Source of the DNA: a virus
Length of the DNA stretch: 31,523 nt
Strand: one strand, 5' to 3'
IMG/VR virus record: IMGVR_UViG_3300050014_000790
Location: 1-31,523 of that record
Shown here: in pieces, positions 1 through 31,523 of the stretch
Layout of the letters: the number at the start of each line of letters is the position of its first letter
Numbering within the stretch: the stretch's first letter is position 1
Notes under the pieces: generated by a model
Database searches by the model: none
What the model saw: the letters and a program-made list of their open reading frames with translations, nothing else
What the model was told of the DNA's origin: nothing
Program-made: the position numbers and the translations under genes

Positions 1-66
1 GATTATATAATGATTGTAGATAAAGATTATTCTTTAATAAAAGACAAAATTAAAAATATATTATGA
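1..66 (+). CDS. C-terminal end of a probable homing endonuclease (partial)
   Basis: The frame is open from the first base and stops at 64-66, giving 21 residues whose core reads IMIVDKDYSLIKDKI. This closely matches the end of the PD-(D/E)XK homing endonuclease at 30405-31304 (IFILDKDYSKFYSI), so the truncated gene is probably a member of the same family. The stop overlaps the next start as ATGA (63-66), implying translational coupling. The catalytic part lies outside the window, so the assignment is an inference from a short tail. Confidence 0.55.
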   Translation, partial: DYIMIVDKDYSLIKDKIKNIL

Positions 67-2054
67 CTTTTTCTAGTTTAAAAAAGTGGGTATCAAAAGA
101 AAAAAATGATACCGGGATAACTGTTTTATTTCCAGGTTCATATAAACCCGCACACGGTGGCCACATTTCTCTAATTAAAAAATATAGCGATCATCCTGAA
201 GTTAATGAGGTTAAAGTTCTTGTTGGCCCGGGAATTCGTGATGGTATTACTCAGACTGTTGCCGTAGAGATTCTTCGTAAATTATGCGAGAATATGACTA
301 ATGTTAAAATTGTAGCTGTAACTTGGCCTTCTCCAGTTCTTACTGCTTATAAAATGATTCAGGAAGCTAAAGAAGGAACTTATGCACTTGCTGCTTCATC
401 TAAAGAGGAGGAGAATACTGATAGGATCAAAAGATTTGTAGAACAGCATGGTTCCAATGGCAAATTTAAAAGGTCTGGAATAAGTGTAAGAGAATTACCT
501 GTGGATATATCTCCGCTAACTTTTGTTGGAAGAAATGACAAATTTGAAGGGGAACCTATATCTGCTTCAGTTCTTCGTGAAGATTTAATGGCAAATGATT
601 TGGAACATTTTGTTACGGGTTATCCAGAAAATTCGGAAGAACAAATTAACTATGTCTATAATCGCTTAAAAAATATTGGTTCACTTACTGAAGAATTACA
701 CACATCAGGAACCCCAACAGTAAGTACCCCAACAACATGGCCAAATAATCCTTATAAATCCGCATTCCCAATTGTGGAAGATGATGACGAAGATGAAGAA
801 GTAAATGAATCACTTAAAATAAATAAAATGGCAGGAGCAGCAGGACATTTAATGTCACCCTGGGAAGCAGGAGATTTAAAATTTGGAGAAATTAAGGGGC
901 TTATTGAAAAGGCATTATCGGGTAAACTTGAAAATGCATCTGAAAAACTCGATGGTGCAAATTTACTTTTGACCTATCGTTGTAATGATGTCTATATTGC
1001 TCGTTCTTCAAAACATGTTCGCAATCATGGAGAAGAATCAATTAAATGGGATCTTATAGCAGAGTTTGTTAATACACCCGAAGCCAAAGAAGCTTATGGC
1101 AAGGCCGGAGCAGATTTTCATAATGCTTTCAAATCCGCTGATATTGATATTAAAAAAATATTTAACGAAGGAGAAAAATGGCTCAATATAGAACTACTTA
1201 ATCCTATGATGGAAAATATAGTTCCTTATGGTAATAGACAGCTCCGTATACACAATCTATGGGTGGTAGACAAAGCCGGAAAAACCACCGATGTTATCCA
1301 CAATGGCGAACTTGATCAGCTTGTAGAAGCTATAGGAAAAGTCCAAAATAGTGGAAAAATCGAAAGCACGCATATCATTGCTAAAACCAACAAAGTTCAA
1401 TTTAATAAAATAAAAGATTCAGAACTCATTAAAGAAAGCCTTCTCAAAAAGCTTCAAATGATAATGGACAAAAATCATTTGGATAACGAAAATACCATCG
1501 CTGATTATTTGTCGGAATCTTTTAAACCCATCATCAATGAATCCATATCTGACAAAGATCTTACTCAATCGCTCTCAAGAAGATGGGGTGCAGGGGATAA
1601 ATCAACATCTATAACCAAATTGCTTAAAGGAAAAGATGCGAATACAGTTTCATGGGTTAAAGAGATGGATGGAAAATCGGATCAGCAGGTTGGAGAACTT
1701 CTAGATCCTCTTGTAGAGATATTTTCTAATTTAGGTAATAATGTACTTCAAAATTTAGAGGGCATCTCATCTACTGAACCCGGCAAAACAAAAGAATCGA
1801 TTAAAAGGAAGGCAGAAGACGCTATTGAAAAGATAAGGGGATTTATGAATAATGAGAGTCAAGAAGAATATGAGAAAAAAACTCGTTATCTTGAAACTCA
1901 ACTTAAACGTCTTGTTCAAGCAGGTGGACTTGATGCAGTTGTTCCTCTTGAAGGAATCGTATTCGAGTATAATGGGAGAAATTTCAAACTTACAGGAAAT
2001 TATTTGCCAATTCTAAAGATCATCTCATTCTTCCGTTTCGGAAAGAATCAATAA
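63..2054 (+). CDS. Fusion of HxGH nucleotidylyltransferase and ligase-like (KxDG) domain
   Basis: 663 residues. Residues about 18-205 look like a cytidylyltransferase/NMNAT-type fold: the strand VLFPGSYKPA is followed by the nucleotide-binding HGGH at 31-34, and a later ISASVLR (166-172) fits the family's second ATP-binding motif. A Thr/Pro/acidic linker (about 206-250) leads to a second domain with EKLDGAN (Lys295), matching motif I (KxDG) of ATP-dependent DNA/RNA ligases and capping enzymes. LNIELLN (374-380) could be motif III, LEGIVF (629-634) motif IV and FKLTG (Lys642) motif V. A helical stretch of roughly 190 residues lies between III and IV. The fold calls come from motifs; the substrate is unknown. 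Phages often encode NMNAT-like enzymes of NAD salvage and RNA ligases, but I do not recognise this fusion. It is followed after 16 bases by thioredoxin, in an operon. The linker holds a VNES sequence (247-250) resembling a T4-type prohead-protease site. Confidence 0.7.
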   Translation: MTFSSLKKWVSKEKNDTGITVLFPGSYKPAHGGHISLIKKYSDHPEVNEVKVLVGPGIRDGITQTVAVEILRKLCENMTNVKIVAVTWPSPVLTAYKMIQEAKEGTYALAASSKEEENTDRIKRFVEQHGSNGKFKRSGISVRELPVDISPLTFVGRNDKFEGEPISASVLREDLMANDLEHFVTGYPENSEEQINYVYNRLKNIGSLTEELHTSGTPTVSTPTTWPNNPYKSAFPIVEDDDEDEEVNESLKINKMAGAAGHLMSPWEAGDLKFGEIKGLIEKALSGKLENASEKLDGANLLLTYRCNDVYIARSSKHVRNHGEESIKWDLIAEFVNTPEAKEAYGKAGADFHNAFKSADIDIKKIFNEGEKWLNIELLNPMMENIVPYGNRQLRIHNLWVVDKAGKTTDVIHNGELDQLVEAIGKVQNSGKIESTHIIAKTNKVQFNKIKDSELIKESLLKKLQMIMDKNHLDNENTIADYLSESFKPIINESISDKDLTQSLSRRWGAGDKSTSITKLLKGKDANTVSWVKEMDGKSDQQVGELLDPLVEIFSNLGNNVLQNLEGISSTEPGKTKESIKRKAEDAIEKIRGFMNNESQEEYEKKTRYLETQLKRLVQAGGLDAVVPLEGIVFEYNGRNFKLTGNYLPILKIISFFRFGKNQ

Positions 2055-2070
2055 AAATAAAATTAGGTTT

Positions 2071-2391
2071 ATGTCAAGAGAATTAAATACTCAAAATTTT
2101 GAGGAACTTGTATTGAAGTCCGAAAAACCCGTAATGGTTGATTTTTGGGCTGAATGGTGCAGTCCTTGCCGTATGATTGCTCCCATGGTTGAAGAAATAG
2201 CCAAAGACTTTGATGGCAGAGCAGATGTTTTAAAATGTGATATTGATGAAAATCATCAATTAGCTGAAAAATTTGGCATAAGAAATATTCCAACGATGCT
2301 ATACTTTAAAAATGGAAAAGTAGTTGACAAACATGTTGGATCAGGAATGAAAAAAGCATTAACTGAAAAATTACTACCACTTTTGGCATGA
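2071..2391 (+). CDS. trxA: Thioredoxin
   Basis: 106 residues, the normal length of a single-domain cytosolic thioredoxin. The active site is WCSPC (Cys30, Cys33), a Ser variant of the usual WCGPC. It follows the strand VMVDFWAEW, and the conserved cis-proline loop NIPT is present near residue 75. A thioredoxin reduces the active-site disulfide of ribonucleotide reductase after each turnover; a class II reductase is encoded at 27787-30330, so that is the likely client, although the two genes are far apart. No thioredoxin reductase is seen here, so host enzyme is presumably used. It sits 16 bases after the fusion gene and its stop overlaps the next start (ATGA at 2388). Confidence 0.95.
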   Translation: MSRELNTQNFEELVLKSEKPVMVDFWAEWCSPCRMIAPMVEEIAKDFDGRADVLKCDIDENHQLAEKFGIRNIPTMLYFKNGKVVDKHVGSGMKKALTEKLLPLLA

Positions 2392-2759
2392 GAGCACAAT
2401 TTGTAAGAAGGGAAACCAATCCTTTTAAAACTTTAAGAATAGGACATTATCAAGTATTGGCACAAATACTCTGGGATGCTCCGGACGAAGGGGATCTACA
2501 GGATAATGAAAATATTGCATATCTTGATATTGATTTTCCATATTATGATCCTGAACTTGATACAATGATTGATAATTGGATAAAAGAAGGGGATTTATTA
2601 GATAAAATTCCTGAAGAAAAAATTCTTTATCTAACAGAAATTGGACCTATTCTTGCAGTGGAAAATCAGGGTTATGGGCCTTCTTATTTTGCTCATATAG
2701 AAACCAAAGAAGAGATTGAAAAAATACTTGGCCGAAAGATAAAAGGCTTTGACGACTAA
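2388..2759 (+). CDS. Unknown small acidic protein with the shared PxxTLxIG motif
   Basis: 123 residues, function not recognised. Translation is probably coupled to thioredoxin through an ATGA overlap. The N-terminus carries VRRETNPFKTLRIG, which aligns over 14 positions with a motif also found in the proteins at 9318, 20400, 20801 and 22190. The remainder is acidic and mixed alpha/beta, with no signal peptide, membrane segment or cysteine motif. It is the last gene before a strong terminator, so it closes the first operon. Real coding is supported by the tight packing and intact frame; a role cannot be assigned. Confidence 0.75.
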   Translation: MRAQFVRRETNPFKTLRIGHYQVLAQILWDAPDEGDLQDNENIAYLDIDFPYYDPELDTMIDNWIKEGDLLDKIPEEKILYLTEIGPILAVENQGYGPSYFAHIETKEEIEKILGRKIKGFDD

Positions 2760-2809
2760 TAAGCAGGCTTAGTGTTCTAGCAACTCAAAATTTAACAAAA
2801 TTTAATTGA

Positions 2810-2846
2810 AAAAAGATGGAAAAATGCAAAACTTTCCATCTTTTTC
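2810..2846 (+). terminator. Intrinsic terminator between the thioredoxin operon and gp32
   Basis: A perfect 13-bp stem pairs 2810-2822 (AAAAAGATGGAAA) with 2833-2845, around a 10-base loop; the right arm ends in a run of five T. It lies 50 bases past the stop at 2759 and 88 bases before the gp32 start. Because the arms are A- and T-rich it could terminate from either side. Confidence 0.75.
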
Positions 2847-2933
2847 GTGATATATATACTACACTAATAAACTACTAAGGTACCTAAAAAGTTTACGAGT
2901 CTTTCTATTAATTAACTAAAATTTCTTTCTATT
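2847..2933 (+). promoter_or_regulatory. Leader of the gp32 gene: TATA-like box and unstructured AU-rich RNA
   Basis: A TATATATAC box at 2851-2859 resembles the TATATAAA boxes upstream of other transcription units here. The rest of the leader is AU-rich, shows no strong hairpin and holds a 10-base direct repeat, CTTTCTATTA, at 2901-2910 and 2925-2934, the second copy touching the start codon. In T4, gp32 represses its own translation by binding an unstructured leader next to a folded element; a similar arrangement is possible but not shown. Confidence 0.4.
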
Positions 2934-3938
2934 ATGAGTCAAGAGAATTATGATGCTTTCTTAAATCCTGGTGTAGAAGCACCAGCAGCTTCAGCAAAAC
3001 AGACTGAAGAGTACAATCCATCCGCAGACAAAGGCAAAGGCGGAATCTACCAATCAATCATTCGTTTCGTTCCCTGGCATGTTGATCCAAAACACGGTTC
3101 AATCCAGGAAAAATGGGTTTCATATTTAGTTGATCCCCTAACTCAGCGTGGTCGTTATATTGACTGCCCTTCCTCGGTTGGAAAACCTTCACCACTTTCA
3201 GACATTTATTGGAAATTAAAGAAACACGAGAGTGTTCAGATGCAGAAACTTGCTCAGAACTTTTCACGTAGGCATTCATATGCTTCTTTAATCCAGGTCA
3301 TTCGTGATGAAAACAATCCAGAACTTGAAGGCAAGATTATGGTATTCCGTTATGGCGTAAAAATCTGGGAAAAGATTAATGCTGAACTTAAACCAGTTAT
3401 TGGTGAAGCTCACGATCCATTTGCAAGTTTAACCGGCAAGGCATTCGCACTTGTTATTACTAAGGTTTCCGGATTCAACAACTATGATCAGTCAAAATTT
3501 GTTGATAAAAGAATTCCTCTTTGTATCCCAAATGAACTTGGAAAACTTATTCCAATCACTCCTCAGAGCGATATGAAAGCTGTTTTCGAATGGGTAAAAG
3601 CTAATTCACCAGACCTATCCAAATACGCTTACAAAGAGTGGGATCAGGATACATTCGACTATGTTAACCACGTCATCTTATCTGTTACTGGCGAAGGCTC
3701 AGTTTCAAATAAATATGCCGGAATTGTTACCAAGGAAAATGCAAAGCCCGCTACTCAAGCACAGACTGCTAAGGCACCCGCCGGAAATGCAATCAGTGCA
3801 CAGGAAATTTCAATTGATAACCTTGACTTAGGTGAAGGTAATGCAATTGACGATCTTCCAGATTTCGATGCTCTTCCAACTGGACCAACCAATGTAAATG
3901 GGTTAGGTGACTTGGATGACATTATCGGTAACATGTAA
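2934..3938 (+). CDS. 32: Single-stranded DNA-binding protein, T4 gp32 family
   Basis: 334 residues (T4 gp32 has 301). Two blocks are diagnostic: ENNPELEGKIMVFRYGVKIW (about 123-142), matching the T4 block around ENEGKVFKYRFGKKIW, and KVSGFNNYDQSKF (about 178-190), matching KVSGFSNYDESKF. The C-terminus is Ala/Pro-rich and then acidic, ending GDLDDIIGNM like the T4 DDTDLDDLLNDL tail that recruits replication and recombination partners. The OB-fold core covers and protects ssDNA at forks and during UvsX/UvsY recombination. The region where T4 gp32 has its zinc ligands keeps only one cysteine (IDCPSS, about residue 82), so the zinc site seems lost. First gene of the replication operon; primase follows after seven bases. 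Confidence 0.93.
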   Translation: MSQENYDAFLNPGVEAPAASAKQTEEYNPSADKGKGGIYQSIIRFVPWHVDPKHGSIQEKWVSYLVDPLTQRGRYIDCPSSVGKPSPLSDIYWKLKKHESVQMQKLAQNFSRRHSYASLIQVIRDENNPELEGKIMVFRYGVKIWEKINAELKPVIGEAHDPFASLTGKAFALVITKVSGFNNYDQSKFVDKRIPLCIPNELGKLIPITPQSDMKAVFEWVKANSPDLSKYAYKEWDQDTFDYVNHVILSVTGEGSVSNKYAGIVTKENAKPATQAQTAKAPAGNAISAQEISIDNLDLGEGNAIDDLPDFDALPTGPTNVNGLGDLDDIIGNM

Positions 3939-3945
3939 TTAACCC

Positions 3946-5058
3946 ATGTCTGATACCCTACAAACTTTCGGAGAGGTGAATTTCGATTCATCTCTCTCGG
4001 ATGTTTTAGATGTAGCTGTAAGTCCTCAGGAATACAAGGACCGTGCAGTTAGTCTTCTACATTCCATAGTGGATCGTAGGTTTCCGAATGACAGAGCTAA
4101 AAGAGAAGTAAGAGCCCACACAGACAGAATAACATTTTCTTGCCCGTATTGTGGTGACTCTATGCAAATGTCTTGGAAGCAAAGAGGCAACATTATTTTA
4201 CAGGGTAAACACAAACATCACTTTAAATGTTTCAATTGCGGAACATACAAAGGTGTTAATGAATTTTTTCAAGACTTTCAGGTGGACCTCCAACTGGATG
4301 TTATAAATTACATTACACAAACTCAATCAGATTTTACAGGAACATCCCACTTTGCAAAGTATGATATATCTTTACTGTTGGATGTTAAAACAATAGAGGA
4401 ATATGCCATTGACAGACAGGAGATTAAAAAACGCTTCAATTTGGTTGAAGGAAAAGGATCTCCTGCCTGGACATGGTTAAATAGGAGACTTCAGTTTCAA
4501 GAGGACAAGTTTCTTTATAGCCCATCAAAAAATTATCTCTTGATCCTTAATCTTACCCCAAGTGGTAAAGTAATTGGATTTCAAAAACGAAATTTCGGGA
4601 AGTACCAAACTAAATATCTTACGTTTACACTTCCAACAATATACAAAATGATGGGGATAGTTAAAGAAATTCCCGTCGAAATTGATTCACTTTCCCCATT
4701 ATATGGAATTTGTTTCCTAGATTTCAATAAACCTATTACACTATTTGAAGGTCCATTGGATTCCTTCTTGCTGAAAAACTCTGTTGCAAACACAGGAGCT
4801 AATAAAGGATTTCCTATAGATTTACCATTACGGTATTTTTATGACCAGGATCCTACAGGCAAAAAGAATTCCATTAAAAAAATGAGTGAAGGATATTCGG
4901 TATTTTTATGGTCTAAATTTCAGAGTGCCGTGGGTTTTCCATATCGTAAAAAATGGGACTGGAATGACATTCTTATATGGGCTAAAGAAACTAATACCAA
5001 ATTACCGGATATAAGTATGTTCTTTAGTGATAATCAAATGGATTTAATTGATCTATAA
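3946..5058 (+). CDS. 61: DNA primase (zinc finger plus Toprim, gp61-like)
   Basis: 370 residues. An N-terminal zinc ribbon has CPYC at 66-69 and CFNC at 95-98, which recognises the template in this class of primases. A Toprim catalytic domain follows, with FEGPLDS (267-273, Glu268 the metal-binding acidic residue) and FYDQD (298-302, the DxD pair), then KKWDWNDIL (335-343), a sequence common at the end of phage and bacterial primase Toprim domains. It would make RNA primers for lagging-strand synthesis with a replicative helicase not present in this window. Position directly after gp32 fits a replication operon. Its stop overlaps the next start as TAATG. Confidence 0.88.
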   Translation: MSDTLQTFGEVNFDSSLSDVLDVAVSPQEYKDRAVSLLHSIVDRRFPNDRAKREVRAHTDRITFSCPYCGDSMQMSWKQRGNIILQGKHKHHFKCFNCGTYKGVNEFFQDFQVDLQLDVINYITQTQSDFTGTSHFAKYDISLLLDVKTIEEYAIDRQEIKKRFNLVEGKGSPAWTWLNRRLQFQEDKFLYSPSKNYLLILNLTPSGKVIGFQKRNFGKYQTKYLTFTLPTIYKMMGIVKEIPVEIDSLSPLYGICFLDFNKPITLFEGPLDSFLLKNSVANTGANKGFPIDLPLRYFYDQDPTGKKNSIKKMSEGYSVFLWSKFQSAVGFPYRKKWDWNDILIWAKETNTKLPDISMFFSDNQMDLIDL

Positions 5059-5234
5059 TGGAAAAGAAACTCACGACTAAATTAAGGTTTACCTTTGATA
5101 TAGATGAGGAAATTCCTGTTGTAGAAATTACTCCGCTTGATGAAAAAGATAGTAAGAAAAAAGAAATTATAATACTTAAGCCTAAACAAAATGGAAGAGA
5201 CTCCAGTTCAAACAGCAGTCCCCGACTCTTTTGA
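5058..5234 (+). CDS. Small hypothetical protein (58 aa)
   Basis: 58 residues starting at the TAATG overlap with the primase stop and running 44 bases into the next gene. The first 43 residues are charged (FDIDEEIPVVEITPLDEK, then a Lys-rich run and a short strand IIILKP). The Ser-rich last residues lie in the overlap and are probably constrained by the other frame. It fills an otherwise empty 132-base gap between primase and the UvsY-like gene, which supports its reality. Function not recognised. Confidence 0.5.
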   Translation: MEKKLTTKLRFTFDIDEEIPVVEITPLDEKDSKKKEIIILKPKQNGRDSSSNSSPRLF

Positions 5235-5727
5235 TGAGTTCATGAAGGATGTTCCAGATGTTGCTCCTCCAATAACACCTGATACAGATCCTGAAACACA
5301 ACCCGGAACAATGGCAGAAAGATTTCTTTCTGAACGTATTCAATGGACAGCCAAGATAAAAGAACTCGGAGGCAAGATGAAAAATATTGTCGATATGTCT
5401 TCTTTAATGACGAACATATATACGGAAAGACAGATCGCTGTAGAATATCATTACTATTTGCTTACTCTTTTACAGAAAGTGAATAAAAATTATAGAAAAC
5501 AATATGCTGAAAAATACGATTATTATACTTACAAATCTCAAAAGAGATTTCCCAATGAACGAAACAAAGAGATCCAGATTATGTCGGAACTCGGTCCTAC
5601 TCTTACCACTAAAGAAGCGTTAGAAAATCATGCAAAATTTATGGAAGATACTATAAAGACTGTTGATCAGGTCATATTTGGTATTAAGGCTAGAGTGGAA
5701 ATTGAAAATATGTTAAGAGGAAAATAA
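5191..5727 (+). CDS. uvsY: Recombination mediator, probably UvsY-like
   Basis: 178 residues, mostly helical. A Pro/acidic N-terminal extension of about 40 residues precedes the core. The C-terminal half, with KYDYYTYKSQKRF (about 108-120), a conserved KEIQIMSELGPTL block and the ending IKARVEIENMLRGK, follows the T4 UvsY pattern of a DYY segment, an acidic helix and a final IKxRxxxIxxMxxxxxGK. UvsY helps UvsX displace gp32 from ssDNA. Context supports the call: in T4 uvsW and uvsY are neighbours, and here UvsW lies two genes downstream and gp32 upstream. Identity is low, so this is a moderate-confidence assignment; no UvsX is in the window. The stop overlaps the next start (TAATG). Confidence 0.6.
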   Translation: MEETPVQTAVPDSFDEFMKDVPDVAPPITPDTDPETQPGTMAERFLSERIQWTAKIKELGGKMKNIVDMSSLMTNIYTERQIAVEYHYYLLTLLQKVNKNYRKQYAEKYDYYTYKSQKRFPNERNKEIQIMSELGPTLTTKEALENHAKFMEDTIKTVDQVIFGIKARVEIENMLRGK

Positions 5728-6089
5728 TGAAAGCAAAATATGTTTTTGAATCCGAGCAATTGAAGAATATAGCTATTACCCTTCCTGCTAAGACCGATTG
5801 GTCTGAATATCAAAAGGAATTGGATCTTGTCAAAGACTATTCGCATGTTCTAAATTTTAAAGTTCCTAATTTTCCGACAAAATCGGGGAAGGGACAGAAA
5901 TGCTACCTTAATTATCAAGGTAATATAATTGGATGGATGGAAATTGTGGGCTTCTCGGGAGAATCATTTGATTGTGAGGTCACAGGAAAAGATTGGGCAG
6001 GAAAATTTATACAACGTTCTGGGCCTTTTAACAAAATAAATCCTATTCCAATGAAAGGATTCAGAGGTTTTAAATACGTTGACCTGTAA
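5727..6089 (+). CDS. Conserved-looking phage protein of unknown function
   Basis: 120 residues, translationally coupled to the UvsY-like gene by TAATG. The C-terminal half is rich in aromatic and glycine residues with a pattern of short strands: GWMEIVGFSGESF, KDWAGKFIQRSGPF and PIPMKGFRGFKYVD (about 104-117). The small beta-rich shape is compatible with an ASCH/PUA-like or other RNA-binding barrel, but no motif proves it. No signal peptide or membrane segment. It is the last gene before a homing endonuclease inserted ahead of UvsW. Confidence 0.75.
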   Translation: MKAKYVFESEQLKNIAITLPAKTDWSEYQKELDLVKDYSHVLNFKVPNFPTKSGKGQKCYLNYQGNIIGWMEIVGFSGESFDCEVTGKDWAGKFIQRSGPFNKINPIPMKGFRGFKYVDL

Positions 6090-6139
6090 TGAAACCATAT
6101 AGAGTAAACTTTTAGCAAAAAAGTAAATAAAAATCTGAA

Positions 6140-6150
6140 TATATAAAATA
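6140..6150 (+). promoter_or_regulatory. T4-late-type promoter box (TATATAAAATA)
   Basis: TATATAAAATA ends seven bases before the start of the GIY-YIG endonuclease, within a 68-base intergenic gap. The same 11-base string recurs before the starts at 13416 and 18266. Transcripts starting just downstream would be nearly leaderless. Similarity to T4 TATAAATA is seen; promoter function is inferred. Confidence 0.5.
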
Positions 6151-6157
6151 AAAAGAT

Positions 6158-6949
6158 ATGTATTCTGGAATTATTTATTGTGCAATTTCTCCATCTAACA
6201 AGAAATATTATGGAAAAACAGTCAGATCTTTTAATAAAAGAATTTGGGAACATTCAAGAAACCAAGGAAATTGGGCATTTTCTAATGCTCTTAGAAAATA
6301 TGGAAAAAATTCATTTAAATGGGAGATTATTGAAAAATATGAATTTGATTTAGTAGAAAAATTAAATGAGGTATTAAACGAAAGAGAAAAATATTGGATA
6401 AAAAAAGATAAAACAAATTTAAAAGAATTTGGATATAACATGACTGATGGGGGAGATGGAACTTCCGGACATCATTATCAATTTTCAGAAGAACATAAAA
6501 AGAAATTAAGTGAATCTCATAAGGGCATATTATTATCTCAAGAACATAAAAACAATATAGGTATTTCTAATAGAGGGAAAGAAAAATCAGAAGAAGCTAG
6601 AAAAAATATGAGTATTGGAAAAATTGGTATTCAATTTTCAAAAGAGCATAAACAACATATTAAAGAATCTAAAACGGGAAATAAAAATCCAAATTGGGGA
6701 AAAGAGAGATCTCAAGAAACAAAAAATAGGATCGGAAAGAGTAATTTTGGGCAAAAGAGATCAGAAGAAACTTGTAAAAAAATAGGAATTTCAAAAAAGG
6801 AAATTAAAATTTCAAATGAACATAAACAAAAAATATCTAAATATCGAATGGGAAAATCCCATTCAGAAGAATCAAAAAATAAGATGAGAATAAAAGCATT
6901 CGAAAGAGAAGCAAAAAAACGTTTAAATAATGAAATTCAAAATAAGTGA
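6158..6949 (+). CDS. GIY-YIG homing endonuclease with NUMOD3 repeats
   Basis: 263 residues. The catalytic GIY-YIG domain is at the N-terminus: GIIYCAISPSNKKYYGKT (4-21) supplies both signature strands, then KRIWEH with the expected Arg, EREKYWI with the catalytic Glu, and the closing YNMTDGGDG. The C-terminal half is a tandem of NUMOD3-type DNA-binding repeats, each roughly FSEEHKKKLSESHKG or RSQETKNRIGKSNFG. Lys, Asn and Ser content is high, typical of these mobile genes. It is inserted between the 5727 gene and uvsW, and its 3' end overlaps the uvsW start by 20 bases. It is closely related to the endonuclease at 25617. Confidence 0.93.
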   Translation: MYSGIIYCAISPSNKKYYGKTVRSFNKRIWEHSRNQGNWAFSNALRKYGKNSFKWEIIEKYEFDLVEKLNEVLNEREKYWIKKDKTNLKEFGYNMTDGGDGTSGHHYQFSEEHKKKLSESHKGILLSQEHKNNIGISNRGKEKSEEARKNMSIGKIGIQFSKEHKQHIKESKTGNKNPNWGKERSQETKNRIGKSNFGQKRSEETCKKIGISKKEIKISNEHKQKISKYRMGKSHSEESKNKMRIKAFEREAKKRLNNEIQNK

Positions 6950-8477
6950 AGATAAAAATTTTTTGATTTTAGATGATTCAACAGCTCTAGAATATGATCA
7001 AATTTGTTCTTCCTTTACCAAGAAAATAGATAATTGGTATATCATAAAGCGTAAGAAGCCTTATTGGGATTGCGAAATCCATTTTATGGATCGCTATAAT
7101 AGAATTCCAAAAGGTCTCTGGGGTGAAGTGAAGACATTTGCGAAAAAGTTCAATTTTCCTTTACAGATTGAGGGAACTGAATATATTTGGAACCACGATT
7201 TTAAAGAAGACGAATTCGATGAATGGGTAGAACAGTTCTTTCCAGAACCCATTAATCCTGAAGATTTTTATCCAAGACCATACCAGATTGAGTCATGTAA
7301 AAGAGGATTGAAATTTCGTCTTTGTACTCAGGAAATTTCAACTTCCGGGGGAAAGACCCTTATTGCTTATATGATATTCCGTTACTTGTTTGATAAAGGA
7401 ATTATAAAGAGCATGCTTTATGTAGTTCCTAATGTCGACCTTATTGGTCAGACCGAAGAAAAATTCTATTTATATGAAGACATTTCAGGACATAAGCCAA
7501 ATTGGAAAAGCCAGTGTGTATTTTCTGGTGCAAGTAAAAAACAAGATAAAGATCCCAATATCATATTCGGAACCTACCAAAGCCTCTGCAAACGCGGACC
7601 CGAATATTTTGAAAAATTCGATATGGTTCTTATAGATGAAACCCATCATGCCAAAGCTAATTCAATTCAAAATATTCTAGTTAAGTGTTTTAATGCTCAA
7701 TATAAAATAGGGTTAACCGGTACTCTTCCCCCAGAAGGATCCTGTAGTTCATTTACAATTCAGTCTTATTTAGGACCAAAAGTTTATACGATTGCCTCAT
7801 CCGATTTGATTAATGAAGGCAGAGCAACTCCTGTAAACGTAGTTTGTATTGAACTCGATTACTTATCAGAAGAGAAGAAGAAATCTCTTTATGATCTCCG
7901 TGATGTAAAAACTGATGAGAAAGACGGAGTAAAACTTCTTAACCTAGAAAAAGAACTAGCCAGAGATAGTCGAAAGAGGTTAGTTTATATTTGTGAGATG
8001 ATTCAAAAAACTAAGAAGAATACATTGGTTTTATTTGCGGATATAAAACATGAGTATGGACGTAAGATTTATAATTGGTTAAGGGAAAATAGCGATAAAA
8101 GTGTTTATTATATTGATGGCGGAACTAAATTAGATAATAGGGATTTTTATAAGGAAAAAATGGAGAAAGACGAAGATGTAGTTTTAGTTGCATCTACTGG
8201 AGTTTTCTCTGAAGGTATTGACCTTGTAAACATACACAACCTATTTATAACTGAATCCTCAAAATCGGAGATTATTGTCAGACAAATGTTGGGTAGACCA
8301 ATGAGACTTATGAGTGGCAAGGATAAGGTTATAGTTATGGACTTTAGTGATAATTATTTCTGGAATGGACCAAATAAATTTCAACGAAAGAACTATTTAA
8401 TGAGGCATTCTTTAGAAAGAGAACGCATTTATAAGGAAAAAAAATTTCCATTTAAAAGATTTAAGATAAGACTTTAA
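6930..8477 (+). CDS. uvsW: UvsW-type SF2 helicase
   Basis: 515 residues (T4 UvsW has 503). Superfamily 2 motifs in order: Q/motif Ia region YPRPYQIES (114-122), Walker A STSGGKT (137-143), DEAH-type box DETH (236-239), motif III LTGT (262-265), motif V FSEGID (426-431) and motif VI RQMLGRPMR (451-459). An N-terminal domain of about 110 residues with aromatic and basic residues matches the UvsW substrate-binding domain. UvsW unwinds R-loops and branched intermediates and helps the switch from origin-dependent to recombination-dependent replication. The start at 6930 lies inside the upstream endonuclease gene. The 3' end overlaps the convergent endonuclease by 17 bases. Confidence 0.92.
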   Translation: MKFKISEDKNFLILDDSTALEYDQICSSFTKKIDNWYIIKRKKPYWDCEIHFMDRYNRIPKGLWGEVKTFAKKFNFPLQIEGTEYIWNHDFKEDEFDEWVEQFFPEPINPEDFYPRPYQIESCKRGLKFRLCTQEISTSGGKTLIAYMIFRYLFDKGIIKSMLYVVPNVDLIGQTEEKFYLYEDISGHKPNWKSQCVFSGASKKQDKDPNIIFGTYQSLCKRGPEYFEKFDMVLIDETHHAKANSIQNILVKCFNAQYKIGLTGTLPPEGSCSSFTIQSYLGPKVYTIASSDLINEGRATPVNVVCIELDYLSEEKKKSLYDLRDVKTDEKDGVKLLNLEKELARDSRKRLVYICEMIQKTKKNTLVLFADIKHEYGRKIYNWLRENSDKSVYYIDGGTKLDNRDFYKEKMEKDEDVVLVASTGVFSEGIDLVNIHNLFITESSKSEIIVRQMLGRPMRLMSGKDKVIVMDFSDNYFWNGPNKFQRKNYLMRHSLERERIYKEKKFPFKRFKIRL

Positions 8478-9219
8478 ATTTACATTTTTCGCCATGAAAC
8501 TGGCCATAATTTCCTGGGTCCAATTCTCTCAAACAATATGGACATAAAATTTTATCAGGTTTTTTTCTAGTTTGGCAAGCTGTTTTCATGTGATCAATTT
8601 GTTCATCCGTTCTTTTTTGATCTTTTAAAGATATGGAAGCTTTTTCAGCTCGCTTTATCATTTTTTGTTCTGCTATTTTTTCTCCGTATTTTTCTACCCA
8701 TATAGAATAATTGGATTTTCCATACATCGGATTTTTTTCCCCAACTAATTTTCCCTTTCTTTGTTTTCTCCATTGTTTTTTAGTTTCCTCGCTATGGTGT
8801 TTTCCAAAATTTGGACATAATTTTCCGGTTTTTCCAAACATAAAACTATTTGGACCTAATTTTAATTCTCTTTGCAATTTTTTAGTTTTTTCAGAATGTT
8901 TTTTTCCAAACATTCCATTTTTTTCTCCCGAATTAGAATTTTTTAGTTTTTGTATGGTTTCTTCGCTATGGCATCCTTGAACCCCAATTCCGCCAGTAGG
9001 ACTTATATTATATCCATTTGGAACCAGAGTATTGAATTCTTTAATGTATTTTTCTTGGGCATCCGAAGCTTCCTTTCTAATTTCAAACCATTCTAAAATT
9101 TCTTTGAAGAAATTAGATTTACCATATTTTTTTATAGCATTTTTAAAAATATCTCCGCTTCCTATATAATATTTTTTTTCATTAAAATTAGTTGTCAAAT
9201 ATACATAATGTTTTTTCAT
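8461..9219 (-). CDS. GIY-YIG homing endonuclease with NUMOD3 repeats and a C-terminal zinc knuckle
   Basis: 252 residues on the minus strand. The N-terminus YVYLTTNFNEKKYYIGSG gives the two GIY-YIG strands (Tyr-Val-Tyr in place of Gly-Ile-Tyr), followed by DAQEKYIKEFNT with the catalytic Glu and GYNISPTGG. NUMOD3-like repeats (CHSEETIQKLKNS, KHSEKTKKLQREL, HHSEETKKQWRKQ) follow, and the tail has CPYC plus a later His and Cys, a possible zinc finger. Closest relatives in the window are the endonucleases at 12886 and 14054. It is inserted convergently at the end of the uvsW operon, overlapping uvsW by 17 bases, so it leaves the helicase intact. A TATA-like box lies ten bases upstream of its start. 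Confidence 0.92.
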   Translation of the reverse strand: MKKHYVYLTTNFNEKKYYIGSGDIFKNAIKKYGKSNFFKEILEWFEIRKEASDAQEKYIKEFNTLVPNGYNISPTGGIGVQGCHSEETIQKLKNSNSGEKNGMFGKKHSEKTKKLQRELKLGPNSFMFGKTGKLCPNFGKHHSEETKKQWRKQRKGKLVGEKNPMYGKSNYSIWVEKYGEKIAEQKMIKRAEKASISLKDQKRTDEQIDHMKTACQTRKKPDKILCPYCLRELDPGNYGQFHGEKCKFKVLS

Positions 9220-9229
9220 AGATTTGTTT

Positions 9230-9241
9230 TATTTATATATC
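9230..9241 (-). promoter_or_regulatory. T4-late-type promoter box (GATATATAAATA)
   Basis: Read on the minus strand this is GATATATAAATA, holding a perfect TATAAATA, ten bases ahead of the start codon of the minus-strand endonuclease. It is the best match to the T4 late consensus in the window, together with 19785-19794. Function is inferred. Confidence 0.55.
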
Positions 9242-9289
9242 TATTTTTAGAATTTATAATTTGACAAATGCTTGGCAATAATATTTAAC

Positions 9290-9317
9290 CTCACTTTTTT
9301 TGTGAGATAAATAACAT
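9290..9317 (+). promoter_or_regulatory. Short hairpin and GATAAATA box before the 9318 gene
   Basis: A 5-bp stem CTCAC/GTGAG (9290-9294 with 9302-9306) encloses seven T, and GATAAATA follows at 9306-9313, four bases before the ATG. The box is a one-base variant of TATAAATA. With the minus-strand box at 9230-9241 it forms a divergent control region of 98 bases. Confidence 0.35.
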
Positions 9318-10631
9318 ATGAAAGCCCTTACCATATTTGAAGCGATCAACTTTGAACGCCACCAAGAACCACTGGATTCTTTGGGAATTGGGGATATTGA
9401 AAGAAGGAAAGGGGTTATTCGTGTCAAAAAAGATCCTGAATTAGCTCCACTAGAAAAATTTGGAATAGATACCCTTCTTAAAACGAGCAATGCTCACGGA
9501 GGAATTGTCTATATTTGGAAAATCCGTCAAGGATCTGATTCGAATACTATCTATATGGGTATAGGTTATTTAGATGGGGATTGGTCTCTTGGATATTGGA
9601 AAAAAACTAGAAATGGAAGAATGCTTAATGTTTTGGGGGTAGAAGGGGAAACATGGGATTCATTATGGGACACAAAATTTGAAGAATATGAAGATGAAAT
9701 AAATGGTAATGATTGGATTGATTCTAGTAATTCAGATTCTCCAAAAACAAAAGCTATTTCTAATTACTTCAATTATAATGTTAAAAATGGGTATGATAAA
9801 TTAAAGGAATCCCATTTTATTAAAGGCGGGAATCCCTTAGATACTCTGGACATTGGTTTAAAGAAAGAAAGAGCTATTTCGAAAATTCGTCAGGCAATGA
9901 ATCTTATTGCCATAGAATATGATGTAGATATTAATGAACTTAAATGGGATGATGAAAATCTTTTCATGGAGATGGAATTATCCGGTTATCGATATATGAT
10001 GGGTCTTAGCGTTCCTTATTTAGAAGGGGAAGAAGATAGAGAGCCATTTACCGTTTCGTGGGAGAATACAAAAAATATGGACAACAGTGAAAACCCCATG
10101 GGAGATGATGAATTTTCTACTACTAAGGAAGCTGCCGATTGGATTAGAGAGGAAATAGAGGTTCATAAGGATGACCCAATATATGAAACCCAGAATTTTA
10201 GAAGAGAAGATGATCCGTTAGATTCTTTAGCCATAGGAAGAATAGAACAAAGAAGAATTCAGAAATTAAGGGATCTTTCTCTTGAAATGATGCAGGGATT
10301 TGTTAAAAGCATTAATGGAGATCCTTCCAAAATTAAGGATACAACAATCGAGGCATCTAAAAGAATTCCATGGAGAATATCTTATGAAATATTAGAAGAT
10401 GTCGGATACATGACCGTTCGCAACGTATATCAAATAAGTTATACTATTCCTAAAGATATGTTCCGAGTTAAATTTTATACTCAGGATGTAAATGATAAAA
10501 CTTATAATGATTTGAGATTGGTTTCAGCAACCTATGATTTAAATAATGAAGATGTAAATTCGGTCTTAGAAGATTGCAGAGAAAGACTTCTACATTATTT
10601 TAATGAGTATGGTCAATATAAAAATTCGTAA
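9318..10631 (+). CDS. Unknown three-module protein with three PLDSLxIG motifs
   Basis: 437 residues, function not recognised. A 14-residue motif occurs three times: FERHQEPLDSLGIG at 12-25, FIKGGNPLDTLDIG at 167-180 and FRREDDPLDSLAIG at 294-307, each followed by charged, mostly IER/KER-type helices. Each copy introduces about 120-140 residues of alpha/beta sequence, so the protein looks like three related or serially fused modules. The first module is rich in Trp and Gly (IVYIWKIRQG, GDWSLGYWKK). The start, MKALTIFEAI, resembles the M-K/R-A-x-T-V starts at 20400, 20801 and 21124. No membrane segment or signal peptide. The next gene begins two bases after its stop. It may be a virion or assembly protein, but that is a guess. 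Confidence 0.8.
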   Translation: MKALTIFEAINFERHQEPLDSLGIGDIERRKGVIRVKKDPELAPLEKFGIDTLLKTSNAHGGIVYIWKIRQGSDSNTIYMGIGYLDGDWSLGYWKKTRNGRMLNVLGVEGETWDSLWDTKFEEYEDEINGNDWIDSSNSDSPKTKAISNYFNYNVKNGYDKLKESHFIKGGNPLDTLDIGLKKERAISKIRQAMNLIAIEYDVDINELKWDDENLFMEMELSGYRYMMGLSVPYLEGEEDREPFTVSWENTKNMDNSENPMGDDEFSTTKEAADWIREEIEVHKDDPIYETQNFRREDDPLDSLAIGRIEQRRIQKLRDLSLEMMQGFVKSINGDPSKIKDTTIEASKRIPWRISYEILEDVGYMTVRNVYQISYTIPKDMFRVKFYTQDVNDKTYNDLRLVSATYDLNNEDVNSVLEDCRERLLHYFNEYGQYKNS

Positions 10632-10633
10632 TT

Positions 10634-11596
10634 ATGCCTACAATTAAAGAAATTTCACAATGGCCTAGAACAATAGTTTTAGAAAATGAACCTCAGGATC
10701 CTACAGGAGCTCGTCATTATAAAGCTATTCTTTCTAGAAACGCTGGTGATAAAAGTTCCAGTTTTGATGGAGCTTGGGTTTTGAGAATTATTAGGGATTT
10801 TGAGAATAATGATGATTGGTCAGGAACCCCCGGCTCCTGGTTTTTGGATACCTTATTAGGTTATGATAATTTCGGTAGCCGATCAGAGGACAGAGTCTAT
10901 ATTGATTACGGGAATGACTGGTTTGTTACCGGAATGGCTCCAGTTCTTAAAGAAGCTGAAGAAACAGTTTATGGGGGTGTAAATGAAGCCGAAGAACCTG
11001 TGAGATATACAGGAAAATTTGTAAGGGATCCAAAGAATCCAGATATTCTTTATCATGGAGGAAAATTAGCAGGACATGAGTCTACTAAATACGAAACTAT
11101 TGATAAAAAACTTACCGATAAACAATACGAGGAACTTCAAAAACTTCAGAGAGAAAGAAATGATCTAGATGATCAGATTGATCAGCTAGAAGATGAACGG
11201 AAACAAATGAAACAACAGCAAAGAGATCTTGCAATGGAAAGAGAAGAATTCGATGCTTCGGTTCAAGAACAATATGGATATGATGTTTTGGATCTTTTAA
11301 ACTCAGGACTTTCAGATGAGGAAAAGATTAAATCCATGAAAGAAAAAGATATGATGCAAGATGAGACCGGCCGAATGATTGGGGACCCCAAACAACTTAT
11401 ATCCGAATATAATTATTATTGGGGTAAGGGTCGAACCGACGATGATTTCGAAGAACAACAAGAAAAACTCAAAAAAGAAATAACCAAATTAGCTGATAAG
11501 CTTTCCAAAATAGAAGACAAAATTGATAAGATGGAATATACTCATAAAGAAACCAAAGAATTTAAGGCAGCAGATCAATGGGGATATACCTGGTAA
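10634..11596 (+). CDS. Unknown protein with a long coiled coil
   Basis: 320 residues. The first 130 residues are globular with many Trp, Gly and Asp (GSWFLDTLLGYDNFG, YIDYGNDWFVTG). Residues about 158-210 and 272-308 are strongly charged heptads (LQKLQRERNDLDDQIDQLED; KLKKEITKLADKLSKIEDKI), predicting a two-part coiled coil separated by a helical spacer. A VNEA sequence (116-119) between the globular and helical parts resembles a prohead-protease site. It follows the 9318 gene by two bases in the same operon and ends at a terminator. Structural or assembly functions are plausible; nothing specific is recognised. Confidence 0.8.
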   Translation: MPTIKEISQWPRTIVLENEPQDPTGARHYKAILSRNAGDKSSSFDGAWVLRIIRDFENNDDWSGTPGSWFLDTLLGYDNFGSRSEDRVYIDYGNDWFVTGMAPVLKEAEETVYGGVNEAEEPVRYTGKFVRDPKNPDILYHGGKLAGHESTKYETIDKKLTDKQYEELQKLQRERNDLDDQIDQLEDERKQMKQQQRDLAMEREEFDASVQEQYGYDVLDLLNSGLSDEEKIKSMKEKDMMQDETGRMIGDPKQLISEYNYYWGKGRTDDDFEEQQEKLKKEITKLADKLSKIEDKIDKMEYTHKETKEFKAADQWGYTW

Positions 11597-11600
11597 CAAT

Positions 11601-11626
11601 AAAAAAGGAGCTTAATAAGCTCCTTT
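11601..11626 (-). terminator. Bidirectional intrinsic terminator
   Basis: A 10-bp stem, AAAGGAGCTT at 11604-11613 with AAGCTCCTTT at 11617-11626, closes on a three-base loop. On the minus strand it is followed by six T, a canonical terminator for the secreted-protein gene ending at 11633. On the plus strand it lies eight bases after the 10634 gene's stop and has a weaker T run, so it probably stops both convergent units. Confidence 0.85.
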
Positions 11627-11632
11627 CTAGTG

Positions 11633-12841
11633 TTATCGTCTTCCGCTTGAGCCGGAAGAACCGCTTGAAGAACCGCTGGAAGATCTACTTCCGCCACTTG
11701 AACTGCTTGATCCCCCGCTAAAATTGGAAGATCCGCTATTGTAACTTCTTGATGGTGCTGAATAAGAGGATCCTTGCGAAGAATTATAGCTTCTATTTGA
11801 ATTTGAATTAGAATTAGAATATGAATTTCTAGATTCTACACTGCTTCTTGAAGGAGCTGTATATTCTCTCCTATTTGATGAACCCTGATTTGAATAATTC
11901 CTACTCTGCGTATTTGTGTTTGAGAAAGTTCTGTTTTGAGTAGAAGGCTGAGTTCTAAAATTTGTTGATGGAGTTACTCTTCTTTCCGGAATAGATGAAA
12001 TACTAGTATTAGCTCTGCTATTATTATAAGCAGGTCTTGTACTCATTCTGGGATTGTTATATGAAGGTGTATAACTTCTACGAGATTCCGAATAAGTTCC
12101 TCTTGATTGTGGAGCAACCCTATTTTGAGTTTGTCTATTGGATGTATTTGAAAGCGATGAGGGTCTTTCCTGTCTTCCATATCCGGGGTTTCTCATATTG
12201 TTGTTATGCTGAAAATTATTGTTGCTATAATATCCATTATGATAGTGGTTCCAGTTATTTCCATAATGATTGCCATAGTAACCATATCCAAAACCAAAGC
12301 CCCAACTATAATCAGGGAAAGGTCTCCAGTAATGACCAAATGTGGTGTAGCCAAAGTAAAAGCCACTATTGAATCCTGAATAGTAAGGATAATTGTATCC
12401 GTAATAAGGATTCCAACCCCATCCATAATCTTCATACATCCATTGATTGTAATACCAAGGTTCGGAATACATCCAACGATTAAATCCACCATAATAAAAC
12501 CTTCCTATCCTATTTGAATAATAGAAAGGATCAAGTTCATAAACATTAACTTCAATATTAGGATTGTCCTGCTTTAGCGTATCCACAAATGACTGAACAG
12601 GATCTACATAAGGTTTTCTAACCTTTTTAACTTTTTTGGCATCTGTTTTGGGACTGTAATAAAGGTCATCCCATTCTTTATTTTTTACTATCTGGGTTTC
12701 TTTTGTGATAGTATCCTGAGCTACATTCTGCTCTTTCTGTAGAGCATACTTCTCATAATTAGACATCTCCCGATTTGCATTCTGTGCGGAAGATATATAG
12801 AAAAAGAGAAGTCCGATAAAGATAATTAATAGTTTTTTCAT
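11633..12841 (-). CDS. Secreted low-complexity Tyr/Gly/Asn/Ser-rich protein
   Basis: 402 residues. The N-terminus MKKLLIIFIGLLFFYISSAQ is a classic Sec signal peptide with the SAQ end usual in Bacteroidetes, so the protein should be exported. Residues about 20-105 are charged. Residues about 105-205 are dominated by Tyr, Trp, Gly, Phe and Asn (for example WGWNPYYGYNYPYYSGF), and the rest is Ser/Asn/Arg/Gln-rich, ending in a Ser-Gly tract and RR. No catalytic motif is visible. Similar signal-peptide proteins with aromatic/glycine repeats are common in Bacteroidetes genomes, so this looks like a host-derived cargo gene, perhaps altering the cell surface. It stands alone on the minus strand with its own terminator. 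Confidence 0.85.
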   Translation of the reverse strand: MKKLLIIFIGLLFFYISSAQNANREMSNYEKYALQKEQNVAQDTITKETQIVKNKEWDDLYYSPKTDAKKVKKVRKPYVDPVQSFVDTLKQDNPNIEVNVYELDPFYYSNRIGRFYYGGFNRWMYSEPWYYNQWMYEDYGWGWNPYYGYNYPYYSGFNSGFYFGYTTFGHYWRPFPDYSWGFGFGYGYYGNHYGNNWNHYHNGYYSNNNFQHNNNMRNPGYGRQERPSSLSNTSNRQTQNRVAPQSRGTYSESRRSYTPSYNNPRMSTRPAYNNSRANTSISSIPERRVTPSTNFRTQPSTQNRTFSNTNTQSRNYSNQGSSNRREYTAPSRSSVESRNSYSNSNSNSNRSYNSSQGSSYSAPSRSYNSGSSNFSGGSSSSSGGSRSSSGSSSGSSGSSGRR

Positions 12842-12885
12842 GATTAGTTTTTATATGGGTTCTTTATAGAGATGATGAGAATACT

Positions 12886-13335
12886 GTGCCAAACTATCCT
12901 AAAATGGGAAAAAGATTACAAAAACCTGCTCAAACAAAAAAATTTAACTACGTTTACATTACTACCAATTTAATTAACGGCAAACAATATATTGGCGATC
13001 ATTCATCAGATATGCCAAATGATGGTTATTTGGGAAGCGGAAGACTCATTGCAAAAGCAATTAAAAAACATGGCAAAGAAAATTTTAAAAAAGAGATTTT
13101 AGAAAATTTTCCTACAAAAGACCAATCTTTTAATGCTCAAGAAAAATACATTAAAGAATACAATACACTAAATCCGAAGGGATACAATATTCATTTGAAG
13201 GGAGGATGGGATCCATTTTTAATTTTAGATTCTCCGATAAGATCGGAAAAATATTTAGAATCACTTAAAGGAGTGCATTATTCCCCTAGCGAAGATCCGG
13301 TAATACATATTCCATTTAAGCACGTTCAAAGATAG
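12886..13335 (+). CDS. GIY-YIG homing endonuclease, catalytic domain only
   Basis: 149 residues from a GTG at 12886; an ATG at 12904 (MGKRLQKPAQ) is an equally good start. The GIY-YIG core is intact: NYVYITTNLINGKQYIGDHS, then LGSGRLIAKAIKKHGKENF, NAQEKYIKEYNT with the catalytic Glu, and GYNIHLKGG. It is very close to the enzyme at 14054, but where that one continues into NUMOD3-type repeats this one has about 40 residues of unrelated sequence (WDPFLILDSPIRSEKYLESL onward). It may be a minimal or degenerate endonuclease that has lost its DNA-binding half. It lies between the divergent secreted-protein gene and the 13416 operon. Confidence 0.85.
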   Translation: MPNYPKMGKRLQKPAQTKKFNYVYITTNLINGKQYIGDHSSDMPNDGYLGSGRLIAKAIKKHGKENFKKEILENFPTKDQSFNAQEKYIKEYNTLNPKGYNIHLKGGWDPFLILDSPIRSEKYLESLKGVHYSPSEDPVIHIPFKHVQR

Positions 13336-13380
13336 ATATATAAGTTGTAAGTTAAAATGTGTAACCTTCAAAAAAAGACC

Positions 13381-13403
13381 ATAAATATATAATATATAAA
13401 ATA
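13381..13403 (+). promoter_or_regulatory. T4-late-type promoter boxes, overlapping pair
   Basis: ATAAATATA at 13381-13389 is followed by TATATAAAATA at 13393-13403, twelve bases before the start of the 13416 gene. The second is identical to the boxes at 6140 and 18242. A weaker TATATAAG is at 13337-13344. Promoter function is inferred from recurrence and position. Confidence 0.55.
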
Positions 13404-13415
13404 AAATCTCTTGTT

Positions 13416-13934
13416 ATGAGGAAATTCAATACTGTTTTTAAAGAAAAGCAGACAAAAGTAGAAACTCTTTTAGAAGAGAAATTACTTTCACAGTTCAAGA
13501 CGGTATATAGCGCTTTATTAGAAAAGTATGAAGTACCTGAATTCTATGATTTATCAGAGAAATACCAAGGAGCATTTCTAGCAGAATTGAACTCCTATTG
13601 GACAGAAGATAACGGACTAACTGAAACAGGAACTAAATTTGTTCAGTCTAAAGAATCAACTCTTAATGAGAGCTCAACAGATGAGCAGAAGAAAAACGTA
13701 TTACAGATCAAAGCTCAGATAGTAATTGACGAAACACTACGTCAAGTTGACATAAAAAATAAACTTTATACAGTTCTTGATGAAATGTATAATCAGGTTA
13801 ATGCCTCAAATATCTCAAATGTACTCGCTCCCGAAGTTATAACAGAAGTAATTAAAGAATCTTTCGTTAAATCCCTAAAAGAACTTTTAAAGGAGATTAA
13901 CTACGAGATTAAGGAAAGTGCTAAAAATGAATAA
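13416..13934 (+). CDS. Unknown helical protein
   Basis: 172 residues, almost entirely helical and charged, with no recognised domain. The N-terminal half (VETLLEEKLLSQFKTVYSAL) and C-terminal half (IKESFVKSLKELLKEINYEI) have amphipathic heptad-like patterns. The middle holds STLNESSTDE (LNES at 83-86), a candidate T4-type prohead-protease site. It is first in a short operon with its own promoter box and a terminator after the next small gene. Its 3' end overlaps that gene by eight bases. A head-associated or assembly role is possible but unproven. Confidence 0.75.
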   Translation: MRKFNTVFKEKQTKVETLLEEKLLSQFKTVYSALLEKYEVPEFYDLSEKYQGAFLAELNSYWTEDNGLTETGTKFVQSKESTLNESSTDEQKKNVLQIKAQIVIDETLRQVDIKNKLYTVLDEMYNQVNASNISNVLAPEVITEVIKESFVKSLKELLKEINYEIKESAKNE

Positions 13935-14037
13935 AATAGGACCTATACCGCCTAAAAAACAACAACCTATTAAGACCGCTAAACCTCCTGCACCTATCAG
14001 AACAATACGTAGAGGTTGCCGAGCATGCGGACATTAA
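13927..14037 (+). CDS. Small Cys-containing protein (36 aa)
   Basis: 36 residues starting with an ATG inside the end of the 13416 gene. It is Pro/Lys-rich (KIGPIPPKKQQPIKTAKPPA) and ends with RRGCRACGH, where two cysteines and a final histidine could bind a metal. The intact frame, the coupling overlap and the terminator placed directly behind it argue that it is real. Function not recognised. Confidence 0.55.
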   Translation: MNKIGPIPPKKQQPIKTAKPPAPIRTIRRGCRACGH

Positions 14038-14053
14038 ACAATATTTAATTTAT

Positions 14054-14578
14054 TCAAAAATCCAGCAGTGCTGGATTTTTTGTTTTGTTTTTATTCCAGG
14101 GAATTTGTCCAGTTTTCTTTCCTTTATTAACATTGGGGGTTCCCTTATTAATCTTTTTTAAAATATTTTTTTGGCCTTCTGTCATAGGGATTCCTTTATT
14201 CCAAGGAATCTGATTTTTATTATAATCTTTACCAATATGAGATTTACTCATCTTATCTCGAGTTTCTTTTGAAATGCTATCCTTTGCTTGATGACCGCCT
14301 TTAGGACTTATATTATATCCATGAGGTTTTAAAGTATTGTATTGAATAATATACCTTTCTTGAGCATCAAAAGCTTTTTGTTTTGTTGGAAAAAATTCAA
14401 GAATTTCTCTTTTAAATTTTTTTCGGCCATATTTTTTCCTTGCATTTTCGAAATAATTGCCACTTCCCAAATAGTTTTTTGTATGCCAACAATTTAAATC
14501 ATCGGTAGAATGATCTCCAACATACTGTTTTCCATCAACAATATTGGTAGTAATATAAACAAAGTTAAATTTTTTCAT
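14054..14578 (-). CDS. GIY-YIG homing endonuclease
   Basis: 174 residues on the minus strand. KKFNFVYITTNIVDGKQYVG gives both signature strands, followed by NYLGSGNYFENARKKYG, FDAQERYIIQYNT with the catalytic Glu, and GYNISPKGG. A short DNA-binding tail has NUMOD3-like pieces (ISKETRDKMSKSHIG) and two copies of a QIPWNKG/QIPWNKN element. The catalytic domain is clearly paralogous to those at 12886 and 8461. It is inserted convergently behind the 13416 operon, and its final codons are embedded in that operon's terminator. Confidence 0.92.
   Translation of the reverse strand: MKKFNFVYITTNIVDGKQYVGDHSTDDLNCWHTKNYLGSGNYFENARKKYGRKKFKREILEFFPTKQKAFDAQERYIIQYNTLKPHGYNISPKGGHQAKDSISKETRDKMSKSHIGKDYNKNQIPWNKGIPMTEGQKNILKKINKGTPNVNKGKKTGQIPWNKNKTKNPALLDF
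14056..14085 (+). terminator. Intrinsic terminator of the 13416-14037 operon
   Basis: An 11-bp perfect stem, AAAAATCCAGC at 14056-14066 with GCTGGATTTTT at 14070-14080, has a three-base loop and is followed by TGTTTTG. It lies 18 bases after the small gene. The same bases, read on the other strand, encode the last residues (PALLDF) and stop of the convergent endonuclease. Confidence 0.85.
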
Positions 14579-14601
14579 GAGTATCGTTTTATTTTGAAGA
14601 A

Positions 14602-14702
14602 TATATAAAAAGAGCGGGACAGTCAGTTTACCGTCTGATTGGCTTTACCAGAGCCTTACCTCTCTTATATTTTAATATTTATCTATAAAAAAAAGATAAG
14701 AA
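14602..14702 (+). promoter_or_regulatory. Promoter box and possibly folded leader of the 14703 gene
   Basis: TATATAAAAA at 14602-14611 starts a 100-base leader. Within it, AAGAG (14610-14614) can pair with CTCTT (14662-14666), GG with CC just inside, CAGTCAG (14620-14626) with CTGATTG (14635-14641), and GCT (14642-14644) with AGC (14652-14654), giving a three-way-junction shape. The element TTACC recurs in both loops and in the closing strand. On the minus strand the region is the leader of the divergent endonuclease, with GATAAATA at 14676-14683. The fold is worked out by eye only. Confidence 0.35.
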
Positions 14703-16490
14703 ATGCTAAATACGCTAAATCAGATTTTAAAAAAAGAAGGATCCGAATACGTAGACAGATTACTAAGTGAAAATGTTATTATCACTGAAAAACTCGATAC
14801 CTATCGCATCCTTTTTGAAAATGTCGATGGAGAAATCAAATTCTTCAAGAAAGATAACACTGAACTAGAATTAATAGAAAGAGTTCTTACCAATATTTGG
14901 GAAGATGCTATTGTCGAATTGTCTGTCATATTAGAAGAACACAAGGATTCCCTTCCTCAAGGAGTTAGATTTGGTCTAGCTTATACCCCTGTTGAAAAAC
15001 CAATAAGACTTATCTATAAATCTATACCTGCTTATATCCTTACAGATATAACTACTCGTAAGAATAATAAAGTAGTTCACGTTTATGATGAAGCTTCTGT
15101 TTTTGAATGGGCTACCGCATTAAGTTTAGGAAGACCTCCAGTTATTTTTCAGGGAAAACTGAACGAAGATCAAAAACGAACTCTTATATCCTATGCTTCA
15201 GAGTTTACAGGAGATGAAAAGCCTCTTTCAGATATGCTTAAAGAAAAATTTCAGGGAACATACTCTAATGAACAATTAATAGAGGGAATAATTATCAAAA
15301 GTGGGGATAGACTTGCTCAAATTGTTTCTTATGAATTTGATTTATTAAACGAACAATATGAAAAGGAAGAATTTTCTAGGGATTTTTATGATTTAACTAT
15401 CATGAATCTTAATTCCTTCCTTGACAAGTATAATTTTCCAATTCTTGAAGGAAAAAATCCGGAAGATTTATATCTAGAGATGGTTTGCGATATTTTCAAC
15501 AATTATTGTGAAAATTCATCAGTAACTGAAAACATGTTGCCAGAATATCTTACCCCTCCAAAATTTGGGTATAATGGAGATCTCAATACATTACTACTTA
15601 AGAATAAAAAGACAATAAGTATACTTGAAAATGGAAACAAAGTTCATGAATCCATATTTAAAGTAATACTTTCATCATTAAGAAAATACAAAAAAGAATA
15701 CGGTCTTCTTAACGAAGCTGCTGTTCAGAAATTTAATACCTATGTTTATCTCATCAGCGAAAAGATGAATAAACCTCTAGATCCTCCAGAAAACATTGTA
15801 GCAATCAATGAAGCTCGTTCTGAAAATATCGTTGTTGATGCTGTTAATAAGAAAATGGCGTCGGACATCGATAACATGAGAGTTATTGCTTCAATTCAGA
15901 AAGCTTTCGAACCTAAGGGCGAAGACATGGCAAAAGGAAAAGAAAAATGCGTAGTTTATCTTACCGAATTCCGTCCATTTACCCAAGCTCAAGCCGAGAA
16001 TATCCTTGGAATGCAAAAAATGTGGAATTGTCCAGTTGTTTTAGCTTCCATCGAGAACAGACGTAGGGTTACAGGTGAGAAGTTTTTCTTTAGCGATAAC
16101 TTAATGAAAGCTCAGATTAAAGCTTTTGCTGATGCCAATAAGGAAGCAGTTCCTGCTTATTTTGTTTTATCTGACTGGGATCTTTACGGAGTATTTAATT
16201 TTTGTCGACCAAGATTCGAACCTGCAGCAATCATTACAGATAAAGGTAAAAAAGCAGACTTGGTTCTTCAACTTTACTTTGAAGAAGAAATTATGAGCCA
16301 ACGATTAGGCGTTATTAAAGATTTCAACATTGGGGAAATGGAGAACAAAGATCAGTTATTGGCCTTCAGATCTATTGAAGACAACGTATTTTATAACTTC
16401 AAGGAACTTGTTCCCCCTTCTATTTTGGGACTTTATGATTCAATGCAATCCGAATGGAAAACATGGAATGGAAAAATTCTTAGAAAATAA
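14703..16490 (+). CDS. Ligase-like domain fused to an HxGH-type nucleotidylyltransferase-like domain
   Basis: 595 residues. The N-terminal part has ITEKLDTYRILFE (27-39), matching ligase/capping-enzyme motif I K-x-D-x-x-R with Lys30 as candidate AMP acceptor, and LIEGIIIKS (192-200), matching motif IV. A helical middle leads to a linker with VAINEAR (366-372). Residues about 413-585 resemble a nucleotidylyltransferase Rossmann fold: CVVYLTEFRPFTQAQAENIL (416-435) aligns with the first strand and loop of the protein at 63-2054, but its H-x-G-H is replaced by T-x-A-Q, so catalysis by this domain is doubtful. Domain order is the reverse of that protein. It has its own promoter region and is followed after 28 bases by the 16519 gene. 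Substrate unknown; the ligase-like call is from short motifs. Confidence 0.65.
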   Translation: MLNTLNQILKKEGSEYVDRLLSENVIITEKLDTYRILFENVDGEIKFFKKDNTELELIERVLTNIWEDAIVELSVILEEHKDSLPQGVRFGLAYTPVEKPIRLIYKSIPAYILTDITTRKNNKVVHVYDEASVFEWATALSLGRPPVIFQGKLNEDQKRTLISYASEFTGDEKPLSDMLKEKFQGTYSNEQLIEGIIIKSGDRLAQIVSYEFDLLNEQYEKEEFSRDFYDLTIMNLNSFLDKYNFPILEGKNPEDLYLEMVCDIFNNYCENSSVTENMLPEYLTPPKFGYNGDLNTLLLKNKKTISILENGNKVHESIFKVILSSLRKYKKEYGLLNEAAVQKFNTYVYLISEKMNKPLDPPENIVAINEARSENIVVDAVNKKMASDIDNMRVIASIQKAFEPKGEDMAKGKEKCVVYLTEFRPFTQAQAENILGMQKMWNCPVVLASIENRRRVTGEKFFFSDNLMKAQIKAFADANKEAVPAYFVLSDWDLYGVFNFCRPRFEPAAIITDKGKKADLVLQLYFEEEIMSQRLGVIKDFNIGEMENKDQLLAFRSIEDNVFYNFKELVPPSILGLYDSMQSEWKTWNGKILRK

Positions 16491-16518
16491 CTAGGAATAA
16501 ATAAAATAAACTTAAAGT

Positions 16519-17502
16519 ATGTCTGATTTCGAAAGAATACCTACCCTCGAAGAATTTACTATTAATGAAGATGTTGATATTCCTGCTTCTCTTTCACAAA
16601 GATATGTTGCTGTAAAGAAACAATTGGCGGATAAAGAAACTCAAAAGAATGTCCTAACTAGACAGATTAATCAAAGAGATCAAGAAATAAACATTTTGCA
16701 GAAAAATATTAATGCTATAGAAGCTCAGGCTGCTGAACTTCAAGCTAAATCTACTGACACTGCGCCTGCACCAGCAGCTGCAACTAGTGGATCAGCTAAA
16801 CCTGCTGCAGGAACTACGACAACTACAACTACAACAACTCCTACAAAGGAATCCAAAGAAGAAGATTCCATTGAAGCAATCCTATTAGAATGGGAAGAAT
16901 TAGATAACCGATTATTTGGTAGAACTATAGGAGATTTAGATGATTTAAATCCTGAAGATGTTTATCCAGAAGATACTGAAGAAGATTTTGGCTTAGGAGA
17001 TCCTAATTATGCTGCTCAGCAAGATCGTTTTAGTTCAGAAGATTTACCAAGTGAAGAATATCCAGAAGATACTGAAGAAGATTTTGGTATAGCAGACCCT
17101 AGATATTCCAATGAAGATCGTTTTAATGAATCTGTTGACGACGATGATATTGACATAGTTAAATCTCCAGATGAAGATGAAAAGGATGATGGTGAAGTAG
17201 AAACTATTTCCCCTGACTATCTTTTTGCTCTTCGTTTAATTCGTCCAGAAGATTCTGAAGAAATAATTGCTAAAGTTTATAGAAACGATGACCATGATTT
17301 TTGGAAGGTTAGAGTTGTTCAAGGGGACGAGCAGCCACTTGAAAAAATGCAATTCGACCCAGAAATGCAAATGGTGGATATTATTGAAAATTTAGCCGAA
17401 ATTTATGATGAGGTTGAAGAAGTTAATGTGGAAGATTACGAAGATATGATCGATGATAAAGAAGAAAATGATGAAAAATTTTACGGTCATAAAGCCAAAT
17501 AA
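16519..17502 (+). CDS. Unknown coiled-coil and acidic-repeat protein
   Basis: 327 residues. Residues 24-76 form a coiled coil (LADKETQKNVLTRQINQRDQ onward). A low-complexity Ala/Pro linker and an uninterrupted run of nine Thr (about 99-107) follow, then an acidic half with a duplicated element, YPEDTEEDFGxxDPxY followed by DRF, at 149-171 and 181-202. The C-terminal 95 residues are a small alpha/beta region (YLFALRLIRPEDSEEIIAKV). The N-terminal TLEEFTINED and RFNES (201-205) contain NE sequences like candidate prohead-protease sites. A structural or scaffold role would suit the composition; no family is recognised. In line with the 14703 gene. Confidence 0.78.
   Translation: MSDFERIPTLEEFTINEDVDIPASLSQRYVAVKKQLADKETQKNVLTRQINQRDQEINILQKNINAIEAQAAELQAKSTDTAPAPAAATSGSAKPAAGTTTTTTTTTPTKESKEEDSIEAILLEWEELDNRLFGRTIGDLDDLNPEDVYPEDTEEDFGLGDPNYAAQQDRFSSEDLPSEEYPEDTEEDFGIADPRYSNEDRFNESVDDDDIDIVKSPDEDEKDDGEVETISPDYLFALRLIRPEDSEEIIAKVYRNDDHDFWKVRVVQGDEQPLEKMQFDPEMQMVDIIENLAEIYDEVEEVNVEDYEDMIDDKEENDEKFYGHKAK
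16963..17124 (+). repeat. Two tandem 96-base coding repeats
   Basis: Units begin at 16963 and 17059. The block TATCCAGAAGATACTGAAGA is nearly identical in both, including mostly the same codons, which points to recent duplication rather than convergent composition. Confidence 0.7.
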
Positions 17503-17514
17503 AAGAAAATTTAT

Positions 17515-17790
17515 ATGACAGCAGCAAAAACCCCAGTACCAGAAGTATGGTACAAGAAATATGCCACATATATTAAGGACGCAATTTATATTATAGGTAT
17601 TGTTGTATCCTTAACAGGATGGATTACTACTAAAGCTAAGAATGAAGCTATACTTGAAACCACTATCAAGTATAACACAGAAGCTGTAAAGAAGCTCGAA
17701 GAATTTGTTGATAAGCAAGTCGACCTGAATGGAAAACAGGCTCTTCTCAATGGTCAATATTCTGAATTTATAAGAACTCATACAAAATGA
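17515..17790 (+). CDS. Small membrane protein, possible holin or lysis accessory
   Basis: 91 residues. One hydrophobic segment, about 23-40 (IYIIGIVVSLTGWITTKA), is flanked by Lys/Tyr residues on both sides and followed by an amphipathic helix (TIKYNTEAVKKLEEFVDKQV). With a single membrane span and a helical tail it resembles small phage membrane proteins of the holin or spanin kind, but no family signature is present. It overlaps the next membrane-protein gene by four bases (ATGA at 17787), so the two are probably made together. Confidence 0.7.
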   Translation: MTAAKTPVPEVWYKKYATYIKDAIYIIGIVVSLTGWITTKAKNEAILETTIKYNTEAVKKLEEFVDKQVDLNGKQALLNGQYSEFIRTHTK

Positions 17791-18194
17791 AACTAAAAAT
17801 GATTCAAAAAATACTTTTATTATTTGTTGCTATTATTATAGCATCAATAATTTTTGTTGGCATCACTAATAATTCGCAAGCTCAAGCTAAGGATTCTATT
17901 CAACTTCAGGATACTCCTAAAAGTGCTATTATCCGAAATCAAAATGTAATGATTAAAAATCAAAATATTATGATAAAAAATCAGGATACTTTAAAGAAAG
18001 GCAAGAATTCTATTCTTAAAAACCAGGATACACTGAAACGAGATGTTACCCCTGCTAAAAATGCCGAGTATTTAGAATGGCAGCAGAGATCCAAAAATAT
18101 CGATAAGAATTTTGAGAAAATGGATAGGCAAAGTATGCTAATGGATTCTCTTTTAAATGCTAAGCCAAAGCCAGCAAAAAGGAAAACCCCATAA
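17787..18194 (+). CDS. Exported or membrane-anchored protein with heptad NQxxMIK repeats
   Basis: 135 residues. Residues about 8-26 (KILLLFVAIIIASIIFVGI) are a signal anchor or signal peptide; AQA at 32-34 could be a cleavage site. Residues 51-84 are built from a seven-residue unit, NQNVMIK, NQNIMIK, NQDTLKK, then NSILK and NQDTLKR, predicting a rigid coiled coil outside the membrane. The end is Lys/Pro-rich (KPKPAKRKTP). This layout, N-terminal anchor plus periplasmic coiled coil, is like inner-membrane spanins, but the identity is not established. Coupled to the preceding membrane-protein gene. Confidence 0.7.
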   Translation: MKLKMIQKILLLFVAIIIASIIFVGITNNSQAQAKDSIQLQDTPKSAIIRNQNVMIKNQNIMIKNQDTLKKGKNSILKNQDTLKRDVTPAKNAEYLEWQQRSKNIDKNFEKMDRQSMLMDSLLNAKPKPAKRKTP

Positions 18195-18241
18195 CTTTGA
18201 TGTTACAATAAGATGTCAAATTCATTGTAAATAAGGGTAGA

Positions 18242-18252
18242 TATATAAAATA
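18242..18252 (+). promoter_or_regulatory. T4-late-type promoter box (TATATAAAATA)
   Basis: Identical 11-mer to those at 6140 and 13393, ending 13 bases before the start at 18266 in a 71-base gap. A string TAACTTTG at 18192-18199, resembling the -7 element of Bacteroidetes housekeeping promoters (TAnnTTTG), lies upstream; no clear partner element was found for it. Confidence 0.5.
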
Positions 18253-18265
18253 TAATTAAAAATTA

Positions 18266-19717
18266 ATGTTACCTATGGAAAGAAATTATGTACCGACAAC
18301 TCTGGATCAGTATCTTAGTGAGTCGAAAACAATAACACTCAAAAGAGGGTATGGTGAGAAGAAACCCGTAGTTGTGGGTTCTAATGCTCCCATCCGTAAC
18401 CAGATCCTAGCCTATGTTGCTGAAAATCAACGTGTATCAAAAGGCGATCTTAAAAGATTTATCGCTGGTCTTAATGAGGGAAGCAGAAATCCAAACGCTT
18501 CCGCTATTATGTGGCTAAAAAGAAACTCTCAGTTCTTCGTTATGGAAGCTAAGGCTGGCAATACCTTCTTCAAACTTTCACCAGTTGGAATAAGACTTAC
18601 CAGTCGTTTTGTTGCTCCTATGGGTGCACCAGTTTCTTTAACTGAAAAGAAGAAAGAGAAAAAAGATGATAATTTTGACTTTGTGGATACCAAAAAAGGC
18701 TATCCAAGAAAAGGTCTAAATGATGATCTTAAAGAAGAAGAGGAAATGTGCGATGATTGTAAAAAACCAATGGCACAGTGCGAATGCAGCGAAAAAGATA
18801 AGACTAATGAAGCTGAAGAAGCAAGAAAAACCAGAATTAAAGCTATTATTGAAAACATACGTGCTAAGAGAACTGCTAAACCAGTTAACGAAGCTGAAGA
18901 AAAGAAAGGTGAAGAAGCTGATGAACTTTCATTTGACGATCTAGATTTAGATGGCGAAGAAGGTGCTTCAAAAGAAGAAAAACCAGAAGGTGATGATCTT
19001 GATCTAGGCGGCGATGATAAAAAAGAAGGTGATGAGGATACTGAAAAGGTAGAAATTACCGAATTTGTAATTACCGTTACTAATGCAGATGAAGCTATTA
19101 AAGAGCTTGAAGAACTTGGTATTCCTGCTGAAAAAGTAGAAGACGAAGAAGAACATGAGGAAAAAGAATCCCCAGAAGAAGAAAAAGCTGAACACGAAGA
19201 AGGCGGATCTGAAGAAGGAAAAGAAGAAGGAGAAGAAAAACCAGAAGGTGAAGAAGATGGATTAGATCTTGAAGAAGCTGAAGACCCGGATAAGGATGGA
19301 ATGGATGATTTAGGCGGTGACAAACCAGCTGATGACGACATCGAAAATCCCGATCTTGATCCAGAACCAAAAGAGGAAGAAGAAACTCCACAGGAAAAAA
19401 TTAAAGTTTCCGTAGATCATTGGGAAGCTCTTAAGGGATGGTTAGAAGGAAAAGGCGTAGACATTGAAGAAATGTTTGGCGGCGAAGTTGAGGTTGAAGA
19501 AGAACCAGAAGTTGATGGAGAAGAAGGTGGAGAAGGAGACGAACTTAATCTCGATGACAATCCTGAAGGTGGCGAAGGTGATGATTTAGATTTGAATCTT
19601 GATGATACAGTTGAAGAATCGACTGAAGGTCCCGAAGACATGATGGACGCACCAGCACAATCATTAGGTGATAGAATCGCAGATAAAATCGCAGATAAGA
19701 TTATAGCAAAACTCTAA
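18266..19717 (+). CDS. Very acidic protein with winged-helix-like N-terminus and Cys knuckle
   Basis: 483 residues. The first 20 (VPTTLDQYLSESK) resemble a short leader. Residues about 42-115 (PIRNQILAYVAENQRVSKGD, then FVMEAKAGNTFFKLSP) have the helix and wing pattern of a winged helix-turn-helix. A cluster CDDC-x6-CEC (Cys162, 165, 172, 174) could bind zinc. The rest is dominated by Glu and Asp, with two short alpha/beta islands (VEITEFVITVTNADEAIKEL and IKVSVDHWEALKGWLE) that look related. TNEA, VNEA and LNEG sequences occur. Such acidic, extended proteins are typical of T4-type prohead core components, but DNA mimicry is also possible. An in-frame ATG nine bases downstream is an alternative start. 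It stands as a single-gene unit between promoter box and terminator. Confidence 0.75.
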   Translation: MLPMERNYVPTTLDQYLSESKTITLKRGYGEKKPVVVGSNAPIRNQILAYVAENQRVSKGDLKRFIAGLNEGSRNPNASAIMWLKRNSQFFVMEAKAGNTFFKLSPVGIRLTSRFVAPMGAPVSLTEKKKEKKDDNFDFVDTKKGYPRKGLNDDLKEEEEMCDDCKKPMAQCECSEKDKTNEAEEARKTRIKAIIENIRAKRTAKPVNEAEEKKGEEADELSFDDLDLDGEEGASKEEKPEGDDLDLGGDDKKEGDEDTEKVEITEFVITVTNADEAIKELEELGIPAEKVEDEEEHEEKESPEEEKAEHEEGGSEEGKEEGEEKPEGEEDGLDLEEAEDPDKDGMDDLGGDKPADDDIENPDLDPEPKEEEETPQEKIKVSVDHWEALKGWLEGKGVDIEEMFGGEVEVEEEPEVDGEEGGEGDELNLDDNPEGGEGDDLDLNLDDTVEESTEGPEDMMDAPAQSLGDRIADKIADKIIAKL

Positions 19718-19734
19718 CAATATTAATTAAACTT

Positions 19735-19760
19735 AAACCCCCCTTTATTGGGGGTTTTTT
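19735..19760 (+). terminator. Intrinsic terminator after the acidic protein gene
   Basis: AAACCCCC (19735-19742) pairs with GGGGGTTT (19750-19757) around a seven-base loop and runs into six T. The G/C-only core stands out in this AT-rich DNA. It lies 17 bases past the stop at 19717. Confidence 0.9.
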
Positions 19761-19784
19761 GTTTCCCCATCTTTAGGAACGAAA

Positions 19785-19794
19785 TATATAAATA
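19785..19794 (+). promoter_or_regulatory. T4-late-type promoter box (TATATAAATA)
   Basis: TATATAAATA contains the full T4 late consensus TATAAATA. It ends 13 bases before the start at 19808, directly behind the terminator, as expected for a new transcription unit. No other promoter-like element is seen in this gap. Confidence 0.6.
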
Positions 19795-19807
19795 AAAGTG
19801 AAGTAGC

Positions 19808-20410
19808 ATGATAAAACTAGTTCCGGAAAGTTTATACGAATCTAAGAATTTCTTTATTGACAAAGATATTGAGGGGTTGTCTGGTCAAGATGTTTATCTA
19901 GCTGATCAGAAAGGATTGCCCAAAAATATAAAAGAAAGGCTTTCTGATGAATATGGCCGAAAACCTACCCCAAAAGAGCAAAAGGAGATTGAAAAAAGCA
20001 AAGTATTTTATAAATCCTTTAAGGATGGAAAAAATACAATTAAAGCTTATTTCGTAGATATTAAGCCCATCAGAGATATTTCATTTGGAGATTTTGTTGA
20101 AGGAGGTAACGAGTGTGCTTATCCCAATTTTGTTCCAATAGGAGAAATCTGGATTGATAAAGTATTTAAGTTAGTTCCAGAGAGAGCTTTACAAATATTA
20201 GTTCATGAAGCTATTGAAAGAAAATTAATGCAAGAAAATCCAAATAGAGTTTATTATAAGGAAACTTCTAAATTGAGAAAAGAAGGAGATGTTAAAAAGG
20301 AAGGGGCTCATGAAGAAGCTAATAAGATAGAACGAGATTTAAGAGATGGCAAAATAACATTTAAAGAAGCTATCGACGAATATTATAAACCTCACACACA
20401 TGAGAGCTAA
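19808..20410 (+). CDS. Putative metal-dependent protein with HExxE and AHEEA motifs
   Basis: 200 residues. The start, KLVPESLYES, resembles that of the 21709 protein (KLVSESLQEN). The centre is alpha/beta (AYFVDIKPIRDISFG; EIWIDKVFKLVPER). Residues 131-141, LVHEAIERKLM, hold His133, Glu134 and Glu137, and 167-175, AHEEANKIE, give a further His and Glus; this H-E-x-x-E plus downstream A-H-x-x-A pattern looks like a metal site, possibly a zincin-like peptidase or toxin-type fold. Activity is not proven. It begins the operon that runs through the ankyrin-like, broken and HAD genes. Its last codons (HTHES) overlap the next start by 11 bases. Confidence 0.7.
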   Translation: MIKLVPESLYESKNFFIDKDIEGLSGQDVYLADQKGLPKNIKERLSDEYGRKPTPKEQKEIEKSKVFYKSFKDGKNTIKAYFVDIKPIRDISFGDFVEGGNECAYPNFVPIGEIWIDKVFKLVPERALQILVHEAIERKLMQENPNRVYYKETSKLRKEGDVKKEGAHEEANKIERDLRDGKITFKEAIDEYYKPHTHES

Positions 20411-20804
20411 GACCGTAAATCAATTTCAAAAAGGACCATTAACCCCTAAAAGTATGGGAGTTGGAATGGATGCTAATATAGATGCTTTTGTAAAAAGTAT
20501 TGATGGAGCAGACTTTAGTATTGCCAATTCTCCTGGCGATGTTCTAGGACTATGTGCAGCAAAGAATAGAATCAATTATGTTGATTATTTACTTGATGGG
20601 GGAATGGATGTTAATATAGACGATTTTATAGCTTTAAGAACCTCCGCATTTGCCGAAAATTATGAAATGGCTAAACATTTAATTGACAGAGGAGCTAATT
20701 TAGTAAAAGCCGTTGAAGCTGCAAAAAGACTAGGACAAAATGTGACTCATTCACGTCTTATCAATCTTTGGTCTATGTTAAAAAATCAGAGAAAATTAGC
20801 ATGA
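20400..20804 (+). CDS. Ankyrin-like protein with the SMGxG N-terminal motif
   Basis: 134 residues. The N-terminus MRAKTVNQFQKGPLTPKSMG continues to VGMDA and carries the shared motif ending SMGVG (18-22). Residues about 45-120 read as degenerate ankyrin repeats: GDVLGLCAAKNRINYVDYLL followed by DGGMDVN, then LRTSAFAENYEMAKHLIDRG followed by ANLVKAVEAAKRLG. Ankyrin repeats mediate protein binding; the partner is unknown. The gene starts inside the end of 19808 and its stop overlaps the next start (ATGA at 20801), so it is part of a coupled series. Confidence 0.78.
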   Translation: MRAKTVNQFQKGPLTPKSMGVGMDANIDAFVKSIDGADFSIANSPGDVLGLCAAKNRINYVDYLLDGGMDVNIDDFIALRTSAFAENYEMAKHLIDRGANLVKAVEAAKRLGQNVTHSRLINLWSMLKNQRKLA

Positions 20805-21134
20805 GAGCCGAAACTGTAAATTTTGAAAGAAACAATAATCCTAGAGCTATGCTTGGGGTTGGTGGCATCAATTTTAATAAGAAATTCAATGACTTGTTTG
20901 AAGAATCAATGAAATCATTAGAAGGAAAAACCATCACAGCTCGAATGATTAGACATTGGACTGAAAAAAGGAGATAAAGATATTTATCTTTCTTTGTGGG
21001 TTTTAGATGGAGACGGTAACAGATATGATTTAGGAGTATTAGATAAAAAGATTTACATAGATTAATGGAAAGAATTTACTTTATCCAAGGGGTATAGAAA
21101 AACACATAAAAATTGGATTTTACATGAAAGCTGA
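20801..21134 (+). pseudogene. Broken small gene: frameshift in A6 run plus in-frame stop
   Basis: The intact first part (20801-20977, 58 residues, MRAETVNFERNNNPRAMLGV) starts with the ATGA overlap and carries the shared PxxMLGVG motif; earlier in-frame starts such as the TTG at 20768 are unlikely. It ends at TAA 20975-20977. Shifting by one base at the A6 run (20964-20969) opens a coding-like continuation, GDKDIYLSLWVLDGDGNRYD and so on, to TAA at 21063-21065; past that stop the same frame gives WKEFTLSKGYRKTHKNWILH and ES, then TGA at 21132-21134. That last stop overlaps the HAD gene start exactly as the HES-ending 19808 gene overlaps 20400. So an original gene of about 110 residues seems to carry two lesions. 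A sequencing error in the homopolymer, or slippage at the A6, could account for the first but not the second. Confidence 0.65.
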
Positions 21135-21684
21135 AACAGTAAGAGGAAAATTAATTAAAAAATGTTATTGTTTTGATCTCGATGATACCCTTATTAAAAC
21201 CGATGCAAAGACAAAGGTTTATAAAAGAGGAAAGTATCTTCGATCCTTATCTGCTGCAGATTTCAATACATTTGTTAAACAGCCAGATGAAGAATTAGAT
21301 CTTTCAGATTTTAAAGACCCCAAATTTATCATCAATGCTAGAAAATTTAAAATGTGGCCTGCTCTTTATAATATAAGTATGGCAGTTCAGCAAGGTAAGA
21401 GCCAATCGGATATTTATATCCTTACAGCTAGATCTTCCCACGTTAAATCAACCATACATAGTTTTTTTGAAAAAAATCACGTAAAAATTCCAGTGAACAA
21501 TATCATTACAATTGGTGATGATGCTGGATTGATAAATATTGCAACAGTTAAAAAAGAAATACTCAGGGATTTGAAATCTCGCTATGATGAGGTGACATTC
21601 TTTGATGATAGCCCCGAAAATATTAAAATGGCATCAGAAATCGGAGGAATTCGTACCCGCTTGATAGATGCCGTGAATATATAA
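21124..21684 (+). CDS. HAD-superfamily phosphatase
   Basis: 186 residues. Motif I is FDLDDTL (17-23; first Asp the nucleophile, second the acid/base), motif II is ILTARSS (about 99-105, Thr), motif III is likely the Lys of VKKEIL (about 141-146), and motif IV is FFDDSPENI (about 159-167, metal-binding Asps). The cap is small. This arrangement resembles the phosphatase domain of phage polynucleotide kinases and related nucleotide phosphatases, so a 3'-phosphatase or nucleotidase is possible; the substrate is not determined. It starts MKAETV, like 20400 and 20801, and its start overlaps the end of the broken gene. Confidence 0.88.
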   Translation: MKAETVRGKLIKKCYCFDLDDTLIKTDAKTKVYKRGKYLRSLSAADFNTFVKQPDEELDLSDFKDPKFIINARKFKMWPALYNISMAVQQGKSQSDIYILTARSSHVKSTIHSFFEKNHVKIPVNNIITIGDDAGLINIATVKKEILRDLKSRYDEVTFFDDSPENIKMASEIGGIRTRLIDAVNI

Positions 21685-21708
21685 TAAAAATCAAATAACT
21701 CAATTAAT

Positions 21709-22176
21709 ATGAAAATGGTTAAATTAGTATCTGAATCTTTACAGGAAAACGTTCTTGACAGACTAAATGAACAAATGAATGCTGTTGATGAGAATGTTCT
21801 CACAGATTTCATAAAAGCTGTTAAGAAATTAACCGGCGACCTAGCAACTGCTTGGGAATCCGTTAAGAAGGACGATGACAAGGAACTTCGTAAATTTGCT
21901 TTTAAAGCAGCTACAGACACTTATGTAGCTAATAATCCAGAAGCTGGAAAGAAAGCTTTCGAAGCTTGGGCTAAAGCTACCCCAATTGAAAACATCAAGA
22001 AATACCTTGGAGAAGCCTCTAAATCTGGATTTTCAGGAAGATCTGCAGTTAGTTATGTTATGGAAGGCGGAAAGAAAGTGCCAGCTGTTACTTGGAAAGA
22101 CATGAAAACTGTTAATCTTGCAAGTGGATTCAAGAGTGGTGGTACCGGTGGTCAAACTACCTTTGGCGGTTCTTAA
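21709..22176 (+). CDS. Unknown, possibly virion-associated protein
   Basis: 155 residues. It begins MKMVKLVSESLQENVLDRLN, whose KLVSESLQEN matches KLVPESLYES in the 19808 protein. The middle is helical (LTDFIKAVKKLTGDLATAWE; ELRKFAFKAATDTYV) and the last 25 residues are Gly/Ser/Thr-rich (GFKSGGTGGQTTFGGS), a flexible tail. No catalytic or membrane motif. The Gly/Thr tail and conserved leader-like start fit a small structural protein, but this is an inference. Confidence 0.75.
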   Translation: MKMVKLVSESLQENVLDRLNEQMNAVDENVLTDFIKAVKKLTGDLATAWESVKKDDDKELRKFAFKAATDTYVANNPEAGKKAFEAWAKATPIENIKKYLGEASKSGFSGRSAVSYVMEGGKKVPAVTWKDMKTVNLASGFKSGGTGGQTTFGGS

Positions 22177-22189
22177 TTAATTTATTTCA

Positions 22190-23011
22190 GTGGCCGTAAA
22201 CATGGAATTTAAGCGTGGCCAGACTCCCATGCATTCAATGGGGTTAGGTCTTGCCGCAGTTCTCTTTGATAAAACCACAAACAAAGAGAATAAAGCTTAT
22301 TCTTATGGACTTTATTATTCTGATAAAGAATGGATGAAGATTATTCAATGGCTACTGAATAAAAAATTTACGCCTTTTGATGTTGAAATGATTTTAAGAA
22401 GTAAATTGATGAGATATGCAGCGGATCACAGCCCTGAATATCGATCAGTTCCGGAATCAGATGAACCTTGGGTTACTTTGAAAGATTTTATTCATTATAA
22501 TAATGATCCAAAAAATTCTGATCCCCCTTATAAATCCGCATCAATGGATTTTTTAATGAGGGAAGTTTATAAAAATCCAAAAACAAAAAAGGACTGGATG
22601 GAAGAATTAGGTTACAATGACTTAGGTCAATTAAATGAAGATGCTATGGGTGGCGTAAGTGCTCCCATGGCTACTTTGAATAATACTCCAGGAATGGGTA
22701 ATGCTGTTCCTGCGGGTGTTAATAAAGTAGGATCCGGGGACAAATGGGGTAGTTCTATAGGAAAGAAACCCTATACTCAAGCTGCTGATAAAAAGAAGAA
22801 AAAGAAGAAAAAACTCGAAGAAGAGAATATCAATCCCTACGACAAATTGGGAACAGCCATGGCTAAGAAAATGGGGGTCCGAACTCCATTCAAAAAGAAA
22901 AAAGCCAAGGGAAATCAAAATTCCATGACAATGAAAGCATCGGAGGAATTTAAGATCATGCCTTATGAAGAATTCAAAAAACTTTATGAGAATAAAAAGC
23001 TGAAATCTTAA
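22190..23011 (+). CDS. Unknown protein with SMGLG motif and Lys-rich region
   Basis: 273 residues from a GTG at 22190; the ATG at 22202 (MEFKRGQTPMHSMGLGLAAV) is the more likely start because it puts the shared motif FKRGQTPMHSMGLG at the N-terminus, as in the other carriers. The first 145 residues are alpha/beta with aromatic clusters. LNED (about 148-151) precedes a Gly/Pro/Met segment, GGVSAPMATLNNTPGMGNAV, of a kind I associate with T4-like virion proteins, and then an unbroken run of eight Lys (about 201-208) and a second basic stretch. The basic half could bind DNA. A head or packaged-protein role is plausible but unproven. It is the last gene before the dUTPase operon. Confidence 0.75.
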   Translation: MAVNMEFKRGQTPMHSMGLGLAAVLFDKTTNKENKAYSYGLYYSDKEWMKIIQWLLNKKFTPFDVEMILRSKLMRYAADHSPEYRSVPESDEPWVTLKDFIHYNNDPKNSDPPYKSASMDFLMREVYKNPKTKKDWMEELGYNDLGQLNEDAMGGVSAPMATLNNTPGMGNAVPAGVNKVGSGDKWGSSIGKKPYTQAADKKKKKKKKLEEENINPYDKLGTAMAKKMGVRTPFKKKKAKGNQNSMTMKASEEFKIMPYEEFKKLYENKKLKS

Positions 23012-23031
23012 AACCTTTCGAATATCTTGTG

Positions 23032-23063
23032 CTATAAACTTTAACCAATAAAAAAGTTTATAG
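23032..23063 (+). promoter_or_regulatory. Hairpin directly before the dUTPase start codon
   Basis: A perfect 11-bp inverted repeat, CTATAAACTTT (23032-23042) and AAAGTTTATAG (23053-23063), has a 10-base loop and ends two bases before the ATG at 23066. No T run follows, so it is not a normal terminator. It would block ribosome access to the start or form an operator. Confidence 0.55.
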
Positions 23064-23065
23064 AA

Positions 23066-23758
23066 ATGGCTGAATCAATAATTAAATTCTTAAAAACACG
23101 TGATGTTAAATCTCCAACCAGAGGTTATCAAACTGATGCTGGCATAGATTTCTATGTGCCTAAATTTGTTCCTACCTTTATTAAAGATCTTAAAGAAAAG
23201 AATCCCGCTATTTTTGCTCCAAAAGAAAATCCTTATTCGGGAAATCTTTATATGAGTAGCAATGGTTGTGTAACACTTACCAATGGATCTGAAAAGAATG
23301 CTCCTTCAGTAACTTATGATCTTAAAGATGATAATGATACTCTATTCAAATTTGATGAAACAAAAGGAAAACCATATTTCCTATTAATGCCTCATTCAAG
23401 AGTAAACATTCCATCTGGAATTAAATCCAAAATGCTAAAAGAAGGAAGAGCTCTTATTGCAGCTAACAAATCTGGTGTTGCAACTAAACAGGGTCTTATA
23501 TTTGCTGCTCAGGTTGTAGATTATTCTTATACTGGCGAAATTCATATTGGAGTTATTAATACTTCAACAAAAGTCGTTAGAATATACGAAGAAGACAAAC
23601 TTATTCAGTTTGTAGAAACCCCTGTCTATACTTCTAAAATAGAAGCTTTCGAAGAAATAGCTATGACGAAATCTGATATAGAGGAATTTTGGGGAAATAT
23701 TCCTCAGGATCGTAAAGATGGCGGATTTGGTTCAACCGATAAAACTCCAGTAAAATGA
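23066..23758 (+). CDS. dut: dUTPase (trimeric dUTP diphosphatase family)
   Basis: 230 residues, longer than the usual 140-170. Conserved motifs in order: I, AGIDFY (25-30); a strand SRVNIPSGIK (111-120) equivalent to the VPTGI region; II, NKSGVATKQGL (134-144); III, VDYSYTGEIHIGVIN (151-165); IV, KLIQFV (178-183); V, GGFGSTD (219-225), the mobile C-terminal arm. An insertion of about 60 residues lies between motif I and the SRVNIPSG strand. It hydrolyses dUTP to dUMP and pyrophosphate, keeping uracil out of DNA and feeding dTMP synthesis. It opens the nucleotide operon and is coupled to the next gene by ATGA. Confidence 0.93.
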   Translation: MAESIIKFLKTRDVKSPTRGYQTDAGIDFYVPKFVPTFIKDLKEKNPAIFAPKENPYSGNLYMSSNGCVTLTNGSEKNAPSVTYDLKDDNDTLFKFDETKGKPYFLLMPHSRVNIPSGIKSKMLKEGRALIAANKSGVATKQGLIFAAQVVDYSYTGEIHIGVINTSTKVVRIYEEDKLIQFVETPVYTSKIEAFEEIAMTKSDIEEFWGNIPQDRKDGGFGSTDKTPVK

Positions 23759-23985
23759 GAATAGACTTCAAAAAACTTGAAAAACTGGAAAGAAGCTATC
23801 GTTTCGAGAATCCAGTATGCACCAATACTTTACAAACTTTAGTGGATATTGTATTAGGATACGGGGAAACCCCAAATTATGTATTAGCTCCGGCTAATGT
23901 TCAAACTGCATCTCAGACTCTTATTGATTTAGGAATTCTTACATTAGAGCCTTCCAAGAAGGATCCACAACAATTAAATTCATAA
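23755..23985 (+). CDS. Unknown small protein
   Basis: 76 residues, start overlapping the dUTPase stop (ATGA). It has a mostly helical pattern (NTLQTLVDIVLGYGE; NVQTASQTLIDLGILT) with no cysteine pair, signal peptide or membrane span. Not recognised. It is separated from the next gene by two bases and belongs to the dUTPase operon, so it may be a small accessory to nucleotide metabolism or simply co-transcribed. Confidence 0.72.
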   Translation: MRIDFKKLEKLERSYRFENPVCTNTLQTLVDIVLGYGETPNYVLAPANVQTASQTLIDLGILTLEPSKKDPQQLNS

Positions 23986-23987
23986 AA

Positions 23988-24338
23988 ATGGCAAAGCCTA
24001 TATTGGTTATCAATTACTGTATCGAGGGGTTATCCCAAAGTATGGCTGTTCGAAATCTTAGGGATCTACAAAACGTTATCAGCGAATCAAGTGCTAATGA
24101 CGAATACTATGTTTTTCTACTTCCTGTTAAAGAAGATTCCAATATTCAGGTTTTCTATGAAAAGGATTTTGAAGAAACTTCTTATGCCGAACTCAAAAAA
24201 CTAATCGAGGATAAATTTGATTCTTTTTTGAATATTAAGGAATTTAATAATGGGTGTGAGGCTTTAGAGTTTGCGCCGGAAGAAGAAGAGTCCAAACTAA
24301 CTAAGTTCGGTAGAAAAATCGGGATACTTCCAAAATGA
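23988..24338 (+). CDS. Unknown small protein of the dUTPase operon
   Basis: 116 residues with an alternating strand/helix pattern: ILVINYCIEGLS, YYVFLLPVKEDSNIQVFYE, LKKLIEDKFDSFL. The end is basic (KLTKFGRKIGILPK). It reads like a compact alpha/beta domain but no family motif is visible. Its stop overlaps the next start as ATGA at 24335. Confidence 0.75.
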   Translation: MAKPILVINYCIEGLSQSMAVRNLRDLQNVISESSANDEYYVFLLPVKEDSNIQVFYEKDFEETSYAELKKLIEDKFDSFLNIKEFNNGCEALEFAPEEEESKLTKFGRKIGILPK

Positions 24339-24694
24339 AAAAAGTCTATATAGCTTCCCCTTATACACAGGGGAATAAAGAAGAATTGGTTCTTTTGCAA
24401 ATTCAGGCTTGGCATGTATTAAGAGACATGGGATATTATCCTATTGCTCCTTTATTAGCTCACCATTTAAATCTCTATCGTCAAAGACCCCACGGAGAAT
24501 GGTTAGAGTATGATTTAGAAACTATAAAAGGATGCCAGGTGGTTGTCCGATTATATCCAAGAGATAATTTCAACGTCAGAATTCCTTCGGCAGGAGCTGA
24601 TTTGGAAACTGATGAAGCTAAAAAACTTGGACTGGAATATTATGAATTTGATTCGGTTGAACAAATGCAAAGAGAATGGAAGGGTTTACCGTAG
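24335..24694 (+). CDS. Nucleoside 2-deoxyribosyltransferase-like protein
   Basis: 119 residues. The N-terminal KVYIASPYTQGNKEE is the P-loop-like start of the nucleoside deoxyribosyltransferase-like (DUF4406) fold. HGEWLEYDLETIKGCQVVV (about 48-66) supplies the family's acidic catalytic region, and SAGADLETDEAKKLG (about 86-100) the conserved G-x-x-x-E block near the sugar-binding site. Members transfer or hydrolyse deoxyribosyl groups on nucleosides or nucleotides, so a salvage or nucleotide-pool role with dUTPase is likely; the exact reaction cannot be read from sequence. Coupled on both sides: ATGA upstream and a 19-base overlap with the next ORF. Confidence 0.8.
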   Translation: MKKVYIASPYTQGNKEELVLLQIQAWHVLRDMGYYPIAPLLAHHLNLYRQRPHGEWLEYDLETIKGCQVVVRLYPRDNFNVRIPSAGADLETDEAKKLGLEYYEFDSVEQMQREWKGLP

Positions 24695-24879
24695 TTAATG
24701 TCGACGAGGTTATTCGTTTAAAAGAACGAATAAAGAAGATCAATAATCTAGAAATCGATAAAATTATGTTTGTCGATGATGATGGATTTAAGATCGAGGT
24801 GAAGGAAAAGGATATTGAAGAATGGAAATTTTCCGGTCTGAATATTTCGGATTTTGTAATGTTTAAATTAAGCAAATAA
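24676..24879 (+). CDS. Unknown small protein
   Basis: 67 residues, starting 19 bases inside the previous gene. It is charged, with a coiled N-terminal helix (VDEVIRLKERIKKINNLEID) and short strands (IDKIMFVDDDGFKIEV). No recognised motif. The alternating hydrophobic pattern and the two-base gap to the next gene support real coding. Confidence 0.65.
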   Translation: MEGFTVVNVDEVIRLKERIKKINNLEIDKIMFVDDDGFKIEVKEKDIEEWKFSGLNISDFVMFKLSK

Positions 24880-24881
24880 AA

Positions 24882-25301
24882 ATGGATAAAGTTCAAGTTA
24901 ACAAAGAAGAACTGATCGCTGTACTTACAAAAAACAGAGATCAGCACAAGAAAGATTTCGAAGCTGCTATGGGAGGCTACAGACTTGTTGCCGAAGCAGA
25001 ATTGAAAAAGAGACTCAAAAAAGTAAGATCCGGTCAGGAGTTTAATCTGAATTTCTATAAACTTCATGTTCCCGATTCTCATGTGAAAGAATATCAAAAC
25101 GTTATTGATATGTTAGGGGTTTGTTCAGATGTTAATATTTCCATAACAATGGAAGATTATCTGAAATATTACAAAAACGAATGGAGCTGGTGTTCAAGTT
25201 GGCAATACAGTAATTCTGGATATGCTACACTTTACAATACTCCGGGAGTTGGCGTAGCTGCTGCAGCACATTATGTTTCACCATCAGAAGAACAAGAATA
25301 A
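24882..25301 (+). CDS. Unknown protein of the dUTPase operon
   Basis: 139 residues. The N-terminal 75 are helical and basic (LTKNRDQHKKDFEAAMGGYR; AELKKRLKKVRSGQEF), followed by a strand-rich part (FNLNFYKLHVPDSH, VNISITMEDYLKYYKNEWSW) and an aromatic, Gly/Ala-rich tail (YNTPGVGVAAAAHYV). Two Cys lie in the C-terminal half, without a CxxC pair. Not recognised. Its stop overlaps the next start (TAATG). Confidence 0.75.
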   Translation: MDKVQVNKEELIAVLTKNRDQHKKDFEAAMGGYRLVAEAELKKRLKKVRSGQEFNLNFYKLHVPDSHVKEYQNVIDMLGVCSDVNISITMEDYLKYYKNEWSWCSSWQYSNSGYATLYNTPGVGVAAAAHYVSPSEEQE

Positions 25302-25543
25302 TGAATCCTTTACCAACTCAAGACGAAAATCCCAGTGGATTTCACCAAAGGTATGAAATCTATAAAACAGATGGGGAACCAGTTGATCCTAATGCTGAAT
25401 ACTTTGTACTTAGGTTAGATAGGGGAGGCAACGATCCAAAGCATATCGAAGCTTGCAGACAAGCAATACGGGTATATGCCATAGCAATACAAGATCACTT
25501 GCCTACTTTATCAATGGATCTTCTCCAGAGATATTCTGATTAA
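25301..25543 (+). CDS. Conserved-looking small protein of unknown function
   Basis: 80 residues. The core DPNAEYFVLRLDRGGNDPKH continues to IEACRQAIRVYAIAI, a compact strand-turn-helix pattern that I have the impression recurs in phage genomes as a small domain of unknown function. No catalytic motif is evident. It is the last gene of the dUTPase operon: its stop codon forms the foot of the following terminator. Confidence 0.75.
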   Translation: MNPLPTQDENPSGFHQRYEIYKTDGEPVDPNAEYFVLRLDRGGNDPKHIEACRQAIRVYAIAIQDHLPTLSMDLLQRYSD

Positions 25544-25562
25544 GCCCTCCGGGGCTTTTTTT
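25542..25562 (+). terminator. Intrinsic terminator of the dUTPase operon
   Basis: AAGCCC (25542-25547) pairs with GGGCTT (25552-25557) around the loop TCCG, followed by T at 25556-25562. The left arm overlaps the stop codon TAA at 25541-25543. Confidence 0.88.
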
Positions 25563-25616
25563 ATTTAACGAACTTTTCGTGATTCCCTGTAAACTTACCC
25601 CCTCCCCCTGCATATA

Positions 25617-26270
25617 ATGATTACGATGGTAAATGGAATCATTTATTGTGCAATATCGCCATCCAATAAAAAATATTATGGCTATTCATCTTTAAGTCTT
25701 GAACAGAGAAAAGCAGGACATAAGGATAGATTGTTGAGAGGATGCAAATCCCGTTTCTTCTCAGCTATAAGAAAATATGGATGGGGAAAATTTAAATGGG
25801 AAATTATTGAAGAGTTTACGGCGGAAGATAAAAAAGAATTGCATAATATTTTATGTGAACACGAAACTTATTGGATTGATAAGGATAGGACTTATCTAAA
25901 GGAATATGGGTATAATATGACTCATGGGGGAGATGGCAGATTGGGATCCGAAATGTCAGCAGAAACCAAAGATAATTTAATAAAAAAGTTAACTGGAAGA
26001 TCCACGGAGAGAAAGGGAAAATCATTTAAATCTGAAATGATTCAAAAATATGGGGAGAAAGAAGGGATCAAAAAATATAATGATTGGATTAAAAAAACAG
26101 CCGATTCTCATTGCAAACCAATATTGCAATTAGATAAGAATGATAATTTTATAAAGGAATGGCCATCAATAAAAATGGCTCATGATAATGGATTCGAAGG
26201 TACAAATATATGTGCTTGCTTAAAAGGAAAAAGAAAAACCCACAAAAAATATAAATGGAGGTATAAATAA
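25617..26270 (+). CDS. GIY-YIG homing endonuclease with a NUMOD1-type tail
   Basis: 217 residues from ATG 25617; an ATG at 25626 (MVNGIIYCAI) is an alternative. GIIYCAISPSNKKYYG is identical to the start of the enzyme at 6158, followed by GHKDRLLRG, CEHETYWID with the catalytic Glu, and YNMTHGGDG. Unlike that enzyme the C-terminus is a NUMOD1-like module: PILQLDKNDNFIKEWPSIKM, then NICACLKGKRKTHKKYKWRY. It sits immediately before the polymerase gene, with its stop overlapping the polymerase start as TAATG. A GGAGG at 26258-26262 inside its last codons is one of the few Shine-Dalgarno-like sequences in the window and lies eight bases before the polymerase ATG. Confidence 0.92.
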   Translation: MITMVNGIIYCAISPSNKKYYGYSSLSLEQRKAGHKDRLLRGCKSRFFSAIRKYGWGKFKWEIIEEFTAEDKKELHNILCEHETYWIDKDRTYLKEYGYNMTHGGDGRLGSEMSAETKDNLIKKLTGRSTERKGKSFKSEMIQKYGEKEGIKKYNDWIKKTADSHCKPILQLDKNDNFIKEWPSIKMAHDNGFEGTNICACLKGKRKTHKKYKWRYK

Positions 26271-27718
26271 TGGTCGTGAATATAGAGCAGAGGAAAGGAA
26301 AGCTCATAATTTCCCATATCAATAAAGAGGGAAAAGTGGCTTTTATGCAACTGAACATTCCGCCTGCCCATCAATATGTATATGTTTATAACAGACAGAG
26401 TTATGGGTCAATGACAGGTATCAAATCTTGGGATAAAAAATCAGTTCGAAAAGTTCCATCAGAATTCCTTTCACGTTATCGTATTCAAGAGTTCCTTATG
26501 GATGCTGGAACAGAATTAACAGCACCATTATTTGAACGTAATCCCCCTCAGCTATACTCGTGTGACATCGAGGTCGATGTAGAAGAGGAAACAGGTTTTC
26601 CAGAAGCTAGCGAAGCTGCAAACAGAATTAATACTATTGCATGGAGTCATTATCCCGATGTAACAGTCTTCGGACTTAAACCTCTCGATGGGCCAGCTTG
26701 TGATCGTATTGAGAAGGGGATAAACAAACACTTGGAAAAGATTGGTAAAGAATATAAATTTGTCTACAAAGTATATCAAAATGAAGCCGATATGCTTTAT
26801 GATTTTCTTTACAATTATGCTCGTCATGCACCACTTATAACCGGATGGAACTTCTGGAATTATGACTGGAGATATATTACAAATCGTTGTAAAAAACTCC
26901 ATATTGATTATTCTTGGATGAGTCCTACCAAACAATGGTACAAACATAAAATAATGGATCGCAATGAACGTGTAGATCTTATGCTACCTCAGCATAAATT
27001 GATTGTTGACTACATGGAGATCTATAAAAAATGGGACAGAAATATTGATCCAAAAGAAAATAATTCCCTCGAATTTACTGCTGAAGCTGCTTTAGGAATT
27101 ACTAAAGTGAAGTATCCCGGATCATTTACAGATCATTACAAAAAAGATTTTGAAGATTATGTTCTTTATAATGCTATTGACTCTATTCTTGTAGAAGGAA
27201 TTCACGAGAAACTTAAAACCATGGGGACTTTTCTTGGTTTGGGTAATATTACAGGAGTTGAAGCAATGAGTGCTTGGTCCCCAATAGCAATGTTGGAAGC
27301 AACTGCAGCTCGATATGGATATAAAAGAGGCGTTGTATTTCCTCAAGCAAAGTATGATAGGAAAAGGGAAAGTTACGAAGGAGCTTTTGTATTTAAACCA
27401 ACTCCCGATTTGTATGGATGGGTAGCTTCTTTTGACTACGCATCTCTTTATCCTTCAATCATGAGGCAGTTTAAAATCTCAATTGAAAACTTCATTACAA
27501 AAGATAAAAACTTTAAAACCAAACCAAATGAAATTAAATGTTCTTCAGGAGCAGTTTTTGATGCCTCAGAAGAACCTCTTTTGCCAGAGATTCTTACTGA
27601 TTTTTATGCTCAAAGAAAAGAGGCTCAAAAAATTACTAAGGAAGCAGAAATGGATGTAATCGAACTTGAAAAGATATTAAAGAAAAGAGAGATGCAGTCA
27701 TCCGAGGCATTTAAGTAG
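26270..27718 (+). CDS. 43: N-terminal half of a family B DNA polymerase (split gp43)
   Basis: 482 residues, about half of T4 gp43 (898). The 3'-5' exonuclease is complete: Exo I SCDIEV (Asp99, Glu101), Exo II GWNFWNYDWRY (Asp199), Exo III YNAIDSIL (Asp304). Polymerase motif A is present, FDYASLYPSI (Asp389). The chain stops after REMQSSEAFK, just where motif B (KxxxNSxYG) should follow; neither it nor motif C (DTDS) is found in any frame downstream within the window. Spacing of the motifs matches T4. Several T4-like phages have gp43 divided into two polypeptides near homing endonucleases, so the second half probably lies elsewhere in the genome. A frameshift or nonsense mutation is less likely since no continuation is seen. 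The upstream endonuclease is coupled by TAATG. Confidence 0.9.
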   Translation: MVVNIEQRKGKLIISHINKEGKVAFMQLNIPPAHQYVYVYNRQSYGSMTGIKSWDKKSVRKVPSEFLSRYRIQEFLMDAGTELTAPLFERNPPQLYSCDIEVDVEEETGFPEASEAANRINTIAWSHYPDVTVFGLKPLDGPACDRIEKGINKHLEKIGKEYKFVYKVYQNEADMLYDFLYNYARHAPLITGWNFWNYDWRYITNRCKKLHIDYSWMSPTKQWYKHKIMDRNERVDLMLPQHKLIVDYMEIYKKWDRNIDPKENNSLEFTAEAALGITKVKYPGSFTDHYKKDFEDYVLYNAIDSILVEGIHEKLKTMGTFLGLGNITGVEAMSAWSPIAMLEATAARYGYKRGVVFPQAKYDRKRESYEGAFVFKPTPDLYGWVASFDYASLYPSIMRQFKISIENFITKDKNFKTKPNEIKCSSGAVFDASEEPLLPEILTDFYAQRKEAQKITKEAEMDVIELEKILKKREMQSSEAFK

Positions 27719-27743
27719 AGGATTAAAGTTTGTTAAAGAGGGG

Positions 27744-27752
27744 TATATAAAT
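27744..27752 (+). promoter_or_regulatory. TATATAAAT box upstream of the RNR gene
   Basis: TATATAAAT lies 34 bases before the RNR start in the 68-base gap behind the split polymerase. It is eight of eight with TATATAAA and resembles the other late-type boxes; function inferred. Confidence 0.45.
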
Positions 27753-27786
27753 GCCTAAAATTTCAACTAAAATAATTAAATAAAAT

Positions 27787-30330
27787 ATGGGAGAACGTTA
27801 TACGGAAGGTCAATTGAAAGAGATTGGCCTTCAATATTTTAACAAGGATCTACTAGCGACAAATGTGTGGCTGAAAAAATACGCATTAAAAGAAAAAAAT
27901 ACAGAAAATTATTTAGAAAAATCCCCAGACGAAACTATTCAAAGAGTTGCTCATGAAATTCACAGAATTGAGCAAAAATATAAAAATTCCCTATCTTACG
28001 AAGAAATTTATGATGCTTTAAAGAATTTCGGTAAATTCATTTTTGGAGGTTCCATATTGTTCGGTGTTGGCAATAAAGACCAGGTATCATCTTTAGGTAA
28101 CTGCTTCTTTATTGATAATGGAGCGGATTCTTATGGAGGTATCTTTAATATTGATGAATCCCTTGTCCAATTAATGAAAAGAAGGGGAGGTGTTGGAATT
28201 ACCCTCGAACATCTTAGACCGGCATCAGCTGGAGTCAATAATGCTGCTCAGTCTTCTACTGGAGCCACTTCTTTTATGGATCGATATTCCAACTCGACTA
28301 GAGAAGTAGCACAGGATGGCCGAAGAGGGGCTCTAATGATCACTATGCACGTGAATCATCCCGACATCATAGATTTCATTATGAAAAAAGATGACTTAGC
28401 TAAAGTGACGGGAGCTAACGTCAGCGTGAAGGTTACAGATGAGTTTATGAGGGCAGTAGAGAATGATGAAGATTATGTTTTAAGATTTCCCGTTGAGAGT
28501 GTTCAGCCTCATTTAACCGAGCAACTTTCATATAACAAACTCCATAAAATGGAGGATGGAACCTATGTCAGGCGAGTTAAAGCAAGAGAAGTTTGGAATA
28601 CAATTGTAAGACAAGCTCATAAAAATGCAGAACCAGGAGTTCTATTCTGGGATAATGTTATCAAAGAATCCCCTGCAGATATGTATGCCGATTTAGGCTT
28701 TAAAACATTGGGGACAAATCCTTGCGGTGAAGTTCCTTTAAGTCCTTATGATTCATGTCGTTTAGGCAGCATCAATCTTTACACACTTGTTGAAGACCCA
28801 TTTACCCCAGATGCTCAGATAGATTGGTCTGAATTAGCTTATCGTGCTCATCTTGCCCAAAGATTCATGGATGATATAGTTGATTTGGAAGAAGAGAAGA
28901 TTATTCAAATTATAGCTAAAATTGATGCAGATAAAGAACCCGACTTTCTCAAAAGAGTTGAAAAAGACACATGGGAAAAGGTTCTTGATGTTCTAAGAAA
29001 GGGAAGAAGAACTGGTATTGGTGTTTTGGGTCTTGGGGATATGTTAGCAGCTATTGGAGTAAAATTTGGAACCCCAGAAGCTACTAAGATTGCCGAAGAA
29101 ATTCAAAAAATCATTGCTGTTAATTCATACAGGGAAAGTGTTAAACTTGCTGAAGAAAGAGGATGTTTCCCAATATGGAATGCCGATAAAGAAGCTGGCA
29201 ATCCTTTTATCCGAAGAATCATAAGTGAAAACTTCGACAATAAAGAATACAAAAATTATCTTGTTCATGGTCGAAGAAATATTGCTACCATATCAATTGC
29301 TCCAACGGGAACTTTAGCTCTTATTTGTCAGTGCACATCAGGTATCGAACCTGTGTTCAAAATATTCTACAGACGAAGAAGAAAAATTAATCCAAACGAA
29401 ACCGGTACAAAAGTTTCTTTCACCGATGAAAATGGCGACTGCTGGGAAGAATATAATGTTATTCACTATCCTTTTATTACTTGGTTCCAAATGCAGGAAA
29501 CTCGCTTTACTTTTAATGGGGCAAGGACATTCTTAGAAGGATTAGATGAAGAAGCATTTGAAAAATTAGTAGCTACCTCGCCATGGGCTGGAGCAGAATC
29601 CCATGCAATTGATTATATTGAAAAGATCAAGATGCAGGGTGCTATTCAAAAATGGGTTGACCACTCAATCTCAGTTACTCATAACTTACCTGAAAAGATT
29701 ACTCTTAAGGAAGTTAATGACATTTATTTTCAAGGATGGAAATCCGGTTGTAAGGGTCTTACTATTTATAGAGAAGGATCCAGAATGGGGGTTCTCATAT
29801 CTAAAAAAGAAGTTGAGGATTTTAAAGAAAACCATGCTCCAAAACGTCCTAAAACTCTTGAAGCAGATTACTTTGTTGTGACTGTTAAGGGGATTAAATT
29901 TGCTGTAATTGTTGGATTGTGGCCAAAAACAAATAGACCCTTTGAGGTTTTTGCTTTTGAAAATCCGCCATCACTTAAAAACACCAGAGGTGTTATTACA
30001 AAAGTTAAAAAAGGCCATTACAAGTTTGTTAATGGAGAATTTGAAATACCAAACCTGAACTTAGCAGCTGGTAGGGTAGAAGAGAGAACATTAACTCTTT
30101 CTGCTTCTATGTTGCTTCGTCATGGTGCACCAATCAAGTATGTAAACCACGTAATCACCAAAATCGATGAGAATGTAACTTCGTTCTCGTCAGCTCTTCG
30201 AAGATGCCTAACCAAGTATATTGATGAGCCAGAAGGAGAAGTCTGCCCTAATTGCGGAGAAAAATTGATAATGCAAGACGGGTGTGTAAAGTGTTTTAAT
30301 GAAGATTGTGGTTATAGCCGTTGTGGTTAA
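27787..30330 (+). CDS. nrdJ: Class II (adenosylcobalamin-dependent) ribonucleotide reductase
   Basis: 847 residues. The ten-stranded barrel catalytic site is present: SSLGNCFF (first redox Cys106), NPCGE (311-315, with the thiyl-radical Cys313 plus Asn311 and Glu315) and SCRLGSINL (Cys324, partner of 106). The APTGTLALICQCTSGIEPVF block (about 511-530) is typical of NrdJ. The C-terminal region, after about residue 695, has the NrdJ-type extension ending in CPNC and four further Cys, which relays electrons from thioredoxin. Length and absence of a class Ia/Ib pattern and of a small-subunit gene nearby support class II, which uses B12 instead of a radical-carrying partner and works with or without oxygen. 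It converts ribonucleotides to deoxyribonucleotides for phage DNA. Confidence 0.93.
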   Translation: MGERYTEGQLKEIGLQYFNKDLLATNVWLKKYALKEKNTENYLEKSPDETIQRVAHEIHRIEQKYKNSLSYEEIYDALKNFGKFIFGGSILFGVGNKDQVSSLGNCFFIDNGADSYGGIFNIDESLVQLMKRRGGVGITLEHLRPASAGVNNAAQSSTGATSFMDRYSNSTREVAQDGRRGALMITMHVNHPDIIDFIMKKDDLAKVTGANVSVKVTDEFMRAVENDEDYVLRFPVESVQPHLTEQLSYNKLHKMEDGTYVRRVKAREVWNTIVRQAHKNAEPGVLFWDNVIKESPADMYADLGFKTLGTNPCGEVPLSPYDSCRLGSINLYTLVEDPFTPDAQIDWSELAYRAHLAQRFMDDIVDLEEEKIIQIIAKIDADKEPDFLKRVEKDTWEKVLDVLRKGRRTGIGVLGLGDMLAAIGVKFGTPEATKIAEEIQKIIAVNSYRESVKLAEERGCFPIWNADKEAGNPFIRRIISENFDNKEYKNYLVHGRRNIATISIAPTGTLALICQCTSGIEPVFKIFYRRRRKINPNETGTKVSFTDENGDCWEEYNVIHYPFITWFQMQETRFTFNGARTFLEGLDEEAFEKLVATSPWAGAESHAIDYIEKIKMQGAIQKWVDHSISVTHNLPEKITLKEVNDIYFQGWKSGCKGLTIYREGSRMGVLISKKEVEDFKENHAPKRPKTLEADYFVVTVKGIKFAVIVGLWPKTNRPFEVFAFENPPSLKNTRGVITKVKKGHYKFVNGEFEIPNLNLAAGRVEERTLTLSASMLLRHGAPIKYVNHVITKIDENVTSFSSALRRCLTKYIDEPEGEVCPNCGEKLIMQDGCVKCFNEDCGYSRCG

Positions 30331-30367
30331 AATTTAACAATCTTTAACTAAAACTGACATTTATCCC

Positions 30368-30410
30368 ATCCATATAATAGATAAATATTTAAATAATCTA
30401 TTATATGGAT
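30368..30410 (+). promoter_or_regulatory. 15-bp hairpin burying an endonuclease start codon, with promoter-like loop
   Basis: ATCCATATAATAGAT (30368-30382) is perfectly complementary to ATCTATTATATGGAT (30396-30410). The ATG at 30405-30407 lies inside the right arm. GATAAATA at 30380-30387, in the end of the left arm and the loop, resembles the T4 late promoter. Transcripts from upstream would hide the start; transcripts begun in the loop would not. Confidence 0.7.
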
Positions 30411-31304
30411 TTTTCTTGTGACCCTATTAAATGTTTAGAATGTGGAAAAGAATTTCCTTATTCTAATGGTTATTTTGTTTCTCATATTCGTAAAGAACAT
30501 AATCTTACCCTTCGACAATATGTTGTAAAATGGGAATATAATAATGAAGAAAATAATATTCCGAAATGTTCCTGCGGATACTGTGAAGAACCTGTTCCTT
30601 TTTATCGAGGTAATTTTCTGATTGGTCAAAAATTAAGAAAGCACCAAAATCCAGATTGGTTAAAAAAACAATATATTCAAAAGTATGGAATACCATTATG
30701 CGATTCTTGCAAAAAAGAAAATGATAATTTTCATAGAGGAATTCCACGAAAAAATTGTGAAAAATGTGTGGAGGAAGGAAAAATTAATCAGGGAGATAAA
30801 TCCCCATTTAATACTTCGTATAAATCAACAGAAACAATGAAGAAAAGATATGGAGTTGAAAATCCGGGTCAGCTGGAAATAAATAGAGAAAATTCTTCAA
30901 AAAGAATGAGCAAATATAACTCAGAATGGAAGAAAAACCATACCATACGAAAATACAAAGATACTGAATTATATTATCAATCCTCCTTTGAATATGATTT
31001 TTTGGAATTATGCGTCAAATGGGGTATTATTAATAGAATACAAAACGGCCATTCTTATAATTATCTTGATGAAGATAGAAAATTTGGTATTCGTTTAATG
31101 ACAGATTTTTCAATTGATAACTATGAGATTGAAATAAAATCATCTTATATCATGAAAAAACAAGGAGGAATAGAATCTGTGTTTGCAAAGAAAAAAGCTG
31201 TAGAATCGATAGGGAAAAAATATATCTTTATTCTGGACAAAGATTATTCAAAATTTTATTCCATTACTAAAAGCGATATATTATTCGGACCGACTTGTGT
31301 CTGA
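30405..31304 (+). CDS. PD-(D/E)XK homing endonuclease with zinc-finger N-terminus
   Basis: 299 residues. The first 45 residues form a MucR/C2H2-like finger: CLECG (10-14), His27 and His32, then LTLRQYVVKW. More Cys pairs follow at 55/57/60, 99/102 and 118/121. A central TMKKRYGVENPGQLEINREN (144-163) is a DNA-binding element common in phage homing enzymes. The C-terminal nuclease domain has SSFEYDFLEL (Glu196), MTDFSI (Asp234) and EIEIKSSY (Glu243, Lys245), the PD-(D/E)XK pattern, then IFILDKDYSKFY. It lies 74 bases after RNR behind a start-codon hairpin. Its 3' end overlaps the convergent partial gene by 49 bases. It is probably related to the truncated gene at the left edge. Confidence 0.85.
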   Translation: MDFSCDPIKCLECGKEFPYSNGYFVSHIRKEHNLTLRQYVVKWEYNNEENNIPKCSCGYCEEPVPFYRGNFLIGQKLRKHQNPDWLKKQYIQKYGIPLCDSCKKENDNFHRGIPRKNCEKCVEEGKINQGDKSPFNTSYKSTETMKKRYGVENPGQLEINRENSSKRMSKYNSEWKKNHTIRKYKDTELYYQSSFEYDFLELCVKWGIINRIQNGHSYNYLDEDRKFGIRLMTDFSIDNYEIEIKSSYIMKKQGGIESVFAKKKAVESIGKKYIFILDKDYSKFYSITKSDILFGPTCV

Positions 31305-31523
31305 TCTATCTTATATGAAAGTTCCAATGTATATTCTTTTGTAGTCCATTCCAAACTATGATAGCCTAATTTATCTTCCTTGGAAGGGGTTGGCTCAGAT
31401 TGTAAATATTTCATTATATCCCTCTTGATATTATTAATATTTTCCTCATTACCAACTATGTTACAGCCGGTTTTGTTATCGTTTATATAGTACATCGAAG
31501 AAGGGCCTTCTATAAAAGCATTT
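31256..31523 (-). CDS. Unknown protein, N-terminus beyond the window (partial)
   Basis: The minus-strand frame is open from the right edge to its stop at 31256. An internal ATG at 31495 gives 79 residues, but the frame continues upstream as NAFIEGPSS, so the true start probably lies outside. Visible sequence includes GPSSMYYINDNKTGCNIVG and IKRDIMKYLQSEPTPSKEDK, mixed alpha/beta and not recognised. The last 16 residues overlap the end of the convergent homing endonuclease gene. It is on the strand otherwise used here only by endonucleases and the secreted protein. Confidence 0.6.
   Translation of the reverse strand, partial: NAFIEGPSSMYYINDNKTGCNIVGNEENINNIKRDIMKYLQSEPTPSKEDKLGYHSLEWTTKEYTLELSYKIDQTQVGPNNISLLVME

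What the first reader, a model, noticed from the sequence alone, without database searches (positions are those of the whole stretch)
63..2054. HxGH nucleotidylyltransferase fused to a ligase-like KxDG domain
Seen: HGGH at residues 31-34, then EKLDG (Lys295), LEGIVF (630 region) and FKLTG (Lys642) in the order and character of ligase/capping motifs I, IV and V. Known: HxGH enzymes transfer nucleotidyl groups (NMNAT, cytidylyltransferase); KxDG enzymes form Lys-AMP or Lys-GMP and act on nucleic-acid ends. Inference: one chain may couple NAD or another nucleotide to RNA/DNA end chemistry (ligation, capping or repair). I do not recall this pairing as a characterised phage enzyme.
Basis: partly seen in the sequence, partly recalled or inferred. 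Interest (0 to 1): 0.72.

Follow-up and report, generated by a model that had tools for sequence, protein, structure and literature searches.

The report
Phage RNA-ligase-like/adenylyltransferase fusion
A large-phage gene joins an RNA-ligase-type sealing domain to an HxGH adenylyl-transferring domain in one protein; hundreds of aquatic phage contigs keep the same pair, usually labelled only 'cytidyltransferase', which points to an uncharacterised phage way of handling broken or modified RNA ends.

Summary
The 663-aa protein at 63-2054 folds (pLDDT 81.5) as an HxGH adenylyltransferase (residues 17-210; PPAT/NadD fold, Z 15.8), then a disordered linker and an RNA-ligase-type domain (residues 255-663; best Foldseek ligase hits are RNA ligases). 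Lys295 (motif I), Arg314, Glu377 (III), Glu630 (IV) and Lys642 (V) are invariant in 41 aligned relatives.

At least 558 IMG/VR contigs encode relatives of the ligase half. A freshwater group has exactly this two-domain layout. Marine relatives add a zeta-toxin/AAA_33-type P-loop kinase in the same chain.

Its family has 201 viral relatives. Its ligase residues are intact in 54 of 54 members that keep the C-terminal half and lack the first protein, but lost in all four phages that carry both. This suggests one live ligase is kept alongside an HxGH module.

Cyanophages carry a possibly analogous pair, DUF6267 plus cytidyltransferase, fused in S-PM2.

I found no paper describing the fusion. RNA-end sealing or repair is my best mechanism. 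The HxGH substrate is undetermined; NAD capping is possible but speculative.

The parts
63..2054 (+). Whole gene: HxGH adenylyltransferase - linker - RNA-ligase-like protein (family A), 663 aa
   Evidence: homologues
111..692 (+). Residues 17-210, HxGH adenylyltransferase domain (PPAT/NadD/NMNAT fold)
   Evidence: AF2 model; VIA Z 15.8 to E. coli PPAT; profile hits to PPAT E 1.3e-5
153..164 (+). HGGH signature, residues 31-34
558..578 (+). ISASVLR, residues 166-172, second adenylyltransferase motif (IS-x-[ST]-xxR type)
   Evidence: alignment
693..824 (+). Low-confidence acidic linker, residues 211-254
   Evidence: pLDDT < 50 at 209-260; linker length varies among relatives
825..2051 (+). Residues 255-663, RNA-ligase-like nucleotidyltransferase domain
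   Evidence: Foldseek RNA ligase hits; invariant motifs
942..956 (+). Motif I EKLDG, nucleophile Lys295
   Evidence: invariant E294, K295, D297, G298 in 41 sequences
1002..1004 (+). Arg314, motif Ia position
   Evidence: invariant
1191..1193 (+). Glu377, motif III position (WLNIELLNP)
   Evidence: invariant
1419..1922 (+). Mostly helical segment between motifs III and IV, about residues 453-620
   Evidence: secondary structure of the model
1950..1964 (+). Motif IV EGIVF, Glu630
   Evidence: invariant E630, G631, V633, F634
1986..1997 (+). Motif V KLTG, Lys642
   Evidence: invariant K642, T644, G645
14703..16490 (+). Second, reverse-order protein (family B): ligase-like N-terminal half plus HxGH-type C-terminal half, both active sites degenerate in this phage
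14703..15362 (+). Residues 1-220 of the second protein, T4 Rnl2-like fold
   Evidence: Foldseek 2hvq E 8.2e-7; VIA Z 12.8 over 187 residues
14787..14801 (+). Motif I EKLDT of the second protein (Lys present; motif III Glu replaced by Ala93, motif V Lys by Gln206)
15939..16469 (+). Residues 413-589 of the second protein, adenylyltransferase fold
   Evidence: VIA Z 13.9 to NadD, 13.6 to NMNAT
15969..15998 (+). FRPFTQAQAE, degenerate form of the GRFQPFHxGH signature

Best explanation
The gene encodes a two-module phage enzyme for RNA ends. Shown here by sequence and predicted fold: an HxGH adenylyltransferase module, and an RNA-ligase-type covalent nucleotidyltransferase module with a complete set of motif I, Ia, III, IV and V residues. 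Inferred from the family chemistry: Lys295 takes AMP from ATP (or NAD+), passes it to a 5'-phosphate of a broken RNA and seals it. Inferred from evolution: the HxGH module works with the ligase rather than sharing a chain by chance. The pairing recurs in two domain orders with two distinct ligase subfamilies, and a ligase domain that has lost its catalytic residues is seen only where a live ligase of the other family is present or where the HxGH half is gone too. HxGH enzymes adenylylate a phosphate, so the module most likely either makes NAD+ from NMN (rough guess 40%), adenylylates or de-adenylylates an RNA terminal phosphate (35%), or acts on another small molecule (25%). The likely setting is repair of RNA cut by host defence nucleases, but most of these phages also carry a separate Rnl1-type ligase, so this enzyme probably has its own special substrate.
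For: Folds of both halves and of the reverse-order family. Invariant active-site residues. PF09414 RNA_ligase plus PF01467 in the same family-B chains (E 5e-5 to 7e-5 and 3e-5 to 1e-4); 16 of 41 family-A rows weakly match RNA_ligase, best E 0.011. Marine homologues carry a zeta/AAA_33-type kinase in the same chain (one weak PHROG polynucleotide-kinase match). In L224 a HAD_SAK_1 phosphatase (Swiss-army-knife RNA repair family, E 8.7e-5) and a P-loop kinase lie upstream of family B on the same strand. Motif table: 54 of 54 family-B members that have the C-terminal half and no detected family A keep K/E/K; four of four with family A have lost at least one; eight of eight that lack the C-terminal half have lost the lysine. 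Whole-record co-occurrence: 34 of 37 family-B records lack family A.
Against: No biochemistry. Pfam cut-offs are not reached for the ligase halves (family A best E 0.011; family B 23.9 bits against a cut-off of 27). The P0001 ligase match is modest (Foldseek E about 1e-3, low TM-score of the whole-model alignment) and the VIA rows were all filled by the other domain. The four phages with both genes form one clade with the window on a very long branch, so the loss may be a single event; the eight without the C-terminal half are also one clade. Not all 54 members were searched over whole records, and many records are fragments. L205, L206 and L208 keep an intact ligase with a degraded HxGH (DNLD), against strict coupling. 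Most of these phages also have Rnl1-type RNA ligases (16 of 24) and many have DNA ligases. Family A lies among late/structural genes in marine phages, which does not itself suggest RNA repair.
Confidence: 0.5

Rival explanations
1. Two independent counter-defence activities on one chain: an NMNAT that restores NAD+ after host NADase attack, and an RNA ligase that restores cut tRNA. The fusion is for co-expression or packaging, with no chemical link.
For: Family-B C-terminal halves are closest to NadM/NMNAT in the PDB by sequence (MJ0541 E 1.9e-5). NAPRTase (NadV) genes occur in 11 of 23 large records. Marine relatives are multi-domain proteins resembling polyvalent proteins, in which unrelated activities share a chain.
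Against: No NAPRTase in the 190 kb Mel-JY01 genome (deposited as complete) or in the 484 kb LR756508 record, both of which have the fusion. Family-A adenylyltransferase halves are closer to PPAT than to NMNAT by sequence. The pattern of joint loss in family B is not expected if the activities are unrelated, though the clades involved are few and the giant phages have stand-alone HxGH proteins.
Confidence: 0.25
2. The HxGH module and the ligase form a NAD+ cycle: the ligase uses NAD+ as AMP donor, releases NMN, and the HxGH module rebuilds NAD+ from NMN and ATP.
For: The two half-reactions are complementary (general knowledge of NAD+-dependent ligases and NMNATs); adjacency in one chain or operon would suit substrate channelling. 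No tool result bears on it directly.
Against: No domain Ia-like NAD+-binding module was seen, which NAD+-dependent DNA ligases need; the nearest folds are ATP-dependent RNA ligases. An ATP-dependent ligase would do the job with fewer parts.
Confidence: 0.1
3. The HxGH module proof-reads or primes RNA ends: it adenylylates a terminal phosphate, or removes AMP from abortive 5'-App-RNA by pyrophosphorolysis, so the ligase can finish.
For: HxGH adenylyltransferases of the PPAT/NMNAT kind join AMP to a phosphate on the partner substrate; two different HxGH subtypes (PPAT-like and NadM-like) pair with the two ligase families, as if the shared partner is the ligase product rather than one metabolite.
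Against: No HxGH enzyme is known to me that uses an RNA end; E. coli NadD and NadR gave no RNA capping or decapping in vitro (PMC8131947).
Confidence: 0.25
4. The ligase-like half is not a sealing enzyme but a covalent adenylyl carrier, or a protein or small-molecule modifier with a ligase fold; or the whole protein is a virion component.
For: Minimal domain ending just after motif V with a large helical segment before motif IV; no separate OB domain seen in the model; family-A genes sit close to the large terminase gene in marine phages and in Mel-JY01; a separate Rnl1 is present in most records.
Against: Kinase fusion and an upstream HAD_SAK_1 phosphatase in relatives; fold hits are RNA ligases rather than other ATP-grasp enzymes.
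Confidence: 0.2

Closest known systems
T4 RNA ligase 2 (Rnl2) and Naegleria gruberi RNA ligase
   Same: Family B residues 1-215 superpose on Rnl2 (Z 12.8) and the Naegleria ligase (Z 13.1); motif order I-III-IV-V
   Different: Those enzymes carry no HxGH domain; sequence identity is 12-15% in the alignments
Archaeal RNA ligases (Rnl3 type: Pyrococcus 2vug, Palaeococcus 8uce) and T4 Rnl1
   Same: Best Foldseek ligase hits of the P0001 C-terminal half (prob 0.82-0.99)
   Different: P0001 has a long helical segment between motifs III and IV and an N-terminal adenylyltransferase
Phosphopantetheine adenylyltransferase (CoaD), NadD, NadM/NadR NMNATs (CTP_transf_like, PF01467)
   Same: Fold of residues 17-210, HxGH and ISxxxxR motifs
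   Different: NadM carries a Nudix domain and NadR a P-loop kinase; here the partner is a ligase fold; substrate unknown
Cyanophage DUF6267 (PF19782) plus 'cytidyltransferase' (PHROG 395/3041), e.g. Synechococcus phage S-PM2 S-PM2d138
   Same: KWDG, PEGFV and K[LIF]V[DN]R in ligase motif order next to or fused with an HxGH protein; one chain in S-PM2, adjacent genes in S-PRM1, P-SSM3, S-RIM2, S-RIM12
   Different: Homology of DUF6267 to family A is only suggestive (hhalign score 26.5 against a best of 25.2 in 60 column shuffles, probability 2%); no P0001 hit to PF19782
Polyvalent phage proteins (PMC5512222)
   Same: Marine family-A relatives are 1100-1750 aa chains with kinase, ParB-like, Zn_protease (PF05618)-like or other domains
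   Different: The window protein has only two domains; no paper text found listing ligase plus HxGH
Swiss-army-knife HAD / polynucleotide kinase / ligase RNA repair sets of phages (PMC7824862)
   Same: HAD_SAK_1 phosphatase and P-loop kinase near family B in L224; kinase fused to family A in marine phages
   Different: That review lists Rnl1, Rnl2 and RtcB ligases, not an HxGH-fused ligase

Membership tests
ATP-grasp/covalent nucleotidyltransferase RNA ligase superfamily | Motif I KxDG with invariant Lys | tested here: met
   Invariant in 41 aligned family-A rows
ATP-grasp/covalent nucleotidyltransferase RNA ligase superfamily | Motifs Ia, III, IV and V in order | tested here: met
   R314, E377, E630-GxVF, K642-xTG invariant
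ATP-grasp/covalent nucleotidyltransferase RNA ligase superfamily | Ligase adenylyltransferase fold | tested here: met
   Foldseek (P0001, moderate; family B, strong)
ATP-grasp/covalent nucleotidyltransferase RNA ligase superfamily | Lys-AMP formation and sealing of RNA | not testable with these tools
   needs biochemistry
Pfam RNA_ligase PF09414 | Score above the curated cut-off | tested here: not met
   P0001 no hit; family A best E 0.011; family B 23.9 of 27 bits
HxGH adenylyltransferase superfamily (CTP_transf_like) | HxGH and ISxxxxR motifs | tested here: met
   HGGH 31-34 and ISASVLR 166-172
HxGH adenylyltransferase superfamily (CTP_transf_like) | Rossmann-like adenylyltransferase fold | tested here: met
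   VIA Z 15.8 over 153 residues
Pfam CTP_transf_like PF01467 | Score above the curated cut-off | tested here: not met
   P0001 12.2 of 21 bits; relatives P0003 35.3 and P0005 31.8 bits pass
NMN adenylyltransferase (NadM/NadR/NadD) | NMN or NaMN as substrate | not testable with these tools
   fold cannot separate NMNAT from PPAT
NadM/NadR architecture | Nudix (NadM) or ribosyl-nicotinamide kinase (NadR) partner domain | tested here: not met
   partner is a ligase-like domain
DUF6267 (PF19782) | Hit to the Pfam model | tested here: not met
   no P0001 hit; distant relation only suggestive
Polyvalent proteins | Several diverse effector domains in one virion-delivered chain | tested here: not met
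   two domains only in the window protein; marine relatives differ; virion delivery not tested

The most novel reading that the evidence does not exclude
The fused pair is a post-transcriptional RNA 5'-end modifying enzyme: the ligase half adenylylates or holds RNA 5' ends and the HxGH half exchanges or attaches a nucleotide such as NMN, giving or removing an NAD-type cap on phage or host RNA. No post-transcriptional NAD-capping enzyme had been identified at the time of review PMC8131947 (2021).
Probability: 0.09. Interest if true: 0.92.

Novelty: new variant of a known kind. Interest (0 to 1): 0.68.

Why it matters
It would turn a very common phage 'cytidyltransferase' label into a testable enzyme: a ligase-type domain physically tied to an adenylyl-transfer domain, in two arrangements, across hundreds of marine and freshwater phage contigs and possibly, through DUF6267, in hundreds of cyanophage genomes. 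It suggests a third kind of phage RNA ligase beside Rnl1 and Rnl2, and links adenylyl-donor chemistry (perhaps NAD+) to RNA-end repair, which could explain how these phages meet tRNA-cutting or NAD-depleting defences. Synechococcus phage S-PM2 and Microcystis phage Mel-JY01 are named phages in which it can be tested.

Tried and rejected
A single-sequence scan of viral contigs with P0001 found no relatives; short conserved patterns from an alignment were needed. PDB sequence search with P0001 gave only chance hits. The profile hit to 'Defense against restriction protein A' (E 0.032) was judged a helical chance match. hhalign of whole families A and B aligned only the HxGH halves; their ligase halves are linked only weakly by profile (E 0.005 at motif I), so I do not claim they are recent paralogues. 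A patterns-only scan for family B with two sequences failed; six sequences worked. RlaP (PF10127) was sought as a partner and found in only 2 of 23 records, so the GS-x12-DxD gene upstream of family B in about half of its loci is Pol-beta-like by motif only. The idea that this is the phages' sole RNA or DNA ligase was rejected. Strict linkage to NadV was not found. VIA rows for P0001 listed no ligase because the other domain filled the list; this is no evidence against the ligase fold. Literature searches for the fusion found no description, and none for DUF6267.

Full report
What is there. The ORF at 63-2054 is complete and encodes 663 residues. The window is a 31.5-kb IMG/VR virus record with large-phage genes: gp32-like (2934-3938), UvsW-like helicase (6930-8477), family-B DNA polymerase (26270-27718) and ribonucleotide reductase (27787-30330). 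Library HMMs barely see the protein: PF01467 at E 0.21 and PHROG 395 'cytidyltransferase' at E 4e-4.

Relatives. tblastn finds the ligase half in Microcystis phage Mel-JY01, LR756508 and LR756500, and a stand-alone HxGH relative in Lak phages. In Mel-JY01 and LR756508 both halves are fused; in LR756500 the ligase half stands alone, directly before a second protein. Scans of viral contigs with ligase-half alignments gave 563 and 558 relatives. A freshwater group has the same two-domain layout at 674-693 aa, starting LFPGGFKPLTGAHL. Marine relatives are mostly 1100-1750 aa, with GRFQPFGPHH-type adenylyltransferases, often a zeta/AAA_33-type kinase, and varied inserts, and lie close to the terminase gene.

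Active sites. In 41 aligned relatives the ligase motif I, Ia, III, IV and V residues are invariant. The HGGH of P0001 aligns with TGAH in the freshwater group. The ISxxxxR motif is also present.

Folds. The P0001 model has pLDDT 81.5 and pTM 0.62, with a disordered linker at 209-260. Residues 17-210 match PPAT at Z 15.8 and NadD at about 13.7. Foldseek matches the rest to archaeal RNA ligases, T4 Rnl2 and T4 Rnl1 with E about 6e-4 to 3e-3 and probability 0.82 to 0.99. In BFVD the best matches are 'Cytidyltransferase-like domain-containing' proteins of uncultured phages, E down to 3e-48, so the family is already in databases without the ligase half being named.

The reverse-order protein. Window 14703-16490 (595 aa) is a homologue of the LR756500 second protein. 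Its family (201 viral relatives) reads ligase first, HxGH second. The model of the window copy matches T4 Rnl2 (E 8.2e-7; Z 12.8 over 187 residues), the Naegleria ligase (Z 13.1), and NadD or NMNAT in its C-terminal half (Z 13.9, 13.6). Better-preserved members hit PF09414 and PF01467 in one chain.

Pattern of loss. I tabulated motif I Lys, motif III Glu and motif V Lys. Leaving out three truncated members, all 54 non-redundant family-B proteins that have the C-terminal half and no detected family A keep all three. All four with family A (window, L157, L158, L163) have lost the motif III Glu, and three also the motif I Lys. Eight in giant-phage-type records lack the C-terminal half and also the motif I Lys. 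Whole records: 3 of 37 family-B records hold family A, and of 28 family-A records only LR756500 holds full family B. In L157, L158 and L163 family A has no HxGH half while family B keeps TxGH; in the window family A has HGGH while family B has lost it. I read this as selection to keep one live ligase and one live HxGH module. Limits: the four form one clade and the eight another, so these are few independent events; many records are fragments; many of the 54 were judged on about 11 kb of flanking sequence only; and L205, L206 and L208 have an intact ligase with a degraded HxGH.

Context for function. In L224 a HAD_SAK_1 phosphatase (E 8.7e-5) and a P-loop kinase sit upstream of family B on the same strand, with one small gene between, as in end-healing operons. 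Against a simple picture, 16 of 24 large records also carry an Rnl1-type ligase, most family-B records carry an ATP-dependent DNA ligase, and NadV-type NAPRTase is present in 11 of 23 but absent from Mel-JY01 and LR756508. So the fused enzyme is probably specialised.

Cyanophages. BFVD pointed to S-PM2. S-PM2d138 is DUF6267 (PF19782, E 1.6e-111) fused to CTP_transf_like (E 1.3e-6), with KWDG, PEGFV and KIVDR in ligase order. A tblastn search found 521 phage records with a match, mostly Synechococcus phages, where the listed hits usually span two adjacent genes, hypothetical protein and cytidyltransferase (adjacency read directly; two genes apart in HTVC008M). Profile comparison of DUF6267 with family A is collinear over HLEHxED/GHMNHPxDD, KxDG and PNTxxY/NVIxY and beats 60 of 60 column shuffles, but only narrowly (26.5 against 25.2) and with a reported probability of 2%. 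It is a lead, not a finding.

Verdict. The domain architecture is secure (about 0.9). RNA-end sealing or repair by a ligase that works with an adenylyl-transferring partner is the best mechanism at about 0.5. The substrate of the HxGH half is open. No paper found describes the fusion; reviews of jumbo-phage RNA repair (PMC7824862) and phage NAD systems (PMC9503650) discuss the two enzyme types separately in the passages read.

Noticed in passing
window 6158-6949, 8461-9219 (-), 12886-13335, 14054-14578 (-), 25617-26270: Several GIY-YIG homing-endonuclease-like ORFs scattered between genes, judged from sequence by eye only.
   Followed up: no
window 26270-27718: The DNA polymerase B gene is only 482 aa (exonuclease plus start of the palm); L157 and L158 have 470 and 467 aa versions, so the polymerase looks split in this phage group.
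   Followed up: partly
window 11633-12841 (-): 402-aa protein with a signal-peptide-like start (MKKLLIIFIGLLFFYISSAQ) and a Tyr/Asn/Ser-rich body, on the opposite strand; the style suggests a Bacteroidota-type secreted protein.
   Followed up: no
window 21124-21684: HAD-family phosphatase with weak PNK3P similarity (E 0.0076); could be an RNA or DNA 3'-phosphatase partner.
   Followed up: partly
L161:4032-4955 and similar genes in L162-L230: About 310-aa gene with a GS-x12-DxD (Pol-beta-like) motif directly upstream of family B in 38 of 76 loci; no Pfam hit.
   Followed up: partly
L005-L008, L227, L233, L235, L236: Family-B homologues, several in giant phages (634-735 kb records), with motif I K replaced by D or N and no C-terminal adenylyltransferase: apparent pseudoenzymes kept as genes.
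   Followed up: partly
L085:2483-6094: 1203-aa marine relative with a Zn_protease (PF05618) match and a Pol-beta-like GS..DVD motif between the HxGH and ligase halves.
   Followed up: partly
L252:43485-45257 (S-PM2) and L259:1165-2247 (Vibrio phage EniLVp02): DUF6267 lies near replicative helicase genes in S-PM2 and in a Vibrio Straboviridae phage, where no cytidyltransferase gene is annotated beside it.
   Followed up: partly
window 18266-19717: Very acidic low-complexity 483-aa protein; a similar acidic protein follows the stand-alone HxGH gene in Lak phage L004 (5760-7877).
   Followed up: no

Follow-up and report, generated by a model that had tools for sequence, protein, structure and literature searches.

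Combinations of a ligase-like domain with an HxGH-type nucleotidyltransferase (NTase) are already present in databases of phage sequences, as families without a function. The cyanophage unit of DUF6267 (PF19782, T4-GC 71) and a cytidyltransferase (phrog_395) occurs in S-PM2 as a single protein of 591 aa (S-PM2d138), with DUF6267 at residues 5–398 followed by CTP_transf_like at 414–554. Hundreds of cyanophages encode the two components side by side, as overlapping neighbours, with DUF6267 directly upstream of the NTase in P-SSM4, S-CAM3 and many others, and a DUF6267 relative is present in 470 records. A family with the NTase in front of the ligase domain, here called 663-type, includes the Mel-JY01 protein WWT39297.1 ('cytidylyltransferase like protein'), members in LR756508 and in many IMG/VR phages, and the product of nt 63–2054 of the DNA described below.

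The window (the complete 31.5 kb IMG/VR fragment analysed here) carries a T4-like replication cluster with genes for a gp32-like SSB, UvsW and DNA polymerase B. Besides its 663-type protein it encodes a 595 aa protein, and the proposal of an earlier note, that these two proteins combine the same two fold types in opposite order (NTase–ligase in the 663 aa protein, ligase–NTase in the 595 aa protein), was borne out by Foldseek, VIA and AlphaFold2. The features are as follows.

63–2054, plus strand: 663 aa partner, HxGH NTase (about residues 18–208, HGGH intact) plus ligase domain
2934–8477, plus strand: replication cluster common to the relatives (gp32-like SSB, primase-like, UvsW), from gene order and Pfam (gp32, helicase)
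14703–16490, plus strand: 595 aa pseudo-ligase/pseudo-nucleotidyltransferase protein, entire ORF (ATG start, 595 codons)
14712–15350, plus strand: predicted Rnl2-type RNA-ligase nucleotidyltransferase fold, residues 4–216 (Foldseek, VIA, hhalign)
14790–14792, plus strand: Lys30 at the motif I position; EKLDT in place of the expected KxDG (Lys30-Leu-Asp32, with Thr33 replacing Gly; alignment A3)
14979–14981, plus strand: Ala93 at the motif III Glu position (alignment A3)
15282–15284, plus strand: Glu194 of Glu194-Gly195, motif IV (EGIIIK; alignment A3)
15318–15320, plus strand: Gln206 at the motif V Lys position, 12 residues past Glu194
15378–15764, plus strand: helical domain common to the 595 family, residues 226–354 (alignments A1 and A3, helices of the model)
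15771–15935, plus strand: linker of low confidence, residues 357–411 (pLDDT below 50)
15936–16457, plus strand: predicted HxGH nucleotidyltransferase fold with its active site gone, residues 412–585 (VIA; BLASTP to the LR756500.1 relative)
15981–15992, plus strand: TQAQ (residues 427–430) replacing (T/H)xGH; FRPFTQAQ begins at residue 423 (TLGH in the LR756500.1 relative)
16347–16370, plus strand: KDQLLAFR (residues 549–556) replacing ISxSxxR (ISASVVR in the LR756500.1 relative)

Predicted folds and motif losses of the 595 aa protein

A full-length relative of the protein was found by tblastn of 2.3 Gb of phage records in LR756500.1, a 462 kb metagenomic phage (E 5e-27, 97% covered, 24.7% identity), a match that can be taken as beyond chance; the relative is labelled L012 below. 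The ORF is open across both halves, which share 21–28% identity with L012, and its third-position GC resembles that of neighbouring genes. In a protein tree of the family the window protein had no supported placement.

The AlphaFold2 model was built from the window sequence and IMG/VR relatives; its confidence is moderate (mean pLDDT 64, with the NTase half supported by two sequences only), and it consists of two compact parts, whose folds are both well supported. Its closest full-length structural match is A0A6J5NWC5 (BFVD; 623 aa, E 3.7e-29, 20% identity), an uncharacterised cytidyltransferase-like protein of an uncultured Caudovirales phage. The model also aligned with the 591 aa cytidyltransferase-like protein of S-PM2 (Foldseek E 8e-7, 695 columns), while DUF6267 (PF19782) gave no match to the 595 aa protein at E values up to 10. 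The invariant residues of DUF6267 (K36-x-D38-G39, E274-G275 and K285) have a ligase-like spacing, and its profile found no matches in the PDB. Because hhalign profile comparison with ligases was not significant, the ligase ancestry of DUF6267 is regarded here as likely though unproven, and a common descent with the N-terminal half of the 595 aa protein as a lead.

Residues 4–216 of the model matched T4 Rnl2 (2hvr_A, Foldseek E 6.3e-8), and VIA comparison with PDB structures gave Z scores of about 11 to T4 Rnl2 and the Naegleria RNA ligase. By hhalign, bona fide Rnl2-like ligases of phages also aligned with this half (94%, E about 1e-7), although the protein misses the curated cut-off of PF09414 (13.3 bits vs 27). 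The two N-terminal motifs reported in the earlier note are both present: ITEKLDTYR, containing Lys30, begins at residue 27 and IEGIIIK at residue 193. Scored against the PF09414-type motifs, the protein retains the Lys of motif I and the Glu of motif IV, and is without the Glu of motif III and the Lys of motif V, the latter position being set by its spacing of +12 relative to the Glu of motif IV, a distance common to all the 663-type ligases compared. The motif V lysines of ligases touch the ATP phosphates.

Motif loss is not confined to the window copy. In alignment A3, the motif I position is K in the window, in L018, in the L025 group and in Lak, N in L012, and D or N in the Mahaphage type. 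Motif III is Glu in most Mahaphage-type rows, Gln in L012, L018 and L025, and Ala in the window; the motif V Lys is present in L012, L018 and L025 and absent from the Mahaphage-type rows. None of the 22 rows combines the motif I Lys, motif III Glu, motif IV Glu and motif V Lys, and the ligase half is degenerate family-wide, around a conserved helical domain. This had been missed in the earlier note.

Residues 411–585 gave VIA Z scores of 12.0 to NadD (4x0e) and 11.8 to PPAT (5h16) over 153–154 residues. The C-terminal half was undetected by Pfam (PF01467), and is linked by BLASTP (E 1e-12) to that of L012, which clears the PF01467 cut-off (E 1.8e-7), matches NadM (2qjo) and retrieves members of the cyanophage 'cytitidyltransferase' family from 409 phage records. 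Where L012 has GRFQPFTLGH and ISASVVR, the window protein has EFRPFTQAQ and KDQLLAFR, and its NTase half is almost certainly dead. The decay of the HxGH site had been recognised from the sequence, and the ISxSxxR motif is lost as well; the description of the site as lacking both His needs correction, since the relative has TLGH, so that a single His was to be expected and the lost pair is Gly-His. As the ORF has stayed open over both halves at 21–28% identity, the dead NTase half has been kept in evolution. An open, foldable domain without its catalytic motifs is what would be expected of the structural or regulatory half suggested previously.

The predicted structure of this domain resembles HxGH enzymes (Z 11–12). 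A direct, sequence-only comparison with the 663-type NTases reached only 0.4%. With L012 as a bridge, hhalign of 595-type against 663-type NTases reaches 90%, only around ISxSxxR. The two NTases of the window are not close sisters: that of the 663 aa protein groups with the L080-type and Lak NTases and that of the 595 aa protein only with L012, and transfer of an NTase between the two window genes was dropped as an explanation.

The 663-type ligase and the distribution of the two genes

The NTase of the 663 aa protein (residues 16–210) matches PPAT (Z 14.5), and its ligase-like part matches T4 Rnl2 (Foldseek E 9e-4) and keeps motifs I (KLDG), IV (EGIVF) and V (KLTG). These three motifs were found in 97 of 97 663-type sequences, a count that is circular for motif I because the pattern used to collect the sequences contains it. 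The ligase domains of the 595 and 663 families are not recognisably close (profile comparison 4.6%).

Directly before the ligase domain, 58 of 69 distinct 663-type sequences have (I/L)xE with G, A or S as the next residue; shuffled sequences gave about 7, and control stretches 1.5%. Examples with (I/L)xE-G are L080, L018, L025 and L153; the window copy is without the site. The prohead proteases of T4 and giant phages cleave after Glu (PMC9026906), and the motif may mark a prohead-protease-like processing site, the evidence being suggestive only because the 663-type sequences are related. Some 663-type proteins (L127, L159, L009, L129 and L133) have further fusions and resemble polyvalent phage proteins: a zeta-toxin-like P-loop kinase occurs among them (Pfam for L127), and by eye there is a ParB-like part in L009 and L129 and an HNH-like insert in L129 and L133.

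Genes of the 595 type were found by an alignment-based search at 68 IMG/VR loci, most of them encoding about 440 aa without the NTase; the same search with the single 595 aa sequence gave no matches. The family was absent from the bacterial and archaeal genomes scanned and was seen only in phages. In L025, L027–L030 and L079 the 595-type proteins are 1,021–1,174 aa long, with a long variable tail.

The window and its nearest relatives (L012, L018 and the L025 group) all carry a 663-type ligase in the same cluster as the 595-type gene. The order SSB–primase–UvsW–…–ligase–595-type is shared by LR756500/L012, L018 and the L025 group, and the SSB, primase-like and UvsW genes precede the 663-type ligase in all but the L012 fragment. 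The ligase usually lies directly upstream of the 595-type gene, with about 30–170 bp between them, the exceptions being L018 (2.3 kb) and the window (12.6 kb). As the ten loci include many near-identical ones, they count as four independent lineages. The 663-type ligases of the window's relatives carry no NTase. An NTase on the 595-type protein occurs, among the nearest relatives, only in LR756500/L012 and the window; in the L025 group and L018, neither of the two genes showed one. What is constant in this clade is an intact ligase beside a pseudo-ligase; the NTase is optional.

Outside this clade the pairing breaks down. Mahaphages and Lak have a 595-type gene, also without the NTase half, and no detectable 663-type ligase; the two genes are therefore not obligately paired. 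The co-occurrence anticipated in the earlier note consequently holds for the four lineages of close relatives and fails for Mahaphages and Lak. Conversely, no true 595-type match came from 14 records that hold a 663-type gene or an NTase relative; the only hit of the A3 profile among them, a 220 aa protein of LR756508, is an ordinary RNA ligase (PF09414 E 6.5e-30), a match that speaks for the ligase ancestry of the 595 family. Lak does carry a 663-type NTase as a separate protein (E 1e-25 to the window's 663-type NTase); in Lak-B5 this is a 207 aa protein (L011:14986–15609), nearest to the 663-type NTases, in a phage without a detectable 663-type ligase.

Mahaphages and Lak encode other RNA and DNA ligases. 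The 663/595 pair was considered as the main DNA ligase and rejected for LR756500, Mahaphages and Lak, since these have further DNA ligases of the ATP or NAD type; Mel-JY01 and LR756508 gave no clear match to either of these DNA ligase families.

Several other features of the neighbourhood were recorded. Five related GIY-YIG-type endonuclease genes cluster together by sequence (6158–6949, 8461–9219, 12904–13335, 14054–14578 and 25617–26270), the assignment being confirmed by Pfam for 14054–14578, and one such gene immediately precedes the 595 gene, on the opposite strand. DNA polymerase B (26270–27718) ends early (PF00136 positions 25–144 of 453), before a ribonucleotide reductase gene. LR756500 has a similar polymerase break (L001:18989–20407 and 30709–31479), where the second polymerase-like piece further on looks intein-interrupted, and its ribonucleotide reductase (L001:22362–26533) seems to be interrupted by a sequence resembling a split intein, the two halves flanking a homing-endonuclease-like gene. 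A HAD-type protein of the window (21124–21684) has a weak match to PNK 3′-phosphatase (PF08645 E 0.0076) and is possibly an RNA-end healing enzyme near the ligase genes.

Possible roles of the 595-type protein

The reading we favour, with roughly even confidence, is that the 595 aa protein is a double pseudoenzyme and a non-catalytic partner of the intact 663-type ligase from the same gene cluster. In the window's lineage, a scaffold made up of an Rnl2-type ligase and its helical domain would have been joined to an HxGH NTase scaffold, and both sites would have become degraded. The product could serve as an adaptor, a substrate-end binder or an allosteric subunit of the 663-type ligase, which would itself perform adenylate transfer and sealing, while an HxGH NTase, where present and intact, might make or recycle a nucleotide cofactor (e.g., NAD+ from NMN) or activate the substrate. 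The computation shows the two predicted folds, the missing motif residues, the intact motifs I, IV and V of the partner family, the adjacency of the genes in the relatives and the optional nature of the NTase; we infer a physical interaction of the two proteins, a helper role with regulation of the ligase, a nucleic-acid substrate, the substrate of the NTase and its supply of NAD+ or another cofactor. The earlier note had seen the two domains as a functional pair, a wider idea strengthened by phages that fuse them in either order or encode them as overlapping neighbours; in the note's own wording it is not supported, the ligase half being itself degenerate and the NTase optional. Against a partner role, Lys30, Asp32 and Glu194 remain, and 12.6 kb separate the two window genes. 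The 595-type gene is also kept by Mahaphages and Lak, in which no 663-type ligase is detectable, so the protein may there have a role independent of a 663-type partner, or another ligase may be used.

A less probable reading, to which we still give appreciable weight, is that the family was co-opted as a structural or scaffold component of the virion or its assembly, with no need of a ligase partner. The Mahaphage and Lak members, in which the NTase half, the 663-type ligase and several ligase motifs are gone and the helical domain is conserved, would fit such a role, as would the detection by mass spectrometry of relatives of the C-terminal NTase in virions of S-CREM2, S-SZBM1 and S-SCSM1 (PMC10665884, PMC9146016, PMC9602691). 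The authors of two of these three proteomes accept, however, that enzymes of this kind could be carried over because of high expression and not be cargo; in the window's clade the gene is moreover placed in a replication cluster next to an intact ligase.

It is unlikely that the ligase half is still active, with Lys30 taking AMP, an unusual substrate being modified or sealed, and only the NTase half dead. Lys30, Asp32 and Glu194-Gly195 are present, and the Lys is shared with L018, the L025 group and Lak; but Ala93 and Gln206 occupy the positions of the motif III Glu and motif V Lys, and other relatives have N or D at the Lys30 position. Decay of the window copy into a gene without function, to which the two degraded sites and the low identity to relatives might point, is very improbable given 595 open codons, an end-to-end alignment with a relative at 24.7% identity and a third-position GC like that of neighbouring genes.

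If the favoured partner role is correct, the retention of a pseudo-ligase next to a working ligase would rank among the uncommon phage examples of regulation by a pseudoenzyme. We raise only tentatively, as a broader and rather doubtful generalisation, that there is a so far undescribed module for processing nucleic-acid ends in T4-like and huge phages. An Rnl2-like ligase and an HxGH NTase would always belong to it, either as neighbouring genes or as a fusion in one order or the other, and some versions would add a kinase or a ParB-like, Pol-beta-like or nuclease-like part; it would be partly packaged in virions, and one huge-phage clade would have added a pseudo-ligase/pseudo-NTase regulatory subunit. 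DUF6267 is a family without known function, and the phage cytidyltransferase found in virions has no known role. Viewing the DUF6267 unit, the 663-type and the 595-type proteins as one ligase–NTase module would give them a testable function, nucleic-acid end activation and sealing and perhaps NAD+ recycling, in which a coupled NMNAT and ligase could regenerate NAD+ from the NMN released by an NAD+-using ligase. Genes that rank among the most widespread unexplained ones in marine T4-like phages would thereby gain a candidate function.

Other gene arrangements were noted by eye. The gene preceding the NTase also shows KxDG and EGVI or EGVV in Stenotrophomonas phage Ps15 and Xanthomonas phage X1, and its kinship to ligases is putative. 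Pol-beta NTase-, PD-(D/E)XK nuclease- and ParB/Srx-like genes surround a standalone NTase in L207, L208 and L010, and the 907 aa protein of immuto combines a Pol-beta-like part with an HxGH NTase, in both cases without Pfam support.

The ligase-like plus HxGH NTase architecture is not unique to the window protein. No description of a pseudo-ligase/NTase phage pair was found in the openly accessible literature and, as far as that literature shows, what is new is the variant in which both halves are degenerate and an intact ligase lies in the same cluster. Like S-PM2d138, the 595 aa protein has an N-terminal domain of the KxDG/EG kind followed by a C-terminal HxGH NTase fold, with matching order and lengths, whereas DUF6267 keeps KxDG, EG and K and its NTase keeps TxGH. 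As in T4 Rnl2 and PF09414 ligases, a nucleotidyltransferase fold is followed by a helical domain, with Lys30 and Glu194 at motifs I and IV; unlike them, it is without the motif III Glu and the motif V Lys and falls below the Pfam cut-off. The C-terminal half resembles NadD, NadM/NMNAT and PPAT (PF01467) in predicted fold, but the window copy has neither xGH nor ISxSxxR. With the 663-type family it shares both folds and, in the window's clade, a genetic neighbourhood; it differs from that family, in which the NTase precedes the ligase and motifs I, IV and V are intact, in its reverse domain order and in the loss of motifs III and V.

Follow-up and report, generated by a model that had tools for sequence, protein, structure and literature searches.

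A hairpin over the start codon of a free-standing endonuclease gene behind a class II ribonucleotide reductase gene: a probable late-expression lock in a large-phage group that hardly uses Shine-Dalgarno sequences

A hairpin combined with a late promoter has been described for the endonuclease genes I-TevI, I-TevII, I-TevIII, segB of phage T4, and mobE of phage Aeh1 (PMC2988022, accessible part). For I-TevI, and likewise I-TevII and I-TevIII of T4, the hairpin in the initiation region forms only in RNA initiated upstream, and the late promoter is placed so that the late RNA lacks the 5' arm (PMC2988022, accessible part); in both respects these genes resemble what is proposed for the locus presented here. 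However, the I-TevI group is intron-encoded and its hairpin hides the Shine-Dalgarno sequence, whereas our gene is free-standing and its start codon is hidden. Free-standing endonucleases with the hairpin/late-promoter arrangement are also on record, namely Aeh1 mobE and T4 segB (PMC2988022, accessible part), and the novelty that a sequence-only reading of our locus had implied for a free-standing endonuclease was therefore overstated. According to the same part of that source, mobE lies in or beside ribonucleotide reductase (RNR) genes, and the endonuclease gene studied here lies behind a class II RNR gene; yet mobE and segB encode HNH and GIY-YIG enzymes of phages using Shine-Dalgarno sequences, while the enzyme here is of a putative PD-(D/E)XK type. 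A further parallel is the leader of T4 gene e, where the early read-through RNA is folded and silent and the late promoter is situated around the stem's 5' strand, as proposed here (PMC3014915, accessible part), but gene e encodes the lysozyme and is a lysis gene, not a mobile element. In the literature covered, mostly without subscription papers, we found no report of such a lock in a phage group without Shine-Dalgarno sequences, nor of one on a PD-(D/E)XK-type endonuclease. The control logic is thus known, free-standing endonucleases included; what is new is a version acting on a start codon without a Shine-Dalgarno sequence, an enzyme of putative PD-(D/E)XK type, and the location.

The endonuclease gene and the hairpin over its start

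The whole stretch of DNA analysed here (the window) is a virus record of 31,523 bases with 34% G+C, encoding T4-like replication proteins (single-strand binding protein, primase, UvsW-like helicase, and a partial family B DNA polymerase). Its last complete genes are that of a class II RNR, the presumed source of read-through RNA, and then a gene of 299 codons for a putative endonuclease. The features of this region are as follows, L039 being a related locus treated below.

27787..30330, + strand: class II (adenosylcobalamin-dependent) ribonucleotide reductase gene (TIGR02504 NrdJ_Z, 1.1e-148; Pfam PF02867)
30331..30404, + strand: leader between the two genes, aligning in part with that of L039 (the TAAAATTTAACAAT block and its surroundings)
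30368..30382, + strand: left (upstream) hairpin arm from the inverted-repeat search, under the proposed model only in read-through RNA
30379..30394, + strand: weak late-promoter match AGATAAATATTTAAAT, containing GATAAATA, start -26, 7.3 bits
30383..30395, + strand: hairpin loop of 13 nt from the inverted-repeat search
30396..30410, + strand: right hairpin arm from the inverted-repeat search, containing the ATG and codon 2
30405..30407, + strand: endonuclease start codon ATG, costing 9.7 kcal/mol to open in the read-through fold, the second highest value among 808 starts
30405..31304, + strand: free-standing endonuclease gene, 299 aa, with an N-terminal Cys/His zinc-finger-like region and a C-terminal PD-(D/E)XK-like domain
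30410..30417, + strand: short T-rich stretch TTTTTCTT 3' of the stem, with d -1.5 to -9.6 short of terminator strength

The PD-(D/E)XK-like residues of the encoded protein are Q192, E196, D234, and E243-x-K245, and the Q, E, D, and E-x-K of this C-terminal domain are invariant in all seven aligned homologs. Profile matches of the domain were all weak and below significance (PDB 3r3p, "Mobile intron protein", E 0.085; EcoRV, E ~0.3), but point to PD-(D/E)XK nucleases. We take 3r3p to be the catalytic domain of I-Bth0305I; the likeness concerns the C-terminal domain, while the zinc-finger-like N-terminal part, whose Cys/His pattern is common to the window endonuclease, its L039 counterpart, and a protein of phage LR756508, differs. 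Pfam DUF7487 was matched by five of the seven homologs and not by the window endonuclease, and an AlphaFold2 model, built from two sequences, was too poor for use (pLDDT 46). A single-protein scan of viral_contigs for relatives returned none, a two-row profile matched solely L039 in viral_contigs and nothing in genome_contigs, and tblastn against phage records gave two records at E 1e-5 and seven at E 10, all weak, besides one plasmid record matching 45 residues. A downstream start of the gene was ruled out, as the next in-frame ATG lies far beyond the zinc-finger-like region. At its 3' end, the gene is overlapped by a minus-strand ORF (31256-31522) that is open at the record end.

The claimed perfect inverted repeat with the ATG in its right arm was verified in every part: two arms of 15 nt, 100% complementary, enclose a 13-nt loop. 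The region 30350-30430 folds with a minimum free energy of -17.2 kcal/mol (z -4.37), which none of 200 shuffles equalled, and the hairpin exceeds in length every other perfect stem (loop of at most 20 nt) found in the window and its 260-kb relative G001. Its arm sequence occurs once in the record. An Rfam search of the window gave no family match, and an RNA family or intron at the hairpin was dropped as an explanation.

Shine-Dalgarno-like words precede only 1.6% of 809 starts in this phage group, and none is found upstream of 30405; the element hidden at the window gene is the start codon, not the Shine-Dalgarno sequence of T4-type control. Because the group hardly uses such sequences, a lock would act on the start codon itself, hiding this codon being its natural form in such a system. 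Starts of the group are enriched in A at -12, -11, and -3. Initiation in Bacteroidetes depends on mRNA structure and A-3 (PMC6847099, accessible part), and both the A enrichment and the scarcity of Shine-Dalgarno sequences are much like that report, from which we infer a host among the Bacteroidota.

The late-promoter motif and the accessibility of start codons

The octamer GATAAATA, which the sequence-only reading had placed in the loop as late-promoter-like, is present at 30380-30387, but the loop holds only five of its bases and the first three belong to the left arm. As evidence by itself it was rejected: TATAAATA with at most one mismatch occurs 103 times in the window versus 104.8 expected, so that the word is meaningless as such and its weight lies in its position relative to the motif of the group, (R)(R)ATATATAAAATAAAA about 21-28 nt 5' of the ATG. 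In the window and G001, a 16-base motif with the consensus GAATATATAAAAAAAA, mostly GAATATATAAAATAAA or GAATATATAAATAAAA, stands at a fixed distance to about 19% of 332 starts, with its start peaking at -28 to -21; 12 bits are reached by 12% of real leaders and 0% of shuffled ones. Only two of the ten longest motif-bearing genes of G001 could be given a name by match, as tail sheath and portal genes. Ten long G001 genes without the motif include a terminase and a baseplate gene; therefore, some structural genes lack a copy of their own. A T4-type gp55 (phrog_234) is encoded by the long relatives G001 and G008, two of the eight records searched, and no gp55 gene is present in the 31-kb window record or in five of the seven others, several of which are short fragments. 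Given the fixed position, the motif at the tail sheath and portal genes, and gp55 in G001 and G008, the positioned motif is very probably the late promoter of this phage group.

At the window gene the motif starts at -26, inside the usual range, and 2.9% of shuffles of its own leader score as high. When the motif model was fitted without endonuclease genes, with two endonuclease fragments (L015 2482, L019 5625) of the 23 found dropped, the site fell to 6.7 bits. By motif alignment, late transcription is predicted to start at about 30397; by the rule that we assume for T4, the predicted position would be about 30393. Scores of at least 5 were reached by 17 of 28 endonuclease genes and 153 of 779 other genes (p 3.8e-6), gene starts being those of ORFs of >=70 aa called in a simple way from ATG only, so that some are wrong or spurious. 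The cut-off of 6, which defines the 158 motif genes used below, was chosen with the weak window score already known. In the second data set, matches below 120 aa counted in neither class, and G006 (L143) was omitted as nearly identical to G005. At L127 2778, L142 10524, L021 6570, and L020 3179, the motif reaches up to the ATG, and the late RNAs of these genes may be leaderless or nearly so.

In the computed read-through fold, only one of 808 starts costs more to open than that of the window gene (median 1.2 kcal/mol). The start of L039 follows at 8.6 (rank 4 of 808) and serves as an independent check, since L039 was found via its RNR and not via a hairpin; rank 1 is held by L021 11965, a 71-aa frame whose start is probably spurious. 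Regarding the gain in accessibility when RNA starts at the motif, L039 came first and the window gene second among the 158 motif genes, both with about 10^5.7, followed by two endonuclease genes of the GIY-YIG type, L021 4693 of G001 in third place and 6158 of the window in fifth. Endonuclease genes thus make up four of the top five versus 17 of the 158 overall (hypergeometric 4.4e-4) and, without the window gene, three of the top four (p 0.003). Shuffling only the upstream part gave p 0.0066 for the window and 0.013 for L039, this test being computed for genes above 0.7 log units only. Start-codon hairpins as a general feature of endonuclease genes were unsupported, with 3 of 28 endonuclease genes versus 25 of 779 others (p 0.07) and, for the second data set by itself, 1 of 7 versus 12 of 402.

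Two kinds of further start hairpins were seen. The GIY-YIG-type endonuclease starts at window 6158 and at L021 4693 (minus strand) pair with the late motif itself as the left arm. Three dUTPase orthologs have a hairpin of differing sequence at or over the start (window 23032-23066; L015 ~18313; L004 ~230-256, the last judged by eye); the 11-bp stem of the window ends 2 nt before the ATG, while in G001 the ATG lies inside the stem. These dUTPase hairpins suggest a conserved translational control.

The 3' end of the RNR gene in relatives

A profile scan with the RNR yielded 80 loci, and L039 has the sole full-length ortholog of the endonuclease found at the RNR locus, 45% identical and directly behind the RNR gene, the same place as in the window. 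Its GTG start is held in a shorter stem, AAGCCATA (2289-2296) / TGTGGCTT (2319-2326), in the same register as in the window, and the loop contains the full canonical late motif GAATATATAAAATAAAA (from 2299). A lack of compensatory stem changes in relatives would have counted against the sequence-only reading, and L039 did not refute it: anchored at the start codon, the two stems share seven pairs, with one U-A of the window standing against G-C in L039 and another, preserved as a wobble, against U-G. Pairing in this register is 94% versus 20-42% in slid ones; covariation statistics are powerless with two sequences (what was observed was equalled or exceeded in 258 of 500 shuffles). The compensated stem is suggestive of a shared pairing around the start codon, as far as two sequences go. 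Taken whole, the L039 leader outdoes its shuffled versions in folding by no more than a modest margin (z -1.95, 11 of 200).

Loci lacking the endonuclease bear on the foremost alternative, namely that the RNR gene has its intrinsic terminator, or the leftover of one, in this hairpin, that the endonuclease start merely overlaps it, and that termination and not a buried start codon limits expression. L034 to L038, all without the endonuclease, have a strong terminator directly behind the RNR gene (best d +20 to +41; nearly identical in L035 and L036), the window stem ends in GGATTTTTC at a similar distance behind the RNR gene, and a weak terminator has been reported in the 5' end of T4 mobE itself (PMC2988022, accessible part). 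The hallmark of intrinsic terminators, a G+C-rich stem with a long T-stretch, is however not what the window hairpin shows: its stem is A+T-rich, its T-stretch short, and its d of -1.5 to -9.6 stands against +20 to +32 for three clear terminators of the same window, while the L039 hairpin at the same place has d -68 and no T-stretch. A terminator alone is thus an unlikely reading; a partial one is compatible with a lock and may act with it. Clear intrinsic terminators were noted in the window at 11602-11628, 14056-14080, 19735-19757, and 25542-25557, the last three being those scored.

Across the 83 loci with at least 80 bases behind the RNR gene, 33 have a terminator score above 0; none does in L039, LR756508, or L074, which carry the endonuclease, its relative, or a remnant, nor does the window locus, computed alongside but apart from the 83. 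A late motif before the next gene behind the RNR terminator is clear in L035 to L038. In L074, a stretch matching the endonuclease C-terminus directly behind the RNR gene (5630-5715) is a remnant and a trace of endonuclease loss. In the 484-kb phage LR756508 (L022), the gene directly behind that of the class II RNR (2725-4038) is endonuclease-like and shares the zinc-finger domain, set between different flanking domains; its product shows a GIY-YIG-like N-terminal stretch (by eye) and a C-terminus matching DUF559 (7.8e-5); this may be domain swapping around a possibly fixed target site. Elsewhere, the RNR match of L025 (LR756500) is broken by about 1.6 kb (~3964-5590), an intron, intein, or inserted gene, and a degraded endonuclease of the same family lies behind a cupin-like gene (named by eye) in G001 (L019 5625-6053). 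The leader of this fragment (L008 1036-1150) has an A+T-rich hairpin and a T-stretch just before the gene.

A putative timing switch and its meaning

We consider it probable that the endonuclease is under a timing switch of the I-TevI/segB/mobE type, silent on read-through RNA from the RNR gene and translated from late RNA. What was computed is a stem rare in this group, a motif at a set position, the gp55 of relatives, a compensated ortholog with a canonical promoter in its loop, and the lack of a strong terminator. Early or middle RNA running out of the RNR gene would carry both arms, and the 15-bp stem would bury the start codon, so that no endonuclease is made. After the onset of replication, the T4-type late machinery would start RNA inside or just after the loop, and in this RNA without the left arm the start codon would be accessible. 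The proposed T4 control logic is supported in part: L039 speaks for it with its same-register hairpin, compensatory change, and canonical loop promoter, while the promoter match of the window, with 6.7-7.3 bits, stays weak.

This weak match is also what a permanent burial of the start codon would predict, with low constant expression and a loop without any late promoter. In the same direction, a small local hairpin over the ATG still forms in the late window RNA, and since it persists the start codon is predicted to be open in only 3.5-7% of these molecules. However, L039 has the canonical motif at the same place, as does the motif occur at 17 of the 28 endonuclease genes, which makes permanent burial quite improbable. 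A reading of the palindrome as a DNA site (an operator or insertion mark), with the RNA hairpin as a by-product, appears very improbable, for although the sequence is palindromic, overlaps a promoter-like site, and has an arm sequence found nowhere else in the record, and although I-TevI represses itself via an operator overlapping its own late promoter (PMC2988022, accessible part), the L039 stem differs in sequence and length and keeps the start-codon pairing, which fits RNA pairing better.

Beyond the single gene, we advance more tentatively, as a conjecture that may well not hold, that late promoters also serve as RNA locks in this large phage group, which initiates translation without Shine-Dalgarno sequences: the promoter itself and the bases just upstream of it would pair with the start codon, all read-through RNA would be silent, and promoter-born RNA would be open, the effect being strongest in mobile endonucleases; at the 3' end of the RNR gene, the lock would have replaced a terminator present before the invasion.

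If the timing switch is real, the late lock of the T4-like phages that infect enterobacteria and Aeromonas would also exist in a distant group of large phages, there with another promoter consensus, another nuclease family, and no Shine-Dalgarno sequence. This would suggest either a long persistence or a repeated invention of this harmless way for a mobile gene to enter an early operon. The locus would then be a clean case of an invader fitting into the gene programme of its host, with a terminator in the empty alleles, a lock in the occupied ones, and one remnant.
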